This document shows, piece by piece, positions 1-64,000 of a stretch of DNA of 64,000 nucleotides (positions within the stretch are counted from its first letter, which is position 1; every line of letters starts with the position of its first letter). The DNA is from Clostridia bacterium (GTDB taxonomy: Bacteria; Bacillota; Peptococcia; DRI-13; UBA5745). Under the pieces are notes generated by a model. That model saw only the letters and a program-made list of their open reading frames with translations, was not told the origin of the DNA and did no database searches. The translations under genes and the position numbers were made by a program. Location of the stretch: positions 124,001-188,000 of the forward strand of contig JAHDPO010000002.1 in NCBI GenBank assembly GCA_018434325.1, read 5' to 3'.

Positions 1-312
1 CAGCTTGCCCGCGGGATCGGCCAGCATAGGAAATTGAACTTTTTGGATGGCCTGGGAGGCTTCGTGCCAGGCTTTGTGCACATAATGTGTGTCACAGGAG
101 ATAGAATAAATCTCGCAGCCGATTTCCTGAAATTTCTCATAGTTGTTGGCCAGATCCTCCAGCTCCGTAGGGCAGACAAAGGTGAAGTCGGCGGGGTAGA
201 AGAAAAATACCGACCACTTGCCGAGTATATCCTTTTTTCTTACGGTTGTGCTCTCACCCTTGTGATACGCCAGCGCCGCAAAATCGGCAACCTCTTTATG
301 AATCATTGACAT
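1..312 (-). CDS. ahpC: Peroxiredoxin AhpC, N-terminal part (runs off window)
   Basis: This is the first 104 codons of a typical 2-Cys peroxiredoxin, the peroxidase that reduces H2O2 and alkyl hydroperoxides in the cytosol. The visible part has the thioredoxin-like start and the peroxidatic site FTFVCPTE with Cys47. The C-terminal half, with the resolving cysteine, lies beyond base 1. I chose the ATG at 312 because GAGGAGGAAC sits 6-14 bases upstream; a second ATG two codons later is less well placed. A good sigma-A promoter lies upstream. Whether ahpF or another reductase follows cannot be seen. Confidence 0.95.
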   Translation of the reverse strand, partial: MSMIHKEVADFAALAYHKGESTTVRKKDILGKWSVFFFYPADFTFVCPTELEDLANNYEKFQEIGCEIYSISCDTHYVHKAWHEASQAIQKVQFPMLADPAGKL

Positions 313-345
313 GATTTGTTCCTCCTCTATCAACAATAGTAAAAG

Positions 346-388
346 CTAATATTAGGTTTAGTTTACTATCGGCAAGGTAAAATGTCAA
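346..388 (-). promoter_or_regulatory. ahpC promoter with palindrome near +1
   Basis: On the minus strand TTGACA (388-383) is followed after exactly 17 bases by TAAACT (365-360), a near-consensus sigma-A promoter pointing at ahpC. The perfect palindrome CTAATATTAG (346-355) lies just downstream of the -10 element, where a repressor such as PerR could act. The palindrome is seen; the link to a peroxide regulator is inference, as it is shorter than a canonical PerR box. Confidence 0.6.
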
Positions 389-673
389 GAAAGCTATTAG
401 GAATAATTATCAAGAACGTATTTTATTGGATTTCTCTGTTCAGATCATGCCTTGCTTTTGATCAGGGCATATTTTTTCCATAACTCATCCACATCCGGAT
501 CGGCCTTCGGGCCGGCCGAAATGTTCGCAATACTGTTTTTTCAGCATAAGATTTTTCAGCGCCCTCCTTTAAACTTGCAATTCTGCTCATTTTTCGATAC
601 TCTCGCTTTTGTGCGCTTGGCAGGCAGCCCCGGCGTCGGATTTTCGGCGTGCTGATCATTGGATTAAGACAAA

Positions 674-699
674 GGCTGACGCAAATCGATGCGCCAGCC
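674..699 (-). terminator. Probable terminator of the gamma-lyase gene
   Basis: GGCTGaCGCA and TGCGcCAGCC form a stem with one mismatch around the loop aatcga. It lies 15 bases beyond the stop codon of the minus-strand gene. The following minus-strand bases are only moderately T-rich (ctttgtctt). Confidence 0.5.
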
Positions 700-713
700 C
701 CTGCTGTGCTGCT

Positions 714-1895
714 TTAGACCTTGGAAAAGCCTTTTTCCAAATCGTCAATGATATCCTGGGCGTTTTCCAGACCTACGGAAAGGCGAACCAGGCCGTCCGT
801 AAAACCTGCTGCCTGCCTTTCTTCCTTGGAGTAGGCCGAGTGGGTCATGGAAGCCGGATGCTGAATAAGGGTTTCTGCATCTCCCAGGCTGACGGCCAAT
901 ACGCAGACGTGCAGGTTGTTGATGAGGTTTTTTGCGCTTTCAAAGCCGCCTTTTACATCGAAGGAAATGACGCCGCCAAACTGCTGCATTTGTTTTTTGG
1001 CAATGTCATGACCCGGGTGAGAAGGCAAACCGGGATAGTAAACCCGCTGGACTTTCTCATGCTGAAATAAATATTCCGCCACCCTTTGCGCATTTTGGCA
1101 ATGGGCGTCCATGCGGTATTTCAGCGTTTTCAATCCTCGCAGGATCAGGAAGGCGTCATGGGGGCTAAGTACGGAGCCCGTTATATCCTTGAGACCGACG
1201 CTGCGGATTTCGCTCATTATTGCATGTTTGCCCAAAGCCATACCGGCAACCACGTCGCCATGGCCGTTGAGGTATTTGGTGGCGGAATGAAGAACAAGAT
1301 CGGCGCCCAGATCAAGGGGCCGGGTTAAGTAAGGCGTCGCGAAAGTGTTGTCAACCATCATCAGGCAATCGGCCTGCGCCTTGTGCACGGCCTGGGAAAG
1401 CGCCGCAATATCAACAATCTTCATGCTGGGGTTAGCCGGCGTCTCAAAATATACCGCCTTAGTGTTTGGCTTCATGGCAGCGAGAACCGCCTGCGTGTCA
1501 GAACAGTCGACAAAATCAACCTGCATGCCGAACCGCGGGAAAGTATGAGACATCAGCGCATAGGTGCATCCGTACAGGACAGGATCGGCAATGATATGGT
1601 CGCCGCAGCTCAACAGAGTCAGAAGCGTTCCGGATATGGCGCCCATGCCTGAGGAAAACACCACGCATTCCTCGGCGTTTTCCAGCGCTGCGATTTTCTG
1701 CTCCAGCAGTCTGAGAGTGGGGTTGCCCAGCCGGGTGTACATGAAGCCGTCATCCCTGCCCCCAAAACGCTCTCCGCCCTGCTCGGCATCATCAAAAACA
1801 AAAGTGGAGGTTTGGAAGATGGGAGCTGCTAAAGCTCCAAATGCGTTGTCGCTGTGTACGCCGTGGAGTACATCTGTTTCAAAGTGCTTAGACAT
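714..1895 (-). CDS. Methionine gamma-lyase
   Basis: This 393-residue PLP enzyme of the Cys/Met metabolism family probably splits L-methionine into methanethiol, 2-oxobutyrate and ammonia. The PLP lysine is Lys207 in SATKYLNGHGD. Tyr108 and Cys110 in LYGCTYAL match the tyrosine and cysteine (Cys116 of Pseudomonas MGL) that mark methionine gamma-lyases. Length is as usual for the family. A cystathionine or homocysteine lyase role is possible, but the cysteine favours MGL. It stands alone, followed by a hairpin; a GntR gene on the same strand lies about 250 bp upstream. Two further homologues occur in the window. Confidence 0.85.
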   Translation of the reverse strand: MSKHFETDVLHGVHSDNAFGALAAPIFQTSTFVFDDAEQGGERFGGRDDGFMYTRLGNPTLRLLEQKIAALENAEECVVFSSGMGAISGTLLTLLSCGDHIIADPVLYGCTYALMSHTFPRFGMQVDFVDCSDTQAVLAAMKPNTKAVYFETPANPSMKIVDIAALSQAVHKAQADCLMMVDNTFATPYLTRPLDLGADLVLHSATKYLNGHGDVVAGMALGKHAIMSEIRSVGLKDITGSVLSPHDAFLILRGLKTLKYRMDAHCQNAQRVAEYLFQHEKVQRVYYPGLPSHPGHDIAKKQMQQFGGVISFDVKGGFESAKNLINNLHVCVLAVSLGDAETLIQHPASMTHSAYSKEERQAAGFTDGLVRLSVGLENAQDIIDDLEKGFSKV

Positions 1896-1953
1896 AGTGA
1901 TTCCTGCTTTCTTTTATTTGCTTGAGTTGGTATATGTAAGTTCTTATCTCTGC

Positions 1954-2130
1954 TTATAGCGCCGGCTTATAGATCCGCGGCACCCGGGAGCGGATATTGC
2001 AGGTAACCGCACTGGTGCCCAGCCAGCAGAGCAAAGCTTTGATCTGGTTAATATAATCAGAGAGCACAATATTATTTTCTGTTATAAGGCCAACTTTTTC
2101 TTCAAAGCCACCCCTCGTTCCATAGGCTGC
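1954..2130 (-). other. Open stretch with protein-like composition, no start
   Basis: Between the gamma-lyase and gntR one minus-strand frame is open for 58 codons after an in-frame TAG. It reads like the end of a protein (…GTRGGFEEKVGLIT… to …RVPRIYKPAL). It has no start codon or ribosome binding site. It may be a decayed gene end or chance; I cannot assign a family. Confidence 0.2.
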
Positions 2131-2145
2131 AATCAGCTAATCCGT

Positions 2146-2769
2146 CTAAAGATGCTTTATGGCATCCAGATAATGATCCTCCATCAGCTTTCTGACTAAT
2201 GGTATATCGCCCTTCAGATATGCTTCATAGATATCCTGGTGGGCTTTGATCATCTGCCGGCGCTGCTCCATATCGACTAAATCCGTATACCGGATCATGA
2301 TTCCCTGGCGGATATCGAATTGCTCATACAGCTGGGTCAGCGTCTTATTTTTGGCGTATTTGAAAAAGATTTTATAAAAATCCTTATTGTACTGATAATA
2401 TTCTTCATCGTTGATGTGATTGTGCTGCAGTTGGATTTTTTTGGCCAGCTCCGCCGCTACGACGGCCCTGTCGCTCTTGATGGCGCACAGCTTCACCGCG
2501 TTGTCCGAGATCATGGCAATGATCTCCACAAGCTCCTCTGCGTAATTGCGGTCGAAATTGATGACCCGGGCTCCTGCCCGGGAGATTCCTTCCACGAAAC
2601 CCTCTTGGTACAGCCGGTTAATAGCATCCCGCACCGGCGTGGAACTGACGCCATAGCGCTGCTGCAGCTCCCGGTTGATTAGTTTTTCACCCAAACCGAT
2701 CCGGCGATGGAGAATATCCTGTTTAATGTCCTCGTATATCTGATCGGAGTATGTCTCCTTCTTAATCAT
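2146..2769 (-). CDS. GntR-family (FadR/FCD type) transcriptional regulator
   Basis: This regulator of 207 residues has an N-terminal winged helix (about residues 5-70, with the typical RELQQRYGVSSTPVRDAI) and an all-helical FCD ligand-binding domain. I start it at ATG 2769, which has AAGAAGGTG upstream. The open frame reaches back to 2829, but that longer start lies upstream of the likely transcription start of the promoter at 2820-2849. It is divergent from ubiX across about 190 bp with inverted repeats that may be its operators. The effector is unknown. FCD regulators usually sense small carboxylates, which would fit control of a decarboxylation cofactor gene. Confidence 0.85.
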   Translation of the reverse strand: MIKKETYSDQIYEDIKQDILHRRIGLGEKLINRELQQRYGVSSTPVRDAINRLYQEGFVEGISRAGARVINFDRNYAEELVEIIAMISDNAVKLCAIKSDRAVVAAELAKKIQLQHNHINDEEYYQYNKDFYKIFFKYAKNKTLTQLYEQFDIRQGIMIRYTDLVDMEQRRQMIKAHQDIYEAYLKGDIPLVRKLMEDHYLDAIKHL

Positions 2770-2819
2770 CGAATTCGGCACCTTCTTTTTACCTTTATAA
2801 CTTGTGAATATGTAGGCAA

Positions 2820-2849
2820 AGTATAACATATGTCAGCTTCCTGTTACAA
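2820..2849 (-). promoter_or_regulatory. Promoter of the GntR gene
   Basis: On the minus strand TTGTAA (2849-2844) and TATACT (2825-2820) are 18 bases apart. Transcription would begin near 2812, downstream of the longer possible start codon. This supports the start at 2769. Confidence 0.5.
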
Positions 2850-2865
2850 CCGCTAATCCTTCTTC

Positions 2866-2921
2866 TTGACTTTACCTATTGTCAATGCTAATCTAAAGTT
2901 ATAATGCATCACGCATTAATA
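2866..2921 (+). promoter_or_regulatory. ubiX promoter region with two inverted repeats
   Basis: TATAAT (2900-2905) is preceded by TTGTCA (2879-2884) at a short 15-base spacing. TTGAC-N10-GTCAA (2866-2885) overlaps the -35 and AATGC-N5-GCATT (2903-2917) overlaps the -10. Either could bind the divergently encoded GntR regulator. The repeats are seen; the binding is inferred. Confidence 0.45.
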
Positions 2922-2958
2922 AAGCCGCTTCGATGGGGGCCTGAAATGGGAGGTATTT

Positions 2959-3534
2959 ATGCGTTTAATCATCGGTATATCCGGCGCCAGCGGCGTATTG
3001 CTGGGCTATCGTCTGCTGCAGGCTTTGCGGCGGCAGCCGGATTGTGAAATCCATTTAGTGATTTCCGAGGGCGCTGCACTCAACTTCGATTATGAAACGG
3101 ATCTGACTATAGCAGATGTGGAGAAACTGGCGGACTACACCTATGCCAACACCAACCTGGCCGCGAAAATTACCAGCGGCTCCTTCGTCACCGACGGTAT
3201 GATCGTTATACCCTGCAGCATGAAATCTCTGTCGGGCATTGCCAACGGCTACTCCACAAACCTGCTGATCAGGGCTGCTGACGTCTGTCTGAAAGAAGGG
3301 CGCAAGGTGGTATTGGTTCCCCGGGAAATGCCCTTAGGCCCCGCCCATTTGCGAAATCTGCAGCTGGTTTCTCAGTATGGCTGCGCCATTATTCCTCCCA
3401 TGCTCACGTTTTATAACGGCTCCGAGACTTTGGAAGCCCAGATGCAGCATGTGATCGGCAAGGTGTTGATGCAATTTGGCATGAAGCATGATAAGTTCGT
3501 TGCCTGGGAAGGGACGGAAGAACGAGAACACTGA
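2959..3534 (+). CDS. ubiX: UbiX-family flavin prenyltransferase
   Basis: UbiX joins a dimethylallyl group to FMN to make prenylated FMN, the cofactor of UbiD-type decarboxylases. The 191-residue product has the flavoprotein start GISGASG, the central IPCSMKSLSGIANGYSTN and the LVPREMPLG signature. A GGGAGGT site precedes the ATG. No ubiD-like gene is present in the window, so the client decarboxylase must lie elsewhere. The divergent GntR gene suggests substrate-controlled expression, as in phenolic acid decarboxylase systems; this is inference. Confidence 0.9.
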   Translation: MRLIIGISGASGVLLGYRLLQALRRQPDCEIHLVISEGAALNFDYETDLTIADVEKLADYTYANTNLAAKITSGSFVTDGMIVIPCSMKSLSGIANGYSTNLLIRAADVCLKEGRKVVLVPREMPLGPAHLRNLQLVSQYGCAIIPPMLTFYNGSETLEAQMQHVIGKVLMQFGMKHDKFVAWEGTEEREH

Positions 3535-3556
3535 AAAATTTGCCCAAGCTTCAGTC

Positions 3557-3580
3557 TTTTAAGCACTTGCAATTTTGCAT
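3557..3580 (+). repeat. Solo copy of a dispersed repeat end
   Basis: TTTTAAGCACTTGCAATTTT and the following GCAT resemble the terminal part of the 142-154 bp element at 16734-16875 and 35471-35624, with two extra bases. No partner end is recognisable nearby. Confidence 0.35.
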
Positions 3581-3703
3581 ATTTGGGGTAACCCCCGGAA
3601 AAGCAGAAACAGAAGTACACTGCCTCAATTTTTGCACATACCGAATCAGGTATGCTAAAATAAAGGATGATATTATGAAACGGGATTCTGCCGGAGGTGC
3701 ATT

Positions 3704-6454
3704 TTGCAAAAGAATCTGGTTGTTGGCATGCTGGCCCATGTGGATGCAGGCAAAACTACTTTGTCGGAGGCCATGCTCTTCCAAGGCGGTTATCTCAAAC
3801 GCCTGGGCCGGGTGGACCATCAGGACGCCTTTTTAGATACGTTTGACATAGAACGCCGGCGGGGGATTACGGTTTTTGCCAAACAGGCCCTCTTGCCTTT
3901 GGCGGGAGTAAACTTCACCCTCCTTGATACGCCGGGCCATGTGGATTTTGCCGCGGAAATGGAGCGGACTCTCCAGGTGCTGGATTACGCCGTTTTGATC
4001 GTCAACGGTTCCGACGGTGTTCAGAGCCATACGCTTACCCTCTGGCAGCTATTGGAGCGTTATGCCGTTCCTGCCTTTCTCTTCATTAATAAAATGGATT
4101 TAGCAGGCACAGATCAGGCTAGGCTGCTGGCTGAGTTGAAGCAGCGGCTTCATGAGGGCTGTGTTGCCTTTTCCGGCAGGCAGGATCAAGAGAATCAACA
4201 AAGCCGGCCGGCGGCCCGGCAAAGCTGCAGATCCCTGAGCCTTGACGAGGATATAGCCATGTGTGGTGAAGAGGCTCTGGCTGATTTTCTGGAAAAGGGC
4301 TGTCTCAGCGATTCCATAGTTAGCTCCCTGATTCAAAAGCGGCGGCTTTTTCCTTGCTATTTTGGGGCGGCCCTGAAGCTGGAGGGCGTGACGGAATTGC
4401 TGGAGGGCTTGCAGTGGTATGCTTGCTGCCCTGATTATCCTGAGGAATTTGGCGCTAAGGTTTATAAGATTTCCCGGGATGCCCAAAACAACCGGCTGAC
4501 CCATTTAAAAGTTACCGGCGGAGTGTTGGCGGTAAAAGCTCCTCTCACCAATGGCCGGCTGCCGGCAGAGGCAGCGGCGGGAATAGCCAATAGCACAGTC
4601 AATAGCACAGCGGCGGCTTCGCCTGAGGAGCAGATCTGGACGGAAAAGGTCAACCAGATCCGCCTTTATTCCGGTGAGAAGTATCAGACGGTAGACCTTG
4701 CTTTACCGGGGACTATCTGTGCCGTGACGGGACTGAATCATACCTATCCCGGTCAGGGGCTGGGCATTGAGCCGGCTTCCCGGCCGCCCGCCCTGGAGCC
4801 GGTGCTCTCCTTCCGGCTGATTCTGCCTGAAGGCCGGGACCCCCTGCAGGCGCTGCGGCAGCTCCGCCAGTTGGAGGAGGAAGATCCCCAGCTGGCCCTG
4901 GCCTGGGATGAAAGAAGTCAGGAAATTCATCTCAACCTGATGGGCGAGGTGCAGCTGGAAATTTTAGCCCACCTGATCGAGCAGCGCTTTGGTCTGGCGG
5001 TGACCTTTGGTTCCGGCAATATCCTCTATCGGGAGACCATCAGCGGGCCGGTCATTGGCCTGGGCCATTTTGAGCCTTTGCGCCATTATGCCGAGGTGCA
5101 TTTGCTATTGGAGCCGGGCGATCCAGGCAGCGGCTTGCAGCTTGGCACGATGTGCAGTGAGGATGTGCTGCCCCGCCATTGGCAGCGGCTGATTTTAAGC
5201 CATTTGGAGGAGCGGGAGCATGCCGGGGTTCTGGCCGGAGCCCCTGTAACCGATATGAAAATCACCTTGCTGACAGGCAAAGGACATATCAAGCACACGG
5301 AAGGCGGCGATTTTCGCCAGGCAGCTTACCGGGCCCTGCGCCAGGGTTTGATGCAGGCTCTGCACCAAGGTCAATGCCGGCTTTTGGAGCCTTGGTACCG
5401 GTTCCAGCTGGAAGTGCCCAATGAGGCCGTTGGTCGGGCGATGACGGATTTGCAGAGAATGACTGATGATTTTTCCCTGCCGGATACACAGGGTGAGCGC
5501 AGCCTTTTTACGGGCAGCGCTCCGGTGGCGGCCCTGCGGGACTATGCCGCGGAGGTGACGGCTTATACCAGGGGCCTTGGCCGGCTGGCCTGCTCCTTCA
5601 AGGGTTTTGCGCCCTGCCATAATCAGGAGGCGGTGGCGGCGGCCATAGGCTACGAGGCGGAAAGAGATACGGAAAACCCGGCGGATTCCGTATTCTGTTC
5701 TCATGGCGCCGGTGTGATCGTCAAATGGGATCAAGTAAAGGAGCATATGCATCTGGATTCCGGTCTGAGGCTGGAGAAAGAAGAAGCCGAAGAGCAGCTG
5801 CCGGCAAGCTCCGCCGGCGGAACCGGCAAGGGCCTTGATCAGGGCGCTTCCTTGCTGGACAAGGAGTTGCGGGCTATTTATGAACGCACCTACGGCCCTG
5901 TTAAGCAGCGGGATATTCTTCCTTCCGCCTCCTTAAAGCGCACAACGGATTTTGCTCCCCAAAAACAAAACCGGCCCCAGGATGATGGGCCGGAATATCT
6001 CTTGGTGGACGGTTATAACGTTATTCACGGCTGGGAGGATCTGAGCGCCATCGCCCGGCAGAGCATGGATACCGCCCGGCAGCTGCTCATGGATATTCTC
6101 AGCAATTATCAAGGCTTTCGCAAGCAGGAGATCATTTTAGTCTTCGACGCCTACAAGGTGCCGGGCAATCCCGGAGAGGTCAGCCGCTACCATAATATCA
6201 GCGTGGTCTATACAAAAGAAGCGGAAACCGCCGACGCCTATATTGAAAAGGTTACTTACAGCATCGGCCGCAAGCACCGGGTAACGGTGGCTACCTCCGA
6301 CGGAGCCATTCAGATGATTATTCTGGGCCATGGGGCCTTGCGTCTGTCACCCCAGGCCTTGCGGGGAGAAATTCGGCAGGCCGATGCGGAAATTCTGGCT
6401 ATTGTGGAAGCCGGCAACCGGCAGGCTTTTCGCAATTCGATTAAGCTGCCCTAA
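3704..6454 (+). CDS. EF-G/TetM-like translational GTPase fused to a Rae1/YacP-type NYN nuclease domain
   Basis: The 916-residue protein begins with a translation-factor GTPase: P-loop AHVDAGKT (11-18), RGIT (53-56), DTPGHVDF (75-82) and NKMD (129-132), followed by EF-G-like domains resembling ribosomal protection proteins. From about residue 762 it carries an NYN/PIN-fold domain of the YacP (Rae1) family: LLVDGYNVIHGW with Asp769, LVFDAYKV and VATSDG supply the acidic residues of the nuclease site. Rae1 of Bacillus cuts mRNA in the ribosomal A site, so the fusion suggests GTPase-guided mRNA cleavage on ribosomes. The start is TTG with GGAGGTG 5 bases upstream; the ATG at 3675 is out of frame. 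Tetracycline resistance is the usual label for such homologues but is not shown here. Confidence 0.9.
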   Translation: MQKNLVVGMLAHVDAGKTTLSEAMLFQGGYLKRLGRVDHQDAFLDTFDIERRRGITVFAKQALLPLAGVNFTLLDTPGHVDFAAEMERTLQVLDYAVLIVNGSDGVQSHTLTLWQLLERYAVPAFLFINKMDLAGTDQARLLAELKQRLHEGCVAFSGRQDQENQQSRPAARQSCRSLSLDEDIAMCGEEALADFLEKGCLSDSIVSSLIQKRRLFPCYFGAALKLEGVTELLEGLQWYACCPDYPEEFGAKVYKISRDAQNNRLTHLKVTGGVLAVKAPLTNGRLPAEAAAGIANSTVNSTAAASPEEQIWTEKVNQIRLYSGEKYQTVDLALPGTICAVTGLNHTYPGQGLGIEPASRPPALEPVLSFRLILPEGRDPLQALRQLRQLEEEDPQLALAWDERSQEIHLNLMGEVQLEILAHLIEQRFGLAVTFGSGNILYRETISGPVIGLGHFEPLRHYAEVHLLLEPGDPGSGLQLGTMCSEDVLPRHWQRLILSHLEEREHAGVLAGAPVTDMKITLLTGKGHIKHTEGGDFRQAAYRALRQGLMQALHQGQCRLLEPWYRFQLEVPNEAVGRAMTDLQRMTDDFSLPDTQGERSLFTGSAPVAALRDYAAEVTAYTRGLGRLACSFKGFAPCHNQEAVAAAIGYEAERDTENPADSVFCSHGAGVIVKWDQVKEHMHLDSGLRLEKEEAEEQLPASSAGGTGKGLDQGASLLDKELRAIYERTYGPVKQRDILPSASLKRTTDFAPQKQNRPQDDGPEYLLVDGYNVIHGWEDLSAIARQSMDTARQLLMDILSNYQGFRKQEIILVFDAYKVPGNPGEVSRYHNISVVYTKEAETADAYIEKVTYSIGRKHRVTVATSDGAIQMIILGHGALRLSPQALRGEIRQADAEILAIVEAGNRQAFRNSIKLP

Positions 6455-6519
6455 AGGCCGGAGCAGAAGCATTAAGGTCGCGGCCAGGTCTGCTGCATTT
6501 ACCTGGCTTTACGGTTGAC
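6441..6519. repeat. Left copy of an imperfect 79-bp direct repeat
   Basis: This sequence matches 7287-7365 at roughly five of six positions. Both start inside the last codons of a plus-strand gene (ttaagctgcc) and run into sequence antisense to the end of the desulfhydrase-like gene. Together they flank the DUF3298 gene. Confidence 0.85.
6472..6519 (-). pseudogene. Decayed 3' end of a desulfhydrase-like gene
   Basis: Read on the minus strand, this segment gives VNRKAR, a stop, then MQQTWPRP and a stop. The intact gene at 7318 ends VNDKAREMQQTWLQP. It is therefore a remnant copy of that gene's end with an in-frame TAA, lying inside the left direct repeat. Confidence 0.7.
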
Positions 6520-6616
6520 CACTTGGCAGAAGCCTTCCCCCCCTCGGATGCTTCCTTGTATCAGGCCGCCTGCCGCCTGAATAGAATGGATAAAAACCAA
6601 GGTGGGAGGAACGTTT

Positions 6617-7300
6617 ATGGATTCGTTAAACTGTTACGCAAATATTATGATGTGTAAAACGAAGCAAATGTTAAGGTACGGCGATATGCCTATGCTCAAG
6701 TTTTCCGTCTTCTATCCCAAAGCTGCCATTCGCTATTATCCCTTCGCACAAAACAGTATCAACAACCAGATTCAATCCCAAGTTGCCGGTTTTATGCATT
6801 ATGTATCCAACGACTTATATTATCAGGCTATCGACACCTATAATCAGTCTCAGGAAAACAGCTTCCCTTTTCGCCGCTATGAAGCCGCTTTGCAATACAC
6901 CGTCACCTATAACCAGAATTGCCATCTAAGCCTATACGCAGATCAATACGAATACGCCGGCGGCGCTCACGGCAACACCGTCAGAACCTCCAATACCTGG
7001 GACCTTGCCAGCGGTCACAACATTCCGCTGTCGGACTTCTTCCCCGTCGGTCAAAACTACCGTAGCTGGCTGATCGCTGAGATGACCAAACAGGCCGATG
7101 AAAAAATACGACAAAATCCGGGAATTTTCTTTGAAAATTACCCGGCCCTGATCGCAGAATACTTCAACAAAGAGCATTATTATCTGACACCCCGCGGTAT
7201 TGCCATTTACTATCAGCAATACGAAATCGCACCTTATTCCACAGGTATCGTTGTTTTTACCATTCCATACATGGATTCATCCCAATTTAAGCTGCCGTAA
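6617..7300 (+). CDS. DUF3298 (RsiV-like) domain protein
   Basis: The product of 227 residues contains a DUF3298-type domain, marked by YAGGAHGNT and TWDLASG in the middle and a C-terminal IAIYYQQYEIAPYSTG. This fold occurs in the extracellular parts of RsiV anti-sigma factors and PdaC, but here I see no signal peptide or membrane segment, so its location is unclear. The start is ATG 6617 with GGGAGGA upstream; a GTG at 6602 lies within that ribosome binding site. It sits between two imperfect 79-bp direct repeats and looks inserted between two formerly adjacent convergent genes. Confidence 0.8.
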   Translation: MDSLNCYANIMMCKTKQMLRYGDMPMLKFSVFYPKAAIRYYPFAQNSINNQIQSQVAGFMHYVSNDLYYQAIDTYNQSQENSFPFRRYEAALQYTVTYNQNCHLSLYADQYEYAGGAHGNTVRTSNTWDLASGHNIPLSDFFPVGQNYRSWLIAEMTKQADEKIRQNPGIFFENYPALIAEYFNKEHYYLTPRGIAIYYQQYEIAPYSTGIVVFTIPYMDSSQFKLP

Positions 7301-7365
7301 AGCTCAGAGCAGAAGCATTAAGGCTGCAGCCAGGTCTGTTGCATTTCCCTGGCTTTGTCGTTGAC
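7287..7365. repeat. Right copy of the 79-bp direct repeat
   Basis: Partner of 6441-6519. It covers the last codons of the DUF3298 gene on the plus strand and the last codons of the desulfhydrase-like gene on the minus strand. Confidence 0.85.
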
Positions 7366-8370
7366 GATGTCGAGAAACATCAAGGGGCCGCCACCGGTAT
7401 GGATAAACAGGACGTTTGCATTCTGGGGGAGGAAGCCCTTGGCAACCAAATCCAGATAGCCGGCCATGGTTTTGCCCGTGTATACTGGGTCCAGGAATAT
7501 TGCCTCTGTCTGAGCCAGCAATTTTATGGCCTGCCAGCATTCCTCGGTGGGTATGCCGTAGCCCTGGCCAACGTAGGAGGAATCCATAATAAAATCACTG
7601 CCGTCTATTCGGTAAGGATAGCCCAACTCCGCCGCATCCTTGTTGAATTCCTCCACAACCAGCGCCGTGACCTCTTCGGAGGAGCGGGAAGCGGATATAC
7701 CGATAACCTTTGCCGGCAGATCATAGGCCTTAGTGCCCAGAAGCAGTCCGGCCAGGGTGCCGCCCATGCCGGCGGTTACGATGATATGGTCAATTTTTTC
7801 ACCCAGAGCGGCCATTTGCTCCTTAATTTCCGCTACTGCCGCACAATAGCTGGCGGTGCCCTGGAGGGAACGGCCTCCCCTGGGGATAACGAAGGGCTTC
7901 TTGCCTTGAGCGATGAGCCAACGGCAGAGCTCTTCTATTTTTTTGTCGCCGGCCCTGCGGCGGGCTTGGGGAAGACTCTCCCCTTCTAACGACTGCACAG
8001 GATCGATGTAAACGAAATTTGTGCCCAGCCAAGACTGCAAAACAGCATTGCCTTCCAAATGGTCTTTTTCTTCTTCGGTAATTACCAGATAATAATCAAA
8101 GTCCTCTTTGGCGCAGGCGGCGGCGGTGAGGCGGCCGTGATTGGTCTGGCAGTCGCCGGAGGTAATGACGGTATCGGCTCCTTCTTTTTTAGCCTGGCCC
8201 AGCAGATATTCCAACATTCTCGTTTTGTTGCCGCCGTAGGCCAGGCCGGTCAGATCATCCCGTTTCATGAACAAACGGGGGCCGCCCACCAGGCTTCTGA
8301 GCTTTTTCAGTTCGTCGATAGGGGTAGGCAGATTTGCCAGTTTAACCTTGGGCAGATTTTCCACAACCAT
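7318..8370 (-). CDS. PLP enzyme of the D-cysteine desulfhydrase/ACC deaminase/L-cysteate sulfo-lyase family
   Basis: This is a 350-residue fold-type II PLP enzyme. The PLP lysine is Lys49 in YGGNKTRMLEYLL. Characterised relatives release ammonia and pyruvate or 2-oxobutyrate from D-cysteine, L-cysteate or ACC. The region usually written as Q-S-N-H, where the serine is catalytic in ACC deaminase, reads CQTNHGR here (Thr76), so ACC deaminase activity is unlikely. It is the last gene of the six-gene operon, 14 bp after the SuyB/UxaA-like gene. That neighbour makes a C-S bond cleaving role (D-cysteine or L-cysteate) attractive; this is inference. Its 3' end was copied to 6441-6519. Confidence 0.8.
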   Translation of the reverse strand: MVVENLPKVKLANLPTPIDELKKLRSLVGGPRLFMKRDDLTGLAYGGNKTRMLEYLLGQAKKEGADTVITSGDCQTNHGRLTAAACAKEDFDYYLVITEEEKDHLEGNAVLQSWLGTNFVYIDPVQSLEGESLPQARRRAGDKKIEELCRWLIAQGKKPFVIPRGGRSLQGTASYCAAVAEIKEQMAALGEKIDHIIVTAGMGGTLAGLLLGTKAYDLPAKVIGISASRSSEEVTALVVEEFNKDAAELGYPYRIDGSDFIMDSSYVGQGYGIPTEECWQAIKLLAQTEAIFLDPVYTGKTMAGYLDLVAKGFLPQNANVLFIHTGGGPLMFLDIVNDKAREMQQTWLQP

Positions 8371-8384
8371 TGTACAATCCCCCT

Positions 8385-9563
8385 CTAAATCACCGGTCCC
8401 AGCATATGGATATCGATGGAGCTGAAATATTGGATGGCCTCGTTCTTGGTCATCTCTCCCGAGAGAACCCTCAGCATTTTTTGGAAGGTCTCCTCCCCCA
8501 CCTCTTCGATGGTCTTTTCCCCGGTAATGATCAAACCTGCGTTAATGTCCATATCTTCGCTCATATGGGCATAGGTATGGGGATTGCCGCAGATTTTAAT
8601 GACCGGCATACTGGGAAAACCCTGGGGGGCGCCCCGGCCTGTGGAAAACATCATAAACTGAGCGCCGCTGCAGGCCATGCCGGTGAGAATCTCCGGCTCC
8701 CGGCCCGGCGTATCTTTGATCCATAAGCCTTTTTCCGTGGTGACGGCTTGGGGATAATCCAAAACTCCCTGAATAGGACGGGAGCCGGATTTCATGATGG
8801 CCCCCAGACTTTTTTCTTCAATGGAGGACAGTCCGCCGGCAATATTGCCGGGGGTGGGCTGGCCCTTGCGCATATCGCAGCCCAGGCTCTTAGCCCGCTT
8901 TTCCATATCATCCACAATTTGCAGGATCTTAGCGCCCACCTCGGGGGTAACTCCCCGGCGGGCCAAAAGATGCTCGCCACCGATGAATTCGGTGGTTTCG
9001 CCGAAGATCACGGTAGCGCCCAAATCCACCAGCTTATCGGCCACATAGCCGATGACGCAGTTGGAAGCCATGCCGCTGGTGGCGTCGGAGGCGCCGCATT
9101 TGATGGCCATTACCACCTTGCTGATGGGGCAAGGCGTTCTTTGACAGCTGCTGGCCTCAATCACCAGCCGGCGGGCAAAATCCGTGCCGGCCTGGATGGC
9201 CTTGGAAACGCCGCCCAGGGCCTGAATATGGATGATTTCCACGTGCTTGCCGGTGGCGGCAATTTCTTCGACCATCCGCTGATGATCGGTACCCTCGCAG
9301 CCCAGGCTGACCACCAGCACATTGGCTACGTTGGGGCTCTTGCCGATGCTGATCAGCGTATCCGTCACCCGCTCCAGATCAGGAGGCAGCTGGCAGCAGC
9401 CCTGGTGATGGAGATAAGTTACCGTACCCTGTACCTGATGGCAAATAGCCATAGCCACGTCGTTGGCACAGGTGACACTGGGAATGACGGCGGTAAAGTT
9501 GCGGGCTCCCGCCTTGCCGTCGGGGCGGAGATAGCCCATGAATTCAGGATTGGTTGTCGCCAT
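8385..9563 (-). CDS. UxaA-family lyase, large subunit (altronate dehydratase or SuyB-like sulfolactate sulfo-lyase)
   Basis: The 392-residue product corresponds to the C-terminal catalytic part of altronate dehydratase, beginning with the family signature GYLRPDGKAGARNF. It is rich in conserved cysteine and histidine segments (HHQGCCQLP, SLGCEG, KCGASDATSG, FSTGRGAPQGFP) that fit a metal-dependent lyase. In full-length UxaA the SAF domain is fused to this part; here it is a separate upstream gene, as in SuyAB, the (2R)-3-sulfolactate sulfo-lyase. Its ATG overlaps the small subunit's TGA by one base. Substrate cannot be fixed by sequence alone; a hydroxyacid dehydratase is equally possible. 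Confidence 0.8.
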   Translation of the reverse strand: MATTNPEFMGYLRPDGKAGARNFTAVIPSVTCANDVAMAICHQVQGTVTYLHHQGCCQLPPDLERVTDTLISIGKSPNVANVLVVSLGCEGTDHQRMVEEIAATGKHVEIIHIQALGGVSKAIQAGTDFARRLVIEASSCQRTPCPISKVVMAIKCGASDATSGMASNCVIGYVADKLVDLGATVIFGETTEFIGGEHLLARRGVTPEVGAKILQIVDDMEKRAKSLGCDMRKGQPTPGNIAGGLSSIEEKSLGAIMKSGSRPIQGVLDYPQAVTTEKGLWIKDTPGREPEILTGMACSGAQFMMFSTGRGAPQGFPSMPVIKICGNPHTYAHMSEDMDINAGLIITGEKTIEEVGEETFQKMLRVLSGEMTKNEAIQYFSSIDIHMLGPVI

Positions 9564-9871
9564 CAGTTATTCTCCTTCCAGTCGCCCCGGCCCCGCTTGC
9601 TGTCAAGATTATGGACGTGGACGTATTCACCCTTGCCGATTTGCCGGCTGGCCATACCGATGGCTTCGCCGTATTTAATGATATCCTGGCCCGGAGCAAT
9701 ATCCGCCAGGGCAATCTTATGGCCGTAAGGGATGTCTCCCAAAACGGTCATGGTCCGGCTTCCGCCTTTTTTGTCGCGAACCTCTACTTCGTCGTTTTTA
9801 CTGACGCCTTCCGCAAAAATGGTGGCCACATTATCCAGATCATTTACTTTCAGGGCAATATTGAGAGCCAT
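9563..9871 (-). CDS. UxaA-family lyase, small SAF-domain subunit (SuyA-like)
   Basis: This 102-residue protein is a single SAF domain, equal to the N-terminal part of altronate dehydratase (LGDIPYGHKIALADIAPG, KYGEAIGMA). It should form a complex with the large subunit encoded immediately downstream. AAAGGAGAGG precedes the ATG. The split arrangement is found in sulfolactate sulfo-lyase and in several uncharacterised UxaA pairs. Confidence 0.82.
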   Translation of the reverse strand: MALNIALKVNDLDNVATIFAEGVSKNDEVEVRDKKGGSRTMTVLGDIPYGHKIALADIAPGQDIIKYGEAIGMASRQIGKGEYVHVHNLDSKRGRGDWKENN

Positions 9872-9900
9872 GGCTTCCTCTCCTTTTTTATTACGATTAT

Positions 9901-11181
9901 TTATTGGGGTTTGGCGATTAAAACGCTGACGCCGTCGGGGATCACAACTACGGCGGCATTCTTGCCTTTCAGATTATAAGCAATGGCCAAGGCTTCATCA
10001 AGATTCTGGGCGGGAATCATATTGGCGCTTCTGACTTCCTCAGCGCTTAAGCCCGAAGTAACCAGAATGACCTGATGCTTTTTCAGGATCCGGGCGTAAA
10101 TCTGGGCACACCACTGTTCGGGAATGGTTTCCTTGGCGGGAATCTTCGCGAGATATTCGTCGATGGCTGCCGGCGGCCCCAGCTTGATCAGCTTCTCAAA
10201 GTAGCTGCCGCCCATACCGTCGGCACAGCCGCAGCACATGATGATTACGCCGTCTTCACCGGCGCAGGCCTCGGCCGTAGTCACCGCCTTAGGGCTCTGA
10301 TAAAGGTTTTGGTCCAAAGGATAGCCGCCGTTGCCGGTGATCACGATATCGCCGGTGACGGCAGGATATTGGGAAAGGCTGCGGACGAAGTCCACACCCC
10401 GGTCATGGGCCGCTTCCAAATCTCCCGCAAAGGCGCCGATGATTTTTTTCTCGCTGTCCAGAGCTACGTTGAGAATAAAAGCTGTATGAACCCGGCGGGC
10501 CGCCACGATCATATCCTGATGAATGGGGTTGTTTTCTAAAATACCCGTTTGGGAATAGGGGCTGGCAATCGCTTTATAGCTGTGATTTTCGTTTACCGTT
10601 TCCTGGCTGCAGATCCCCGGCAGAATGCTTTTGCGGCCGCCGGAAAAACCGGCAAAGAAGTGAGGCTCAATAAAGCCTTCGGCAATCAGCAGGTCGCAAT
10701 CCACCGCCAGCCGGTTAACCAAAAAGCCGGCGCCGGAGGGCAGAATACCCTGATCCACAAATTGGCCGGGATCAAAGGCGTCGTTAATGGCAATTTTCTC
10801 ATAATCTACAATATGGCCGCCAAACATCTGCCGCTGCTCTTCTGCCGTGGTGGCCCGATGGAGGCCCGTAGCAATCAAGATGGTGATTTCCGCCGCCGGA
10901 TTGCCTTTTCTGATCTCCGCCAGCAAGAGGGGCAGAGTAATTTTGCTGGGTACTGCCCGGGTGTGATCGCTGGTTATCAGCGTGATTTTCTTTTTTCCTT
11001 TAGCTAGCTCTTGCAGTCTCGGTGTGGCCAGGGGATGTTCCAGGGCAGCCAGGACTACTTGTTCCTGGCTGCCGCTGAAATCCGATACGTAAGGCTTGGC
11101 GGAAATTATGGCCTTTAAGTTTCTTTCCTCTATGTGCAAATCCAGAGAGGAAGTATGGTAAGGAATTTTTATGGTTTTCAT
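9901..11181 (-). CDS. LarA-type nickel-pincer 2-hydroxyacid racemase
   Basis: The 426-residue product is a full-length LarA homologue. The residues important in Lactiplantibacillus LarA fall at identical positions: Asp72 and Arg75 in DHTR, His108, His174, Lys184 in GGRKSILPG, His200, Gln295 and Lys298. It should therefore bind the nickel-pincer nucleotide and racemise or epimerise a 2-hydroxyacid. LarA homologues act on lactate, malate, phenyllactate, hydroxyglutarate or sugar acids, so the substrate is open. The maturation genes larB, larC and larE are not in the window. It sits between a transporter gene (2 bp gap) and a split lyase, which suggests that it supplies the lyase with the correct isomer. 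Confidence 0.88.
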   Translation of the reverse strand: MKTIKIPYHTSSLDLHIEERNLKAIISAKPYVSDFSGSQEQVVLAALEHPLATPRLQELAKGKKKITLITSDHTRAVPSKITLPLLLAEIRKGNPAAEITILIATGLHRATTAEEQRQMFGGHIVDYEKIAINDAFDPGQFVDQGILPSGAGFLVNRLAVDCDLLIAEGFIEPHFFAGFSGGRKSILPGICSQETVNENHSYKAIASPYSQTGILENNPIHQDMIVAARRVHTAFILNVALDSEKKIIGAFAGDLEAAHDRGVDFVRSLSQYPAVTGDIVITGNGGYPLDQNLYQSPKAVTTAEACAGEDGVIIMCCGCADGMGGSYFEKLIKLGPPAAIDEYLAKIPAKETIPEQWCAQIYARILKKHQVILVTSGLSAEEVRSANMIPAQNLDEALAIAYNLKGKNAAVVVIPDGVSVLIAKPQ

Positions 11182-11183
11182 GG

Positions 11184-12605
11184 TTATTCAGCTGCCGTTG
11201 TCGGAATGGGGCAGCCCAGGGGGATTGCTTCGCCGTTTTCATCCAGCTCGGGATAGAACTCCACTCCCTCTTTTTCCTCTTTGGTTTTCAGCAGCTCAAA
11301 TTGAATGGTGACAACGGTTGCAATCAGCAGCAGAACCAAATAATAGGAATGTCCCATAATGGTGAGAGGCGAAAGGGAAGTCAAGGTCACGGCCAGCATG
11401 ATCTGGCCGCCGTGGGGCAGGAAGCCCTGAATCACGCAAGAGATGATATCCAGCAAGGAAGCCAGCCGCTGGGGAGCTACGCCGAATTTTTTGGCAATAG
11501 GTTTGGTCAAAGGCGCTGCAATCAGGATGGCGATGGTATTGTTGGCCATACAGGCATCCAGAATACCGGTAATGCCCAGGATGGAGTATTGAGCGCCCTT
11601 GCGGCTTTTCACATTGCTGTTGAATAAAGTGGTCAGCCAGTGGGTGCCGCCCATATCCCTGACCAGGCCGGTGAGACCCCGCATCAGGATGGTGACGATG
11701 ACGATGGAAAGCATGCCGGCGATACCGGAGGCTACCGATTTGGCGAAGGTGACGAAGGTCATGGAGCCGGTGAGGCCGCCGACCAGGCCGGCCAGAACGG
11801 TACCGCCAAACAAAACCACCAGCACGTCGACGCCGGCGATAGCCAGTGCCAAAACGGCAATATAGGGCACTACTTTGATTAGCTCAAAAGGAAAGGGGCC
11901 TTCCAGCTGAGCGCCGGCGCCGCCGACAATAGTGTAGACAACCATGGCTAAAAGGGCTGCCGGCAAAGCGATCAGCAGGTTCATCCGGAATTTGTCCTTC
12001 ATTTCGCAGCCGGCGCCCCGGGTGGCGGCAATGGTGGTATCGGAGATAACGGACAGATTATCACCGAACATACCGCCGCCCACAACTGCCGAGATACAGA
12101 TGGCCATATCCAGGCCGGTGATCTCGGATAAACCTACGGCAATGGGGCCGATGGCGGCGATAGTGCCCATGGAGGTGCCCATTGCTGTGGCGACGAAGGA
12201 AGAAATCAAAAATATGCCGGCCAGGATAAAGCGACTGGGTACGTAGGTAAGACCCAGATTAACGGTAGAGGTGACGCCGCCCATTTCTTTGGCCACGCCG
12301 GCAAAGGCGCCGGCCAAGATGAAAATCAGAACCATCAGCATAACGCCGGGATCACCGCAGGCTGTGGAAAAGCTGTCGGTTTTCACGGAAAAGCTTCTTT
12401 TGCCCATAAGCAGGCCCACAAGGACGCCGGCCATCAGGGCTGTTTCACGGGGTATCTGTCTGAAGGGCTCCGGTACGCCCATCAAAGTAAAAATTAAACC
12501 GGCGCCAACATAGAGGCCCAAAAAGACAAGGAGAGGTAAGAAGGCTAACCCGCCCAGATTTTTTTCTTCAGTGATCAGAGGCTTAATTTTTTTATTGTCG
12601 CTCAT
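11184..12605 (-). CDS. NhaC-family Na+/H+ or organic acid antiporter
   Basis: This integral membrane protein of 473 residues has about eleven hydrophobic segments and family motifs such as GTSMGTIAAIGPI and GGGMFGDNLSVISDTT. NhaC relatives include Na+/H+ antiporters and MleN, which exchanges malate for lactate with Na+/H+. In this operon of hydroxyacid and amino acid enzymes, uptake of an anionic substrate is more likely than pH homeostasis; that is inference. AGGGG precedes the ATG. The PLP enzyme gene ends 57 bp upstream. Confidence 0.85.
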   Translation of the reverse strand: MSDNKKIKPLITEEKNLGGLAFLPLLVFLGLYVGAGLIFTLMGVPEPFRQIPRETALMAGVLVGLLMGKRSFSVKTDSFSTACGDPGVMLMVLIFILAGAFAGVAKEMGGVTSTVNLGLTYVPSRFILAGIFLISSFVATAMGTSMGTIAAIGPIAVGLSEITGLDMAICISAVVGGGMFGDNLSVISDTTIAATRGAGCEMKDKFRMNLLIALPAALLAMVVYTIVGGAGAQLEGPFPFELIKVVPYIAVLALAIAGVDVLVVLFGGTVLAGLVGGLTGSMTFVTFAKSVASGIAGMLSIVIVTILMRGLTGLVRDMGGTHWLTTLFNSNVKSRKGAQYSILGITGILDACMANNTIAILIAAPLTKPIAKKFGVAPQRLASLLDIISCVIQGFLPHGGQIMLAVTLTSLSPLTIMGHSYYLVLLLIATVVTIQFELLKTKEEKEGVEFYPELDENGEAIPLGCPIPTTAAE

Positions 12606-12661
12606 TATTTGACCCCTTTTCTCTTAATCATCGATGGGTGCAGTCTTATCGGCGAAAGGTT

Positions 12662-13876
12662 TTACATGGCGGCAAAAGCCCGTTCAAAATCGGCAATCAA
12701 ATCCTCGACATTTTCCAGACCAACGGACATACGGATCAGGCCGTCGCTGATGGAGGCGGCTTCTCTTGCTTCTTTGGGCACGCTGGCGTGGGTCATGCTG
12801 GCGGGATGCTGGATCAGGGTATCGGGATCACCCAAGGATACGGCAATGCTGGGAATGGTCAGGGTATTGAGCAGCTTGATGCCCGCATCGTAGCTGGAAA
12901 GGCCATTGATTCCATCTACTTCAAAGGCCACCATACCGGTATAGTAACCGTTCATTTGCTCTTTGGCCAGGTCATGCTGGGGATGGTCGGCCAGACCAGG
13001 ATAGTAAACCTTCTTGATGTGCTTGTTGCCGGCCAGATACTGGGCGAAAGCCATGGCATTATTGCAGTGCTGTCGTACCCTTAAAGAAAGGGTTTTCATG
13101 CCCCGCAGCACCAGGAAAGAGCTATGGGGAGAAGGCGGCGTGCCGCAGATCTTGGTAACACCGTTGCCTCTGACCAGAGCAATATCCGCTTTGCTGCCTA
13201 CTACCAGGCCCCCCAGCACATCGCCGTGGCCGTTCAGGTATTTGGTGACGGAATGAACCACCATGTCTGCTCCTAACTTGAGGGGGAATTGCAGGGGCGG
13301 GGGAGCGAAGGTATTGTCCACCACCAGCTTGATGCCCTTAGCCTTGGTGATTGCCGCCATTTTTTTAATGTCCGTTACCACCATCAGGGGGTTGGTGGGG
13401 GTCTCAAAATAAAGCAGCTTGGTGTTGGGTCTGATGGCTGCTTCTACGGCAGCGGCGTCGCTGGTATCCACATAGCTTACGTCGATACCGAATTGAATCA
13501 GATTAGTGCGCATAACCACGGAGGTACCGCCATAGACGCAATCACCGCAAATCACATGATCGCCGGTCTTGAGAAAAGCCACCATAACGGCGCCGATAGC
13601 GCCCATGCCGGAAGCGGTGGCGACAGCATCCTCTCCGCCTTCCAGGGCGGCGATTTTGATTTCCAGAGCCCGGTTAGTGGGATTGCCGCTGCGGGAATAG
13701 ACAAAGCCGGGAATGGTTTTGGCAAACTTGCCCTGGCCTTCCTCTACGGTTTCAAAGCAGAAGGTGGAGGTTTGATAGATGGGCGTAGCCAAAGCGCCGC
13801 TTTCTTTGTCAGGTCCTTGGCCGGCATGGATCATCAGGGTTTCAAAGCCGACATTGGTAAGATCGATTTTGCTCAT
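12662..13876 (-). CDS. Cys/Met metabolism PLP enzyme (gamma-lyase-like, active-site Cys replaced by Gly)
   Basis: This 404-residue fold-type I PLP enzyme has Lys212 in HSVTKYLNGHGD as the PLP residue and Tyr115 as the usual tyrosine. The position of the MGL-specific cysteine is Gly117 (CVYGGTSVVM), so it is not a canonical methionine gamma-lyase. Cystathionine, homocysteine or another thioether or amino acid with a gamma or beta leaving group could be the substrate. It is the first gene of the operon, with AAAAGGAGG upstream of the ATG, and is divergent from the LysR gene. Confidence 0.82.
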   Translation of the reverse strand: MSKIDLTNVGFETLMIHAGQGPDKESGALATPIYQTSTFCFETVEEGQGKFAKTIPGFVYSRSGNPTNRALEIKIAALEGGEDAVATASGMGAIGAVMVAFLKTGDHVICGDCVYGGTSVVMRTNLIQFGIDVSYVDTSDAAAVEAAIRPNTKLLYFETPTNPLMVVTDIKKMAAITKAKGIKLVVDNTFAPPPLQFPLKLGADMVVHSVTKYLNGHGDVLGGLVVGSKADIALVRGNGVTKICGTPPSPHSSFLVLRGMKTLSLRVRQHCNNAMAFAQYLAGNKHIKKVYYPGLADHPQHDLAKEQMNGYYTGMVAFEVDGINGLSSYDAGIKLLNTLTIPSIAVSLGDPDTLIQHPASMTHASVPKEAREAASISDGLIRMSVGLENVEDLIADFERAFAAM

Positions 13877-13933
13877 AGGGGGATCCCTCCTTTTCGAAAT
13901 TAAGGACTATCCCTGCTCCGGGATTGTCCACTC

Positions 13934-13996
13934 CTATGTTAATATAGCAAATTAGCCAACTATATAGAATTATGAAAAAACTATGCTTTGCCATAG
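13934..13996. promoter_or_regulatory. Divergent promoter region with three CTAT...ATAG palindromes
   Basis: Between the operon and the LysR gene lie CTAT-N6-ATAG (13934-13947), CTATATAG (13960-13967) and CTATG-N6-CATAG (13981-13996). The region is AT-rich, unlike its surroundings. Such spaced inverted repeats fit LysR-type operators controlling both directions. The repeats are directly visible; their function is inferred. Confidence 0.55.
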
Positions 13997-14063
13997 GAAA
14001 AACGTATGCATAATTTTATAAAATATGATATATTATATAAACTATGACCTTGAAATCTAAAAA

Positions 14064-14996
14064 ATGAGGAGGCTTACGATGACTTTGCAGCAAATACGTT
14101 ACGTTCTTGCTATCTTAAAATATGGCTCGATAAGCAAGGCTGCCCAAGAGATTTGTATTGCCCAGCCTCATTTGAGCAGCACCTTAAAAGACTTGGAAAA
14201 GGAACTGGGCATAACGATTTTCTCCAGAAGCAGAAAGGGTGTGGAGCTGACTGCCGAGGGTAAGGAGTTTTTAAGCTTCGCCAAGCCCCTTTTGGCCCAG
14301 GAAGAAAAAATTCTGGAGCTTTATTCAAGGAATACTTCTAAGCCCGCATTCAATTTCTCGCTGTCGACACAGCGCTATCCTTTTGTCATCAAAGCCTTTT
14401 TTGAACTTTTTCATAGCTATGAACCGGAACAATATGAAATCCATCTCCGGGAAGTCGATATGCGCAATGTAATCAATGATGTGTTCAACGGTAAAAGCGA
14501 TATCGGAATTATTTTTCTTTCCAATACCACAGAAGGCTTTATGCGCAGGCATTTGGCGGCCAAAGGCTTGGAATTTCATCTGATCAAGGAGATTACGCCT
14601 TGCGTGTTTTTTAGGAAGACCCACCCCATGGCTGAAAAAGAATCGGTCACTTTGGAAGAAATGAGCGCATTTCCTTTTGCTTCTTTTGAATCGGAAACCC
14701 CGGCTTCTCCGGAATTTTCGGAGGAAGTATTTTTTTACAATTTTTCCACAGCGAAAAAGAATCTTTTTGTGGTGGACAGGGCTACCATGATGGGTATCCT
14801 TACCCATACGGAGGCTTTCTCCATAGGAACCGGCATACTGCCGGTGGGCTTTGCCGGCCCGCAGCTGGTAAGCCGGCCCATCAGGGGTCATGAGAAAGAA
14901 ATTAAGTTGGGCTGGATCCACCATATGGATTGCAGTCCCAATGAAATATTTTGTGAGTTTATTGAAAGAGTGAAGGCTGTCCTCGAAAAATGCTAA
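14064..14996 (+). CDS. LysR-family transcriptional regulator
   Basis: The product has an N-terminal winged helix (about residues 4-66, with the typical SISKAAQEICIAQPHLSSTL). A substrate-binding domain follows (about 90-305). It is divergent from the LarA/lyase operon with 187 bp between, the usual layout for a LysR regulator of a neighbouring catabolic operon. An ATG a few codons further (14079) is also possible, as GGAGG lies 6 bases before it. A hairpin follows the stop codon. The inducer is unknown; a substrate or intermediate of the operon is likely. Confidence 0.88.
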   Translation: MRRLTMTLQQIRYVLAILKYGSISKAAQEICIAQPHLSSTLKDLEKELGITIFSRSRKGVELTAEGKEFLSFAKPLLAQEEKILELYSRNTSKPAFNFSLSTQRYPFVIKAFFELFHSYEPEQYEIHLREVDMRNVINDVFNGKSDIGIIFLSNTTEGFMRRHLAAKGLEFHLIKEITPCVFFRKTHPMAEKESVTLEEMSAFPFASFESETPASPEFSEEVFFYNFSTAKKNLFVVDRATMMGILTHTEAFSIGTGILPVGFAGPQLVSRPIRGHEKEIKLGWIHHMDCSPNEIFCEFIERVKAVLEKC

Positions 14997-15001
14997 AAAC
15001 A

Positions 15002-15033
15002 ACGGCTTCGGTTTCCCGGAGCCGTCTGCTTTT
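15002..15033 (+). terminator. Terminator of the LysR gene
   Basis: ACGGCTTCGG and CCGGAGCCGT pair around tttc, with one G-T pair, followed by a short T run. It lies between convergent genes. Confidence 0.6.
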
Positions 15034-15082
15034 GCCGCTTTTGCCGCTGTCGTCGCTGTAGCTGCTGCGGCTATCCCGGCCT

Positions 15083-16522
15083 CTATACCCGCAGCTTTTT
15101 GAAGACCCAAGCCGTCAGTTCGTTGAGGGAAGGGTGGATAATCATCGAATCATCAATGGGGGAATAAGTACCGGTTTGGGGGCAATAGGAATCGCAGCCG
15201 TTGCCGGTGTTCATCAAATAGACGAAGGGTTGAAGCAAAACCGCGGCCTGGGGTCCTACAATATGGACGCCCAGGATTTTTTTGTTTTCGCCGATGATCA
15301 TTTTAACGAAGCCGTCGTCGTCATCACCCTCTTCGTAGCCCATGGCGGCGCCGCCCACCACCTCGGAGTAATAATTTTTGGCAGTTTTATAAGGAATGCC
15401 CTGTTCTTGCAGCTCTTTTTCCGTCAGACCCAAATGGGCTACCTGGGGATGGGTAAAGACTGTCCAGGGCACGGAAGTATAGTTGGCCTTGATCTTGTCT
15501 TCGGGGTTAAAAATGTTGTGGCTGAGGATTTTCGCCTCGGCATTGGCTTTATGGCGGAATTGGTATTTACCGTTGATATCGCCTAAAGCCCAGATGTTTT
15601 TTTGGGAGGTTTCCAGATATTCGTTGGTGATTACCCAGCCTTTTTTGTCCACCTCCACTCCCGCTTTCTCCAAGGCCATGGTGTCGGCGTTGGACTGCAC
15701 GCCGGAGGCCAAAAGGATTTCTTCGCAGACTATGGTCTTTCGCTCTTTCGTCAGACGGTTTTCGGCAATGATCTCCTTGGCGCCTCCCTGCTTATTTACG
15801 GAAATGATATCGGTGTTTGTCAATATTTCGACGCCGTTTTTCGTCAGCTGCCTGGCGACCAAATCGGCGATCTCCTCTTCTTCTTTATTTAAAATCCTGC
15901 CGGATCGGATCATCAGCGTCACCTTTGTGCCGAAAGCCGAGAAAATATGGGCAAATTCCATGCTGATGGCGCCGCCGCCGATAATGGTCAGGCTTTGCCA
16001 GGGTTTGGCGGGAAAGGCCTCTCCAAAAAAAGTCTCCGAGGTGATATAACCCGCGTCCTCCAGGCCCGGGAAAGAAGGAATCAGGCTTCTGGCGCCGGCG
16101 CCGATAATAAATTTGTCGCCGGAGATGGTATCGGCAGGCCTGCCGTCATCATAGAGAATCTCCATGCTGTCGGGGCTTAGGAAGCGGCCTGTTCCCTTAT
16201 ATAAAGTAAGGTTAGGAATAGCCAGCAGATCTTTTTCGATGGTTTTATTGTAGCCGATCTGCTCCCACATCCGCCGGGATACGGCAGCCCAATCCAGCTG
16301 AGGCGGCTCTGCTATGATGCCTACCCTGCGGCAGCTCTCGATTTCCCGGAGCAAATCCGCAGGATAAACCAACATTTTTGAGGGAATGCAGCCTCTGTTA
16401 AGGCAAGTGCCGCCTAGCTTGGCGTTTTCAATAACCGCACATTTAAGACCCCGGCTGAGGGCTTCCCTCATCACCATTAATCCGGCGCCGCTGCCGATAA
16501 TGATCATATCGTATTTTGTCAC
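15083..16522 (-). CDS. Dihydrolipoyl dehydrogenase-like disulfide oxidoreductase
   Basis: This FAD enzyme of 479 residues belongs to the class I pyridine nucleotide-disulfide oxidoreductases. It has the N-terminal FAD site IIIGSGAG, the redox pair in GGTCLNRGCIPSK, the NAD site TIIGGGAISMEFAH and a C-terminal HPSLNEL with the catalytic histidine. I start it at GTG 16522, which has GGGAGGT upstream, rather than at 16561. No lipoyl enzyme genes are nearby, so the partner is unknown; mercuric reductase is less likely because there is no metal-binding extension. Confidence 0.82.
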   Translation of the reverse strand: MTKYDMIIIGSGAGLMVMREALSRGLKCAVIENAKLGGTCLNRGCIPSKMLVYPADLLREIESCRRVGIIAEPPQLDWAAVSRRMWEQIGYNKTIEKDLLAIPNLTLYKGTGRFLSPDSMEILYDDGRPADTISGDKFIIGAGARSLIPSFPGLEDAGYITSETFFGEAFPAKPWQSLTIIGGGAISMEFAHIFSAFGTKVTLMIRSGRILNKEEEEIADLVARQLTKNGVEILTNTDIISVNKQGGAKEIIAENRLTKERKTIVCEEILLASGVQSNADTMALEKAGVEVDKKGWVITNEYLETSQKNIWALGDINGKYQFRHKANAEAKILSHNIFNPEDKIKANYTSVPWTVFTHPQVAHLGLTEKELQEQGIPYKTAKNYYSEVVGGAAMGYEEGDDDDGFVKMIIGENKKILGVHIVGPQAAVLLQPFVYLMNTGNGCDSYCPQTGTYSPIDDSMIIHPSLNELTAWVFKKLRV

Positions 16523-16733
16523 GATAATACCTCCCGTCAGTATTTCCTCGCAATGGAGCATGTCGCAAATATTACAGATATCATATCATGAATTAGCGAA
16601 GGTTGACCAGTTTGTTCACAGCAGTTCCTTTATCTTGCCTGCCAGATAAAGTCCAGCTTATCAAAAGCGGCAATAGGGTGCTCAAATTTGCAGGTTTGTA
16701 GGGACCCCCGGGATAAGGCAGGGTTATGAAAAT

Positions 16734-16875
16734 GCGCAAAATTTCAAGTTTAAAGTGTCCGAAACCCTGCTTTAATAAGGCTGAGCACTGCTTTTGACTC
16801 TATTTAGCGTTGCGCTTGGAGGGAATGCACTATTTCAAAAGAGCAACACACTTTAAACCTGCAAAATTGAGCAAA
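16734..16875 (+). repeat. MITE-like element, copy 1
   Basis: About 142 bp bounded by inverted ends: GCGCAAAATTTCAAGTTTAA at the left and ACACTTTAAACCTGCAAAAT at the right. The reverse complement of 35471-35624 aligns with it, including the interior (TATTTAG, ATG..CACTAT, AAAG). No open frame is inside, so it would be non-autonomous. Confidence 0.6.
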
Positions 16876-16895
16876 GTTGACCCCCTTAACATTCA

Positions 16896-16915
16896 GACAC
16901 CCCCCGGGGGGTGTC
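16896..16915. repeat. Perfect 20-bp G/C palindrome
   Basis: GACACCCCCC followed directly by its reverse complement GGGGGGTGTC. It lies between two repeat elements and is not followed by a T run. Confidence 0.7.
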
Positions 16916-16918
16916 CGT

Positions 16919-17012
16919 CTTTCACCAATTCTGCAACAGATCCAAAAAACGGCAGCGCCAAAGCATGGCGCAGGCCGCGAAAAGGAGCTGCCGCAAATTT
17001 GCGATAGCTCCT
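16919..17012 (+). repeat. Second dispersed repeat family, copy 1
   Basis: About 94 bp matching the reverse complement of 26987-27080. Shared blocks include CACCAATTCTGCA or its variant, GATCCAAAAAACGGCAGC, CCAAAG.ATGGCG and GCTGCCGCAAATTTGCG. The terminal hairpin is partly degraded in this copy. Confidence 0.75.
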
Positions 17013-17075
17013 ATATAGACTGAACTTCTTTCAATTTAAAAATTTTCCGGGAACTGTATCCGAAAGCTGGGGCGG

Positions 17076-17348
17076 CTAAGCCTCGAGAATGGAGAGAACC
17101 TTCTCCAAATCATGAGTGCCGCTACCGTCCTCCAGTACATAATAAGGGATACCGACCTTGGGTTGGCCCCGCAGGGCCTGGAAATTGGGATCTGTATCCC
17201 GCATAACCATAAACTCCTGAAGGAGGGCGATGGAACCGGTGATGTTTATAAATTTGATGCCGCTGGGGTCAGCGAGCCTTCCCCACAAAAGGTTGAGGAC
17301 ATACAAGGTCTTAGGGCAGGTATTGGAACCGTAGACGGTCAGTTTCAT
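17076..17348 (-). CDS. Small glutaredoxin-like thioredoxin-fold protein
   Basis: The 90-residue product begins MKLTVYGSNTCPKT, a glutaredoxin-like strand with a single cysteine at the usual redox position, and later has VGIPYYVLEDG with the cis-proline region. With only one active-site cysteine it would act through a monothiol mechanism or on another partner. TAAGGAGG precedes the ATG, and the gene follows the VOC gene by 12 bp, so the two are probably co-transcribed. Confidence 0.72.
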   Translation of the reverse strand: MKLTVYGSNTCPKTLYVLNLLWGRLADPSGIKFINITGSIALLQEFMVMRDTDPNFQALRGQPKVGIPYYVLEDGSGTHDLEKVLSILEA

Positions 17349-17360
17349 TAAAGCGCCTCC

Positions 17361-17723
17361 TTACAGGCTTTCCGAGAATTGGATCCGAAAGCCGTCGGGG
17401 TCGGTGACATAAAAGAAACGGACGTGAGGATTGGGCTGGATGATGTCGCTGACTACAGGAATAGCGGTATCCCGAACCTGGATGAGTTTTTCCGCTAAGG
17501 AAGCCACGCGAAAGCCCAGAGAGACGGCATTGCCAACGGTTGCCGCCGGCTGATTCTCATAGCAGATCAGCTCGACCTTTGTCTCCCCGTCGCCTAAAAA
17601 AGCTATTTCGGTGCCGGGGCCTGCCGGAAAGCGCCTGTCGATGGGCAAGCCGACGATTTTCGTGTAGAAGTCCAGCGAAGCCTCTAAATTTTTAACCGTA
17701 AGTGTGGTGTAGACAAAACTCAT
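17361..17723 (-). CDS. VOC-superfamily (glyoxalase/bleomycin resistance fold) protein
   Basis: The 120-residue product has the two beta-alpha-beta-beta-beta modules of the VOC fold: VYTTLTVKNLEASLDFYTKI at the start and FYVTDPDGFRIQF near the end, with His, Glu and Asp candidates for metal binding. The length suits lactoylglutathione lyase-like enzymes, but many VOC proteins have other roles. AGGAGTGA precedes the ATG. Confidence 0.8.
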   Translation of the reverse strand: MSFVYTTLTVKNLEASLDFYTKIVGLPIDRRFPAGPGTEIAFLGDGETKVELICYENQPAATVGNAVSLGFRVASLAEKLIQVRDTAIPVVSDIIQPNPHVRFFYVTDPDGFRIQFSESL

Positions 17724-17810
17724 AACCGATCACTCCTTATTTTTAGTGCCGCAGCCCGGATTATTGTTTAAAGTATAGCAAAATAGCGGCAAGGCGTAAA
17801 GCCCGTAAAG

Positions 17811-18998
17811 TCAGCCGGCCAGCGGTTTTACCAGGCGATCGGGGGCTAAGGGCTGCCAAGTTATACTGGGCTCCTCTCCGCAAATGATTTCACTGATCAG
17901 CAAACCGGTAATTGGCGTCAAGGCAAGGCCGCCGCCCTCATGACCGGCCGCAAAATAAAAGCCTTCCAAGTGAGTGGTTGGACCGATCATAGGAAGATTA
18001 TCAGGGGTGTAAGGCCGAAAACCGGCAAAGGTTCTGATGAAATGCATATCCCGCAGGCCGGGCACAAACTTGCAGGCCTCTTTAATCAGCAATTCAATGG
18101 CTTCCATAGTTGTACTCTTGTCAAAGCCTGCAAACTCGTTGGTGAAGGAGAGCAATATCGTGCCTTCATTTGTCTGCTCAATGGCAAAGCCATGGCCTAA
18201 TTTTTTTGACTGCTCGCTAAAGCAATCGAGCATATCCGGATAGAATTTCATCGCCATAAAACCGGCGCTGGTCATGACTCCGCGTATCATGGGGGCTACA
18301 GCTTCCGTCACGACTATTTGGCCCCGGCGAGGCTTGACAGGGGCGTAAAGCCCGGCAGCCTCTGCGACTATGCCGGCCCAGGAACCTGCCGCATTGACAA
18401 CATGATCGGCATAATATACGCCGGCGGGGGTGCGAACACCGGCAGCTCTGCCCTTCTCCACTAAAACCTCTGTTACCGGCGCATTAAAAATAAATTGTAC
18501 GCCCTGCCTTTTTCCGGACCGCGCCATAGCGCAGCCAAGCTTTATCGGCTCAACCTTGCTGCTGCCCGGCGTATAGGTAGCGCCCCGCAAATGGGGAGAC
18601 AATTCCGGCTCCAATTGCCGCAGCTCGTAGCCGTCGATCATTTGAATATCCATTCCGCCGGCTCGTTGTTTCTCGACAATAGGGCACATGGCAGCAAAAG
18701 TCCTGTCATCTTCACAGATCAAATAGCCGCCGCAATCCGGCTCATAATCACAGTTATCTCCAAGCTCTGCCAGCAGCCCGGGATACATATCCGAACCCAG
18801 GCAGCCAATTTGACTATGGTAGCCGGGCATCTTTGAGTTGTGCATTATATAGCCGTCCGTCGCTCCGCTGCTGCCGTCTAAAATGCCGGGGCCTTGTTCG
18901 GCAACCAATACCCGCAAGCCTTTTTTGGAAAGATAGTAAGCACTGCTTAAACCCATTAAGCCCGCACCGATCACGATAATATCCGCTTTATTGTGCAT
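17811..18998 (-). CDS. FAD-dependent oxidoreductase of the DAO family (amino acid dehydrogenase-like)
   Basis: The 395-residue product has the Rossmann FAD motif IIVIGAGLMGLSSAYYLSKK, a central HVVNAAGSW and the C-terminal AGHEGGGLALTP typical of glycine oxidase, sarcosine oxidase beta and D-amino acid dehydrogenases. It probably oxidises an amino or imino acid and passes electrons to an acceptor other than oxygen in an anaerobe. The gene lies 87 bp upstream of the VOC and thioredoxin-fold genes on the same strand. Exact substrate unknown. Confidence 0.82.
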   Translation of the reverse strand: MHNKADIIVIGAGLMGLSSAYYLSKKGLRVLVAEQGPGILDGSSGATDGYIMHNSKMPGYHSQIGCLGSDMYPGLLAELGDNCDYEPDCGGYLICEDDRTFAAMCPIVEKQRAGGMDIQMIDGYELRQLEPELSPHLRGATYTPGSSKVEPIKLGCAMARSGKRQGVQFIFNAPVTEVLVEKGRAAGVRTPAGVYYADHVVNAAGSWAGIVAEAAGLYAPVKPRRGQIVVTEAVAPMIRGVMTSAGFMAMKFYPDMLDCFSEQSKKLGHGFAIEQTNEGTILLSFTNEFAGFDKSTTMEAIELLIKEACKFVPGLRDMHFIRTFAGFRPYTPDNLPMIGPTTHLEGFYFAAGHEGGGLALTPITGLLISEIICGEEPSITWQPLAPDRLVKPLAG

Positions 18999-19176
18999 AT
19001 ACGCCGCTCACTTCCTTATTCGCTATTCAACCGGTTTTTTTGCAATGGAATAAGTACAGTATAATACAATGCCCCCTGTAGTCAAGACGCCGGTTCCTGG
19101 TTTGAGATTTATAAGCATAATAGAAAAGATTATCGATAAAAATTTGAATTCCTAGGCTTTTAGTAGAAAATATATC

Positions 19177-19206
19177 TTGATTAAAAGGATACTTTTAGGA
19201 TATATT
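19177..19206 (+). promoter_or_regulatory. Possible promoter of the electron transfer locus
   Basis: TTGATT (19177-19182) and TATATT (19201-19206) are separated by 18 bases, about 175 bp upstream of ndh2. Other AT-rich hexamers closer to the gene are also possible. Confidence 0.35.
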
Positions 19207-19301
19207 AATAACAACAGTTAATAAATGCGTGTTTATTTGCTATAGAATGTTCTAAAATTCACGATCTGGCAGGGTTTTTAGCGGAAACTGCGGCGGCTGC
19301 A

Positions 19302-19320
19302 AATGATAACAGTAATCATT
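19302..19320. promoter_or_regulatory. Fur-like inverted repeat upstream of ndh2
   Basis: AATGAT-N7-ATCATT is a perfect 6-bp inverted repeat. The core TGATAACAGTAATCA fits a 7-1-7 Fur box (TGATAAT-N-ATTATCA) at 11 of 14 positions by eye. It lies about 60 bp before the start codon. Confidence 0.4.
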
Positions 19321-19380
19321 ACATATAAAATATCATATATAAAATATTGCATATTAAACACGAGAATAGAGGAGAACGAT

Positions 19381-21363
19381 ATGGGGAAGAAAATCGTAAT
19401 CGTCGGGGCAGGATATTCCGGAATACTTACCGCTAAGAAACTGGCCAAAAAATTTAAGCGTAATTCGGATGTTTCGATAACAATAATCGATAAAAATCCA
19501 TTCCACACCATGCTGACCGAGCTGCACGAAGTGGCGGCTAACCGGGTGGACGAAGAAAGTATAAAGATCAGCCTGAAAAAGGTGTTTGCCGGCAGACGGG
19601 TAAATGTCAAACTCGACACCGTCACCTCCATAGATTTTGAAAAACGGCTGGTTAAGGGAGCCGCAGAGAGCTATGCTTATGATTATCTCGTATTGTCCGC
19701 CGGCTCAAAACCGACGTTTTTCGGCACGCCGGGAGCAGAGGAATTCTCTTTTAAGCTGTGGTCTTACGACGACGCTGTGCAGTTAAAGAACCACATCCAC
19801 GATATGTTCCGCAAAGCGGCCGTTGAAACCAACCCCGAAGAACGAAAGAAGCTGCTGACCTTCTATATTGTAGGCGCAGGCTTTACCGGAGCGGAAATGG
19901 CCGGGGAATTGGCGGAATATGCGCCGATACTCTGCGAACATTTTGAAATCCCCCGTAGAGAAGTCACCATCTGCAATGTGGACTTTTTAAGCAGAACCAT
20001 TCCGAATCTTCCCGAAAAGCTTTCGGAAAAAGTTGAAAAAAGAATGAAAAAGATGGGTATCCGGGTAATGCTCAATACCAGTGTCGTAAAAATCGGCAAG
20101 GATTTCGCCGAAACAAAGCGAAACGACGTGGTTACCCGTGAAGGCACCTATACGGTGATCTGGGCTGCCGGCATCGAAAGCGCCGACATTACCGCCGAGG
20201 CGGCGAAGACCCTCCAATCCGGCGGCCGGGGCCGTATCGCTCTCGATCCCTACCTTCGCTCCCTGGATCATGAAGATGTTTACGTTGTGGGCGACAACAT
20301 GCTCTATACGCCGGCAGGCGAGGAAAAACCAGTTCCCCAGGTCGTTGAAAACTGCGAACACAGTGCGGCGGCGGCAGCTCACAACATCGCCTGTGCCATT
20401 ACCGGCAAGGGCAGGATGGAAAGCTACAAGCCTTCTTTCCATGGCTTCATGGTCTGTATCGGCGGCCGTTACGGCGTAGCCAGAGTGGGCTTTCCCAATC
20501 TGATGGTTAACCTGCCTTCCTGGCTGGCGATGTTTTCGAAGCATTTGATCAACATCATCTATTTTCTTCAGGTTCTCGGCTGGAATAAGGTTTTCAGCTA
20601 CATGAAACACGAGTTTTTCACCATCAGAAACCGCCGCAGCTTTGTCGGCGGCCATTTCTCCAACAGGACGCCCAGCTTTCTGCTCGTGCCCCTGAGAGTG
20701 TGGCTTGGGGCGGTTTGGCTCTTTGAGGGAGTGATGAAAATTGTCGAAGGCTGGATGACTTCGCCGAAATTGACCGGCTTCTTCGGCGGCGCCCAGGCCT
20801 GGTATGACACGATCATTAACAGCGGGAGCGCCAACGCTGCCGTTGACGCCGTATCCTCAGCCACCGGCGCCGGCGAAGCCGCTGCTCAGGCAGGGGATGC
20901 CGCCGCTCAGGTTGGCACGGTTATTTTCAATTTTGATTTCCTGGGCCTGTTTCAGGCCATTTTCGTAAGCGGCCAGGCGCTGGCCCATTCTACGCTGCCG
21001 GATTTCGCCTTTAAGCTGAACATTCCTCTGATGAATTGGTTCACCAAAACCCTGATCCTGCCTTATGACGGCGTGCAGGTAGGCATGCAAATATTCATCG
21101 TCATTGCGGAAATTCTGATCGGCCTGGCTTTGATCGGCGGTTTGTTCACCTTCCCGGCGGCCGGCTTTTCCCTGATCCTGCAGTTTATGTTTGTAACTAC
21201 CACAGGTTTATACCTGGGAACCTTCTGGATGATCTTTGCGGGTATTGCCGTACTCGTCGGCGGCGGCAGCACCTTCGGGCTGGACTATTATGTAATGCCG
21301 GCGCTGAAAAAGGGCTGGCGGAAAATCCCGGCGGTGAAAAAGTCATATCTCTATCATGATTGA
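19381..21363 (+). CDS. ndh2: Type II NADH dehydrogenase with C-terminal membrane domain (extracellular electron transfer)
   Basis: Residues 1 to about 400 form a type II NADH:quinone oxidoreductase: FAD site VIVGAGYSGILTAKKL, NADH site FYIVGAGFTGAEMAGELAEY and VYVVGDN. The rest, to residue 660, has several hydrophobic segments (LRVWLGAVWLFEGVMK and others) resembling a DoxX-like membrane domain. This fused form is found in Ndh2 of the Listeria extracellular electron transfer system, where it passes electrons from NADH to a demethylmenaquinone pool separate from aerobic respiration. The ATG at 19381 has GAGGAGAAC upstream. It heads a six-gene set of the same type. Confidence 0.9.
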   Translation: MGKKIVIVGAGYSGILTAKKLAKKFKRNSDVSITIIDKNPFHTMLTELHEVAANRVDEESIKISLKKVFAGRRVNVKLDTVTSIDFEKRLVKGAAESYAYDYLVLSAGSKPTFFGTPGAEEFSFKLWSYDDAVQLKNHIHDMFRKAAVETNPEERKKLLTFYIVGAGFTGAEMAGELAEYAPILCEHFEIPRREVTICNVDFLSRTIPNLPEKLSEKVEKRMKKMGIRVMLNTSVVKIGKDFAETKRNDVVTREGTYTVIWAAGIESADITAEAAKTLQSGGRGRIALDPYLRSLDHEDVYVVGDNMLYTPAGEEKPVPQVVENCEHSAAAAAHNIACAITGKGRMESYKPSFHGFMVCIGGRYGVARVGFPNLMVNLPSWLAMFSKHLINIIYFLQVLGWNKVFSYMKHEFFTIRNRRSFVGGHFSNRTPSFLLVPLRVWLGAVWLFEGVMKIVEGWMTSPKLTGFFGGAQAWYDTIINSGSANAAVDAVSSATGAGEAAAQAGDAAAQVGTVIFNFDFLGLFQAIFVSGQALAHSTLPDFAFKLNIPLMNWFTKTLILPYDGVQVGMQIFIVIAEILIGLALIGGLFTFPAAGFSLILQFMFVTTTGLYLGTFWMIFAGIAVLVGGGSTFGLDYYVMPALKKGWRKIPAVKKSYLYHD

Positions 21364-21381
21364 GAAAACAAGGATATAAGC

Positions 21382-22365
21382 ATGTCAAATTTGGATGAGA
21401 AAAAAGAAGAGAAAAAATACGACTATACAAGGGCTTTTGATCAGGTGAAGGATGAGGTGGACAGACTGTTGTCCTCCTCCCCTCTGATTATTCGCAGCTA
21501 TACGAAACACCTGGCTTTGCCTCCGGGAAAGTTTATCCGGGCAGCTTCTGTGATTGCCTGCGCTATGGACCGGCAAGGACAGATTGTGGAAAGAGCCGTT
21601 AAAATGGCAGCGGCCGTCGAGATCCTGCACCTGGCCACCCTGGTTCACGACGACGTGATCGATAATGCAGATCTGCGAAGAGGAGAAGTGACCCTCCAGA
21701 AAAAATTCGGCAAGAGAACCGCCGTAATCTGCGGCGATTATTTGGTCTGTATGGCCATGAAGCTGGCGGCGGCCGTTGGGGCGCAGTCGGAGCAGGAGGA
21801 TTTCCTGCGGCTGGAAATACCGGATTATATGGGCAAGGTCTGCCTGGGCGAGCTGAACCAGCATATCAATAGCGGCAATATCGATCTGACGGTCCGCCAG
21901 TATCTGAAGATCATCTCCGGCAAGACCGCCGCCCTTTTTGAGGCGTCTTTCTTTACGGGAGCGGCTCTTGTGGAAAAAGAACCTCAGGCCGTTAAAAAAT
22001 ATGCAAAGCTTGGGCATAATATCGGCATGATATTCCAGCTGACCGACGATTGCATGGACTTTGAGGAGACGGAGGAAAGAGCCAAAAAACCGGTGCAGTC
22101 GGATTACGAACAAAACGTCATCACCCTGCCGCTGATCTATGCTTTTAAAAGGCAGGCTGATTTCAAGGAAAAGGCCGGCCGGCAGAGGCTGGCGAGAAGC
22201 GAGATCAACGAGGCAGTCCAAAAAGCCGGCGGGTTGAATTACGCCAGATCGGTGGCACAAAAGTATTACAGCAAATCCCAAGAGCTGATCGATAAGCTTT
22301 CCCTGACGGAAGAAAAGGCTCACCGGCTGAGATGGATTCTGGATAAAGCTTACCGTCTGGCTTGA
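21382..22365 (+). CDS. dmkB: Polyprenyl diphosphate synthase of the electron transfer locus (DmkB-like)
   Basis: This 327-residue trans-prenyltransferase has the first aspartate-rich motif HDDVIDNADLRRG and the second QLTDDCMDF. It should make the polyprenyl chain of the dedicated demethylmenaquinone. It starts 19 bp after ndh2 and abuts the UbiA gene, the same combination as dmkB and dmkA in Listeria. The first motif is DDVID, as in long-chain synthases. Confidence 0.9.
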   Translation: MSNLDEKKEEKKYDYTRAFDQVKDEVDRLLSSSPLIIRSYTKHLALPPGKFIRAASVIACAMDRQGQIVERAVKMAAAVEILHLATLVHDDVIDNADLRRGEVTLQKKFGKRTAVICGDYLVCMAMKLAAAVGAQSEQEDFLRLEIPDYMGKVCLGELNQHINSGNIDLTVRQYLKIISGKTAALFEASFFTGAALVEKEPQAVKKYAKLGHNIGMIFQLTDDCMDFEETEERAKKPVQSDYEQNVITLPLIYAFKRQADFKEKAGRQRLARSEINEAVQKAGGLNYARSVAQKYYSKSQELIDKLSLTEEKAHRLRWILDKAYRLA

Positions 22366-22406
22366 ACAGAACGAAACCGGCTGCACAAAGGCGGTCAGGC
22401 AGAAGA

Positions 22407-23324
22407 ATGGAGAACCTGTTGATTAAAAGATTTTTAAGCTATGTGGAAATCAGGACGAAAATAACCAGCACCTTTGCCTTCCTCTATACCATCGCGTATT
22501 TATATTATGTGGGGCAGCCAGTCAAATGGGGTGTGACGCTGATCTTTTTTGCGGCGATGTTCTTATTTGACCTGGCGACCACAGCGATTAACAATTACAT
22601 CGATACGAAAACCAATTCCCAGACGCTGGAATTTGGGAGAGGGGCAGCTCTGGCAATCATCCTGGCTTTGCTGGGGATAAGCACGCTGCTGGGGTTTTTT
22701 CTGGCTTACCTGACGGATGCCGTCGTCTTGCTCTGCGGAGGGATTTGCTTTCTATGCGGAATCTTTTATACCTTCGGCCCAATTCCCATATCAAGACAGC
22801 CCTGGGGCGAAATCCTTTCCGGTGTATTTTACGGATTCTTTATCCCCTTCCTCCTCCTCTACATCAACATGCCGGCAGGAACTTATCTGACGCTGAATTG
22901 GAGCCTGCATACGGTCAGCCTGGAGCTGCAGATCTTTCCGCTGGCGGAAGTGATGCTTTTATCGGTGATTCCAATATGCACCACCGCCAATATTATGCTG
23001 GCCAACAACATCTGTGATCTGGAACGGGATATTTTGGTAAAACGATATACGCTGCCCTACTATTTGGGCAAAAGGACCGCCCTCCGGCTCTTTGCGGTGA
23101 TTTACTACGCAACGTATCTGGCGGTGATTATCATGGCCGCTTTGAAAATACTGCCTCCCCTCTGCCTGCTTGCTTTGGTTTCCCTGATCCCTGTGCAGAA
23201 AAACATTAATTCCTTTTTCCGGGTGCAGGAAAAACACGGCACTTTTGCCAGTTCCATAAAAAATTATCTGCTCATTATGACAACGAATACCGCCCTGATC
23301 TTTTTCGGCGGGTTGCTGAAATAG
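22407..23324 (+). CDS. dmkA: UbiA-family prenyltransferase (DmkA/MenA-like)
   Basis: The 305-residue product has about eight to nine membrane segments and two aspartate-containing motifs, NNYIDTKTN and NNICDLERD, that bind the prenyl diphosphate. It should attach the prenyl chain to dihydroxynaphthoate, giving the quinone used by Ndh2. I chose ATG 22407; a TTG at 22362 overlapping the dmkB stop codon is also possible but would add a charged, non-conserved leader. Confidence 0.88.
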   Translation: MENLLIKRFLSYVEIRTKITSTFAFLYTIAYLYYVGQPVKWGVTLIFFAAMFLFDLATTAINNYIDTKTNSQTLEFGRGAALAIILALLGISTLLGFFLAYLTDAVVLLCGGICFLCGIFYTFGPIPISRQPWGEILSGVFYGFFIPFLLLYINMPAGTYLTLNWSLHTVSLELQIFPLAEVMLLSVIPICTTANIMLANNICDLERDILVKRYTLPYYLGKRTALRLFAVIYYATYLAVIIMAALKILPPLCLLALVSLIPVQKNINSFFRVQEKHGTFASSIKNYLLIMTTNTALIFFGGLLK

Positions 23325-23353
23325 CGATTCTATTTGAGCGGTTTAGGAGATAA

Positions 23354-23746
23354 ATGAAATTTTTCAAGAGAACCGACCTCGTCATCATCCTTTCTATTGT
23401 TTTGATCAGCGCCGCTTCTTGGGGCATCTACAATTACCTGCATGAGGAAACCCCGGCGAAAGCTGAGATATACTATTATTCGGAGCTGGTCAAAACCGTG
23501 GAGCTTGGCGGCGGAGAGGACAGAACCTTTTCTATTCCCCAGAATGAAAACGTGGTCTTCCGCCTGTATCAGGACGGTTCTATCGCTTTTGAGGAATCAG
23601 ACTGTCCCGACAAGGTATGCATCCATGCCGGAAAGCTGAGGAGATCAGGCCAGTTTGCCGCCTGCCTGCCCAATGGGATCGTAATGAAGATCGTTCCCCA
23701 GGGGACCCGGGGCGGCGAGGATACGGATCTGGTACTGGGAAATTAG
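23354..23746 (+). CDS. eetA: NusG domain II-like membrane-anchored protein (EetA-like)
   Basis: The 130-residue product has one N-terminal membrane anchor (VIILSIVLISAASWGIYNYL) followed by an extracytoplasmic NusG domain II with the signature SDCPDKVCIHAGKL and AACLPNG. In Listeria such a protein, EetA, is encoded next to EetB in the electron transfer locus and is needed for it. No eetB (Gx transporter) follows here. GTTTAGGAG precedes the ATG. Confidence 0.8.
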   Translation: MKFFKRTDLVIILSIVLISAASWGIYNYLHEETPAKAEIYYYSELVKTVELGGGEDRTFSIPQNENVVFRLYQDGSIAFEESDCPDKVCIHAGKLRRSGQFAACLPNGIVMKIVPQGTRGGEDTDLVLGN

Positions 23747-23855
23747 GGTATTGTTAAAGTTTATTATGCCGGTTTTTCAAGGGCTGGCTTGATAAAATGC
23801 AGATTGCCGAAACGAAAAGCTTCGGCAGCCGGAAAAAATTTTTGGAGGAGAATCG

Positions 23856-24917
23856 ATGAAAAAGAAAGTAGCACTATTATTAGTTTTAACCATGGTAATA
23901 TTGGCAATGGCAGCTTGCGGCGGACCCAAGGAAGCAACGCCGCCGGCAACTAATCCCCCGGCAAGCAACCCCCCGGCAAATAATCCGCCGGCGACAGCAG
24001 CGGTTAAGACCGGTTTGGCTGTAATCAGCTCGGCAGCAAAATCGGTGGACGCCGGAGAAAAGAATGGCGCCGCCCAGACCGACTCTCTTGCAGTAGCGGT
24101 AACCGTAGACGACGCCGGTAAGATCGTGAATTGCGTCATTGATCAGGCCCAGACAAAAATCGAGTTTTCCAAGGAAGGCAAAATCCTGATGCCTCTCGAC
24201 ACTATTTTTGTTGCTAAACAGGAAATGGGCGCCGACTATGGCTTGGGAAAAACCTCTTCTATCGGTAAAGAGTGGAACGAGCAGGCTACTGCTTTCTCAA
24301 ATTACGTCATCGGCAAGACCGTTGATGAGGTAAAGGGAATTGCTGTCAATGAAGGGGGCGTTCCTACCGGCGAGGATCTGAAATCTGCCGTTACCGTTCA
24401 TGTTACCGATTTTATTGAGGGAATTGAAAAAGCGGTGGCCAATGCACAGGATTTGGGCGCTGCCGCCGGCGATAAGTTGGGGCTGGGCGTCGTCACGAAT
24501 ATAGCGAAATCCGCAGACGCCGGGGAAAAAGAGGGCGTGGCTCAGGCTTATTCCTATTACGCCGCTGCTACCTTTGATGCCAATGGAGTGATCACAAGCT
24601 CGATTATTGACGCTTCCGTCACCGACGTCAACTTCTCAACGGCAGGAAAAATCACGTCGGACATCAATGCCGAACTCAAGACGAAAAATGAATTAGGCGA
24701 CGCCTACGGAGTGAAGAAAGTTTCCTCTATCGGCAAAGAGTGGAATGAGCAGGCCGCCGCCTTTGCGAAGTACGCTGTCGGCAAGACCGTGGCTGAAGTG
24801 AAGGGAATCTCGGTCAATGCAGGCGTTCCCGCCGGAGAAGATCTCAAGTCTTCCGTCACCATTCACGTTACGGATTTCTTTACCGTCCTTGAAAAGGCAT
24901 ACAACGCCGCCAAATAA
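23856..24917 (+). CDS. pplA: Lipoprotein with two tandem FMN-binding-type domains (PplA-like)
   Basis: The 353-residue protein starts with a lipoprotein signal ending AMAAC (Cys21) and a proline-rich linker, then two homologous domains (about 50-200 and 205-353). Each domain has SVDAGEKNGAAQ or a variant, SSIGKEWNEQA, and a C-terminal DLKSAVTVHVTDF or DLKSSVTIHVTDF. The last motif resembles the site at which ApbE attaches FMN through phosphodiester linkage to serine or threonine in PplA, the terminal flavoprotein of flavin-based extracellular electron transfer. It should sit on the outer face of the membrane and reduce external acceptors. Confidence 0.85.
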   Translation: MKKKVALLLVLTMVILAMAACGGPKEATPPATNPPASNPPANNPPATAAVKTGLAVISSAAKSVDAGEKNGAAQTDSLAVAVTVDDAGKIVNCVIDQAQTKIEFSKEGKILMPLDTIFVAKQEMGADYGLGKTSSIGKEWNEQATAFSNYVIGKTVDEVKGIAVNEGGVPTGEDLKSAVTVHVTDFIEGIEKAVANAQDLGAAAGDKLGLGVVTNIAKSADAGEKEGVAQAYSYYAAATFDANGVITSSIIDASVTDVNFSTAGKITSDINAELKTKNELGDAYGVKKVSSIGKEWNEQAAAFAKYAVGKTVAEVKGISVNAGVPAGEDLKSSVTIHVTDFFTVLEKAYNAAK

Positions 24918-25032
24918 GGAACCGGTCATTTTACCGGAAGCAAAACAAAAAATCATTCGCCGGGGGATAGGATTGTGCCGTTTTTGATTGCATAATCGCT
25001 ATCCCTCGGCGGCGATTTATAGGGATAGGCAA

Positions 25033-26076
25033 ATGCAAAGAAAAGTAACCGCAGCTATTATGATAATCGTTTTGCTGTTCACGCCGGCGGCCTGTGGCAG
25101 CGAAAGGAATGAAAAAAAGAGATTTGAGGCTGAGTTTCTCAGGCTGTTTGACACGGTAACCCGGGTGATCGGTTATGCCGGCAGCAAGGATGATTTCAAC
25201 CGGCAAGTCAATTTGATTTATGATAATCTTGAAGAATATCATCAGCTGTTTGATATCTACAATAGCTATGAGGGGATTGCCAATATCAAAACGATCAATG
25301 ACCAGGCGGGAATCGCCCCGGTGAAAGTAGACCGGCGGATCATCGATTTGCTCCTTTTCTCAAAGGAAGCTTATCAATTGACAGACGGTCAGCTGAATGT
25401 GGCCTTGGGCGCTGTCCTGAAGATCTGGCATGACCACCGTGAGGCGGCGCTGGAAAACCCCGAAGCAGCCGCCTTGCCGGCAATGGAAGAGTTGAAGCGG
25501 GCGTCAGAACATACCGACATCGATCAGATAATCATCGATCAGGAGAATTCCACCGTTTATTTGGCCGACCCGCAAATGAGCCTGGACGTTGGCGGCATAG
25601 CCAAGGGATACGCGGTGGAGCAGGTCAGCCGGCTGGCCGAGAAAAACGGTTTTACCCAGGCTTTGATCAGCGTTGGCGGCAATGTCCGCGCCATCGGCAT
25701 CAGAGCTGACGGCGTTAAATGGAAAGTGGGAATTCAAAATCCTTTCGATCAAAACGGAGAAGATATCAGCAAGGTCGGTTTAAAAGATATTTCTCTGGTG
25801 ACCAGCGGGAGTTATGAAAGATACTATGTGGTGGACGGAAAAAAATATCATCATATCATCGATCCCGATACGCTGTTTCCTGCGGAGGGCTATGAATCCG
25901 TGACTATCCTCTGCCCGGATTCCGGCATGGCCGACGCGCTGGCCAAGGTGATCAACATGCCTTATGAAGAAGGCTTGGCGCTGATCGAAAGCCTTCCCGG
26001 CACGGAAGCCTTGTGGGTATTCCCCGATAAAACGGTTAAAACCAGCTCCCATTTTAAAGATTTTCTTGCCGATTGA
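25033..26076 (+). CDS. apbE: ApbE family FAD:protein FMN transferase (lipoprotein)
   Basis: ApbE transfers FMN from FAD to exported flavoproteins. The 347-residue product has a lipoprotein signal (FTPAAC, Cys21) and the family motifs FDIYNSYEG, TDGQLNVALGAV, DVGGIAKGYAVE, SVGGNVRAIG and VTSGSYERYY with HHIIDPDT. The clear substrate is the PplA-like protein encoded just upstream. I start at ATG 25033 with AGGGATAGG upstream rather than at 24988, which would add residues before the signal peptide. Confidence 0.92.
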   Translation: MQRKVTAAIMIIVLLFTPAACGSERNEKKRFEAEFLRLFDTVTRVIGYAGSKDDFNRQVNLIYDNLEEYHQLFDIYNSYEGIANIKTINDQAGIAPVKVDRRIIDLLLFSKEAYQLTDGQLNVALGAVLKIWHDHREAALENPEAAALPAMEELKRASEHTDIDQIIIDQENSTVYLADPQMSLDVGGIAKGYAVEQVSRLAEKNGFTQALISVGGNVRAIGIRADGVKWKVGIQNPFDQNGEDISKVGLKDISLVTSGSYERYYVVDGKKYHHIIDPDTLFPAEGYESVTILCPDSGMADALAKVINMPYEEGLALIESLPGTEALWVFPDKTVKTSSHFKDFLAD

Positions 26077-26117
26077 GTAATAGCAAACAACAGGACGCCG
26101 ATACTGAGGAGATTAAG

Positions 26118-26804
26118 ATGCGGAAACAAGAATTTGACCGGATAATCAAAGGATTTACTTTTAAGGAGCGGCTCAGCGGGATCAACGATTATTTTCAGGC
26201 AGCAGTTTTGGCCCCTTTGCTGCTGATCGACGGAGCCTATCATTTGGTCTTTGAGCAACGCATGCCCAATATCCGACAGGGCGGCGAAATCTGCTTTCCC
26301 GGCGGCAAGATTGAGGCAACGGACGCTTCTCCACTGGAGGCTGCCTTACGGGAAACCCATGAAGAGATTGGCTGTGCCCCGGAAAAGGTTGAAGTCATCG
26401 GCCGGCTTGCCACTCAGCTTTTGTCAACCAATGTATTGGTGCATGCCTATTTGGGCATTTTGACCGAGCCTTTGGATATATCAGCCATTGCCAATGATGA
26501 AGTCGCATCGGTTTTTACCGTCCCCCTCTCTTTCTTTTTAGAAAACGAGCCGGAGATGTATGACTGCAAAGTACTGATCCATCCCTACCTGACCAATAAG
26601 GAAACCGGCGAAAAGGAAATATTATTGCCCGCTAAGGAATTAGGCCTGCCCGCCTATTACAGCGAGCCCTGGGGCGAGGCGCTCCATAAAGTCCACGTTT
26701 ACCGCACTGAATTTGGCTTGGTATGGGGGCTGACAGCCAAGATTGTCTATGATTGTGTGCAGAGGATCCGGTCAATGCTTCGGCAGCTTGAGGATATGAG
26801 CTGA
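26118..26804 (+). CDS. Nudix hydrolase (CoA pyrophosphatase-like)
   Basis: The 228-residue product has a Nudix box starting at GGKIEATDASPLEAALRETH and continuing EEIG, preceded by GGEICFPGG, which is typical of CoA and dinucleotide pyrophosphatases of the NudL/YeaB type. I chose ATG 26118 with GAGGAG upstream; a TTG at 26073 overlapping the apbE stop is the alternative. A link to FAD, NADH or CoA turnover in the locus is possible but not shown. Confidence 0.85.
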   Translation: MRKQEFDRIIKGFTFKERLSGINDYFQAAVLAPLLLIDGAYHLVFEQRMPNIRQGGEICFPGGKIEATDASPLEAALRETHEEIGCAPEKVEVIGRLATQLLSTNVLVHAYLGILTEPLDISAIANDEVASVFTVPLSFFLENEPEMYDCKVLIHPYLTNKETGEKEILLPAKELGLPAYYSEPWGEALHKVHVYRTEFGLVWGLTAKIVYDCVQRIRSMLRQLEDMS

Positions 26805-26986
26805 TTTTTTGCCCGACTGTTATTTATAGAATATTAGAACATCGGCATTGACGGCGGCATGACCCGCCAAATGATTTATCACGGCGGACGCTGACGCGCC
26901 CATAGGGAGGCGAGGGATGAAACCCGGCTTTAGCTACTTTTAGGAAGCAATACGAGCTAAAATGAGAGTAAAACCGTTAGAAGACC

Positions 26987-27080
26987 AGAAGCTGCCGCAA
27001 ATTTGCGGCAGCTTCTTTTCGTGGGCACGCCATACTTTGGTGCTGCCGTTTTTTTGGATCGGTGCAGAATTGGTAAAAGG
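26987..27080 (-). repeat. Second dispersed repeat family, copy 2, with perfect 30-bp palindrome
   Basis: The left end (26987-27016) is AGAAGCTGCCGCAAA followed by its exact reverse complement, then TTTT. The rest matches 16919-17012 on the opposite strand. The palindrome plus T run could act as a plus-strand terminator after the Nudix gene. Confidence 0.75.
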
Positions 27081-27131
27081 CAGGCGCCTCCATTTAACAT
27101 CATCATTCTGAGAAAAGTGAATGATATTTTC

Positions 27132-27293
27132 ATGAACACCAAAATCCACGGCATGGAATTTACATTGGGGCACTATTTCATTGATGCGCCGGGAGAGCAG
27201 GACATCTATTTCCAGCTTTCCGCCGCGCCGGAAAACTTTCAGAAAGCGCAGCCGCTGTGGGAGGAGGCGCTGAAAACCTTGAGCGTTGAATAA
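27132..27293 (+). pseudogene. Remnant of an unidentified protein gene (C-terminal part)
   Basis: This frame encodes about 53 residues with balanced, protein-like composition (MEFTLGHYFIDAPGEQDIYF, then ENFQKAQPLWEEALKTLSVE) and ends in TAA. There is no ribosome binding site before the ATG, and the frame runs upstream directly into the dispersed repeat. It looks like the tail of a gene whose front was lost near the repeat. I do not recognise the family. Confidence 0.35.
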
Positions 27294-27508
27294 GGATGAG
27301 GGAGCATCTGCTAATAGGATCAAAAAATATAAAGCAAGGGAGGGAACCGACGTCGACTCTCACCCTTGCTTTTCCGTTAATCACCCCAATAATCATCCCA
27401 ATAATCACCCCTGTTTTACTCGCACAGTCATCCCAGGGATGATTACGGCAGGATTATTTTCCGTATGATGAAGCTGAAACAACTTGAAGCGGGAAAGGAG
27501 AAAGAAAG

Positions 27509-27979
27509 ATGAACGATCTGTTCGGCGGCCTCGGCGGACTCATGAAGGGGCTTTCCGGCTTTATGCCCCAGGATGATCCGGATGTAGCGCTGATGATGGC
27601 CGGGTCTGAGGTAAGCGAGCTGCAAAAGCAGGAGAACGAGCTTTATGCACTGATTGGGAAACAAGCTCTGGCACAGGGCCTTGTCCAGTTTCCTGAGCTG
27701 GAGAAAAAACTGCAGCTGGTGCAGGAAAACCTATCTGTGGCAAAGGCCAGGCTGCAAAGCGCACAAGCGGAGAAAGAGGCAAAGGATTCAGCCCGTAGAG
27801 CTGAAGAAGAGGCACGTCTCTGCCCCAATTGCAACAGCATGAACCCGGAGGGCGTCAAATTTTGTCAGGAGTGCGGTGTAAAGCTGGGCGCCCAAAAATG
27901 TGCCCAATGCGGGGCGCCGCTGCTTCCCGGAACTCGCTTTTGCGGAGAGTGCGGCGCGAGCAATTTTTCGAAAATATAA
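27509..27979 (+). CDS. Coiled-coil double zinc-ribbon protein
   Basis: The 156-residue cytoplasmic protein has a glycine-rich start, a central charged helical segment (about 35-105) likely to form a coiled coil, and two C-terminal zinc ribbons: CPNC/CQEC and CAQC/CGEC. GGAAAGGAG precedes the ATG. It is the first of three plus-strand genes; the next two also carry zinc ribbons or VWA domains. The function is unknown. Confidence 0.75.
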   Translation: MNDLFGGLGGLMKGLSGFMPQDDPDVALMMAGSEVSELQKQENELYALIGKQALAQGLVQFPELEKKLQLVQENLSVAKARLQSAQAEKEAKDSARRAEEEARLCPNCNSMNPEGVKFCQECGVKLGAQKCAQCGAPLLPGTRFCGECGASNFSKI

Positions 27980-28031
27980 AATGTACTGTCTGCGGCAAAA
28001 AATCAAATCAAATAAGAGATGAGGTAAATTT

Positions 28032-28784
28032 ATGCTGCAATCTTTTACAAGGAATTACGAAGACAACTCCACCGAGGCGGGGTTCCAGTTTACCTTTTAC
28101 TGCGACCTTTGTGAAGATGGATATAAAAGCAGCTTTATTGAATCGGAGACCTATAGGAAGGGCCGCGGACTGCGGGGATTGGCCCAGGGGGCGGGTGTGC
28201 TGGGAAGCCTGCTTGGCGGTCATCTGGGAAGCCTCGGGTATTCGCTGGAGCGGGGCGGCAACGTTCTCTCCGACCGGTTCGAGGGAATGAGCCCGGAATG
28301 GCAAAAGGAGCATGAAAAGGCCTTTGAGTGGGCAAAAAATGAAGCCCAGCGGCACTTCCATCGCTGTCATGGCTGCCGTAAATGGGTCTGCGATTCCTGC
28401 TATAACGAGGATGAGGGCCTGTGTGTCGAGTGTGCGCCCCGGCAGGAAATTGCCGTGGCCAAGGCCCGGGCCGATGCTATGCGGCGCAACATTGAGGAAG
28501 CTGCCGAGGGTGCTACCGTCTGGAAAGGTAAGCTGGAAAGCAAAACGACCGTCTGCCCTGCCTGTGGCAAGCCTGCCGGGGCGGGCAAATTCTGCAACAA
28601 TTGCGGTACGTCGCTGGCGTTGGCCGTTTGCCCCAAATGCAAAGGGGAGAGTGCGCAGGGGGTACGCTTTTGCAATCACTGCGGCGCACCTATGGCGGCA
28701 CAAGCCGCTGTCAAGTGTCCCGGCTGCGGCGGGTTAAATCCCCCCGGCACCAAATTCTGCGGCGGCTGCGGAACAAAGCTGTAA
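28032..28784 (+). CDS. Multi-zinc-ribbon protein
   Basis: The 250-residue protein has an N-terminal treble-cysteine segment (CDLC, later CHGC, CDSC and CVEC), a glycine-rich hydrophobic stretch near 50-75, a helical linker, and then three C-terminal zinc-ribbon units (CPAC/CNNC, CPKC/CNHC, CPGC/CGGC). No enzyme domain is visible, so binding to protein or nucleic acid is likely. It lies between the coiled-coil zinc-ribbon gene (52 bp) and the giant VWA gene (54 bp). Confidence 0.75.
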   Translation: MLQSFTRNYEDNSTEAGFQFTFYCDLCEDGYKSSFIESETYRKGRGLRGLAQGAGVLGSLLGGHLGSLGYSLERGGNVLSDRFEGMSPEWQKEHEKAFEWAKNEAQRHFHRCHGCRKWVCDSCYNEDEGLCVECAPRQEIAVAKARADAMRRNIEEAAEGATVWKGKLESKTTVCPACGKPAGAGKFCNNCGTSLALAVCPKCKGESAQGVRFCNHCGAPMAAQAAVKCPGCGGLNPPGTKFCGGCGTKL

Positions 28785-28838
28785 AGCAAGTTCCTGCAAC
28801 CGGCTATAAAACCTTTTTTGGAAATGAGGAGGATCAAA

Positions 28839-31800
28839 ATGAGTATAAGATACCGCCTTCTCGCGGTTTTTTTAGCAGTGAATATAATCCTATCCCTGGC
28901 GCCCGGCTGCGGGAAGAATAAGTCCGGAGAGGATAACGAATCTTCCGGCAATATCCCGGCCTCCAAGCTGCACGGTATTGTTGCAGAAGCGGAGGACGGC
29001 ATTGGAGAACCGGGAAAAGACTTTGCATTGCTGAAAACGGGCCCTGCTGACGATTGGGGCAGCATGTCCGCCCCGAAATTCAATCCGTTGGGCGCTCGCG
29101 CCCTATACAGCGGCGCCGAGTATCTCGGAAGCGACGGTGAGGATGTCTTATTTTACACATTAGATGGTTATATCGAAAAGCGGGAAAGCAGAACCGGCGA
29201 AAGATGGGAGCTTTCCATAGCCGACCCGGATTATTCCCTGCGCTGGCTGCGCTGGTACACCCGAGAGGCAGGCGGCAAATGGTATCAGGGGACCCAAGAT
29301 CACTCCTCGTTCTTTCTGCCGGAAAGCGAGACCGTCTCCTGGTGGGCGGATGCGCGCCAAACCGAGGAAGGAGTGGACTTAACCGTACTGAAGATCAACG
29401 TACTGCCTGTGGGGACGCCGTTGATCCTGCGGCCCGGTGAAGCGGCCGGCGACAGCTACGTCTTTTACACCCTGCCCACCAACGGTAAACTGCAATCCGC
29501 CGCCATCATCCTCAAAGGAGCTGCCGAATGCGGCTTTTCGTTGGATATCTCCAGCTCTATGCAACGAGGCGGATTTTCCTATCAAACCAACCTGACCCGA
29601 TGGGAGGAAACGCTATCGCTCAAAAAGGCGGAGCGCTTCATTCTGGATGATTTGCCCATCGCCGAGGGAGAACTGTGCTGGAAGCTGGGGTGGGGAGAGA
29701 AAACCCCGCCGCCCGAGGAAATCACCCTGCAGCTGGACGCCGTAGCGGAGATTACGCCCGTTACATGGGGTGAGCAACCCGGCGCCATTCGCATCACTGG
29801 GATTCCCGTAGGGGAAGCGAAGGTATATGCGCCCGAGTGGGCCGAGATCTCACACCGGGAGGTGTCGATCTTTGCGCAGGAAGTGGCGGGCGTGACCGAG
29901 CCCGATGGCAATATGCTGTTCGCCGCTCCCGCCGGATATTATAACATCCGCCTCAACCCCGGCGCCGATGGAATGGATCAGAACTATCTGCGCCTAATCC
30001 CGGTGAATGCAGGGGAAATCACAACGGTGAACATCCCGCCGGAGGTCAGCGTAGGGGCTGGGGCGCTGTCTCGGCTGTACGGGGATTTTGATCAAAACGA
30101 GGGCGGCGTCGAGTTGCTGGGCAATAAAGCCGATGGGGATACGGCTACGGCAACTTTTATCCTCAACGATCCTCAAGAACGCGACCTTTTCCCACAGAAG
30201 GAGGATATCAAAATTTCGGAGGACGGAGCCGCGGCGGTGGTCACCGACCTTCAGCGCGAACCTGCCGGCAGCGATGTGGTGCTGGTGCTGGATACCTCCG
30301 GCTCGATGGGTGAAAATATGAAGCCCTGCGTGGAGGCTGCTAAGCGTTTTGTAGAGAGTCTGCCGGAAAACACCAAGATTCGTCTTGTCCAATTTGCGCA
30401 GAAAATTACCGAGCACAAGGCTGCCGACAAGGCCGGTGTCATCGCGGCGCTGGATACCGTCAAGGAGGGTGGCGCCACCGCCCTTTACGATGCCACCGCC
30501 CGGGCCCTTTCTCTGCTGAAAGATAAAAAAAGAGGGTATGCGGTCGTCTTCTCCGATGGCGCAGATTCGCGGGAACCGGGCGTGGACGGCGAAGGCAGCG
30601 CTATGGATAAGGAGCAGCTCCTGGCCGAAATCCGGGAGAGCGGTGTAACGGTGCTCACCATCGGCTTCGGGGCGGGGCACGACCCCGCCACGCTGATTGC
30701 GATGAGCGCTGTTTCCAAAGGCGGCGGGTATTTTGCCGCCGCCAATAAGGAGGCGCTGGCAGGGGCCTTTGCCACCGTCGCCGGAAAGTTCGGCAATCAA
30801 TTCACCGTAACCTATCAGCGCCCCATTATCCCCAAGGATCAAGACGGCACGGTTGCGGTGGTTTCAATGCTCATCGACCGTTCCGGCTCAATGGACGCCG
30901 ACCCCATCGAGGAGGAAGGCGTCGGCTGGCGTATCGAGCGAATACGAGAGATGTTTCACGGTTTTGTACTCAAGCTGCCCGACGATACGCTGATGCAGCT
31001 GGGAAGCTTTGCCGCACCGATGGGCGGCGCGGAGCCCCGCTTTGACCAGCTGATAACCGACCAAAAGGCCAGTATTTTGCAAGCTCTGGGCAGCCTTGAG
31101 ACGGGGGGAGGAACGCCTACCAAGACCGCCCTGGAAATGGCTTATTACAATTTGGCTCCGGTTCCCTCGCAAAAAAGGGCGTTGGTTTTCTTCACCGACG
31201 CCGGGCTGTACGACCCGGAAAATCCCGATGAGCTAAATGAAATCCTCTCCCTCTACCGAGCGTCCGGCATTCGGGTGCTGTTTGCCGGGCTCAACGACGA
31301 CACCGGCGCCGAGATGGAAGGTATCTTCAAAACAGCGGCGCAAAAGGCAGGGGGCGACTATATCCTCACCAGCGACATCGGCAAAATCACTCAAAAGCTT
31401 GACGAGCTCCTCAGTAAGCTTCAAACGCCCTCCCTAAAGCAAGGGGTGGATTTTACCCTTGGCGTGGACTGTGAAGTTCCGGGCGGCGGCAGAGTACAGT
31501 TTTATACCTCCAAGGGGCTTGCGGAGTTTACCACGAAAACCGGCGCAGGAAAACGCATCGATCCACAAATCATTGCCTGTAAAACCGGCGAACCCTACGC
31601 CGTCTACAATAGAGATGCGGCAAAGCTGCTCTATGGGGGAGATCAGCCGGTGGCGCAGAGCAATGTTCTGCTGCGATTGCCCTTTGCCAATGCCACAGAG
31701 GGCAATCGATTTGCAAAGCTGACAGTCACGGAGGCCTATCTGCTGAATATGTTCAAGGGGATTCCCGCGCCGGCGGGCAAGCGGTATCTTGCGTTGAACA

Positions 31801-34800
31801 CCACACTGGAATTCGCCAAAAGCGATCCCCAGGCGGCCCAGGTGGGATACAGCGTCCCCAATATCTTTAATCATTTCTATCTATCGGCAAACGAAGGACG
31901 GATGGCGCCGCCGTCCGAGGCCACATGGCTGGCTGAAAAGCCCTTTGCCATACCGGGCGAAAGCGACGTCACCGTTTTTGAAAAGGAACCGCGCAGCGGC
32001 ATGCTGATTTTCCTCACGGACTTGGACGACGGCGAGAACCTGACCCAGCTGTCGCTGCATCTTTACGACACCGAAAATGGCCATATCCAGCTGCCGCTGG
32101 CCGGCGTGCTTCCCGACCGGATGCTGAAGATAGACGCTCTCCCAACCGAGACTCCGGTACGGATGAGTGATACCTTCACCCTTTCCGTCACCGGTACGGC
32201 ACGGCAAACGGCCTTGGAGGGAGTGGAGCTCCAGCGGGCTAACGCAGAGTTTGCCGCAGAAGATGCCCGGCGCAACGCCAGCTTTCTGGTGGTGGAGGCG
32301 AAGTTCGACAGTAAGGTACAAGCGCTGCTGGCCATCGACCCCACCGAAAGATTTCTCTATCAGCTTGAAACCGATCAAGGCGTTTTGATGACGCCCATGA
32401 GCGGCATTGTTCATCGCCTGCCCTTGGGCTTCACGGGAGAAACCATGCTGGCGCCCGGCTCTTGCAGCAGGGTGCGGATGCCCTTTGTACTGCCCGACGA
32501 GCTGCTGGGGATGAAAGGCTCGGTTTACGCCGATCTGGCAACCGGCTCACAGCAGTGGGTAATTAAGGCTGGTCAGCCATGTGTCACCGGCGGCGATGGA
32601 AAACGCTTCTCCCATGAATATTTTGATTTAACCGTCAACGCGCTTTGCCTGGATGCGCACAGCGGCGCGGCGGTGTTGGATTTTACTATCCATGACAAGA
32701 AGGACGGCGAGGGCACAGGCGGCTTGGAGAGCGTTTTACAGCTGGAGCGGGGCGAGCCGTCCCAGGAGAGCGCCGCCCAGCAGATGGTGGCCGGACGCAG
32801 CGGACTGGGCAGCTTTGCCGGGGGAAATGAAGACATCGTCACCGCCAGCTTTGGCGGCACCAACCGGCTGGTATTCGGAGCCATACAGGAAGACGGTACA
32901 TGGGGTGCTTTTGACGGGCAATCCCGTCGGGGAATCCTGGTTTTTGAAATTTCCGGGGAGGATCCCAGCGAATGGACGCTGACCAGCCCCCTTCTCCCTG
33001 ACCTTCGGCTGCCGGTGAGTCCGGCTGCTTATCCTCATTTGGCATTGCTGGCTGAAAAACCGGAAATCGAAAGGAACAGTGATTTTGAAAAGGCACTGGA
33101 AGAAGCGGTGGCCGGCGCGGTGGCAGCCTATGAGGCGACACGGCCTGCGCCGAGAGACAGGGTGGTTACCGGACTTTCCGACGAAGAAATTATGGGTAAG
33201 CAGGTCCCCTCTCCCGCACTGACCCTCTACGGAAGTCAGCGGGTCAAGGCCGTGGAATCCTATGAGGACTTTAGATCGCTCATGAATAGCCTCGGATGGG
33301 TTCCCGCAGGCGGCGAGCCGCAAATCCTGTACCGCTATGCACCGGAAGCGGTGATTACCCAGGGTTGGGGAGGACAGCATGATTTAGCGGTACTGGCAAA
33401 AACGCTGCTGGCCCGGCTGGGCTACCGCCCGGAATACCGCACGGTCACCCTGACGGCGGCGGGACAAGAGAACCTGTGCCGCATCGGTGGTGTAGAGGAA
33501 GCGCCAAAGACACTGACGGGGATTTTTTATACCGATGAAGCCGGAGCCCAAAAGCTGTTTCTGCCGGTGCTGAACGCCGATCTTTCCGAGCTTCACGGGC
33601 TGGCCTATCTGTCTACCGAGGAAGCTCCTGTGGATATTCAGCCTTCCAGGGGCCGCCTTACCATCCAGCTATACGGAAAACTTAGCGGGAACGCAGCGGA
33701 CATTGCTTCTGCCAACGCAGGGCTTTGGGATGCCTTGGGCGCATCCCTCTCCGGCGAGGAGGGAGAAGGAGGCATTTATGAAACGGTCACCCTGCTGGAG
33801 CGAGAGCTCTCACTGCCCGACCTGAGTCTGGATGCCCTGGACATCAGCTATCTCTCCAAGCCCAAGGCAGACGGAGGGGCGCTGTTACTGCCGATCCTGG
33901 ATACCCGGCAGGGTCTGATCTACGATCCCAACAGCTGGATAGACAGCTCCTATTACACGTTTGAACGCCTGAACATCATTGTGGAGGACGGTGAAAGCAG
34001 GGCGACACACACCACTATGCTGCCTGAGGGGCAAAAGCTCAGTGAAATTACTCATACGCTGGCGTGGGGTGTGCCGGAGCTGACCGAGGCCGGCGCCAAA
34101 GCTATCGAGGAGATGGCAAAGGCAGAAGCCGGCGCGGCCAAGGAACCGGCCAACTACTCGGTATCCCGCTGGCTGGGGCATGCCACAATAAACCGCCTGA
34201 TTCGGGGTCTTACAGCAGCCAGCAGAGAGATTGCAAATACCCTTGGATTGACTGTGGGCCGTTCCAACCAGTCTATCGCGCTTTTGGTCACCACAAAATC
34301 CGACGGGAAAACTGCCGAAACCACAGTGGATCTCCTCAACCACCGCAATCAGCTCCACAGCGAGGATGAGAATGCCATTCATGCCTATAATCTGATGTAC
34401 GGCTACTTCGCCAGCGATATGGAGGCGGCGGCGCTGCCGGGCGGCGAGGGCGTTGGCTACACAAAGGTTTGGCAGGCGCTGCCCCAGGGAGCAAAAATCA
34501 TCCAGCTTGCTATTGAGGAGCCTTCCTCCCTCGAAGCGGTCAAGGAGCAGTATCCCAAGGAAAGCTTCCCGCCGCTGCTCTGGGAGCGTATGAGCGGCGA
34601 GGACGGCAGTGATCCTCCGCAGACCCTCTACCTGGTGCCGGACCAGCCGGCCCAAATCGACGGAAAGCCCCGGTGGGCGTGGCTGGAAATCGATATGGTG
34701 AGCTATGACGTAATCTCGGTATTCGAGACCGGCGAGCGTGCTGGCATGGGCGAATATCTCATCGGCTGTTTGCCCGGAAACGGAAACTATGGCGAAGTAG

Positions 34801-35144
34801 GCGCGGGGATGCTGACGGGCGTTGCAACAGCGGTAGGAAGCGTCGCCGCCTATACGCTAACCGGAGAGGATTATCAGACTGTGCTGAAAATGGCCGCAGC
34901 CAAATGCGAGGAAATCGGTGCAATCATGGGTATCGTGACCGGTGTGACCGGAGCCATTGACGCCGGCGGCAAGATCAGGGAAGGCGTTTCCGGAAAGCAG
35001 CTGGAAAAACTTTTCGAGGCTAACGAGGGCATTTGGGTCAACAAGCTCACCTTCGGCGACGGATACAGCTATGCGGTGAAGGCGTATTTTAAGAGTGCAC
35101 AAACGCCGCCGCCACCGCCGGAGCCGCCTAAAAAGTCCAAGTGA
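28839..35144 (+). CDS. Giant lipoprotein with two von Willebrand A domains
   Basis: The 2,101-residue product has a signal ending LSLAPGC (Cys24; proline at -2 is not ideal for a lipobox). Two VWA domains follow. The first has the MIDAS start DTSGSM at Asp485, with GGATALYD and FSDGAD. The second has DRSGSMD at Asp680, with GGGTPTKTA and FFTDAG. Around residue 1505, GWGGQHDLAVLAKTLLARLG resembles a transglutaminase-like segment, a weak match. The C-terminal part has glycine-rich hydrophobic stretches near 1990-2055 and ends with a proline tail (TPPPPPEPPKKSK). GAGGAGGA precedes the ATG. VWA domains usually bind protein ligands through a metal ion, so an adhesion or assembly role outside the membrane is plausible. 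I do not recognise the family as a whole. Confidence 0.8.
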   Translation: MSIRYRLLAVFLAVNIILSLAPGCGKNKSGEDNESSGNIPASKLHGIVAEAEDGIGEPGKDFALLKTGPADDWGSMSAPKFNPLGARALYSGAEYLGSDGEDVLFYTLDGYIEKRESRTGERWELSIADPDYSLRWLRWYTREAGGKWYQGTQDHSSFFLPESETVSWWADARQTEEGVDLTVLKINVLPVGTPLILRPGEAAGDSYVFYTLPTNGKLQSAAIILKGAAECGFSLDISSSMQRGGFSYQTNLTRWEETLSLKKAERFILDDLPIAEGELCWKLGWGEKTPPPEEITLQLDAVAEITPVTWGEQPGAIRITGIPVGEAKVYAPEWAEISHREVSIFAQEVAGVTEPDGNMLFAAPAGYYNIRLNPGADGMDQNYLRLIPVNAGEITTVNIPPEVSVGAGALSRLYGDFDQNEGGVELLGNKADGDTATATFILNDPQERDLFPQKEDIKISEDGAAAVVTDLQREPAGSDVVLVLDTSGSMGENMKPCVEAAKRFVESLPENTKIRLVQFAQKITEHKAADKAGVIAALDTVKEGGATALYDATARALSLLKDKKRGYAVVFSDGADSREPGVDGEGSAMDKEQLLAEIRESGVTVLTIGFGAGHDPATLIAMSAVSKGGGYFAAANKEALAGAFATVAGKFGNQFTVTYQRPIIPKDQDGTVAVVSMLIDRSGSMDADPIEEEGVGWRIERIREMFHGFVLKLPDDTLMQLGSFAAPMGGAEPRFDQLITDQKASILQALGSLETGGGTPTKTALEMAYYNLAPVPSQKRALVFFTDAGLYDPENPDELNEILSLYRASGIRVLFAGLNDDTGAEMEGIFKTAAQKAGGDYILTSDIGKITQKLDELLSKLQTPSLKQGVDFTLGVDCEVPGGGRVQFYTSKGLAEFTTKTGAGKRIDPQIIACKTGEPYAVYNRDAAKLLYGGDQPVAQSNVLLRLPFANATEGNRFAKLTVTEAYLLNMFKGIPAPAGKRYLALNTTLEFAKSDPQAAQVGYSVPNIFNHFYLSANEGRMAPPSEATWLAEKPFAIPGESDVTVFEKEPRSGMLIFLTDLDDGENLTQLSLHLYDTENGHIQLPLAGVLPDRMLKIDALPTETPVRMSDTFTLSVTGTARQTALEGVELQRANAEFAAEDARRNASFLVVEAKFDSKVQALLAIDPTERFLYQLETDQGVLMTPMSGIVHRLPLGFTGETMLAPGSCSRVRMPFVLPDELLGMKGSVYADLATGSQQWVIKAGQPCVTGGDGKRFSHEYFDLTVNALCLDAHSGAAVLDFTIHDKKDGEGTGGLESVLQLERGEPSQESAAQQMVAGRSGLGSFAGGNEDIVTASFGGTNRLVFGAIQEDGTWGAFDGQSRRGILVFEISGEDPSEWTLTSPLLPDLRLPVSPAAYPHLALLAEKPEIERNSDFEKALEEAVAGAVAAYEATRPAPRDRVVTGLSDEEIMGKQVPSPALTLYGSQRVKAVESYEDFRSLMNSLGWVPAGGEPQILYRYAPEAVITQGWGGQHDLAVLAKTLLARLGYRPEYRTVTLTAAGQENLCRIGGVEEAPKTLTGIFYTDEAGAQKLFLPVLNADLSELHGLAYLSTEEAPVDIQPSRGRLTIQLYGKLSGNAADIASANAGLWDALGASLSGEEGEGGIYETVTLLERELSLPDLSLDALDISYLSKPKADGGALLLPILDTRQGLIYDPNSWIDSSYYTFERLNIIVEDGESRATHTTMLPEGQKLSEITHTLAWGVPELTEAGAKAIEEMAKAEAGAAKEPANYSVSRWLGHATINRLIRGLTAASREIANTLGLTVGRSNQSIALLVTTKSDGKTAETTVDLLNHRNQLHSEDENAIHAYNLMYGYFASDMEAAALPGGEGVGYTKVWQALPQGAKIIQLAIEEPSSLEAVKEQYPKESFPPLLWERMSGEDGSDPPQTLYLVPDQPAQIDGKPRWAWLEIDMVSYDVISVFETGERAGMGEYLIGCLPGNGNYGEVGAGMLTGVATAVGSVAAYTLTGEDYQTVLKMAAAKCEEIGAIMGIVTGVTGAIDAGGKIREGVSGKQLEKLFEANEGIWVNKLTFGDGYSYAVKAYFKSAQTPPPPPEPPKKSK

Positions 35145-35231
35145 GACTGCGACTAAGGCTTCCGTCGCCTGCGGCGTCGCAAGCCAAGTCTTCGACGAAC
35201 CCATGGGTTCTCATCCCACTCCTTGTCTGCA

Positions 35232-35276
35232 ACCAAAAAAACACAGATACCGTTTGACCGGCATCTGTGTTTTTTG
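35232..35276. terminator. Terminator downstream of tRNA-Ser
   Basis: AAAACACAGAT and ATCTGTGTTTT pair around a loop of about 13 bases, with A runs before and T runs after, so it can work on both strands. It lies between the tRNA gene and the end of the giant VWA gene. Confidence 0.8.
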
Positions 35277-35279
35277 CTA

Positions 35280-35365
35280 CGGAGAGAGTGGGATTCGAAC
35301 CCACGGCCCCTTGCGGAGTCACTGGTTTTCAAGACCAGCTCCTTAAACCACTCGGACATCTCTCC
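35280..35365 (-). tRNA. tRNA-Ser (anticodon UGA)
   Basis: The minus strand folds as a class II tRNA: acceptor GGAGAGA with TCTCTCC, anticodon stem CTGGT/ACCAG with loop CTTGAAA (anticodon TGA), a long variable arm (CTCCGCAAGGGG region) and a T arm GTGGGTTCGAATCCCAC. The discriminator base is G, as usual for serine tRNAs. CCA is not encoded. Confidence 0.97.
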
Positions 35366-35731
35366 AATGAAATCACTTAAAAATTATATCCTCTCAACCT
35401 TTATAAATCAAGGCTTTATTTTCTTCGTTACGGGGTGTGTTACGATGCTTCGTTGCGGGAGCGCTCCCAAATGAGCAAAATTGCAAGTTTAAAGTGTGGG
35501 GTTCTTTCGGGATAGTGAACATCTGCTTGAAGAGGCACTAAATACAGCCAAATGAAGCGGATAAGCAGCCGATAATTCAATCGATGGGTTTTCGGACACT
35601 TTAAACTTGCAATTTTGCGCAAAAGGGGTGCGGAGGCTGAAGCTTGATTGAATTTTTCAGTGCTCTGTGCAAAAGCTGAAGTTTTGCATAGTCACTGCCC
35701 ATTCCCTCCGTTCCAAACTCTTTCATCAAAT
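35366..35731. other. Intergenic region with MITE-like element
   Basis: This 366-bp stretch between tRNA-Ser and the cupin regulator holds no gene. Its main content is the inverted-repeat element at 35471-35624. Confidence 0.6.
35471..35624 (-). repeat. MITE-like element, copy 2
   Basis: About 154 bp bounded by inverted ends: GAGCAAAATTGCAAGTTTAA followed by AGTGT at the left, and ACACTTTAAACTTGCAATTT followed by TGCGC at the right (about 20 perfectly complementary bases). It is the reverse of the copy at 16734-16875. Internal open frames are short and unsupported. Confidence 0.65.
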
Positions 35732-36322
35732 TTATTCCAGAAGGTTTTTGTACTGCTGCACAATGATGAAGACAGTATCATTCTTTCCTACATTATAGTA
35801 AGTATGCTCCACATCGGCGAAGAAGGAGAAGGCCTGGCCGGCTTTAACGAGGTCGGTTGAGTCGCCGTGTTTAATGACCAGCTCGCCGGAAAAAACGACA
35901 ATGAATTCCTGGGTGCCCGGCTGGTGCTTTGTGCCCTCGTAAAATCCTGACGGCTTATAAGTCACAAATAGAATCTCGAAATTTCTTTCCGGATTAAAAG
36001 TAAAGAAAGGAATTACCTCGCAGAGCCCGTCGGCTGTAACCAGAGGCATAACGTCCTCTTTACTGATGACACGCGCCTCAGAATGTGTGTTAGAAATCAG
36101 TGACGAAAAAGAGACTCTCATGCCATTGGCGATTTTCCATATAGTCGATAGAGTCGGATTGGCAGTGCCCTTCTCAATTTGGCTTAAAATACTTTTGCTG
36201 ACGCCGGTAATTTCCGAAAATTGATCTAAGGTTATCTGACGAAGGTTGCGCAGCCGTTTGACGTTTTCGCCTAAAGACTTATTAATAACTTCCCCTTCAT
36301 CTTTCCAAGCTTCTTTACCCAT
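35732..36322 (-). CDS. XRE-family regulator with cupin domain
   Basis: The 196-residue product has an N-terminal helix-turn-helix (about residues 15-70, with SILSQIEKGTANPTLSTI) and a C-terminal cupin (about 110-190, with GTKHQPGTQEFIVVFSGELV and HTYYN). Such regulators sense a small ligand in the cupin barrel and often control adjacent catabolic genes. It is divergent from the lactate dehydrogenase operon. GAGGAGGA precedes the ATG. Confidence 0.88.
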   Translation of the reverse strand: MGKEAWKDEGEVINKSLGENVKRLRNLRQITLDQFSEITGVSKSILSQIEKGTANPTLSTIWKIANGMRVSFSSLISNTHSEARVISKEDVMPLVTADGLCEVIPFFTFNPERNFEILFVTYKPSGFYEGTKHQPGTQEFIVVFSGELVIKHGDSTDLVKAGQAFSFFADVEHTYYNVGKNDTVFIIVQQYKNLLE

Positions 36323-36428
36323 TCATAATCCTCCTCGAATGTCCTGGCACAATAATAATAACATAAAAGAGCCGTTAATGGCGAATCTGTTTTATTAAGC
36401 AAACTTTTAGCGAAGTTCAGAAATGCTA

Positions 36429-36459
36429 TTGTGCTAAAAAGCTTATAATGTTATTATAA
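36429..36459 (+). promoter_or_regulatory. lct operon promoter overlapped by a perfect inverted repeat
   Basis: TTGTGC (36429-36434) and TATTAT (36452-36457) are 17 bases apart. TTATAAT-N3-ATTATAA (36443-36459) covers the -10 region and is a likely repressor site, plausibly for the divergent XRE-cupin protein. The elements are visible; the regulator assignment is inference. Confidence 0.5.
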
Positions 36460-36528
36460 AAAAGACTTGTTCGATATAAAGTATTTTTGTTATTGTTAAA
36501 AATACAAAACTAAAGGAGGAAATAAAGC

Positions 36529-36606
36529 TTGCGGCGAGGAAGGCCGGAAAGAGAAAGGGCCGGAAAGCAGCTGGAAGAAGACAATACGAAGGAGATAATG
36601 CAATGA
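36529..36606 (+). CDS. Possible 25-residue leader peptide overlapping etfB
   Basis: A TTG codon 9 bases after the strong site AAAGGAGGA opens a frame of 25 codons (MRRGRPERERAGKQL...) whose TGA overlaps the etfB start as ATGA. The etfB gene also has its own AAGGAG. The peptide is highly charged. It may couple translation or be a chance frame. Confidence 0.3.
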   Translation: MRRGRPERERAGKQLEEDNTKEIMQ

Positions 36607-37403
36607 GGATAGTCGTGCTTGTGAAGCAAGTTCCGGACATGGAACGGGTGAAATTCGACTGCGAGGCCGGGCGGGTTGACAGAAGCTCGGCAGGAACAGA
36701 AATTAATCCCTTTGATCTGAATGCCCTGGAGGCTGCCGTTAGTATTCAGGAGCAGCTGGGCGGAAAAATCATTACGCTTTCCATGGGGCCTGCCGCTGCG
36801 GAAGATGCTTTGAAGGATACCATCGCCAGGGGCGCCGATGAGAGCGTGTTATTGAGCGACAGAAGATTTGGCGGCGCCGATGTTAAAGCCACAGCGAAAA
36901 CCATAGCGGCCGCCATTAAAAAACTGGGTGGCGCCGATCTGATTTTTGCCGGCATCCAGACCGTGGACGGTGACACAGGACAGGTTGGGCCGGAAACCGC
37001 CGGCTATTTGGATATACCTCATATCAGTAATGTCGACTTTATTTCCGCGTATTCCGAAACAGATATCACGGTGGTCAGCAACGTGATGGAAGGCTCCTAT
37101 GTGAAGAAAAGCAGTTACCCTGTTTTAATCACGGTAACGAAGGATATCAATCAGCCCAGGCTGCCGTCGATGAAGAGGAAGCTCAGCGCCAGAAAGGCTC
37201 ATATTCCCGTATGGGGCTATGAAGAGCTGCAGGATTATATCCGGGAGGACGAAATCGGCCTTCAGGGCTCTGCCACAAAGGTTAAGCGAATCGAAGTTCC
37301 CCCAGCCGTTACGAGAAAGGGACAGGTTTGGAGAGAGAATGTTGAGGAAGCGATAGACGGTTTAGTTGAAGTCCTCAAAAAGGCTAAGGTCTTGGAGGTA
37401 TGA
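36603..37403 (+). CDS. lctB: Electron transfer flavoprotein beta subunit (LctB-like)
   Basis: The 266-residue product matches EtfB: start MRIVVLVKQVPD, NPFDLNALEAAV, and the signature region GPETAGYLDIPHISNV with VLITVTKDINQPRLPSMK. In Acetobacterium, LctBC together with LctD forms a flavin-based electron-confurcating lactate dehydrogenase that drives NAD+ reduction by lactate using reduced ferredoxin. The gene order etfB-etfA-FAD oxidase is the same here. AAGGAG precedes the ATG. Confidence 0.93.
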   Translation: MRIVVLVKQVPDMERVKFDCEAGRVDRSSAGTEINPFDLNALEAAVSIQEQLGGKIITLSMGPAAAEDALKDTIARGADESVLLSDRRFGGADVKATAKTIAAAIKKLGGADLIFAGIQTVDGDTGQVGPETAGYLDIPHISNVDFISAYSETDITVVSNVMEGSYVKKSSYPVLITVTKDINQPRLPSMKRKLSARKAHIPVWGYEELQDYIREDEIGLQGSATKVKRIEVPPAVTRKGQVWRENVEEAIDGLVEVLKKAKVLEV

Positions 37404-37412
37404 ATTAGAGAT

Positions 37413-38405
37413 ATGAAAATGACGGAAAAAGATTGTAAAGGAATTCTGGTATTTGCGGAGCAGAAAAAAGAGAGAATTCATCGGGTCAGCTATGAGCTGC
37501 TGGGCAAAGGAAAAGAATTGGCAGCCCAGCTTGATTGCCCTCTATGCAGCGTTGTACTGGGGCCGCCGGATATGGATGTGGCGGAGTTAATTTACAGGGG
37601 TGCGGACATTGTTTATCACATTACAGATCCTATGGCCTTTGCAGCCCCCGATGAGGTTTTATATGAGCAAAACCTTGTTCGATTAATCCGGGACGTCAAG
37701 CCGGAGATCTGTTTATTTGGAGCAACCAATTTCGGCAGGAGCTTAGCTCCCCGAGTAGCCGCCAAGCTGGGCGCCGGCTTGACTGCCGACTGCACGCATT
37801 TAGCCATTGATCAAGGACAATTGGTGCAAATTCGCCCGGCCTTTAGCGAGAATATTTTAGCTCATATTCAGTCGACCGCCTATCCGCAAATGGCCACTGT
37901 GCGATATAAGGAATTCAACGAAGCCCCCAGAGATACCAATAGAAAAGGGCAAATCAAGGCCATGGAGGCCTATGTCAGCGACAACAGCCCGGTAAAGATT
38001 TTGGAGGAAATAGTTAAAGAAGATTTCGACATTGCCGATGCCAATGTTGTGGTAGCGGCAGGGGCCGGTGTAAAAGCGAAAGAAGACCTGAAAATGCTTC
38101 AGGAGCTGGCGGAACTGTTGGGCGGCAAGCTGGGCGCTTCGAGAGCCGCAGTGGAGGCGGGCCTGATTGCCAAAGACCATCAGGTTGGCTACAGCGGTAA
38201 CCGGGTAAAGCCCAGTATCTATATTGCCTGCGGAATTTCAGGGGCGCCTCAGCACATAGCCGGGATGAAGGAATCAGGCATAATTATTGCTATTAACAGC
38301 GATCCTTCGGCTCCGATTCTGAATATTGCGGATTATGCCATTGTGGGCAACCTTTATGAAATTATCCCAAAAATGATCAGAAAATTAAAAAATATGAAAA
38401 GTTAG
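37413..38405 (+). CDS. lctC: Electron transfer flavoprotein alpha subunit (LctC-like)
   Basis: The 330-residue product has the EtfA C-terminal FAD domain with GASRAAVEAG, QVGYSGNRVKPSIYIACGIS and AINSDPSAPILNIADYAIVG. No N-terminal ferredoxin domain is present, unlike some bifurcating LctC proteins. It follows etfB by 9 bp and precedes the oxidase gene by 8 bp, so the three are an operon. Confidence 0.93.
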   Translation: MKMTEKDCKGILVFAEQKKERIHRVSYELLGKGKELAAQLDCPLCSVVLGPPDMDVAELIYRGADIVYHITDPMAFAAPDEVLYEQNLVRLIRDVKPEICLFGATNFGRSLAPRVAAKLGAGLTADCTHLAIDQGQLVQIRPAFSENILAHIQSTAYPQMATVRYKEFNEAPRDTNRKGQIKAMEAYVSDNSPVKILEEIVKEDFDIADANVVVAAGAGVKAKEDLKMLQELAELLGGKLGASRAAVEAGLIAKDHQVGYSGNRVKPSIYIACGISGAPQHIAGMKESGIIIAINSDPSAPILNIADYAIVGNLYEIIPKMIRKLKNMKS

Positions 38406-38413
38406 GTGTGAAG

Positions 38414-39790
38414 ATGAAAGAAAATATTAAAGCAAAGCTAACAGAAATTGTTGGGCAGGACTGGGTGGTCAGTAATCCGGAGATTATCAAAACCCTTTGC
38501 AGCGATGAGGCTGAGATAAAAATAACGCCTTGCTATGATTGCATAGCGGCAAAGCCGGCCACTGCTGCGGAAGTAGCGGCAATCGTCAAGCTGGCCAATG
38601 AGGAAGGTATTGCCGTGATTGCCCGGGGCGGCGCTACCGGACTTGTCAACGCCGTGGTACCTATCCAGCCCACAATCATCATTTCCATGGAGCGCTTCAA
38701 AAAGATTATCGAGGTGGATGAATCGAATTTGACGGTAGAATGTGAAGCCGGCGTTACGCTGCTCGATTTGGTGGAGTACTTTAACAGCCATCCCACCCTT
38801 TATTTCGCAGCCCACCCGGGGGATGAGGGGGCACAGGTCGGCGGAATGATCGCCACCAATGCCGGCGGCGTCCGAACCATCAAATACGGAGTAGTCCGGG
38901 ATCAGGTTAAGAGTATGGAGGTAGTTTTGCCTACCGGAGAAATCATCAATATGGGCGGTAAGTTTATCAAGGATAACTGCGGCTACGATTTAAAGGATCT
39001 GATCATCGGCAGCGAAGGAACCTTAGGCATTATTACCAAAGCGGTTCTTGCTTTGCAGCCGAAAGAAAAGTATACCGGCAGCGTGCTTATCGCTTTTAAT
39101 ACCACGGCGGATGCCGTCGCCTGTGTGCCGGATATTCTGAAGCGGGGGATTAAGCCCTTGGCTGTTGAATACGTCGAGCGCATACAAGCCACCAATGCCG
39201 CCACTGATATTGGGCAGGTCTGGCCCGTTAGCAAAGGCAGCGACGACCTGTATCTGATTATTGCTTCAAATTCGGAAGACGAATTTTACGAGATCTGCGA
39301 GACTATTGTAGAGATCTGTGATGCTCATAATGCCGTAGAGACCTTGATCTGCGAAACGGCGAAGGAGCAGCGGAATATCTTGGAAATCCGCAGCCACGTC
39401 TATCCCAGCATGCTTAAAAAGCTGGTGGATTGTTTGGATATGGCGGTTCCTCCGGATAAGATTCCTGCTTATATGGAGCAAATTCGTGCCCTTTCCCAAA
39501 AATATGGCGTGGAAATTCAAACCTGCGCTCACATTGGCGACGGCAACATGCATAATAACATTATGACTCCCGACGGCCAAAGACCAGACTGCTACGAGGA
39601 TCTGTTGGATGAAATTATTCAGCTGTGTATGAGTTGCAACGGAACGCTTACCGGTGAGCATGGAGTTGGCAAGCTCCGCAACCGGCATATGAAGCTGCAA
39701 TTTACGGAAAAAGAATTAGAGCTGATGCGGGCTATTAAGAAGATTTTTGATCCAAACAACATTCTAAACCCCGGCACAGCAATTTGTTAA
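38414..39790 (+). CDS. lctD: FAD-linked lactate dehydrogenase (LctD/GlcD family)
   Basis: This oxidase of 458 residues has the PCMH-type FAD site (VIARGGATGLVNAVVP, HPGDEGAQVGGMIATNAGG, IGSEGTLGIIT) and a C-terminal oxidase domain with HIGDGNMHNNI and GEHGVGKLRN. With EtfAB it most likely oxidises D-lactate to pyruvate. Glycolate or 2-hydroxyglutarate are alternatives. I start at ATG 38414 with AGGTG upstream; a GTG at 38408 is part of that site. Confidence 0.9.
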   Translation: MKENIKAKLTEIVGQDWVVSNPEIIKTLCSDEAEIKITPCYDCIAAKPATAAEVAAIVKLANEEGIAVIARGGATGLVNAVVPIQPTIIISMERFKKIIEVDESNLTVECEAGVTLLDLVEYFNSHPTLYFAAHPGDEGAQVGGMIATNAGGVRTIKYGVVRDQVKSMEVVLPTGEIINMGGKFIKDNCGYDLKDLIIGSEGTLGIITKAVLALQPKEKYTGSVLIAFNTTADAVACVPDILKRGIKPLAVEYVERIQATNAATDIGQVWPVSKGSDDLYLIIASNSEDEFYEICETIVEICDAHNAVETLICETAKEQRNILEIRSHVYPSMLKKLVDCLDMAVPPDKIPAYMEQIRALSQKYGVEIQTCAHIGDGNMHNNIMTPDGQRPDCYEDLLDEIIQLCMSCNGTLTGEHGVGKLRNRHMKLQFTEKELELMRAIKKIFDPNNILNPGTAIC

Positions 39791-39804
39791 TTAAGCAATA
39801 AATA

Positions 39805-39842
39805 AAGTTATGCACAATTTGTGGATAAACTGTGCATAACTT
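39805..39842. repeat. Perfect 12-bp inverted repeat enclosing a consensus DnaA box
   Basis: AAGTTATGCACA (39805-39816) and TGTGCATAACTT (39831-39842) are exact reverse complements. The 14-base loop contains TGTGGATAA (39820-39828), the reverse complement of the DnaA box TTATCCACA. It lies between convergent genes and has no T run right after it; a run of seven T occurs near 39888. Confidence 0.65.
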
Positions 39843-39917
39843 GTGTGAAGTAGCTCCTCACTGGTGTTTTCTGGTGACAAGCTATGTTTTTTTAGTTGGG
39901 TTTTTAATCATTTTCGC

Positions 39918-41222
<1,305 letters not shown>

Positions 41223-41224
41223 TT

Positions 41225-41368
41225 ATGTTTCAGCGGCCCAGGTTTTCAGATCAAACCACATCGCAGGATGCTCCCGGGATGCCGCTAAAAGCCGAAATAA
41301 CGAGAAAGCCGGATATGTACTCCGCCTCTCCAGGCGGTGGGCCTATCCCCCGCCTCGTTGAAACGCCC
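41225..41368 (-). ncRNA. Strongly structured RNA upstream of serS (raiA-motif-like candidate)
   Basis: The minus strand folds into nested helices that I can pair by eye. GTTTCA near the 5' end pairs with TGAAAC at the 3' end, AACGAG with CTCGTT, GGCGG-GGG with CCC-A-CCGCC, CGGA with TCCG, AGCGGC with GCCGCT, CATC with GATG, and GGTTT with AAACC. The density of helices and conserved-looking single-stranded segments (GGAGTACATATCCGGC, TTTGATCTGAAAACC) is like a known class of RNA. From memory it resembles the raiA motif of Bacillota, which I cannot verify here. It could be a separate transcript or part of the serS leader. Confidence 0.6.
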
Positions 41369-41474
41369 AGAGGTAAGATAAATTTCTACAATCGAAATCT
41401 ATCTACTGAGGCGTTATAAGCAATGTATTTACAACGCTCTCACACAATAGCACTATTGTATACCATTTATGCCG

Positions 41475-43058
41475 TCAATTAAAGTTTAAATATGCCGCTT
41501 TATGGACTGCCGGCAATTGTTTCAGTTCTTCCAAAACCTTGTCGCTGACCACATTATCCACATTCAGCACCATCAGGGAGTCGCCCCCCAGTTCCCGGCG
41601 GCCCAGCTGCATGCCGGCGATATTGACATTGTTTTCACCCAGGATCATACCCACAGGGCCGACTACCTTGGGCTGGTCTTTGTGGGGCACCAGCACCAGA
41701 TGGCCGGAAGGACGAATATCCAGCACAAAGGCGTCGATTTCTACGATATGGGCTTCGCCGTTTTGAAAGACGCTGCCGGCCAGGTGATGATTCCATTGCT
41801 TACCCTTTAGGGTAACCACCATCTTGTTGGTATAATCACCGGTTTCGTCACTTTGGGCGTAAGAGACGTTAATCCCTCTTTCTTTGGCAATGACGGGAGC
41901 GTTGACGTAGTTGACGGCGTCGTTGAGGATGGGCCGCAAAAGGCCTTTGAGGAAGGTGCTGGTCATCGGCCGCAAATCCAGAGATTTAAAGTCGCCGATA
42001 AACTTAATGCTGATTTCTTTTATAGGTCCGTCGGCCAGATAGGAGGCCATTTTGCCCAGCTTTTCCGACAGATCCATAAAGGGCTTAGCCTTTTCCATGA
42101 CCTCAGGCTGGATGAAAGGAATGTTGACGGCGTTATGAACGGGTAAGCCATAGAGTACCCGGCGCACCTCTTCCACCACATCCAAAGCCACATTGACCTG
42201 AGCTTCCTCCGTTGAGGCTCCCAGATGAGGTGTGATGACCATTTGGGGCAGATCAAACAAGGGATGCTCCGTTAGGGGCTCTCTGCTCCAAACATCGATG
42301 GCGCCGCCGGCGATGACGCCGTCTTTCACGGCTTCGTATAAATCGTCTTCATTAATGATGCCGCCTCTGGCTACGTTGATGACCCGAGCGGTAGGCTTCA
42401 TCATGGCAAATTGCTTTTTGCCGATCATGTTTCTGGTTTCATCGGTCAGAGGCATATGAACCGTAATGAAGTCAGCCTCGCGATAAATTGTCTCCCGGTC
42501 CACCAGCTCCAGATTGAAACGGGCGGCCCTTTCCTGAGTGATATAGGGGTCAAAGACCAGCACATTCATGCCGAAGGCCTTGCAGCGGACGGCAATTTCC
42601 GAGCCGATCTTGCCAAAGCCCAGGATACCGATGGTTTTGCCTCTCAGCTCGATGCCTGTGTATTTTTTGCGATCCCAGAGATGCTGCCGCAGCGAGTGAT
42701 CCGCCTGAGGCACGTGGCGGGCTAAAGCCAGAATCAGGGCCATGGTGTGCTCGCAGGCGGAAATGGTGTTGCCGTCGGGAGCGTTGATGACGATGATGCC
42801 TTTTTTGGTGGCAGCTTCCACATCAATATTATCCACGCCTACGCCGGCCCGGCCGATGACCTTGAGCTGGCTGGCCGCTTCAATAATGGCCTTAGTGATC
42901 TTTGTCTCGCTGCGCACCACGATAGCCTGGTAATTAGGGGCAATGGCGATAATCTCTTCTTCCGACAGCTTCAGGCGGACATCCACCTGAAAAGCTTCTT
43001 CTTTTTCCAATATAGCGATACCCTTTTCGGAAATCGGGTCGCAAATTAATATGTTCAT
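41475..43058 (-). CDS. serA: D-3-phosphoglycerate dehydrogenase
   Basis: The 527-residue product is the long form of SerA: the NAD site IGILGFGKIGSEIA, catalytic segments NVARGGIINE and TPHLGASTEEAQ, an intervening domain, and a C-terminal ACT domain (VGPVGMILGENNVNIAGMQL) for serine feedback. It catalyses the first step of serine synthesis. I start it at ATG 43058; a longer open frame reaches 43148 but overlaps the upstream gene. It is co-transcribed with the aminotransferase under the T-box. Confidence 0.95.
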   Translation of the reverse strand: MNILICDPISEKGIAILEKEEAFQVDVRLKLSEEEIIAIAPNYQAIVVRSETKITKAIIEAASQLKVIGRAGVGVDNIDVEAATKKGIIVINAPDGNTISACEHTMALILALARHVPQADHSLRQHLWDRKKYTGIELRGKTIGILGFGKIGSEIAVRCKAFGMNVLVFDPYITQERAARFNLELVDRETIYREADFITVHMPLTDETRNMIGKKQFAMMKPTARVINVARGGIINEDDLYEAVKDGVIAGGAIDVWSREPLTEHPLFDLPQMVITPHLGASTEEAQVNVALDVVEEVRRVLYGLPVHNAVNIPFIQPEVMEKAKPFMDLSEKLGKMASYLADGPIKEISIKFIGDFKSLDLRPMTSTFLKGLLRPILNDAVNYVNAPVIAKERGINVSYAQSDETGDYTNKMVVTLKGKQWNHHLAGSVFQNGEAHIVEIDAFVLDIRPSGHLVLVPHKDQPKVVGPVGMILGENNVNIAGMQLGRRELGGDSLMVLNVDNVVSDKVLEELKQLPAVHKAAYLNFN

Positions 43059-43093
43059 GGTAAAAACCCCCTTTTCATTAATCGCTAATATTA

Positions 43094-44248
43094 TCAGCCC
43101 TTCAACATAATTTCCTGGACAGCGGCTACGCCTTTGCCCAAGGGGCAATCCCAGCCCAAGCCCTTGAGGGTCATTTCCAGGCAGGCGATGGTGGCTAAAA
43201 TATCGGCCTCCGTAATATAGCCCAAATGGCCGATACGGAAAATATCTTTTTCCATCTTACCCTGGCCGGCGGCGATAACAACATTATATTTATCCCGCAT
43301 GATCTTGGTGATTTGCTTTACATCGATATCGCCGGGCTTCATCACGGCGGTGACGGCGGCAGAGGCGGCGGCGTCGCCGGCCAGCGGCGTCAGGCCCAGG
43401 GCCTTGACGGCGGCTCTGACCATTTCCCGATATTTGCCGTGACGGGCCTGGATATTTTCCAGCCCCTCCTCCTCCATCATGAGCAGGCTTTCCCGGAGGC
43501 CGGTAATCAGGCTGGCTGCCGGCGTATAGGGTGTGGTATTTTTTTCGTCCAGGTTCTTTTTCGCCGCCTTCAAACTAAAATAGAAGGACGGTGTTTGACA
43601 AGCCTCCTGAAGGGCCCAGGCCTTGGGGCTGACGCTGATAAAGGCCAGGCCGGGCGGCAGCATGAAGGCTTTTTGGGAACCGCTGACCACCACATCCAGC
43701 TTCCAGGCGTCTACCTCCAGAGGAGATACGGCCATGCCGCTGATGGCGTCCACCACAAAGATGGCGGGATGATCGCCGCAGGCTTCCCGCAGGGCTTTGA
43801 TATCATGGGTGACGCCGGTGGAGGTTTCGTTGTGGGTAGCGTAAATCGCCTTGATTTCTTTGGCTGTATCGGCGGCCAAAGCCTGGGCCAGAGCCTGGGG
43901 ATCAGCCTGCCGGCCCCACTGACCGGCAATAACCTGAACGTCGGCGCCGTAAGTTTTGGCGATCTTGATCCAGCGCTCGGCAAAATTACCATATTCCAGA
44001 ACCAGAACCTTATCGCCGGGATTAATAAAATTGCTGACGGCCGCTTCCATGGCGCCGCTGCCGGAGGAGGTAAGGATCAGCAGGTCATTTTCTGTCTGAT
44101 AAACCTTTTTTACTTTATCGGTAACTTCCCGGATGATGGCGGAAAACCCGGGGGTTCTGTGGCCCACTGCCGGATTGGCTAAGGCGTGGAGTACTCGCTG
44201 GGGAATCGGTGTAGGACCGGGAATCATCAGTAATTGCTTGTCATTCAT
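43094..44248 (-). CDS. Class V aminotransferase (phosphoserine or serine-pyruvate type)
   Basis: The 384-residue PLP enzyme has the start MIPGPTPIPQRVL, the PLP lysine in VVSGSQKAFMLPPG and the C-terminal RIGHLGY of the alanine-glyoxylate/serine-pyruvate aminotransferase group. Next to serA and behind a serine-type T-box it most likely serves as the phosphoserine aminotransferase of serine synthesis, as in organisms lacking a classical SerC. The start at 44248 has GAGGAAGA upstream. Confidence 0.88.
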   Translation of the reverse strand: MNDKQLLMIPGPTPIPQRVLHALANPAVGHRTPGFSAIIREVTDKVKKVYQTENDLLILTSSGSGAMEAAVSNFINPGDKVLVLEYGNFAERWIKIAKTYGADVQVIAGQWGRQADPQALAQALAADTAKEIKAIYATHNETSTGVTHDIKALREACGDHPAIFVVDAISGMAVSPLEVDAWKLDVVVSGSQKAFMLPPGLAFISVSPKAWALQEACQTPSFYFSLKAAKKNLDEKNTTPYTPAASLITGLRESLLMMEEEGLENIQARHGKYREMVRAAVKALGLTPLAGDAAASAAVTAVMKPGDIDVKQITKIMRDKYNVVIAAGQGKMEKDIFRIGHLGYITEADILATIACLEMTLKGLGWDCPLGKGVAAVQEIMLKG

Positions 44249-44307
44249 TGGGTCTTCCTCCCTTTTTCTCACGTTTGCTGAGGATGGTGAACGCCTTTTT
44301 GGGCAAT

Positions 44308-44640
44308 AAAAAAACGTCCCACATCCCGGATTCTATCCTGGGACGAGACGTCTGCTCGCGGTACCACCCAAGTTGCCCTTATCAACGGAAATACCTTGCC
44401 CGGGAAAGCTGTGCTCCCCCGATATCGCCGCCATAAAAAGCCACCTCATTTAGCGCTTAACGGACGCTGCCGGTACGGCTCATCGCCGCCTGCTCCAGGG
44501 CGGAATCAGTTGCAAGACTGCCGGCTTCCACCAACCGCCGGCTCTCTGTAAGGCTTGCAGCCTACGTTCCCCTTCACTGCATTTCGTATGCAATGCCCCT
44601 TCACCTCTAAAGGCTCAGGTCATTTATTGCCCCATTATAA
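44308..44640 (-). promoter_or_regulatory. T-box riboswitch, probably serine-specific
   Basis: The minus strand contains the hallmark GGTGGTACCGCG (44368-44357), followed by a terminator hairpin with CGTCCCA and TGGGACG ending in seven T (44314-44308). Upstream is a long stem I region with AGAGAG and GGTTGGTG. The likely specifier loop CTGATTCCGCC contains TCC (44504-44502), a serine codon. The riboswitch should bind uncharged tRNA-Ser and allow read-through into the aminotransferase and serA genes. Confidence 0.9.
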
Positions 44641-44765
44641 ACCGGCTTTCGGAAAAATGCAAGGCATTAAAAATATTTTTTAAAGATTACAGAAAAATAG
44701 GAATATAACACCAAACTGTGACTATAGCCATCTACAATGAATACATAAGGATGAAAAAAGGGCAA

Positions 44766-44785
44766 GCTAATAGCAAGCTATTAGC
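44766..44785. promoter_or_regulatory. Perfect 20-bp palindrome upstream of the OadG-like gene
   Basis: GCTAATAGC-aa-GCTATTAGC forms a near-continuous palindrome (9-bp arms) 33 bp before the start codon. It is a possible operator or mRNA hairpin. Confidence 0.45.
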
Positions 44786-44818
44786 CAGGTAGTAACCAGA
44801 TAATAAAAGGAGGGGCCT

Positions 44819-45067
44819 ATGAAAAAGCTGATCAAACTATTAACCTTGGTTATGATGTTGTGCTGTTCCTGGAGCGGCGCACTCTATGCCAATGATTTGA
44901 CTCTGCAGACCCCTGCTGCCGGAGAGTACCGGTTATTTGCCGCTGCCTTCGTCGTTTTGGCCCTGATCATGATTTTCCTGATCGCGATGATCATCGTCGG
45001 ATTCAAAAGATCACAGAGGCAGCTTATCGAGGCTCAAAATGACAGGAAAAAGGAAAATCAGACTTAA
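44819..45067 (+). CDS. Small signal-peptide/membrane protein, OadG-like
   Basis: The 82-residue protein has an N-terminal signal-like segment (MKKLIKLLTLVMMLCCSWSG), a transmembrane helix (about 42-62) and a charged tail. OadG, the gamma subunit of Na+-pumping decarboxylases, is a small single-span protein encoded with the alpha subunit; the gene following here encodes a carboxyltransferase of that type. AAAGGAGG precedes the ATG. The assignment rests on size and position more than on sequence. Confidence 0.5.
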   Translation: MKKLIKLLTLVMMLCCSWSGALYANDLTLQTPAAGEYRLFAAAFVVLALIMIFLIAMIIVGFKRSQRQLIEAQNDRKKENQT

Positions 45068-45181
45068 ACAGAGGAGAAGCTATAAAAAAGTATACATTTT
45101 CTCTGGCTCTTAAAAGTATTTAAGAGCTTATTTTTTATTGTATAATATAGCTTACTCTACAGTTTGGTCAGGAGGTTGGAC

Positions 45182-46522
45182 ATGCAACAAAGGATAAAGA
45201 TTACTGATACGACGCTGCGGGATGCCCATCAATCGCTGCTGGCCACCAGGATGAAGACGGAAGATATGCTGCCGATTCTGGCAAAGATGGATCAAGTAGG
45301 CTACCAATCCCTGGAGGTATGGGGGGGAGCCACTTTTGATACTTGCATGCGGTTTTTAAACGAGGACCCTTGGACCAGGCTGGATCAAATCAAGTCCCGC
45401 CTGAAAAAAACTCCCGTTCAAATGCTGCTGCGGGGCCAAAATTTAGTAGGTTACCGCCATTATACCGATGACGTGGTCGAAGCCTTTGTCAAGAAGGCCG
45501 TAGCCCACGGTGTGGATATTTTCCGGATTTTTGACGCCCTTAATGATCCGGAGAACGTGGCAAAGGCTATTGAAGCGGTTAAAAAAGAAGGCGCCCATGT
45601 TCAGGCTGCCATCAGTTTTACCATCAGCCCCGTTCATGATCTGGATTATTTCGTCAAGCTAAGCAAGACTTTGGCCGGTCTGGGGGCCGATTCGATTTGC
45701 ATTAAAGATATGGCAGGCTTATGCGCTCCTTACGTATGCTACCAGCTGGTGGCCGATATTAAGAAAGCGGTGAATCTGCCGGTACAGCTCCATACTCATT
45801 ACACCAGCGGTCTGGGCTCTATGATGTATTTAAAAGGCATAGAAGCCGGCGCTGCGGTTATCGATACGGCCGCCTCCGCCATGGCGCTCTCTACTTCGCA
45901 GCCGGCCACGGAGGTCATGGTGGCGGCTCTGGCGGATACGCCTTACGACACCGGCCTGGATATGAACTTGCTGACGGAGATCAATGATTACTTTAAGGAA
46001 ATCCGCAAAAAATACGGCGCTGTGGACGTTTCGCCCAGCCAGGTGGATACCCAGGTGCTGAAATATCAGATTCCCGGCGGCATGTTGTCTAATTTTATCA
46101 ATCAATTAAAGGAACTGCAGGCCCTGGACCGTTTGCAGGAGGTGCTGGATGAAGTGCCCCGGGTTCGCCAGGATTTGGGCTATCCGCCTTTGGTGACGCC
46201 TACCAGCCAGATGGTGGGCCAGCAAGCGGTAACCAATGTATTGGCCGGCCGTTATGTAATGGTTTCCAGCGAAGTCAAAAGCTATTTAAAAGGCATGTAT
46301 GGCAAGACTCCCGGCCCGGTCAGCGCCGAGCTGCAAAATCGGGTGCTGCGGGGTGAAAAGCCCATCAGCGGCCGCAGTGTGGACACGCTGTCGCCTATGC
46401 TGCCGTCACTGCGCCAAGAGGCTGGGGAATTGATTACCAGCGAAGAAGACCTGCTGCTTTACGCCATGTTTCCGGCAGTAGCCAGGACGTTCCTGGAAAA
46501 TCGCCAGAAAGCGACAGCCTAA
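45182..46522 (+). CDS. Carboxyltransferase subunit of oxaloacetate decarboxylase or pyruvate carboxylase (OadA/PycB), without biotin domain
   Basis: The 446-residue enzyme has the carboxyltransferase start TDTTLRDAHQSLLATRM, metal- and substrate-site segments (LLRGQNLVGYRHY, FDALND, LHTHYTSGLG) and the conserved domain following. It interconverts oxaloacetate and pyruvate using carboxybiotin. The usual C-terminal biotinyl domain with MKM is absent, so a separate carrier is needed. GGAGGT precedes the ATG. No beta subunit gene (oadB) or biotin carboxylase is in the window. Confidence 0.9.
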   Translation: MQQRIKITDTTLRDAHQSLLATRMKTEDMLPILAKMDQVGYQSLEVWGGATFDTCMRFLNEDPWTRLDQIKSRLKKTPVQMLLRGQNLVGYRHYTDDVVEAFVKKAVAHGVDIFRIFDALNDPENVAKAIEAVKKEGAHVQAAISFTISPVHDLDYFVKLSKTLAGLGADSICIKDMAGLCAPYVCYQLVADIKKAVNLPVQLHTHYTSGLGSMMYLKGIEAGAAVIDTAASAMALSTSQPATEVMVAALADTPYDTGLDMNLLTEINDYFKEIRKKYGAVDVSPSQVDTQVLKYQIPGGMLSNFINQLKELQALDRLQEVLDEVPRVRQDLGYPPLVTPTSQMVGQQAVTNVLAGRYVMVSSEVKSYLKGMYGKTPGPVSAELQNRVLRGEKPISGRSVDTLSPMLPSLRQEAGELITSEEDLLLYAMFPAVARTFLENRQKATA

Positions 46523-46541
46523 GATTTATGAGATTTAAATG

Positions 46542-46592
46542 AAAAAAGCCGCTGCCAATTGGTGTGAACACCAGTGGGCGGCGGTCTTTTTA
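46542..46592. terminator. Bidirectional terminator
   Basis: AAAAAAGCCGCTGCC and GGGCGGCGGTCTTTTT pair, with an inner helix TTGGTGT/ACACCAG, between convergent genes. Confidence 0.88.
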
Positions 46593-46607
46593 AATTCGGT
46601 ATTTGAT

Positions 46608-47876
46608 TTATTTGCCGGCCACCGGCGAGCTTGCGGCAGCGCATTTGGCGGCGGCAGTGTTTGCCTGGCATTGACCGGTTTGGTATTGGGGAATGAAATA
46701 AGCAAATATGGTGGAAAGAAGCCCCACTGCCGCTATGGTATACATGGCGGCGGACAGGCCGTAATGGTCGCCCAGCCAGCCGATAACCGGCACAGCTATG
46801 CCGCCCACGCTGACGCCCAGACCCAGGGTAATACCGCCGGCCAGGCCGATGCGGTTGGGCAGGAAGCACTGGCCCATGGTAACCATGGTGCTGTAAGGGC
46901 CGTTGATGGTCAAGGCAAGGGGGATTAGCAAAAAGGTGGCAAAATAAACGTTTTTAGTAAAGGCAAGCAAGAAGAGTAACGGAACCATGGCCGTGAAGCC
47001 GATACGGATAATTTTGTTGAAGCCGTAGCGGTCGGCCAGACGGCCGCCAATCAAAGTGGCGCAAGCTCCCGAAAGGGAAAAAAGCGTCAGTTTCATGCTG
47101 CCGGAGGCATTGGATTGCAAAAGGACGCTCACCCAGTATAAAGGGATAAAGGTGGTCATGCCATAAGTGATGATGGAGCGGGCAAATACTGCTGCCGATA
47201 GCTTGGCGAAGGCCGGCCAATCGTCTTTGGCCGCAACGGCAGGCTCGCTGTCGTCGTCATCAAGCTCATACTCTATGCCGGCCCTTTCTGCAGCGGAAAA
47301 AGGCAGCTGGCGGAGGCAGAAAAAAAGAATGGCGGCCATAACGGAAGCCGGGATCAAAAACACAGCCGTACCTTTGATGCCGAAAGCTATTAAGGCTGCG
47401 GAAGCGATGAGCGGTCCCAGGGCAAAGCCGATGCTGCCGCCGGCAGCAAAGTTGCTCATGCCGGTACTCTTATTCTTGCCGGCTACCAGATTGGCGATTC
47501 GGCTGCCTTCGGGATGAAAAAGAGCTACGCCCAGGCCGGAAATCATGACGGATAAGAATATGGCCCAATAGTTATTCAAAAAACCCACCGCTGCCAGGCC
47601 GCTGCCGGCTAAAACAATACCCAGGCTCATCAGCCAGGGATAAGAGGCTTTATCGCCCAGGTAACCGAAAAGCGGCTGCACAATAGAAGAAACAAAGTTG
47701 GCCGCAAAAACCAGACCTGCCGCCGAAGCGTAGCTGATATTGTTGCTGGCTACCAAAAAAGGCAGAATAGCCGGTAAAGCGCCCTGATTGATATCTGTGC
47801 AAATATGGCCGAACATCAGCAAATAACTGTAATAGCCGTTTTTTGACGCACCGGCGCTTTTGGCTGTGCTGCCCAT
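46608..47876 (-). CDS. MFS transporter (fosmidomycin resistance Fsr-like)
   Basis: The 422-residue membrane protein has twelve hydrophobic segments and Fsr-like motifs (HICTDINQGALPAILPFL, GYLGDKA, ALFHPEGSR). Such proteins export drugs or metabolites by proton exchange. The ATG at 47876 has GGAGG nine bases upstream; the open frame extends to 47945 without support. The C-terminal tail is cysteine- and alanine-rich. Confidence 0.85.
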   Translation of the reverse strand: MGSTAKSAGASKNGYYSYLLMFGHICTDINQGALPAILPFLVASNNISYASAAGLVFAANFVSSIVQPLFGYLGDKASYPWLMSLGIVLAGSGLAAVGFLNNYWAIFLSVMISGLGVALFHPEGSRIANLVAGKNKSTGMSNFAAGGSIGFALGPLIASAALIAFGIKGTAVFLIPASVMAAILFFCLRQLPFSAAERAGIEYELDDDDSEPAVAAKDDWPAFAKLSAAVFARSIITYGMTTFIPLYWVSVLLQSNASGSMKLTLFSLSGACATLIGGRLADRYGFNKIIRIGFTAMVPLLFLLAFTKNVYFATFLLIPLALTINGPYSTMVTMGQCFLPNRIGLAGGITLGLGVSVGGIAVPVIGWLGDHYGLSAAMYTIAAVGLLSTIFAYFIPQYQTGQCQANTAAAKCAAASSPVAGK

Positions 47877-47958
47877 AATAATAAAACCTCCGAATCCGCA
47901 AAGTAAGTCCATTATAGCAGAAGTCTTCAGAGAATAACAGGGCAAAAGCTTGCGGAAG

Positions 47959-48390
47959 CTAGTGTAAATATTTTTTCAGTCTTTCTTCATTTACCTCTTC
48001 CGTGTAAAGGAGCTGTCTGGCCAGGTTAATTACCGGTATGTCCGCAGCCTTGCATTTATCGATGCTTTTAGTGATATCGACAATACCCATGGCGGTGTCC
48101 CGGATGATCATTTCCGCGGCCTGCCGGGGCGTATTGCCCGCCGGGGCTTTTAGGCCGGCCATTGCCTGGGAAGCCGGTTTCTCCGGGAGAACCAGATTCC
48201 CCACTGCCTGGCCTGCAGCGTTGAGCATTTGTAAAGCCTGATTGTTGATATAATCATAGCGCAAAAGCTGGGTGCCCAGATGTTCCTGCATATTCGGATC
48301 ATCAATGATTTGAGACAATTGTCTGGTTGCTAGCTGGCCTGCCTGGGAATTTTGATAAACCTGGTTGAGAAGCTCGGTATTAACGTCCAT
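47959..48390 (-). CDS. Conserved-looking hypothetical helical protein
   Basis: The 143-residue product is rich in predicted helices (QLATRQLSQIIDDPNMQEHL, MIIRDTAMGIVDITKSIDKC) with no signal peptide. The ATG has AAGGAAGGG upstream and the coding composition matches the neighbours, so it is probably a real gene. It lies 82 bp upstream of the MFS gene on the same strand. I do not recognise the family; a four-helix bundle is possible. Confidence 0.65.
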   Translation of the reverse strand: MDVNTELLNQVYQNSQAGQLATRQLSQIIDDPNMQEHLGTQLLRYDYINNQALQMLNAAGQAVGNLVLPEKPASQAMAGLKAPAGNTPRQAAEMIIRDTAMGIVDITKSIDKCKAADIPVINLARQLLYTEEVNEERLKKYLH

Positions 48391-48516
48391 AGGTATAGTC
48401 CCTTCCTTATTTTATCGTGTCTTTACTATGCCCAGATTTTGCCTTATTATGAAATGTCTCTTATTGACAGTGATTCCTGGCCAAGCTATGATAGAAATGA
48501 AAAGGAGGTATCGGTG

Positions 48517-50163
48517 ATGAAAGTTATTATTGTAGGCGGCGTGGCCGGCGGGGCTTCTGCCGCTGCCAGGCTGCGGCGCCTGGATGAAAATGCTCAGATT
48601 ATCCTGCTGGAGCGGGGCGGTTATATTTCTTTTGCCAACTGTGGCTTACCTTATTATATTGGCGGCGTCATCAAGGAAAAATCCAGCCTCACCCTGCAAA
48701 CTCCTCAGGGCTTTGGCAAGCGGTTTAATATTGACGTCCGCATCAATTCCCAGGTGACGGCCATCGATCGCCAGGCCAAGACCGTTACCGTCAGCGAGGG
48801 AGATAAAACCTACAGTGAAAGCTATGATAAGCTGATCCTCTCCCCCGGAGCGGAGCCGGTCCGGCCGCCCATTGAAGGCGTTAACTCTCCCCGGGTCTTT
48901 ACTTTACGTAATATTCCGGATACCTTGCGTATCGATGAATTTATTAAGGCCAATAAGCCCCAAAAAGCCGTGATCGTCGGCGGCGGTCCCATCGGCATCG
49001 AGATGGCGGAAAACCTGGCGGAAAAAGGTATTGCCGTCACCATTGTCGAGATGCTGGATCAGCTTTTGACACCTCTCGATTACGACATGGCCTGCAATGT
49101 CCATAATTATATCCGCACCAAAGGCGTCGAGGTACTTTTGGGAGCGGCGGTAAAGAAAATGGAGGATACCGGCTCCCAGCTGCTGGTCAGCGTCGGTGAC
49201 GAAGGCCGGCAGATTGCTGCCGATTTGCTGATCTTGTCCATCGGCGTCCGGCCGGAAAGCGGTTTAGCCAAGGATGCGGGCCTGGAAATGGGTCAGCGGG
49301 GCATGGTGGCGGTAGACGACGGCATGCAGACTTCGGATCCGGATATCTATGCCGTGGGCGACGTCATTGAGGTAAACCACTTTGTCACCGGACAGAAGGC
49401 CGCTATCCAGTTAGCCGGTCCCGCCAATCGTCAGGGCCGCATTGCCGCCGACAATATCTGTGGTTTAAACAGCCGTTACACCGGTACTCAGGGCTCATCG
49501 ATCCTGAAAGTTTTCGATATGACTGTAGCCTCCACCGGCATCAACGAAAAGACGGCTAAGGCCCTGGGCTTAGATTATGAGAAGTCCTTCACGTTCTCAG
49601 CCAATCATGCCGGCTATTATCCCGGCGGCCGGGATATGAATATCAAAGTGATTTTCGATAAGCAAAGCGGCAGGATTCTGGGGGCGCAGGTAGTGGGCTT
49701 TGAAGGCAGCGACAAGCGCTGCGACGTATTGGCTACCGCTATCCGTTTCGGCGCCACTGCCGGCGATCTGACCAGGCTGGAGCTGTGCTATGCGCCGCCC
49801 TACTCTTCCGCCAAAGATCCCGTCAATATGGCCGGTTTTGCGATTGAGAATATTCTTGCCGGCCGGGTTAAGGTTTTCCACTGGCATGATATCGCCGGGC
49901 TGCCCCGGGACGGCAGTGTCCAGCTCCTTGATACCAGGGAAAAGGCGGAGTTTGCCGCAGGCAGTATCCCGGACTTTATCAATATCCCCTTAGATGAATT
50001 AAGAGAACGCATAAATGAGCTGGATCCGGCCAAACCCGTCTACGTCCATTGCCTCAGCGGCATGCGCAGTTACGTGGCCTGCCGGATTCTGGCCCAAAAA
50101 GGATTTGATTGTTACAACTTAAGCGGCGGCTACCGCCAGTATACGGTGGTTCATCCGCGCTGA
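48517..50163 (+). CDS. CoA-disulfide reductase/NADH-dependent persulfide reductase with C-terminal rhodanese domain
   Basis: The 549-residue product begins with an FAD domain (IIVGGVAGGASAAARL) and the single active-site cysteine Cys42 in SFANCGLPYYIGG that defines CoA-disulfide reductases. It has an NAD site (VIVGGGPIGIEMAE) and, from about residue 460, a rhodanese domain with active-site loop CLSGMRS. The same fusion in other bacteria reduces CoA-persulfide, polysulfide or CoA-disulfide with NAD(P)H. The start at 48517 has AAAGGAGGT. It precedes the hydrogenase gene by 28 bp and is likely co-transcribed with it. Confidence 0.9.
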   Translation: MKVIIVGGVAGGASAAARLRRLDENAQIILLERGGYISFANCGLPYYIGGVIKEKSSLTLQTPQGFGKRFNIDVRINSQVTAIDRQAKTVTVSEGDKTYSESYDKLILSPGAEPVRPPIEGVNSPRVFTLRNIPDTLRIDEFIKANKPQKAVIVGGGPIGIEMAENLAEKGIAVTIVEMLDQLLTPLDYDMACNVHNYIRTKGVEVLLGAAVKKMEDTGSQLLVSVGDEGRQIAADLLILSIGVRPESGLAKDAGLEMGQRGMVAVDDGMQTSDPDIYAVGDVIEVNHFVTGQKAAIQLAGPANRQGRIAADNICGLNSRYTGTQGSSILKVFDMTVASTGINEKTAKALGLDYEKSFTFSANHAGYYPGGRDMNIKVIFDKQSGRILGAQVVGFEGSDKRCDVLATAIRFGATAGDLTRLELCYAPPYSSAKDPVNMAGFAIENILAGRVKVFHWHDIAGLPRDGSVQLLDTREKAEFAAGSIPDFINIPLDELRERINELDPAKPVYVHCLSGMRSYVACRILAQKGFDCYNLSGGYRQYTVVHPR

Positions 50164-50191
50164 GCATCAAGGCGATAAAGGGGTGTTAAAC

Positions 50192-51940
50192 ATGAGCAAA
50201 ATGGTTAATTTAACAATTAATGGCCAGGCAGTCAGTGTTCCCGGTGATATGACTATTTTAGCGGCAGCCAGAAGTATCGGCGTCAATGTACCTACCCTTT
50301 GCCATTTGGATCTTCACGAGCTGAAGGCCGTTAATCAAGTGGGGGTTTGCCGGGTCTGTGTCGTTGAGGTGGCGGGAGCCAGAAGCCTGGTGCCTGCTTG
50401 CTGTACGCCGGTGACGGAAGGCATGGCGGTAAAAACCAACACGCCCAGAGCGGTGATGGCCCGCCGTACCACGGTGGAGCTGCTGCTGTCCGATCATCCC
50501 TTTGAATGCCTGACTTGCGAGAAAAACCGCAGCTGCGACCTGCAAAAGCTGGCGGCAGACCTGGGCATACAGGAGGATTTGCGGTTTACCGGCCAAAAAT
50601 CCAGCCATGAGAAGGATCATTCCAGCAAGGCCATCAAGAGGAATCCCGATAAGTGTATTTTATGCCGGCGCTGTGAAACCATGTGCAATCAGGTCCAGAC
50701 CTGCGGCGTTATCTCAGCGGTCAACCGGGGCTTCAACACGACGATTGCCCCTGCCTTTGAAAAACCCTTGCAGGACAGCACCTGTACTTTCTGCGGCCAG
50801 TGTGTGGCTGTTTGTCCTACCGGCGCCCTTACGGAGGTCAATAATGTAAGGCATGTTTGGCAGGCCATCAACGATCCTGACAAATATGTGATGGTTCAGA
50901 CTGCTCCGGCAGTGCGGGTGGCTTTAGGCGAAGAGTTTGGCATGGAGCCGGGAACCATCGTCACCGGCAAAATGGTGGCTCTTTTGAGGCGTCTGGGCTT
51001 CGATAAGGTCTTTGATACGGATTTTGCTGCTGATCTGACCATTATTGAAGAAGCTTCCGAGATGATCCACCGGATTCAGCATGGCGGCACTCTGCCGATC
51101 CTGACCAGCTGCTGTCCGGCTTGGGTGAAGTTTTTCGAGCATCAATTCCCGGATCTGCTGGATATTCCCTCCACCTGTAAATCGCCCCATGAAATGTTTG
51201 GCGCTATTGCCAAAACCTTTTATGCGGAGAAATTCGGCATCGATCCCCAAAAAATCGTCGTGGTTTCCGTCATGCCCTGCCTGGCCAAAAAGTACGAATC
51301 CAGCAGGGAAGAGCTGTCCAATGACGGCCTGCAAAACGTGGATTTCGTCATTACCACCAGGGAGCTGGCCATGATGGCCCGGGAAGCCGGCCTTAATCTG
51401 GTCAACCTGCCCGACGAAGATTTCGATCATCCCCTGGGCGAATCCACCGGCGCCAGCGTTATCTTCGGCACCACCGGCGGCGTTATTGAAGCGGCGTTAA
51501 GGACGGCTTACGAATGGCTGACCAATCAGCCTCTGGAAAAAGTAGAATTTACCCAGCTCCGGGGCTTTGGCCAGATTCGGGAAGCTACGGTAAACATCGG
51601 CGGTACAGATTTCACCATCGGCGTGGCCCACGGCCTGGGCAATGCCAGGCGCATGCTGGAATCCATCCGCTCCGGCGAGAAAAAGTATGACGCCATTGAG
51701 ATCATGGCCTGTCCCGGCGGCTGCGTGGGCGGCGGCGGCCAGCCCTATCATCACGGCAACGTTAACTTAATCCGCAAGCGGGCTGAGGCCATCTACCGGG
51801 AAGATGCGGGCAAGCCGAAACGGAAATCCCATGAAAATAAGGATGTCATGAAGCTTTACGAAGAGTTTTTAGGCGACAAATACGGTGAGAAGGCTCACGA
51901 GCTGTTGCATACCCATTACACGATCCGTAAGCGCTATTAA
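50192..51940 (+). CDS. hydA: NADH-dependent-type [FeFe]-hydrogenase catalytic subunit (HydA)
   Basis: The 582-residue protein has an N-terminal 2Fe-2S domain (GVCRVCVVEV), a His-Cys-type cluster segment (DHPFECLTCEKNRSCDLQ), two 4Fe-4S clusters (CILCRRCETMC, CTFCGQCVAVCP) and the H-cluster signatures TSCCPAW, MPCLAKKYE and MACPGGCVGGGGQP. A C-terminal helix-rich tail follows. This layout is that of group A hydrogenases, including HydA of electron-bifurcating HydABC. No hydB or hydC is adjacent, so it may act alone or with subunits encoded elsewhere. Start at ATG 50192. Confidence 0.93.
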   Translation: MSKMVNLTINGQAVSVPGDMTILAAARSIGVNVPTLCHLDLHELKAVNQVGVCRVCVVEVAGARSLVPACCTPVTEGMAVKTNTPRAVMARRTTVELLLSDHPFECLTCEKNRSCDLQKLAADLGIQEDLRFTGQKSSHEKDHSSKAIKRNPDKCILCRRCETMCNQVQTCGVISAVNRGFNTTIAPAFEKPLQDSTCTFCGQCVAVCPTGALTEVNNVRHVWQAINDPDKYVMVQTAPAVRVALGEEFGMEPGTIVTGKMVALLRRLGFDKVFDTDFAADLTIIEEASEMIHRIQHGGTLPILTSCCPAWVKFFEHQFPDLLDIPSTCKSPHEMFGAIAKTFYAEKFGIDPQKIVVVSVMPCLAKKYESSREELSNDGLQNVDFVITTRELAMMAREAGLNLVNLPDEDFDHPLGESTGASVIFGTTGGVIEAALRTAYEWLTNQPLEKVEFTQLRGFGQIREATVNIGGTDFTIGVAHGLGNARRMLESIRSGEKKYDAIEIMACPGGCVGGGGQPYHHGNVNLIRKRAEAIYREDAGKPKRKSHENKDVMKLYEEFLGDKYGEKAHELLHTHYTIRKRY

Positions 51941-51951
51941 CTAAAAAACAG

Positions 51952-51987
51952 AAACGCCCAGTCTTTGCAGGCTGGGCGTTTTTTTAT
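51952..51987. terminator. Bidirectional terminator
   Basis: AACGCCCAG and CTGGGCGTT pair around tctttgcagg, with A-rich sequence before and seven T after. It ends the hydrogenase gene and the convergent MFS gene. Confidence 0.92.
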
Positions 51988-51995
51988 CATTGGTT

Positions 51996-53204
51996 TTATA
52001 GTTTAGCGCCGTCGTAACGCCGGGTCATGATGTAACAAAGTAGCCCTGTGGCCGCTAAAGCAATGCCGGACCAGAAAAACCAGCGGTCTACACCGATAAG
52101 TTCGCTGACCGGTCCGGCCAGTAAAAGCCCGATAGGCATGGCCAAGGTCATGCCGGTCATCATCAGGGAAAAAACCTTGCCCATCACTTCCGGTGCAATA
52201 GTTTCTTGCGTATAAGCCATAAGAGGTACATTGATAAAAGTTCCGGTACAGCCCATGACAAAGCAGCATAAGGCAAAGGCGGCAAACCCGCCGGGAGGCA
52301 GTAAACCGCTGATAGCAGAGGCTGCGCCCAGGGCGCCGATAGCCAGAGCTACCATGAGGAAACGACGTTTTATACCGCCCCAGACGCCGATAACCAAGGA
52401 GGAAGCCAACAGGCCGCCGGCAAAAATAAACTCAACGATGCTGTTGTGCCAGGCTGTCCCCATAAAGTGAGAGTATACTAAAAGTGGAAAAAGAGAACCA
52501 AGAGGCATATATAAAACATTGCAGAGCAGCATAGCGGGAAGCACTGCCATCAGAGGCTTGTTTTCCCGGATGGCAGCAAATCCCTGTCGCCAGTCGGAAA
52601 GAAAATCCGGCTTCTCGGCACTTTGAGGAATATCCGGGATTTTTACAAAAAGCAGACAGATGATTGCGAAGGCGGCGCCGGCAATATCCACCAGCATGAT
52701 GCTGGCGATGGGAAACATGCCCATAAGGGCTGCACCCAAAACAGGTCCCAGCATACTGGAAATGGAATTGATCAGGTTGCCCCAGCCGCCTGCCTTGGTC
52801 AGCATTTCAGCAGGTACCAGCATGGGAATAGCTGCTTGTATGGCCGGTCCATGAAAAGTATTCCCTACCCCCCGTAGAAACAAAATAAAAAACAGAAACC
52901 AGACCGGCGGCGTTTGCAGCAGCAAAAAAGCAATGCCCAATATGACGCTGGAAAGGGCAACTAACCCGTCGGCGGCTATCATAACTTTGCGCCGGTTGTA
53001 GCGGTCAATCCATACCCCGGCAAAGGGGCCGATTACCATATTGGGAATGAAGGCTATAACGGTGGATAAAGTCAAAACCAGGGCTGATTTGGTTTGTACT
53101 GTCAGCCACCAGATTACAGCGAATTGGACGGCGGCAGAACCTAAAAGGGAGAAAGCCTGCCCTGCATAGATGATAAAAAACTGCTTTTTCCAATGTATAT
53201 TCAT
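51996..53204 (-). CDS. MFS exporter (MFS_3/macrolide efflux type)
   Basis: The 402-residue membrane protein has about twelve spans and the MFS_3 motifs GQAFSLLGSAAVQFAVIWWL, FAGVWIDRYNRRKVMI and FINVPLMAYTQETI. Relatives export macrolides or siderophores such as enterobactin. It is a single gene; the substrate cannot be deduced. Confidence 0.85.
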   Translation of the reverse strand: MNIHWKKQFFIIYAGQAFSLLGSAAVQFAVIWWLTVQTKSALVLTLSTVIAFIPNMVIGPFAGVWIDRYNRRKVMIAADGLVALSSVILGIAFLLLQTPPVWFLFFILFLRGVGNTFHGPAIQAAIPMLVPAEMLTKAGGWGNLINSISSMLGPVLGAALMGMFPIASIMLVDIAGAAFAIICLLFVKIPDIPQSAEKPDFLSDWRQGFAAIRENKPLMAVLPAMLLCNVLYMPLGSLFPLLVYSHFMGTAWHNSIVEFIFAGGLLASSLVIGVWGGIKRRFLMVALAIGALGAASAISGLLPPGGFAAFALCCFVMGCTGTFINVPLMAYTQETIAPEVMGKVFSLMMTGMTLAMPIGLLLAGPVSELIGVDRWFFWSGIALAATGLLCYIMTRRYDGAKL

Positions 53205-53465
53205 AGATGAATCTCTCCTATAATCCTATTTTTCAGCATGACAAATAAGCCTTTTAAAGGCTAAGGAAGAAAGATTGGATTACAGGAATAAAGACTGCAT
53301 GAAATAGCTCCTTTAAATTGAATTATTTTTAGTTTACCATGGTTGATATGCCGCCGCAAGCAAGCTGTTGCTGGAAGAATGCCAAATAAAGACGGCGGTT
53401 GAGGAGCAAACTACAAAAGGGTAAGGCAATTCTATTAATAAGGCAATAAAAAAGGTGGGGAAAAA

Positions 53466-54149
53466 ATGAGTTCCTTTCAGGAAAAAAGCCGGGGTGATCG
53501 ACAAGAAAACCAAAGGCTGTTTAATGAAATAAACAAGCATCTTCTGGAGGATGAGAAACCCTCGGTTTATTTGGAGGCTTTGCGCCGGTCGGGTGCTTGG
53601 CGGCCAACGGCTTTTGCCATATTGGAGGAGCTGAGCCGGACGCCTCAGTCTGCCCGGCATCATCCCGAAGGTGACGTCTGGCGCCATACCTTGATGGTGG
53701 TGGATCAAGCCGCCCGGCACAAGGCTCGCAGCTCCCAGCCCCAAGCCTTTATGTGGGCGGCCTTGCTTCACGATATCGGCAAGCCGGCCACTACGGAATG
53801 GGCCGGCGGTAAATGCCGGGCCTACGACCATGATAAAGCCGGGGCCAAATTAGCCGAAGAGATTCTTACTGCCGGCGGCCTTGCTTTGCCGCCGGAATTT
53901 ATAGCGTCGGTAAGGACTTTGGTGCGCTTCCATATGCATATCCTGTATGTGGTGAAAGACATGCCCTATGGGGATTTAGCTGCTTTGCGGGAACAGGCCG
54001 ACATTGATGATGTGGCTCTGCTGGGCCTCTGCGACCGTTTGGGCAGAGGCGGCCTGAACGAAAAAGCCAAAAAGCAGGAAGAAGAAAGCGTGGCGCTGTT
54101 TTTGCGGAAATGCCGGCCGGTAAAAGACAGGGATAAAAGACAGAGATAG
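53466..54149 (+). CDS. HD-domain phosphohydrolase
   Basis: The 227-residue product has a metal-binding HD domain: HHPEGDVWRHTLMV, WAALLHDIGKP and YDHDKAGAKLAEEI supply His, His-Asp and His/Asp ligands, then RFHMHIL. The arrangement resembles the HD part of bacterial CCA-adding enzymes, but the nucleotidyltransferase part is missing, so the substrate may be a nucleotide or RNA 2',3'-phosphate. Its stop codon is 3 bp from the convergent kinase gene. Confidence 0.8.
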   Translation: MSSFQEKSRGDRQENQRLFNEINKHLLEDEKPSVYLEALRRSGAWRPTAFAILEELSRTPQSARHHPEGDVWRHTLMVVDQAARHKARSSQPQAFMWAALLHDIGKPATTEWAGGKCRAYDHDKAGAKLAEEILTAGGLALPPEFIASVRTLVRFHMHILYVVKDMPYGDLAALREQADIDDVALLGLCDRLGRGGLNEKAKKQEEESVALFLRKCRPVKDRDKRQR

Positions 54150-54152
54150 CTT

Positions 54153-55328
54153 TCAACTCCATTTGTCCGGCGGCAGCCAAGTCTGCAAAACTCGTTGGAT
54201 TTCGCTGTTTTCCAGGGGCTTGGCCAGAAAATCGTTCATGCCGCTTTGCAGGAACAGCTCCCGGACATCGCCTATGACATTGGCGGTCAGCGCCACAATG
54301 GGTATTCTGGCAAAACGCTCCCCGGCCAAAGCCCGGATCATTCTGGTGGCGTCTATGCCGTCAATTTGCGGCATCAGGTGATCCATAAAGATAATATCGA
54401 ATTCCTTCTCCTGTACCAGGGCCAGCGCTTCCCTGCCGGAGCGGGCGGCGCTGACCGTGGCGCCGTGAAAAAGCAGAGCGTTTTCCGTGATGATCAGGCT
54501 AATGTCGTCGTCATCCACAATCAAGGCATGAACATTCCGTAATTGCAGAGCAGGCATCGGCGATCTTTTGATTTTGTTTCGATCAGGATTGCCGGTTTTT
54601 TCATTTAAAGGGGCATTGCTATCAACTGATTGCTGCATGACGTAAAAAGAAAAGCGCGAGCCTTGGCCGTAAACGCTTTCTACCTGCAGCTCTCCTCCCA
54701 TCAGCTCCACCAGGCTTTTGCAAATGGGCAGACCTAAGCCGGCTCCTTCGGCGCCGTGGTTTTTCCGGGTGTCCAGCTGAGAGAAGCTGTCAAACAAAAG
54801 GGGGATTTGTTCCCGGCGGATGCCGATGCCGGTGTCTTCCACAGAAATCATCAGCTTGCATAAGTCTGAGGCGGCAAGGGCTTCTGTCCGGATAGAAAAA
54901 ACGATACGGCCGGCATTAGTGAATTTTACGGCGTTGGTAAGCAAGTTGCTGGCAGTCTGCTTGATCCGCATTACATCGCCGATCAATTCCCCGGGCAGGG
55001 CCGGATCATCGTCGATAATGAAGTCAATGGGCTTATGGCCGATGGCCAGGCGGGTCATGGCGGTGATATCATCGATCAGGGAATGGACGGCGTATTTTTC
55101 ATTGACAATCTTTAAAGCCCCTGCCTCAAGCCTGGAAAAGTCTAAAATATCGTTGATGATGAGGAGCAGGGATTGACCGGCCTGTCTGATATAGTGAAGG
55201 TATTCCAAGGCTGTTTCCTGGGGGAAACTGCCCAGGGCCAGATCCGTCATGCCTAAAATCGTATTTACGGGGGTTCGAAGTTCGTGGCTCATGTTGGCAA
55301 GGAACGGGGAATTAGTGTTTGCAGCCAT
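54153..55328 (-). CDS. Hybrid histidine kinase without sensor domain
   Basis: The 391-residue protein starts at the phosphoacceptor helix (FLANMSHELRTP, His15), continues with an ATPase domain (N box LLTNAVKFT, G1 EDTGIGI, G2 GAGLGLPI) and ends with a receiver domain (VDDDDIS, acceptor aspartate in DIIFMDHLMP). There is no input domain or membrane segment. AAGAGGTG precedes the ATG, and the gene follows the lipoprotein gene by 10 bp, so the lipoprotein cannot be fused to it but may be functionally linked. Either a soluble kinase that relies on a partner or a trimmed former sensor kinase. Confidence 0.85.
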   Translation of the reverse strand: MAANTNSPFLANMSHELRTPVNTILGMTDLALGSFPQETALEYLHYIRQAGQSLLLIINDILDFSRLEAGALKIVNEKYAVHSLIDDITAMTRLAIGHKPIDFIIDDDPALPGELIGDVMRIKQTASNLLTNAVKFTNAGRIVFSIRTEALAASDLCKLMISVEDTGIGIRREQIPLLFDSFSQLDTRKNHGAEGAGLGLPICKSLVELMGGELQVESVYGQGSRFSFYVMQQSVDSNAPLNEKTGNPDRNKIKRSPMPALQLRNVHALIVDDDDISLIITENALLFHGATVSAARSGREALALVQEKEFDIIFMDHLMPQIDGIDATRMIRALAGERFARIPIVALTANVIGDVRELFLQSGMNDFLAKPLENSEIQRVLQTWLPPDKWS

Positions 55329-55338
55329 ACCGCACCTC

Positions 55339-56943
55339 TTATCCGCCGATATAGAGATGTTCTATAGGGGGAACGGCGACGGGCAGCTTTGTACCATCCG
55401 GGTATAAACGGTAGCAGTGATTTTCATCGGTATATATGATTAACGAGCCCCATACGAAATGGCGTATGGGCACAAAGGTATTTTCCATCAGTATTTCTCC
55501 TTTAAGATTTTCTACGGAATAAACAATTCCCGTAGAATAGCCGTCGGCTATTATGATAAAAGGACCCAGTTCTCTGACATAGGCGTTAACCGGGTATTCC
55601 TTAATTATTTGGCCTGCCTCATCGGTTAAAGCGTAACGGGAGCCCTGACGGTCATAGGCGTATTGCAAATGGGGATTGATCACTTCCCAGGGTGTTTCCC
55701 TTTTTTCCGTCAATATGCCGTCCTTGCCGTAAGTTAAATACAGAGAAGGCAAGTCTCTGTCCCGCAGCTGGACGGTTAGCAGCTCTCCTTCGTATTTTAT
55801 GTCGGAGTACAGAGCATTGGTGCTATAACTTTCCACGGCCTGCCGAATCTCATCGGAATAAGGAAAATCAGCCCTCTCCCCTGCCGAAGTGACGGCGGTA
55901 AAAGCGCCGTGTTTTTCGATGTAGAGGTTTCGTCCGGGAATATAGTAGTTGCTGAAACCGGTATCGGTTAAAATATGGTTGCCGCGGCTGTCTAAAACCG
56001 TTATTTTATTGCGGCTTTCATCGCTGTCGAGATGGAGGTATACGGTGAGGCCGTCATATGAAAAAGCGTAGACCGGCACAGCGACATTGGGAGGATAAAT
56101 ACCGGGGATATCGGTGGTTACCAGAGTTTCTTCCATGCCCTGCATATTGTAACGGCTGGGAGCGCAGTAGATATTGGCGTTGTCAAAGGTGTAAAAGCTG
56201 TTGCCCTGCACATCCATGAGCATGGCAATGCCGTCCTTGACGGCCAGGCAGAACCTTTCGTAAATTTCTAAACGGCTGAATACAAAAGGCAAAACCTCTT
56301 CGCCTGTACGGACGTCCACTAATCCATAGAGCTTTTGCGACCAGTCCCGGGGGTCGGTGCGCTTAGACAGCACAATATAACCGCCCCATTCTGTGGGAAC
56401 GGGAGCAATGCCTTCTCCTTCGTCGTAATCCACATCATAGAGGAAGCCGGTAAGAATTTGTCCCTCTTTCGTCATGACGGCATTCAAACGGTCGGCATTG
56501 CCCAGCAGGATACAGGAATCCAGCACATTATAAAATTCGGCCTCTGCCGGCACCGGAATCAACTGGCCGGCTTCATCAAGGAAATTGACGGGGCCCTTTA
56601 TGATGTATTCATAGATAGTGCCTTCGGAAATCAGCGGCTGTACCGCTAATTCGGGGAAGTAAGCCGGCAGGGGCTGAGGCCAGGTCAGGCCGGTAACGGC
56701 AGCGCCCCACTCAAAAGTCAGGGGCTCCGTATCGCCGCCGGAGCCAGAGCCGGCGGTTTCGCCGCCATTGGCCGGTATAGACTCTTGCCCCTGATTCCCC
56801 TGATTGCCTTGATTTGGTCCGCCGACGGTTCCTGGGCCGGAGGCTGCGGGCGTTCCGCCGGCAGGCTGGTCCCCGCAGGCCGATAAACTTGCCATAAAAA
56901 ATAAAAGAAGTAAGAATAGGCCCAGAGGGCGCAGAATCTTCAT
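55339..56943 (-). CDS. WG-repeat-like lipoprotein
   Basis: The 534-residue product has a lipoprotein signal (FMASLSAC, Cys23), a Gly/Asn/Gln-rich linker and then repeated units of the WG/KWG kind, such as YGLVDVRTGEEVLPFVFSRL and YALTDEAGQIIKEYPV. It should be a surface-bound beta-repeat protein. GGAGGAT precedes the ATG. It directly precedes the sensorless histidine kinase gene, which suggests, without proof, a shared role. Confidence 0.75.
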   Translation of the reverse strand: MKILRPLGLFLLLLFFMASLSACGDQPAGGTPAASGPGTVGGPNQGNQGNQGQESIPANGGETAGSGSGGDTEPLTFEWGAAVTGLTWPQPLPAYFPELAVQPLISEGTIYEYIIKGPVNFLDEAGQLIPVPAEAEFYNVLDSCILLGNADRLNAVMTKEGQILTGFLYDVDYDEGEGIAPVPTEWGGYIVLSKRTDPRDWSQKLYGLVDVRTGEEVLPFVFSRLEIYERFCLAVKDGIAMLMDVQGNSFYTFDNANIYCAPSRYNMQGMEETLVTTDIPGIYPPNVAVPVYAFSYDGLTVYLHLDSDESRNKITVLDSRGNHILTDTGFSNYYIPGRNLYIEKHGAFTAVTSAGERADFPYSDEIRQAVESYSTNALYSDIKYEGELLTVQLRDRDLPSLYLTYGKDGILTEKRETPWEVINPHLQYAYDRQGSRYALTDEAGQIIKEYPVNAYVRELGPFIIIADGYSTGIVYSVENLKGEILMENTFVPIRHFVWGSLIIYTDENHCYRLYPDGTKLPVAVPPIEHLYIGG

Positions 56944-56987
56944 TGCCGGTATCCTCCATTTTGACTTGTCCGGGCAGAGCTCAGCCT

Positions 56988-57449
56988 TTACATGGCGCGC
57001 AAATACTCCAGAATTTCGGCGGCATTGGTGTCGGGCTTTACTTTGGGGATCACATGCTCAATATTGCCCTCTTCGTCGATGAGATAGGTGGCTCTGACTA
57101 CGCCCATGCTGACCTTGCCGTAAAGCTTCTTTTCCTGCCAGACGTCATAGGCTTTGATGGCGGTGAGCTCCGGGTCTGAAAGCAGAATAAAGGGCAGATT
57201 ATACTTTTCGGCAAACTTTTGATGAGAGGCGATGCTGTCCTTGCTGACGCCGATTACCGCCACATCCCGTTTTTTAAACTCTTCGTAGGCGCCGGCAAAG
57301 GCGCAGGCCTGTTTACTGCAACCCGGTGTGTTGTCCTTGGGATAGAAATAGAGAACGACCTTTTTGCCTTTAAAATCCGCCAGGGAAACAGGGTTCCCCT
57401 CCTTATCGGCTAAAGTAAAATCAGGGGCTTTCGTTTTTGCTGCCAGCAT
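56988..57449 (-). CDS. bcp: Thiol peroxidase Bcp (peroxiredoxin Q)
   Basis: The 153-residue product has the Bcp start and active site YPKDNTPGCSKQACAF with both cysteines four residues apart, then GVSKDS and LLSDPE. It reduces peroxides with thioredoxin. AAAGGAGG precedes the ATG; the gene follows yaaA by 14 bp. Confidence 0.94.
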   Translation of the reverse strand: MLAAKTKAPDFTLADKEGNPVSLADFKGKKVVLYFYPKDNTPGCSKQACAFAGAYEEFKKRDVAVIGVSKDSIASHQKFAEKYNLPFILLSDPELTAIKAYDVWQEKKLYGKVSMGVVRATYLIDEEGNIEHVIPKVKPDTNAAEILEYLRAM

Positions 57450-57463
57450 GTGTGCTGCCTCCT

Positions 57464-58222
57464 TTATATTGATCTCCGAGCAGTATTAATAAAGACGTAA
57501 TGATCGGGGCTTGAATGCTCTTCGGAATAGGCATAGCCTAAACGGTCAAAGGCTTTAATGTCCTCAGCCTGCGTCATCTGATGCTCCGCCAAAAAACGCA
57601 CCATCTCGCCCCGGGCCATTTTGCATAAAGTACCTTTTTCGATAAGCTTACCCTCTTTCAGTTCGCCAAAGCCGCAGGTCAGAAAGAAAACATCCTTTGG
57701 CAAATGGGCGGAAATGATTTTGCTGTATTCGAAAGAGGCCAAATTCAAAATAAAATCGCTTTCCCGGCAAAGCTGGCGGCAAAGCTTGTCCCCCCAGAAT
57801 TCATAAAGATTGCGGCTTTGGCCGGCGGCCAGCCTGGCCTGCATCTCCAAACGATAAGGAACCACGCCGTCAAAGGGGCGCAGCAGTCCATAAAACCCCG
57901 ATAAAATACGCAGATGCTCTTTAACGTAATCAAACTGTCCGTACTCAAAGACGGCAGGCGCCATGTATTGATATTGGATGCCTTCGTAAGAAAGAATGGC
58001 GGGGGTGAGCTGGCTGTGCAAGTCCATATGCAGCAGCCGGCTGCGGTTGAGCTCCGCCAAAGCGTCGCTGCAGCCCCAAAGAGCTTTTAGCTCCGGGTAG
58101 CTCATCGCTTTCAGCTGCCGCAAAAGCTGAGCGGCCTCCGGCAAAAACTGCGGCAGGCTCTCCGGAGGCAAGCCGTCGGTATCGATATTCATTTTTTTGG
58201 CCGGCGAGATGATGATTCTCAT
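57464..58222 (-). CDS. yaaA: YaaA-family peroxide stress protein
   Basis: The 252-residue product starts with the family signature IIISPAKKM and has GFYGLLRPFDGVVPYRLEM and ASFEYSK. YaaA in Escherichia lowers free iron and protects DNA during peroxide stress. It lies 7 bp after the PucR gene and 14 bp before bcp, giving a small peroxide-defence pair. Confidence 0.93.
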   Translation of the reverse strand: MRIIISPAKKMNIDTDGLPPESLPQFLPEAAQLLRQLKAMSYPELKALWGCSDALAELNRSRLLHMDLHSQLTPAILSYEGIQYQYMAPAVFEYGQFDYVKEHLRILSGFYGLLRPFDGVVPYRLEMQARLAAGQSRNLYEFWGDKLCRQLCRESDFILNLASFEYSKIISAHLPKDVFFLTCGFGELKEGKLIEKGTLCKMARGEMVRFLAEHQMTQAEDIKAFDRLGYAYSEEHSSPDHYVFINTARRSI

Positions 58223-58229
58223 GATGATA

Positions 58230-59822
58230 TTATAGATGAAAAGCCAGCTTTTGGGAATAGCTTAAGTACAGGCGGATGCAAAGCTCAAACAGGAATAACT
58301 CATTGTGATTATTCAAGGACATACCCGTCAGCTCTTCAATTTTATTGAGCCGGTAAAGCAGGGATTGCCTGTGCAAATGAAGGGCTTTGGAAGTTTTGCA
58401 TACGTTGTAATTGTTATTGATGTATGCCTTTAACGTATTCATCAGATTCAACTTATGGTTATGGTCGTGCTCGATCAGCTGCCGCAGCACCGCCAGGGAA
58501 ATTTCTCTTGCCTCGGCGCTGTTGGAAAGCACCGTAAGCATTTTAAAAATATCGGTATCCTCATAAGTGCCCCGGCGGTTGTGATCGCCGGCATTAATGC
58601 AGATATTCAGCGCAAAGTTAGCGTTTTTATAATAGGCGTGAAAATCCGTTTCCGATAGCTTGATTTCGCTGGTGCCCCAATAAGGGCTATAGCCGGCAAA
58701 AAGAGTAAGCAGCTTTTCTTCAAGAGCGTCGATGAAGGCAAAAATACTTTTCTCCGGATTTTGCAGGGTATTTTCTAAATAGATAACGATGATATTCTGA
58801 CGAATCGTAAACATCAGGTGTTTGCCGGCCCGTTTGGCCAGATTCAGCAGCAGGCTTTCCAAAGCCTCTCTTTTTTTGTTCATGAAATGCTCAATAGCCA
58901 TATTATATTCGGTATTATCGGGGTCTCTCAGGCTTGACACAATGCAGGTATAAGGAACATTCAGGTTGAAGCCGAAAAGCGCCCCCCTCAGCTGCAACTC
59001 CTCCCGGTTGTTAAACCTTCCTGCCGCCAGATCCCAGACAAAGTCATTTTTCAGGCTTTCCTTGGTGGTGGAGATAATATCTTCTTTGTTGAACCATAAA
59101 AGTAAAGGCATTAAAACGTATTTTTCGATGCTTTCCAGCTCGGTAATACTTTTTTCCTGCTGGCTGAGAAAATTCAGCAGCAGATAACCGTATATCTTGC
59201 CGTTGGCCTGTATGGTGATTTTTTGCAGATAATTTTCTGTGTTAATCATTGCCGCATCAGAGGCGGCGCCGGCCCGGTAAGGCGGCTTTTTTGGAATGTA
59301 ATCCTTATCCGTTATGACGGCGGTGCATTTTAAAAACTTGGCAATAATTCTGCTGGCGTCGACAAGGCTGGAGGCATTTAGGTAATAATGGAGCAGCTCT
59401 TTTTGCATGGCCTCATAATGCTTAATCATCTTCAGATTTTCATTTTTTAGACGGGTAATGACCTCTTCCATGATTTCCGCAAAACGGCATTCCCAAGGGA
59501 TCATGATGATGGGAAAATGATGCCGGTCGGCAAAATCAAGAATGTTTTGCGGCAAAGTGAAATTATTGCTTTTTACGGCGATAACCATGGCGGCAGCTTG
59601 TGATTCATAAATTTCCCGGACAAATTCCAAAAAGAGCTCCCGGTTATCATAGCAGCCCAAAGCTGTGGTAAGGACCAGCTCTTTCTTGCGGATGAAATTA
59701 TCCACCGGGATCTCAATAACGGAAATGTATTCGACAGCGATAGCCTGGGGATCGCCGATGTCCGTCATTAATTTAGGATCGTAAATACAGTCGAGGGCCA
59801 GAAAATCTTTCAGCGTAAACAT
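58230..59822 (-). CDS. PucR-family transcriptional regulator
   Basis: The 530-residue protein has an N-terminal PucR domain (FTLKDFLAL to about 140), a central GGDEF-like or sensing region, and a C-terminal helix-turn-helix with NTLKAYINNNYNVCKTSKAL and HLHRQSLLYRLNKIEELTG. Relatives control purine and amino acid catabolism. I start it at ATG 59822 with GGGGGAG upstream. It is divergent from the methionine gamma-lyase/peptidase/TRAP genes and is their likely regulator; it also heads the yaaA-bcp run. Confidence 0.87.
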   Translation of the reverse strand: MFTLKDFLALDCIYDPKLMTDIGDPQAIAVEYISVIEIPVDNFIRKKELVLTTALGCYDNRELFLEFVREIYESQAAAMVIAVKSNNFTLPQNILDFADRHHFPIIMIPWECRFAEIMEEVITRLKNENLKMIKHYEAMQKELLHYYLNASSLVDASRIIAKFLKCTAVITDKDYIPKKPPYRAGAASDAAMINTENYLQKITIQANGKIYGYLLLNFLSQQEKSITELESIEKYVLMPLLLWFNKEDIISTTKESLKNDFVWDLAAGRFNNREELQLRGALFGFNLNVPYTCIVSSLRDPDNTEYNMAIEHFMNKKREALESLLLNLAKRAGKHLMFTIRQNIIVIYLENTLQNPEKSIFAFIDALEEKLLTLFAGYSPYWGTSEIKLSETDFHAYYKNANFALNICINAGDHNRRGTYEDTDIFKMLTVLSNSAEAREISLAVLRQLIEHDHNHKLNLMNTLKAYINNNYNVCKTSKALHLHRQSLLYRLNKIEELTGMSLNNHNELFLFELCIRLYLSYSQKLAFHL

Positions 59823-59956
59823 GCTCTCCCCCTCTTCAATATCATGCATAGTGTAAATAAAAAGCCGATTTTTTTCATACAAGATGTAGGATGAACTAAA
59901 AGTGAAATTATTTTATCATATAATTGTGAAAAATCAAGCCGGAAAGGACAAGGAAC

Positions 59957-61129
59957 ATGAAAATAAACACAGAAGTGCTCCATGCGCAACAAATGCATGA
60001 TCCTGTAACAGGCTCTCATGTCAGCCCCCTCTATCAAACCTCCACCTTTGTGCTGCCTAATTTTGACGATGCAGTATACCTGAATCAGAATATTGATAAA
60101 GGCTTTGTCTACAGCAGATTCGCCAACCCTACGGTGGATGAATTGGAAAGAAAGATTGCTCATCTGGAGCATGCGGAAGCGGCTCTCGGCCTGGGTTCGG
60201 GCCTGGGAGCAATTTCTACAGCGATTATGTCTGTGATCAAAGGCGGCGATCACGTTATTTTTGGGGATGTGATTTATGGCTGCACTTTTGCCTTATTTAC
60301 CAAGATCCTTCCCCTGTTTAATGTGGAGTACACTATTGTGGATACCACGCAGCCGGCAGCTCTTCAGGCGGCAATTAAGCCAAACACCACCCTGGTCTAT
60401 GTGGAGACTCCCTCCAACCCGACGCTGAAGATCAGCGATATTGCCGCTATCGCTGAAATTGTCCATAGCCATCAGGGCATAACCATGATCGTGGACAGCA
60501 CCTTCGCCTCTCCTTATCTGCAAAATCCTCTGGATTTGGGAGCAGATCTCGTTGTGCACAGCGCTACAAAATATCTCTGCGGCCATGGTACAGTGACGGC
60601 AGGCGTCATCGCCGGCGATAAAAAACGCATCGACCGCTGCAGGATGCCGTATTTGCAGTGCTTTGGCGCTGTGCTGGATCCCTTTGCCGCCTGGCAGATC
60701 ATGCAGGGCATGAAGACCTTGGCTGTACGGATGGAGCGCCATTGCGAAAACGCCCTGAAGGTTGCCCAGTATCTCGAAAGTCATCCTAAAGTAGATAAAG
60801 TATATTATCCCGGCTTGTCCAGTCATCCCAGTCATGCCACAGCCAAAAAGCAGATGCGGGGTTTTGGCGGCATGATGAGCGTTGATGTTAAAGGCGGTGT
60901 TGACGCCGTAAGGATCGTCATGAATAATGTAAAAGTATTCAGCTTGGCTACCAGCCTTGGCAATGTGGACTCCCTGATTCAGCATTCCCCTTCCATGAGC
61001 CACTTTGACATGACTGCCGAAGAACGTCATGCGGTCAGTATTTTTGACGGTCAGGTGCGGCTGTCGGTGGGCATTGAAGACGCCGATGATTTGATTGCGG
61101 ATTTGAAGCAGGCCTTAGCCTTGATTTAA
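59957..61129 (+). CDS. Methionine gamma-lyase (second canonical copy)
   Basis: The 390-residue PLP enzyme has Lys205 in HSATKYLCGHG and the Tyr-Gly-Cys triad VIYGCTFAL with Cys109, the mark of methionine gamma-lyases. It probably releases methanethiol and 2-oxobutyrate from methionine; cysteine or homocysteine are alternatives. GGAAAGGA precedes the ATG. It is followed by M20 and M24 peptidase genes, suggesting use of peptide- or acyl-bound amino acids. Confidence 0.85.
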   Translation: MKINTEVLHAQQMHDPVTGSHVSPLYQTSTFVLPNFDDAVYLNQNIDKGFVYSRFANPTVDELERKIAHLEHAEAALGLGSGLGAISTAIMSVIKGGDHVIFGDVIYGCTFALFTKILPLFNVEYTIVDTTQPAALQAAIKPNTTLVYVETPSNPTLKISDIAAIAEIVHSHQGITMIVDSTFASPYLQNPLDLGADLVVHSATKYLCGHGTVTAGVIAGDKKRIDRCRMPYLQCFGAVLDPFAAWQIMQGMKTLAVRMERHCENALKVAQYLESHPKVDKVYYPGLSSHPSHATAKKQMRGFGGMMSVDVKGGVDAVRIVMNNVKVFSLATSLGNVDSLIQHSPSMSHFDMTAEERHAVSIFDGQVRLSVGIEDADDLIADLKQALALI

Positions 61130-61190
61130 AATCAGGGCCTAAGGCTTGCGGGAACAGGCGGCCAAGCTTTTCGAAGAGAGGGTTTGCGAA

Positions 61191-62372
61191 ATGGAAATCA
61201 AAAAACAGATCAGAGAGCTTCAGGATGAATTGATCAATCTCAGGCGGGACTTCCATATGCATCCGGAATTAGGCTTTGAAGAATTCAGAACCAATAAGGT
61301 GGTCAGCGAATATCTGACCGGCTGCGGCCTTGAGGTGGAGACAGTGGCCAAAACCGGCGTAGTGGCTTTGCTGCGAGGCGGTTTGCCGGGGCCTACCGTT
61401 ATGCTTAGGGCGGATATGGACGGCCTGCCTGTCCGGGAAGAAAACGAGGTCCCTTATAAATCGCTGAATGAGGGCAAAATGCATGCCTGCGGCCATGACG
61501 GCCATATGGCCATGCTTTTGGTGGCGGCAAAAATTTTGTCAGGAATGCGCCAGGATATTGCCGGCAACATTAAATTTGTCTTCCAGCCCAATGAGGAGGA
61601 TGCCGGAGCCCGTATCATGATCAATGAAGGGGTCATGGAAAATCCTAAAGTTGAGGCTGTCTTCGGCATTCACCTATGGACGCCCCTGAAAAGCGGTCAA
61701 TTAGGGATTGCCGGCGGCGCGGTGATGGCCGCTCATGAAAACTTTCAATTAAAAATCAAAGGCAAAGGAGGTCACAGCGGCACACCCCAAACGGCTATCG
61801 ACCCTATTTTGACGGCAGCCGGCGTTATTCAGGCTGTCCAAATGATCCAAACCAGAGAGATTGACGTTTTAAAGCCTACGTTAATTATTTTTGGCAAGAT
61901 TCAGGGTGGCACAGCCCCCAATATTATTCCTGCCAGCGTAGAAATTGAAGGTTCCATCCGCTATCTGTATGATGGCAATGATGATTCTGAAGAACAGCCT
62001 AAGCGCCGTTTGGAGCGGGTTATCCAAAGAACCTGCGAAGCCTATAGGGCGGATTATGAGCTAAAATTTATTCCCAGCAATCCGCCTTTGATCAATGACG
62101 AAGCTTTGGCTGACATGGTCAGGAGGGTTGGAGAGCAGATCGTAGGAAGCGAGCGGATCGCCCCTTATGTATGCATGCCCGGCGAAGATTTCGCCGAGTT
62201 TCAGCGGGAAGCTCCCGGCGTGTTTTATTTTATCGGTGTAGGCGACAAAGAAAAAGAGACGGAATATCCTCACCACCACCCCCGCTTTAATATTGATGAG
62301 GACATGCTGGGTTTAGGTGTGGAAATGCACGTGCGTACAGCCCTGAATTATTTAACAAAACGTAACAATTAG
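61191..62372 (+). CDS. M20-family amidohydrolase (HipO/AbgB-like)
   Basis: The 393-residue product has the metal-site segments LRADMDGLP, HACGHDGHMAML and NEEDAGA, and a dimerisation domain (GKGGHSGTPQTAIDP). Such enzymes cleave N-acyl or N-acetyl amino acids, such as hippurate or N-acetyl-methionine-like compounds. I start at ATG 61191 with GAGAGGG upstream. It follows the gamma-lyase and precedes the M24 peptidase. Confidence 0.9.
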   Translation: MEIKKQIRELQDELINLRRDFHMHPELGFEEFRTNKVVSEYLTGCGLEVETVAKTGVVALLRGGLPGPTVMLRADMDGLPVREENEVPYKSLNEGKMHACGHDGHMAMLLVAAKILSGMRQDIAGNIKFVFQPNEEDAGARIMINEGVMENPKVEAVFGIHLWTPLKSGQLGIAGGAVMAAHENFQLKIKGKGGHSGTPQTAIDPILTAAGVIQAVQMIQTREIDVLKPTLIIFGKIQGGTAPNIIPASVEIEGSIRYLYDGNDDSEEQPKRRLERVIQRTCEAYRADYELKFIPSNPPLINDEALADMVRRVGEQIVGSERIAPYVCMPGEDFAEFQREAPGVFYFIGVGDKEKETEYPHHHPRFNIDEDMLGLGVEMHVRTALNYLTKRNN

Positions 62373-62407
62373 CATTAAAGCACGGATTAGCGGAAGGAGA
62401 ATTTACA

Positions 62408-63583
62408 ATGATGCCTTTTGAAAAATCGGAATATTTGCAAAGGCTTGCCAAGGTAAAGGAGTCCATGAGTGCTAAAGGAATCGACGTATTATTAGTAACA
62501 AATCCGGCCAATATGTGTTACCTGACGGGATATGACGCCTGGTCCTTCTATGTGCATCAGGTGGTGGTTGTGGCTTTAGATGATGAAATGCCCCGGTTTA
62601 TCGGCCGCTATATGGACGCTTTTTGCGGTGCGGTAAAGACCACCTGGCTGGCTAAAGATCACGTTCATGCTTACAGCGATGATCATGTGCAAAGCTTAGT
62701 GAAGCATCCTATGGACTATATGGCAAAGCTGCTTGCGGAACTGGGCTATGGCGCTAAAACCATCGGCGTGGAAATGGATTCATATTATTTTACGGCCATG
62801 GCTTACGAGCGGTTAGAAGCAGGCTTGCCTGCCGCCAAATTGGTCAACGGCGACCTGATTGTCAACTGGGTTAAGATCATCAAATCCGATGCGGAAATTG
62901 AATTAATGCGCCGGGCAGGGAAGATTGTTGCTAAGGCCATGACTGCCGGAGCAGATGCTTTCAAAGCCGGCGCCAGGCAGTGTGACGTGGCTGCGGCCAT
63001 TACCCATGCCCAGATCCAAGGCACTGAAGAATTTGGCGGCGACTATACGGCGATTGTACCGCTGATGCCTTATGGCGAAACCGCCGGAGCGCCTCATCTG
63101 ACCTGGGATGAATCCCGCTATGCCGATAATACCTCTATGTACATTGAGATCGCCGGCGCTTATAAACGTTATCATTGTCCGATGGCCAGGACGGCTTGCC
63201 TGGGCAAACCGTCCCAGGAAATTGAGCGGATTGCCCAAATTACCATCGAGGGACTCAACGCCGCTCTTGATACGGTGAAGCCCGGCGCAACCTGTGAGGA
63301 GGTTGAAGGAGCCTGGAGAAAAACCGTTGCTAAATACGGCGTAGAAAAAGAATCCCGCATCGGCTATTCTACCGGCTTGGCTTATCAGCCGGATTGGGGC
63401 GAACATACGGCCAGCTTACGGCCGGGAGATAAAACCGTTTTGCAGCCCAATATGACCTTCCATTGCATCCCCGGCATGTATTTTGACGATTTTGGCGTGT
63501 CGATCAGCCAATGCTTCCGCGTCACCGAAAAAGGCCATGAAAAAATGTCCCAATTCCCCTTTGAATTAATTGTAAAAAAATAA
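62408..63583 (+). CDS. M24-family peptidase (Xaa-Pro aminopeptidase/creatinase-like)
   Basis: The 391-residue product has an N-terminal creatinase-like domain (to about 150) and a C-terminal pita-bread domain. In the latter, segments that normally hold the Asp-Asp-His-Glu-Glu metal ligands read YADNTSMYIEIAGAYKRYHC, then GYSTGLAYQPDWGE and FHCIPGMYFDDFGVSIS. The first aspartate positions look altered (IEIAG instead of DxGa), as in creatinase- and DMSP lyase-like members, so it may not be a metallopeptidase. GGAAGGAGA precedes the ATG. Confidence 0.83.
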   Translation: MMPFEKSEYLQRLAKVKESMSAKGIDVLLVTNPANMCYLTGYDAWSFYVHQVVVVALDDEMPRFIGRYMDAFCGAVKTTWLAKDHVHAYSDDHVQSLVKHPMDYMAKLLAELGYGAKTIGVEMDSYYFTAMAYERLEAGLPAAKLVNGDLIVNWVKIIKSDAEIELMRRAGKIVAKAMTAGADAFKAGARQCDVAAAITHAQIQGTEEFGGDYTAIVPLMPYGETAGAPHLTWDESRYADNTSMYIEIAGAYKRYHCPMARTACLGKPSQEIERIAQITIEGLNAALDTVKPGATCEEVEGAWRKTVAKYGVEKESRIGYSTGLAYQPDWGEHTASLRPGDKTVLQPNMTFHCIPGMYFDDFGVSISQCFRVTEKGHEKMSQFPFELIVKK

Positions 63584-63685
63584 AGCTGCCGTTTCAGAGA
63601 GATTTGATTTGCGGGGCGGTGGAAGGTGAGCATGGACCGGAGCCGTCCTGTGAATCAAATAAAAAAAGGAGTAGGAGGTGGATGC

Positions 63686-64000
63686 GTGGACGGATTAGTA
63701 AAATTTAATGGTTATGTAAAGAAATTTGAAGAATTAATTTTGAGTTACAGTATATTGCTGATGACATTGATTCTGGTAGCCAATGTTATAGGGCGTCTGG
63801 TCTTTAGTCATAGTTTAAAATTCGCTGAAGAAGCAGGCTCTATGCTGACGATTATTGTCACTTTTATTGGGGTGAGCTATTGCGCCCGGGTAGGCAGGCA
63901 TATTATTATGACTGTTTTTTTTGATATCATGCCGCCTAAAGGCAAAAAGTTATTTCTCTTTATCTCAGCATCTTTTACTACGGCATGTTTACTTTATCTG
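63686..64000 (+). CDS. TRAP transporter small membrane subunit (DctQ), N-terminal part
   Basis: The visible 105 codons give three hydrophobic segments with the DctQ-like EEAGSMLTIIVTFIGVSYCA and ARVGRHIIMTVFFD. The GTG start has AGGAGGTGG five bases upstream; an ATG at 63682 is in another frame. The gene runs past base 64000 and is probably followed by the large subunit and binding protein, giving Na+-driven uptake of a carboxylate or N-acyl amino acid for the preceding enzymes. Confidence 0.85.
   Translation, partial: MDGLVKFNGYVKKFEELILSYSILLMTLILVANVIGRLVFSHSLKFAEEAGSMLTIIVTFIGVSYCARVGRHIIMTVFFDIMPPKGKKLFLFISASFTTACLLYL

Follow-up and report, generated by a model that had tools for sequence, protein, structure and literature searches.

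The dehydratases of the UxaA/GarD superfamily, which act on D-altronate, galactarate, D-arabinonate and D-idonate, have in common the domains PF04295 and PF20629 (GD_AH_second and GD_AH_C), a SAF domain and four iron-site cysteines. SuyAB, the (2R)-sulfolactate sulfo-lyase, belongs to the same superfamily and is split into a small and a large subunit; the large subunit SuyB has only one of the four cysteines that UxaA/GarD dehydratases conserve (PMC6336799), and published SuyBs share more than 70% identity across phyla (PMC6278857). In Chromohalobacter and Paracoccus, SlcC/ComC dehydrogenases and SuyAB together invert C2 and then eliminate the beta-substituent. LarA enzymes of the lactate-racemase group use very short 2-hydroxy acids as substrates, glycerate included, and weakly epimerize 2,3-dihydroxybutyrate; F, F, W and E/Q at four specificity positions is their usual, not absolute, pattern, and LarAH42 from Enterocloster asparagiformis remains in the group with Cys at the last position (PMC11770544). 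Malate racemases instead use a charge-pairing Lys for the second negative charge, and gluconate epimerases carry E-V-A-H (PMC11770544).

We compared these systems with a locus in a 64,000-nucleotide stretch of Clostridia bacterium DNA, analyzed here as a whole and referred to as the window (Table 1). The sequence-only reading had described six minus-strand genes with a divergent LysR gene, and both this structure and the gene identities are borne out by open reading frame coordinates and Pfam matches; of the gaps it listed, the last four in transcription order stand (2, 29, -1 and 14 bp), while the first measures 56 rather than 57 bp. In one further species from this genus (L007, also a Clostridia bacterium), all seven genes are retained in unchanged order at 86-96% amino-acid identity, with the LysR protein 91.5% identical and located identically, so the association of the operon with lysR is more than chance. 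Changes between the two species concentrate at third codon positions, as in the MGL-like gene (9/7/98 differences by codon position) and the uxaA large-subunit gene (13/11/102). The lysR-operon intergenic region also contains a block of about 68 bp with few changes relative to L007, flanked by more divergent sequence, and this block is likely a regulator-binding region.

Table 1. Features of the locus, in window coordinates
Feature	Coordinates	Strand	Basis
MGL-like gene (first gene)	12662..13876	-	PF01053 PLP enzyme, Pfam 471.8 bits
NhaC-superfamily carrier gene	11184..12605	-	PF03553 above cut-off
larA, core gene 1	9901..11181	-	Lar_N + LarA_C; NF033504 566.7 bits
uxaA small subunit, core gene 2	9563..9871	-	SAF domain PF08666
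uxaA large subunit, core gene 3	8385..9563	-	PF04295 + PF20629 (GD_AH_second + GD_AH_C)
Fold-II PLP enzyme gene (last)	7318..8370	-	PF00291 (PALP)
Divergent LysR-type regulator gene	14064..14996	+	PF00126 + PF03466 (HTH_1 + LysR_substrate)
lysR-operon intergenic block	13935..14002	none	Alignment with L007; CTAT/ATAG half-sites

The UxaA-type pair carries the complete domain set of the UxaA/GarD superfamily, and all four dehydratase-type positions are Cys in its large subunit (C32, C56, C89 and C156) and in the clade around it, whereas proteins of the SuyB clade have L/I, R, a gap and C there. In the tree, the large subunit falls outside the 11-row SuyB clade (support 100/100, stem 0.62), to whose members it is 35-41% identical, and sits in another well supported clade among split-type UxaA proteins, with E. 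coli UxaA and GarD far away. A grouping of the large subunit with sugar acid dehydratases, which the sequence-only reading had named as a result that would refute its proposal, holds at the level of the cysteines; in the tree the protein is not placed beside the E. coli enzymes. The only NCBIfam match of the pair is TIGR03248 (galactarate dehydratase), at 219.4 bits for the large and 45.4 bits for the small subunit against a cut-off of 730.85, a model of the fused protein that handicaps a split pair. The window enzyme also differs from UxaA/GarD dehydratases in being divided between two genes and accompanied by a lactate-racemase-type LarA, and its operon contains neither an aldolase nor a 2-keto-3-deoxy-acid kinase.

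These comparisons run against the earlier proposal that the operon degrades a 2-hydroxyacid with an anionic leaving group, in which LarA would racemize sulfolactate, the UxaA pair would act as a SuyAB-type sulfo-lyase releasing pyruvate and sulfite, and the PLP enzyme would act on cysteate. The small/large split shared with SuyAB is in keeping with such a route, as is the best NCBIfam match of the last gene product, CuyA (NF052482, 294.2 bits); however, that score does not reach the cut-off of 450, the large subunit is excluded from the SuyB clade with identities well short of those among published SuyBs (PMC6278857), three of its four cysteines stand where SuyBs have other residues or a gap, and LarA has W-C where malate racemases have the charge-pairing Lys. 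The SuyB loci we examined contain ComC/SlcC-type dehydrogenases, hpsNO, or a TauE or sulfate exporter, and we found no member of these families in the operon. On the tree, the cysteines, the LarA residues and the gene context we reject the sulfolactate route, to which we assign next to no probability, and judge from these sequence comparisons that the operon is not a sulfonate-degrading system.

LarA of the window passes the NF033504 cut-off (Ni-dependent lactate racemase, 460 bits), retains all catalytic and cofactor residues (D72, R75, H108, H174, K184, H200 and K298) and has 2yjg as its best match of solved structure (433.9 bits). In its F-F-W residues, its catalytic residues and its NF033504 score it resembles the LarA enzymes of T. 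thermosaccharolyticum and L. plantarum as well as LarAH42, LarAH43 and LarAH51. Its specificity positions are F175, F176, W357 and C358, with Cys in place of the usual Glu/Gln of the group or the Thr of LarA1. The same F-F-W-C is found in 11 of 11 LarAs that adjoin a UxaA pair in the arrangement seen here (hereafter the cassette), whereas close LarAs outside cassettes have W-Q or W-E. By these residues the window protein is a member of the lactate-racemase group and of a cassette-specific W-C subtype. A further difference lies in context, lactate-racemase-group LarA being accompanied by larBCE and cassette LarA by a dehydratase instead. Malate and tartrate were considered as substrates and rejected, since the window protein has W and C where malate racemases have H/Q and K (the W358/T359 positions) and thus is without their Lys. 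One malate racemase that also acts on tartrate is LarAH62, from Sporomusa termitida (PMC11770544); a plasmid of that species (L096) encodes a LarA-like protein beside UxaA that is only 18% identical to the window LarA and need not be LarAH62.

The order larA-uxaA(small)-uxaA(large) is found, with the genes adjacent, at 11 loci, and, among 246 genomes in one order, the large subunit and cassette-type LarA occur in an identical set of 7, which upholds the linkage behind the earlier suggestion of a LarA racemase feeding a split UxaA-type lyase. The small subunit keeps its position in all cassettes at 63-86% identity. This putative racemase-dehydratase trio is a conserved unit in about a dozen genomes, and it is the evolutionary unit, smaller than the six-gene operon. 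Among the cassette loci compared, PLP and NhaC genes beside the cassette were not found outside the window's genus; the reading of the six genes as a single pathway holds within the genus only, and as one conserved pathway we reject it. Several relatives have GntP as the transporter instead. At L070 the unit is reduced to larA, the genes of the UxaA pair and a GntP permease gene, next to a divergently oriented GntR gene, and with so few genes the compound that the cassette forms should itself belong to central metabolism. Close UxaA relatives at L009 (an Angelakisella MAG, like L008) and L069 have a different LarA, or none in view, and neighbor aconitase-like, MmgE/PrpD and adenylosuccinate-lyase-like genes. 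Our literature search on LarA-UxaA linkage, which covered texts other than the supplementary context tables of LarA papers, returned nothing on point.

From this gene content, conservation, linkage and set of residue types, we infer that LarA and the UxaA pair form a racemase-plus-dehydratase for a short 2,3-dihydroxy acid, a reading that we consider somewhat favored and that partly overlaps with the C4 alternative discussed below. LarA, with its nickel-pincer cofactor, would invert C2 of the acid, probably from 2R to 2S; the UxaA pair, as an iron-cysteine hydro-lyase, would then dehydrate the 2S form with loss of its hydroxyl at C3, and the resulting enol would become the 2-oxo acid. The logic would be that of SlcC/ComC with SuyAB, with a single redox-neutral LarA step in place of two dehydrogenases and water as the presumed leaving group. 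The direction is suggested by known substrates of the superfamily. Idonate, galactarate and (R)-sulfolactate are of the (2S,3R) type at C2-C3, as are altronate and arabinonate (PMC10079672), so that the 2R form could be used with the help of a racemase. The linked trio, the W-C signature, the LarA score and catalytic residues and the four dehydratase cysteines support this mechanism; counting against it, a search of the assembly that contains the window gave no genes for NPN synthesis.

Glycerate, which would yield pyruvate, is the leading guess for the substrate because three sister operons (L115, L140 and L141) include a glycerate 2-kinase gene in the gene run of the cassette, and we hold this assignment only tentatively. 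The run at L115 further contains a gene for tartronate semialdehyde reductase, which passes its model cut-off. Several observations count against it. LarAH42, a possible member of the cassette subtype with Cys at the corresponding specificity position, turns over glycerate poorly (kcat/KM of 12 per M per s; PMC11770544), a kinase beside a dehydratase would look redundant unless the two use opposite enantiomers, the kinase matches (257 and 249 bits) fall short of the 550 and 670 bits that the narrow equivalog models require, and the UxaA contexts at L009 and L069 differ. It is conceivable, though doubtful, that the cassette forms an ATP-free shunt from both glycerate enantiomers to pyruvate, with the W-C LarA as a dedicated racemase; UxaA would then be the first member of its family to dehydrate glycerate. 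We know of no glycerate dehydratase within the UxaA family, and a literature search for one returned nothing on point.

A C4 substrate is an alternative: with threonate/erythronate or 2,3-dihydroxybutyrate, LarA would epimerize C2 and the dehydratase would yield 4-hydroxy-2-oxobutyrate or 2-oxobutyrate. A related group (about 50-53% identity) adjoins genes of the KdgT, PdxA and D-threonate kinase types. At L137 a gene for an HpaI/GarL-type aldolase lies upstream of the cassette, and at L138 a set of ilv genes follows the cassette after 561 bp. The best substrate of LarAH42, though a weak one, is 2-hydroxybutyrate, and the lactate-racemase group has its weak activity on 2,3-dihydroxybutyrate, but LarAH42 reaches only 3 per M per s on 2,3-dihydroxybutyrates (PMC11770544). 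No kinase or aldolase is in view at several cassettes, such as L008 and L070, and the glycerate kinase of the three sister operons is a better fit to C3; we regard a C4 substrate as unlikely. Less still can be said for a hexonate or aldarate route, in which the UxaA pair would be a dehydratase of the altronate or galactarate type and LarA would epimerize hexonates or aldarates at C2. Family membership and the sole match to TIGR03248 point that way, as do galactarate-pathway parts at L115 (tartronate semialdehyde reductase, above its cut-off, with glycerate kinase) and the GarL-like aldolase of L137. The F-F-W pocket, however, is that of enzymes for very short acids, gluconate epimerases having E-V-A-H instead (PMC11770544), the tree places the window protein far from E. 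coli UxaA and GarD, and none of the loci examined combines dehydratase, aldolase, reductase and kinase, all of which makes this route improbable.

In the window's genus an NhaC-type carrier and two PLP enzymes accompany the proposed racemase-dehydratase cassette; the PLP enzymes probably act on C3-C4 amino acids by beta-elimination. Controlled by LysR, the operon would thus channel both hydroxy acids and amino acids that are small and beta-substituted to 2-oxo acids. The carrier belongs to the PF03553 superfamily and scores 64.6 bits against TIGR00931 (NhaC Na+/H+ antiporter, cut-off 370). The MGL-like enzyme lies under the TIGR01328 cut-off (482.1 against 549.7 bits) and, aligned to 9qm6, has YGG and TK at what we take to be the diagnostic positions of methionine gamma-lyase, the Cys of the YGC motif and Lys240-Asp241 (P. 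putida numbering). The last gene product is below the model cut-offs for CuyA, DcyD and ACC deaminase, is about 36-39% identical to plasmid homologues and has QTNH, its Thr replacing the Ser in the QSNH motif of D-cysteine desulfhydrases; by sequence it is a fold-II PLP enzyme, assigned at the level of the D-cysteine desulfhydrase/CuyA/ACC deaminase family. A literature search for residues diagnostic of sulfonate binding by CuyA gave nothing usable.

Both PLP families include C-S lyases, which is in keeping with a thiol version of the pathway in which LarA and the UxaA pair would act on 3-mercaptolactate and release sulfide beside two PLP cysteine C-S lyases. 3-Mercaptolactate is an isostere of 2-hydroxybutyrate, so that by size and polarity the LarAH42-type preference may extend to it. 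That PLP genes were not found beside the cassette outside the genus argues against this version, as do the absence of the MGL-typical Cys and Lys-Asp from the MGL-like enzyme, dehydratase cysteines that favor hydroxide as the leaving group, and the poor fit of GntP permeases and glycerate kinase; we consider it very improbable.

The LarA superfamily is widespread, and the cellular roles of its members are mostly unknown. The F-F-W-C subclass is tied to one downstream enzyme, so that LarA should invert any substrate on which the UxaA pair acts as dehydratase, and this subclass may account for the weakness of LarAH42, which has the same Cys, on every substrate tried. Split UxaA proteins are easily mistaken for sulfonate degraders, and the three-cysteine residue test, which separates UxaA-type dehydratases from SuyB-type sulfo-lyases, is useful there. 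If the glycerate shunt is real, its balance with glycerate 2-kinase in sister operons would rest on the use of opposite enantiomers.

The six minus-strand genes with a divergent LysR gene described in the sequence-only reading were confirmed, as were the domain identities it gave for the operon proteins. When compared with NCBIfam, the sole clear over-threshold name in the operon was nickel-dependent lactate racemase (LarA, 566.7 bits against a cut-off of 460), and operon proteins matched the models for CuyA, MGL, galactarate dehydratase and NhaC in every case below the cut-off. The window is part of contig 6 of an assembly that is 98% complete. In L007, a locus from another species of the same genus, all seven genes recur in the same order at 86-96% amino-acid identity, with differences falling mostly at third codon positions and ~68 bp of the lysR-to-first-gene interval near-identical, the remainder of that interval being more divergent. 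Collectively, the synteny, third-position changes and conserved intergenic stretch show a genuine operon that selection maintains within the genus.

Features of the window, related loci and SuyB references
Feature	Location	Strand	Remarks
Six-gene operon	7318-13876	minus	ORFs; intergenic gaps 56, 2, 29, -1, 14 bp
LysR gene	14064-14996		divergent from operon
Candidate promoter	14061-14032	minus	sequence match alone, no proof by itself
Second PF01053 PLP enzyme	714-1895		49% identical to operon MGL-like enzyme; ~5.4 kb past last operon gene
Elongation-factor-G-like protein	3704-6454		fused to YacP-like NYN domain
2108-residue protein	28818-35144		von Willebrand factor A domain
T-box leader	44336-44586	minus
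larE-larB-larC	G023:C6:37832-40634 (L173:3333-6135)		sister species
~320 bp 5' of larE	L173:2505-2850 (G023:C6)		~30 copies across G023 assembly; short fragments in window's genome
SuyB reference	Cupriavidus pinatubonensis		adjoins hpsN/hpsO
SuyB reference	Paracoccus seriniphilus		adjoins hydroxyacid and Ldh-family dehydrogenases, exporter
SuyB reference	Methylobacterium radiotolerans		with TauE and Ldh-family gene

The core of the operon, larA followed by the small and large uxaA genes, occurs in fixed order with the genes almost touching at 11 loci (the window, L007, L008, L070, L115 and L136-L141), found by large-subunit searches and neighbourhood annotation, with relatives sampled from the phylum and from a single order and gene calls in related loci made by an in-house script. 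Among 246 genomes of that order, seven carry the large subunit at 79-85% identity and the identical seven carry LarA at 66-73%, with eleven further LarAs reaching at most 49%. The transporter varies by locus, being NhaC in the window and L007 and GntP in L008, L070, L115, L140 and L141, and among the loci examined the two PLP genes accompany it in no genus but that of the window.

The sequence-only reading suggested that LarA may racemise a 2-hydroxyacid such as sulfolactate for a SuyAB-type lyase; a racemase feeding a split lyase is supported, a sulfonate substrate is not. We built a 75-row tree of the large subunit using SuyB references from loci with sulfonate context plus Bacillota-side homologues, and observed that the SuyB clade (11 rows, 100/100) is separate from the window clade (17 rows, 100/99). 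Four cysteines are kept throughout UxaA/GarD dehydratases, SuyAB excepted (PMC6336799); in the matching columns, which by their spacing and residue pattern appear to correspond to the published residue numbers, the window clade has 4/4 Cys (C32, C56, C89, C156) and the SuyB clade L/I, R, a gap and C. The window protein is 35-41% identical to SuyB-clade proteins, as opposed to >70% among published SuyBs across phyla (PMC6278857). Together, these three lines argue strongly against a sulfolactate sulfo-lyase and make water the most likely leaving group.

UxaA pairs of the window clade (72-77% identity) also lie in a different operon in L009 and L069 (G023:C26), with two aconitase-like genes, TctABC, MmgE/PrpD and an adenylosuccinate-lyase-like gene, L009 additionally holding other LarA-like proteins, fumarase and malic enzyme. 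A more distant, DUF2088-type LarA-like protein adjoins UxaA pairs in L009, L085 (C34 of the window's own genome), L092 and L096, a second linkage apart from the cassette. In L117 and L118, UxaA large subunits (63-64% identity) adjoin a TRAP transporter, with a nitrilase-family gene in L117.

LarA specificity positions are F175, F176, W358 and T359 in LarA1 numbering, lactate racemases usually having F, F, W and E/Q and malate racemases carrying H/Q and K in the third and fourth places (PMC11770544). All 11 cassette LarAs carry F, F, W and C, with catalytic and cofactor-binding residues all kept; close LarAs retrieved from outside cassettes (44-54% identity) have W-Q or W-E, as does a second LarA in the window's own genome (45% identity). 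One characterised enzyme, LarAH42 of Enterocloster asparagiformis, also has Cys at the fourth position and is weak on every substrate tried (PMC11770544). Cassette LarAs are present in the window's assembly (G000, 98% complete) and in G019; in these two genomes LarC was not detectable, no LarE scored above the family cut-off, and DNA resembling the G023 larE-larB-larC genes was not found. This reflects either assembly gaps or a LarA without its own NPN synthesis.

The MGL-like enzyme differs from methionine gamma-lyases in lacking their typical Cys and Lys-Asp; for the last operon gene the closest families are CuyA and D-cysteine desulfhydrase, but its product scores below every cut-off and has Thr replacing Ser of the QSNH motif. 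Both are probably eliminating enzymes acting on amino acids, and the simplest link to the cassette would be a common 2-oxo-acid product, pyruvate or 2-oxobutyrate.

A LarA of this group indicates a very short 2-hydroxy acid and a UxaA-type enzyme a C3 hydroxyl, preferences that overlap at glycerate or 2,3-dihydroxybutyrate, or perhaps at a C4 sugar acid. In L070 nothing but GntP joins LarA and the UxaA pair, a GntR gene diverging from the unit, and so small a unit should yield a product that is itself a central metabolite. The run extends into gntP-gntR-glycerate 2-kinase in L140 and L141 and into gntP-tartronate semialdehyde reductase-gntR-glycerate 2-kinase in L115 (the reductase above model cut-off, the kinase a family-level match), and these neighbours make glycerate our leading, if doubtful, guess for the cassette substrate. 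Against glycerate stand a sister group at 50-53% identity that sits with C4-acid genes and the LarAH42 values (2-hydroxybutyrate 610, lactate 200 and glycerate 12 per M per s; PMC11770544). Altronate and arabinonate, both UxaA-superfamily substrates, are of (2S,3R) type (PMC10079672). Because known substrates are of this type, the form resembling L-glycerate would be the one dehydrated, and LarA would bring in the D form. By general stereochemistry the other known superfamily substrates are also (2S,3R), and the D form is the one that glycerate kinase usually acts on. With a LarA subclass that bears its own signature and is tied to a single enzyme, the search for the substrate becomes straightforward.
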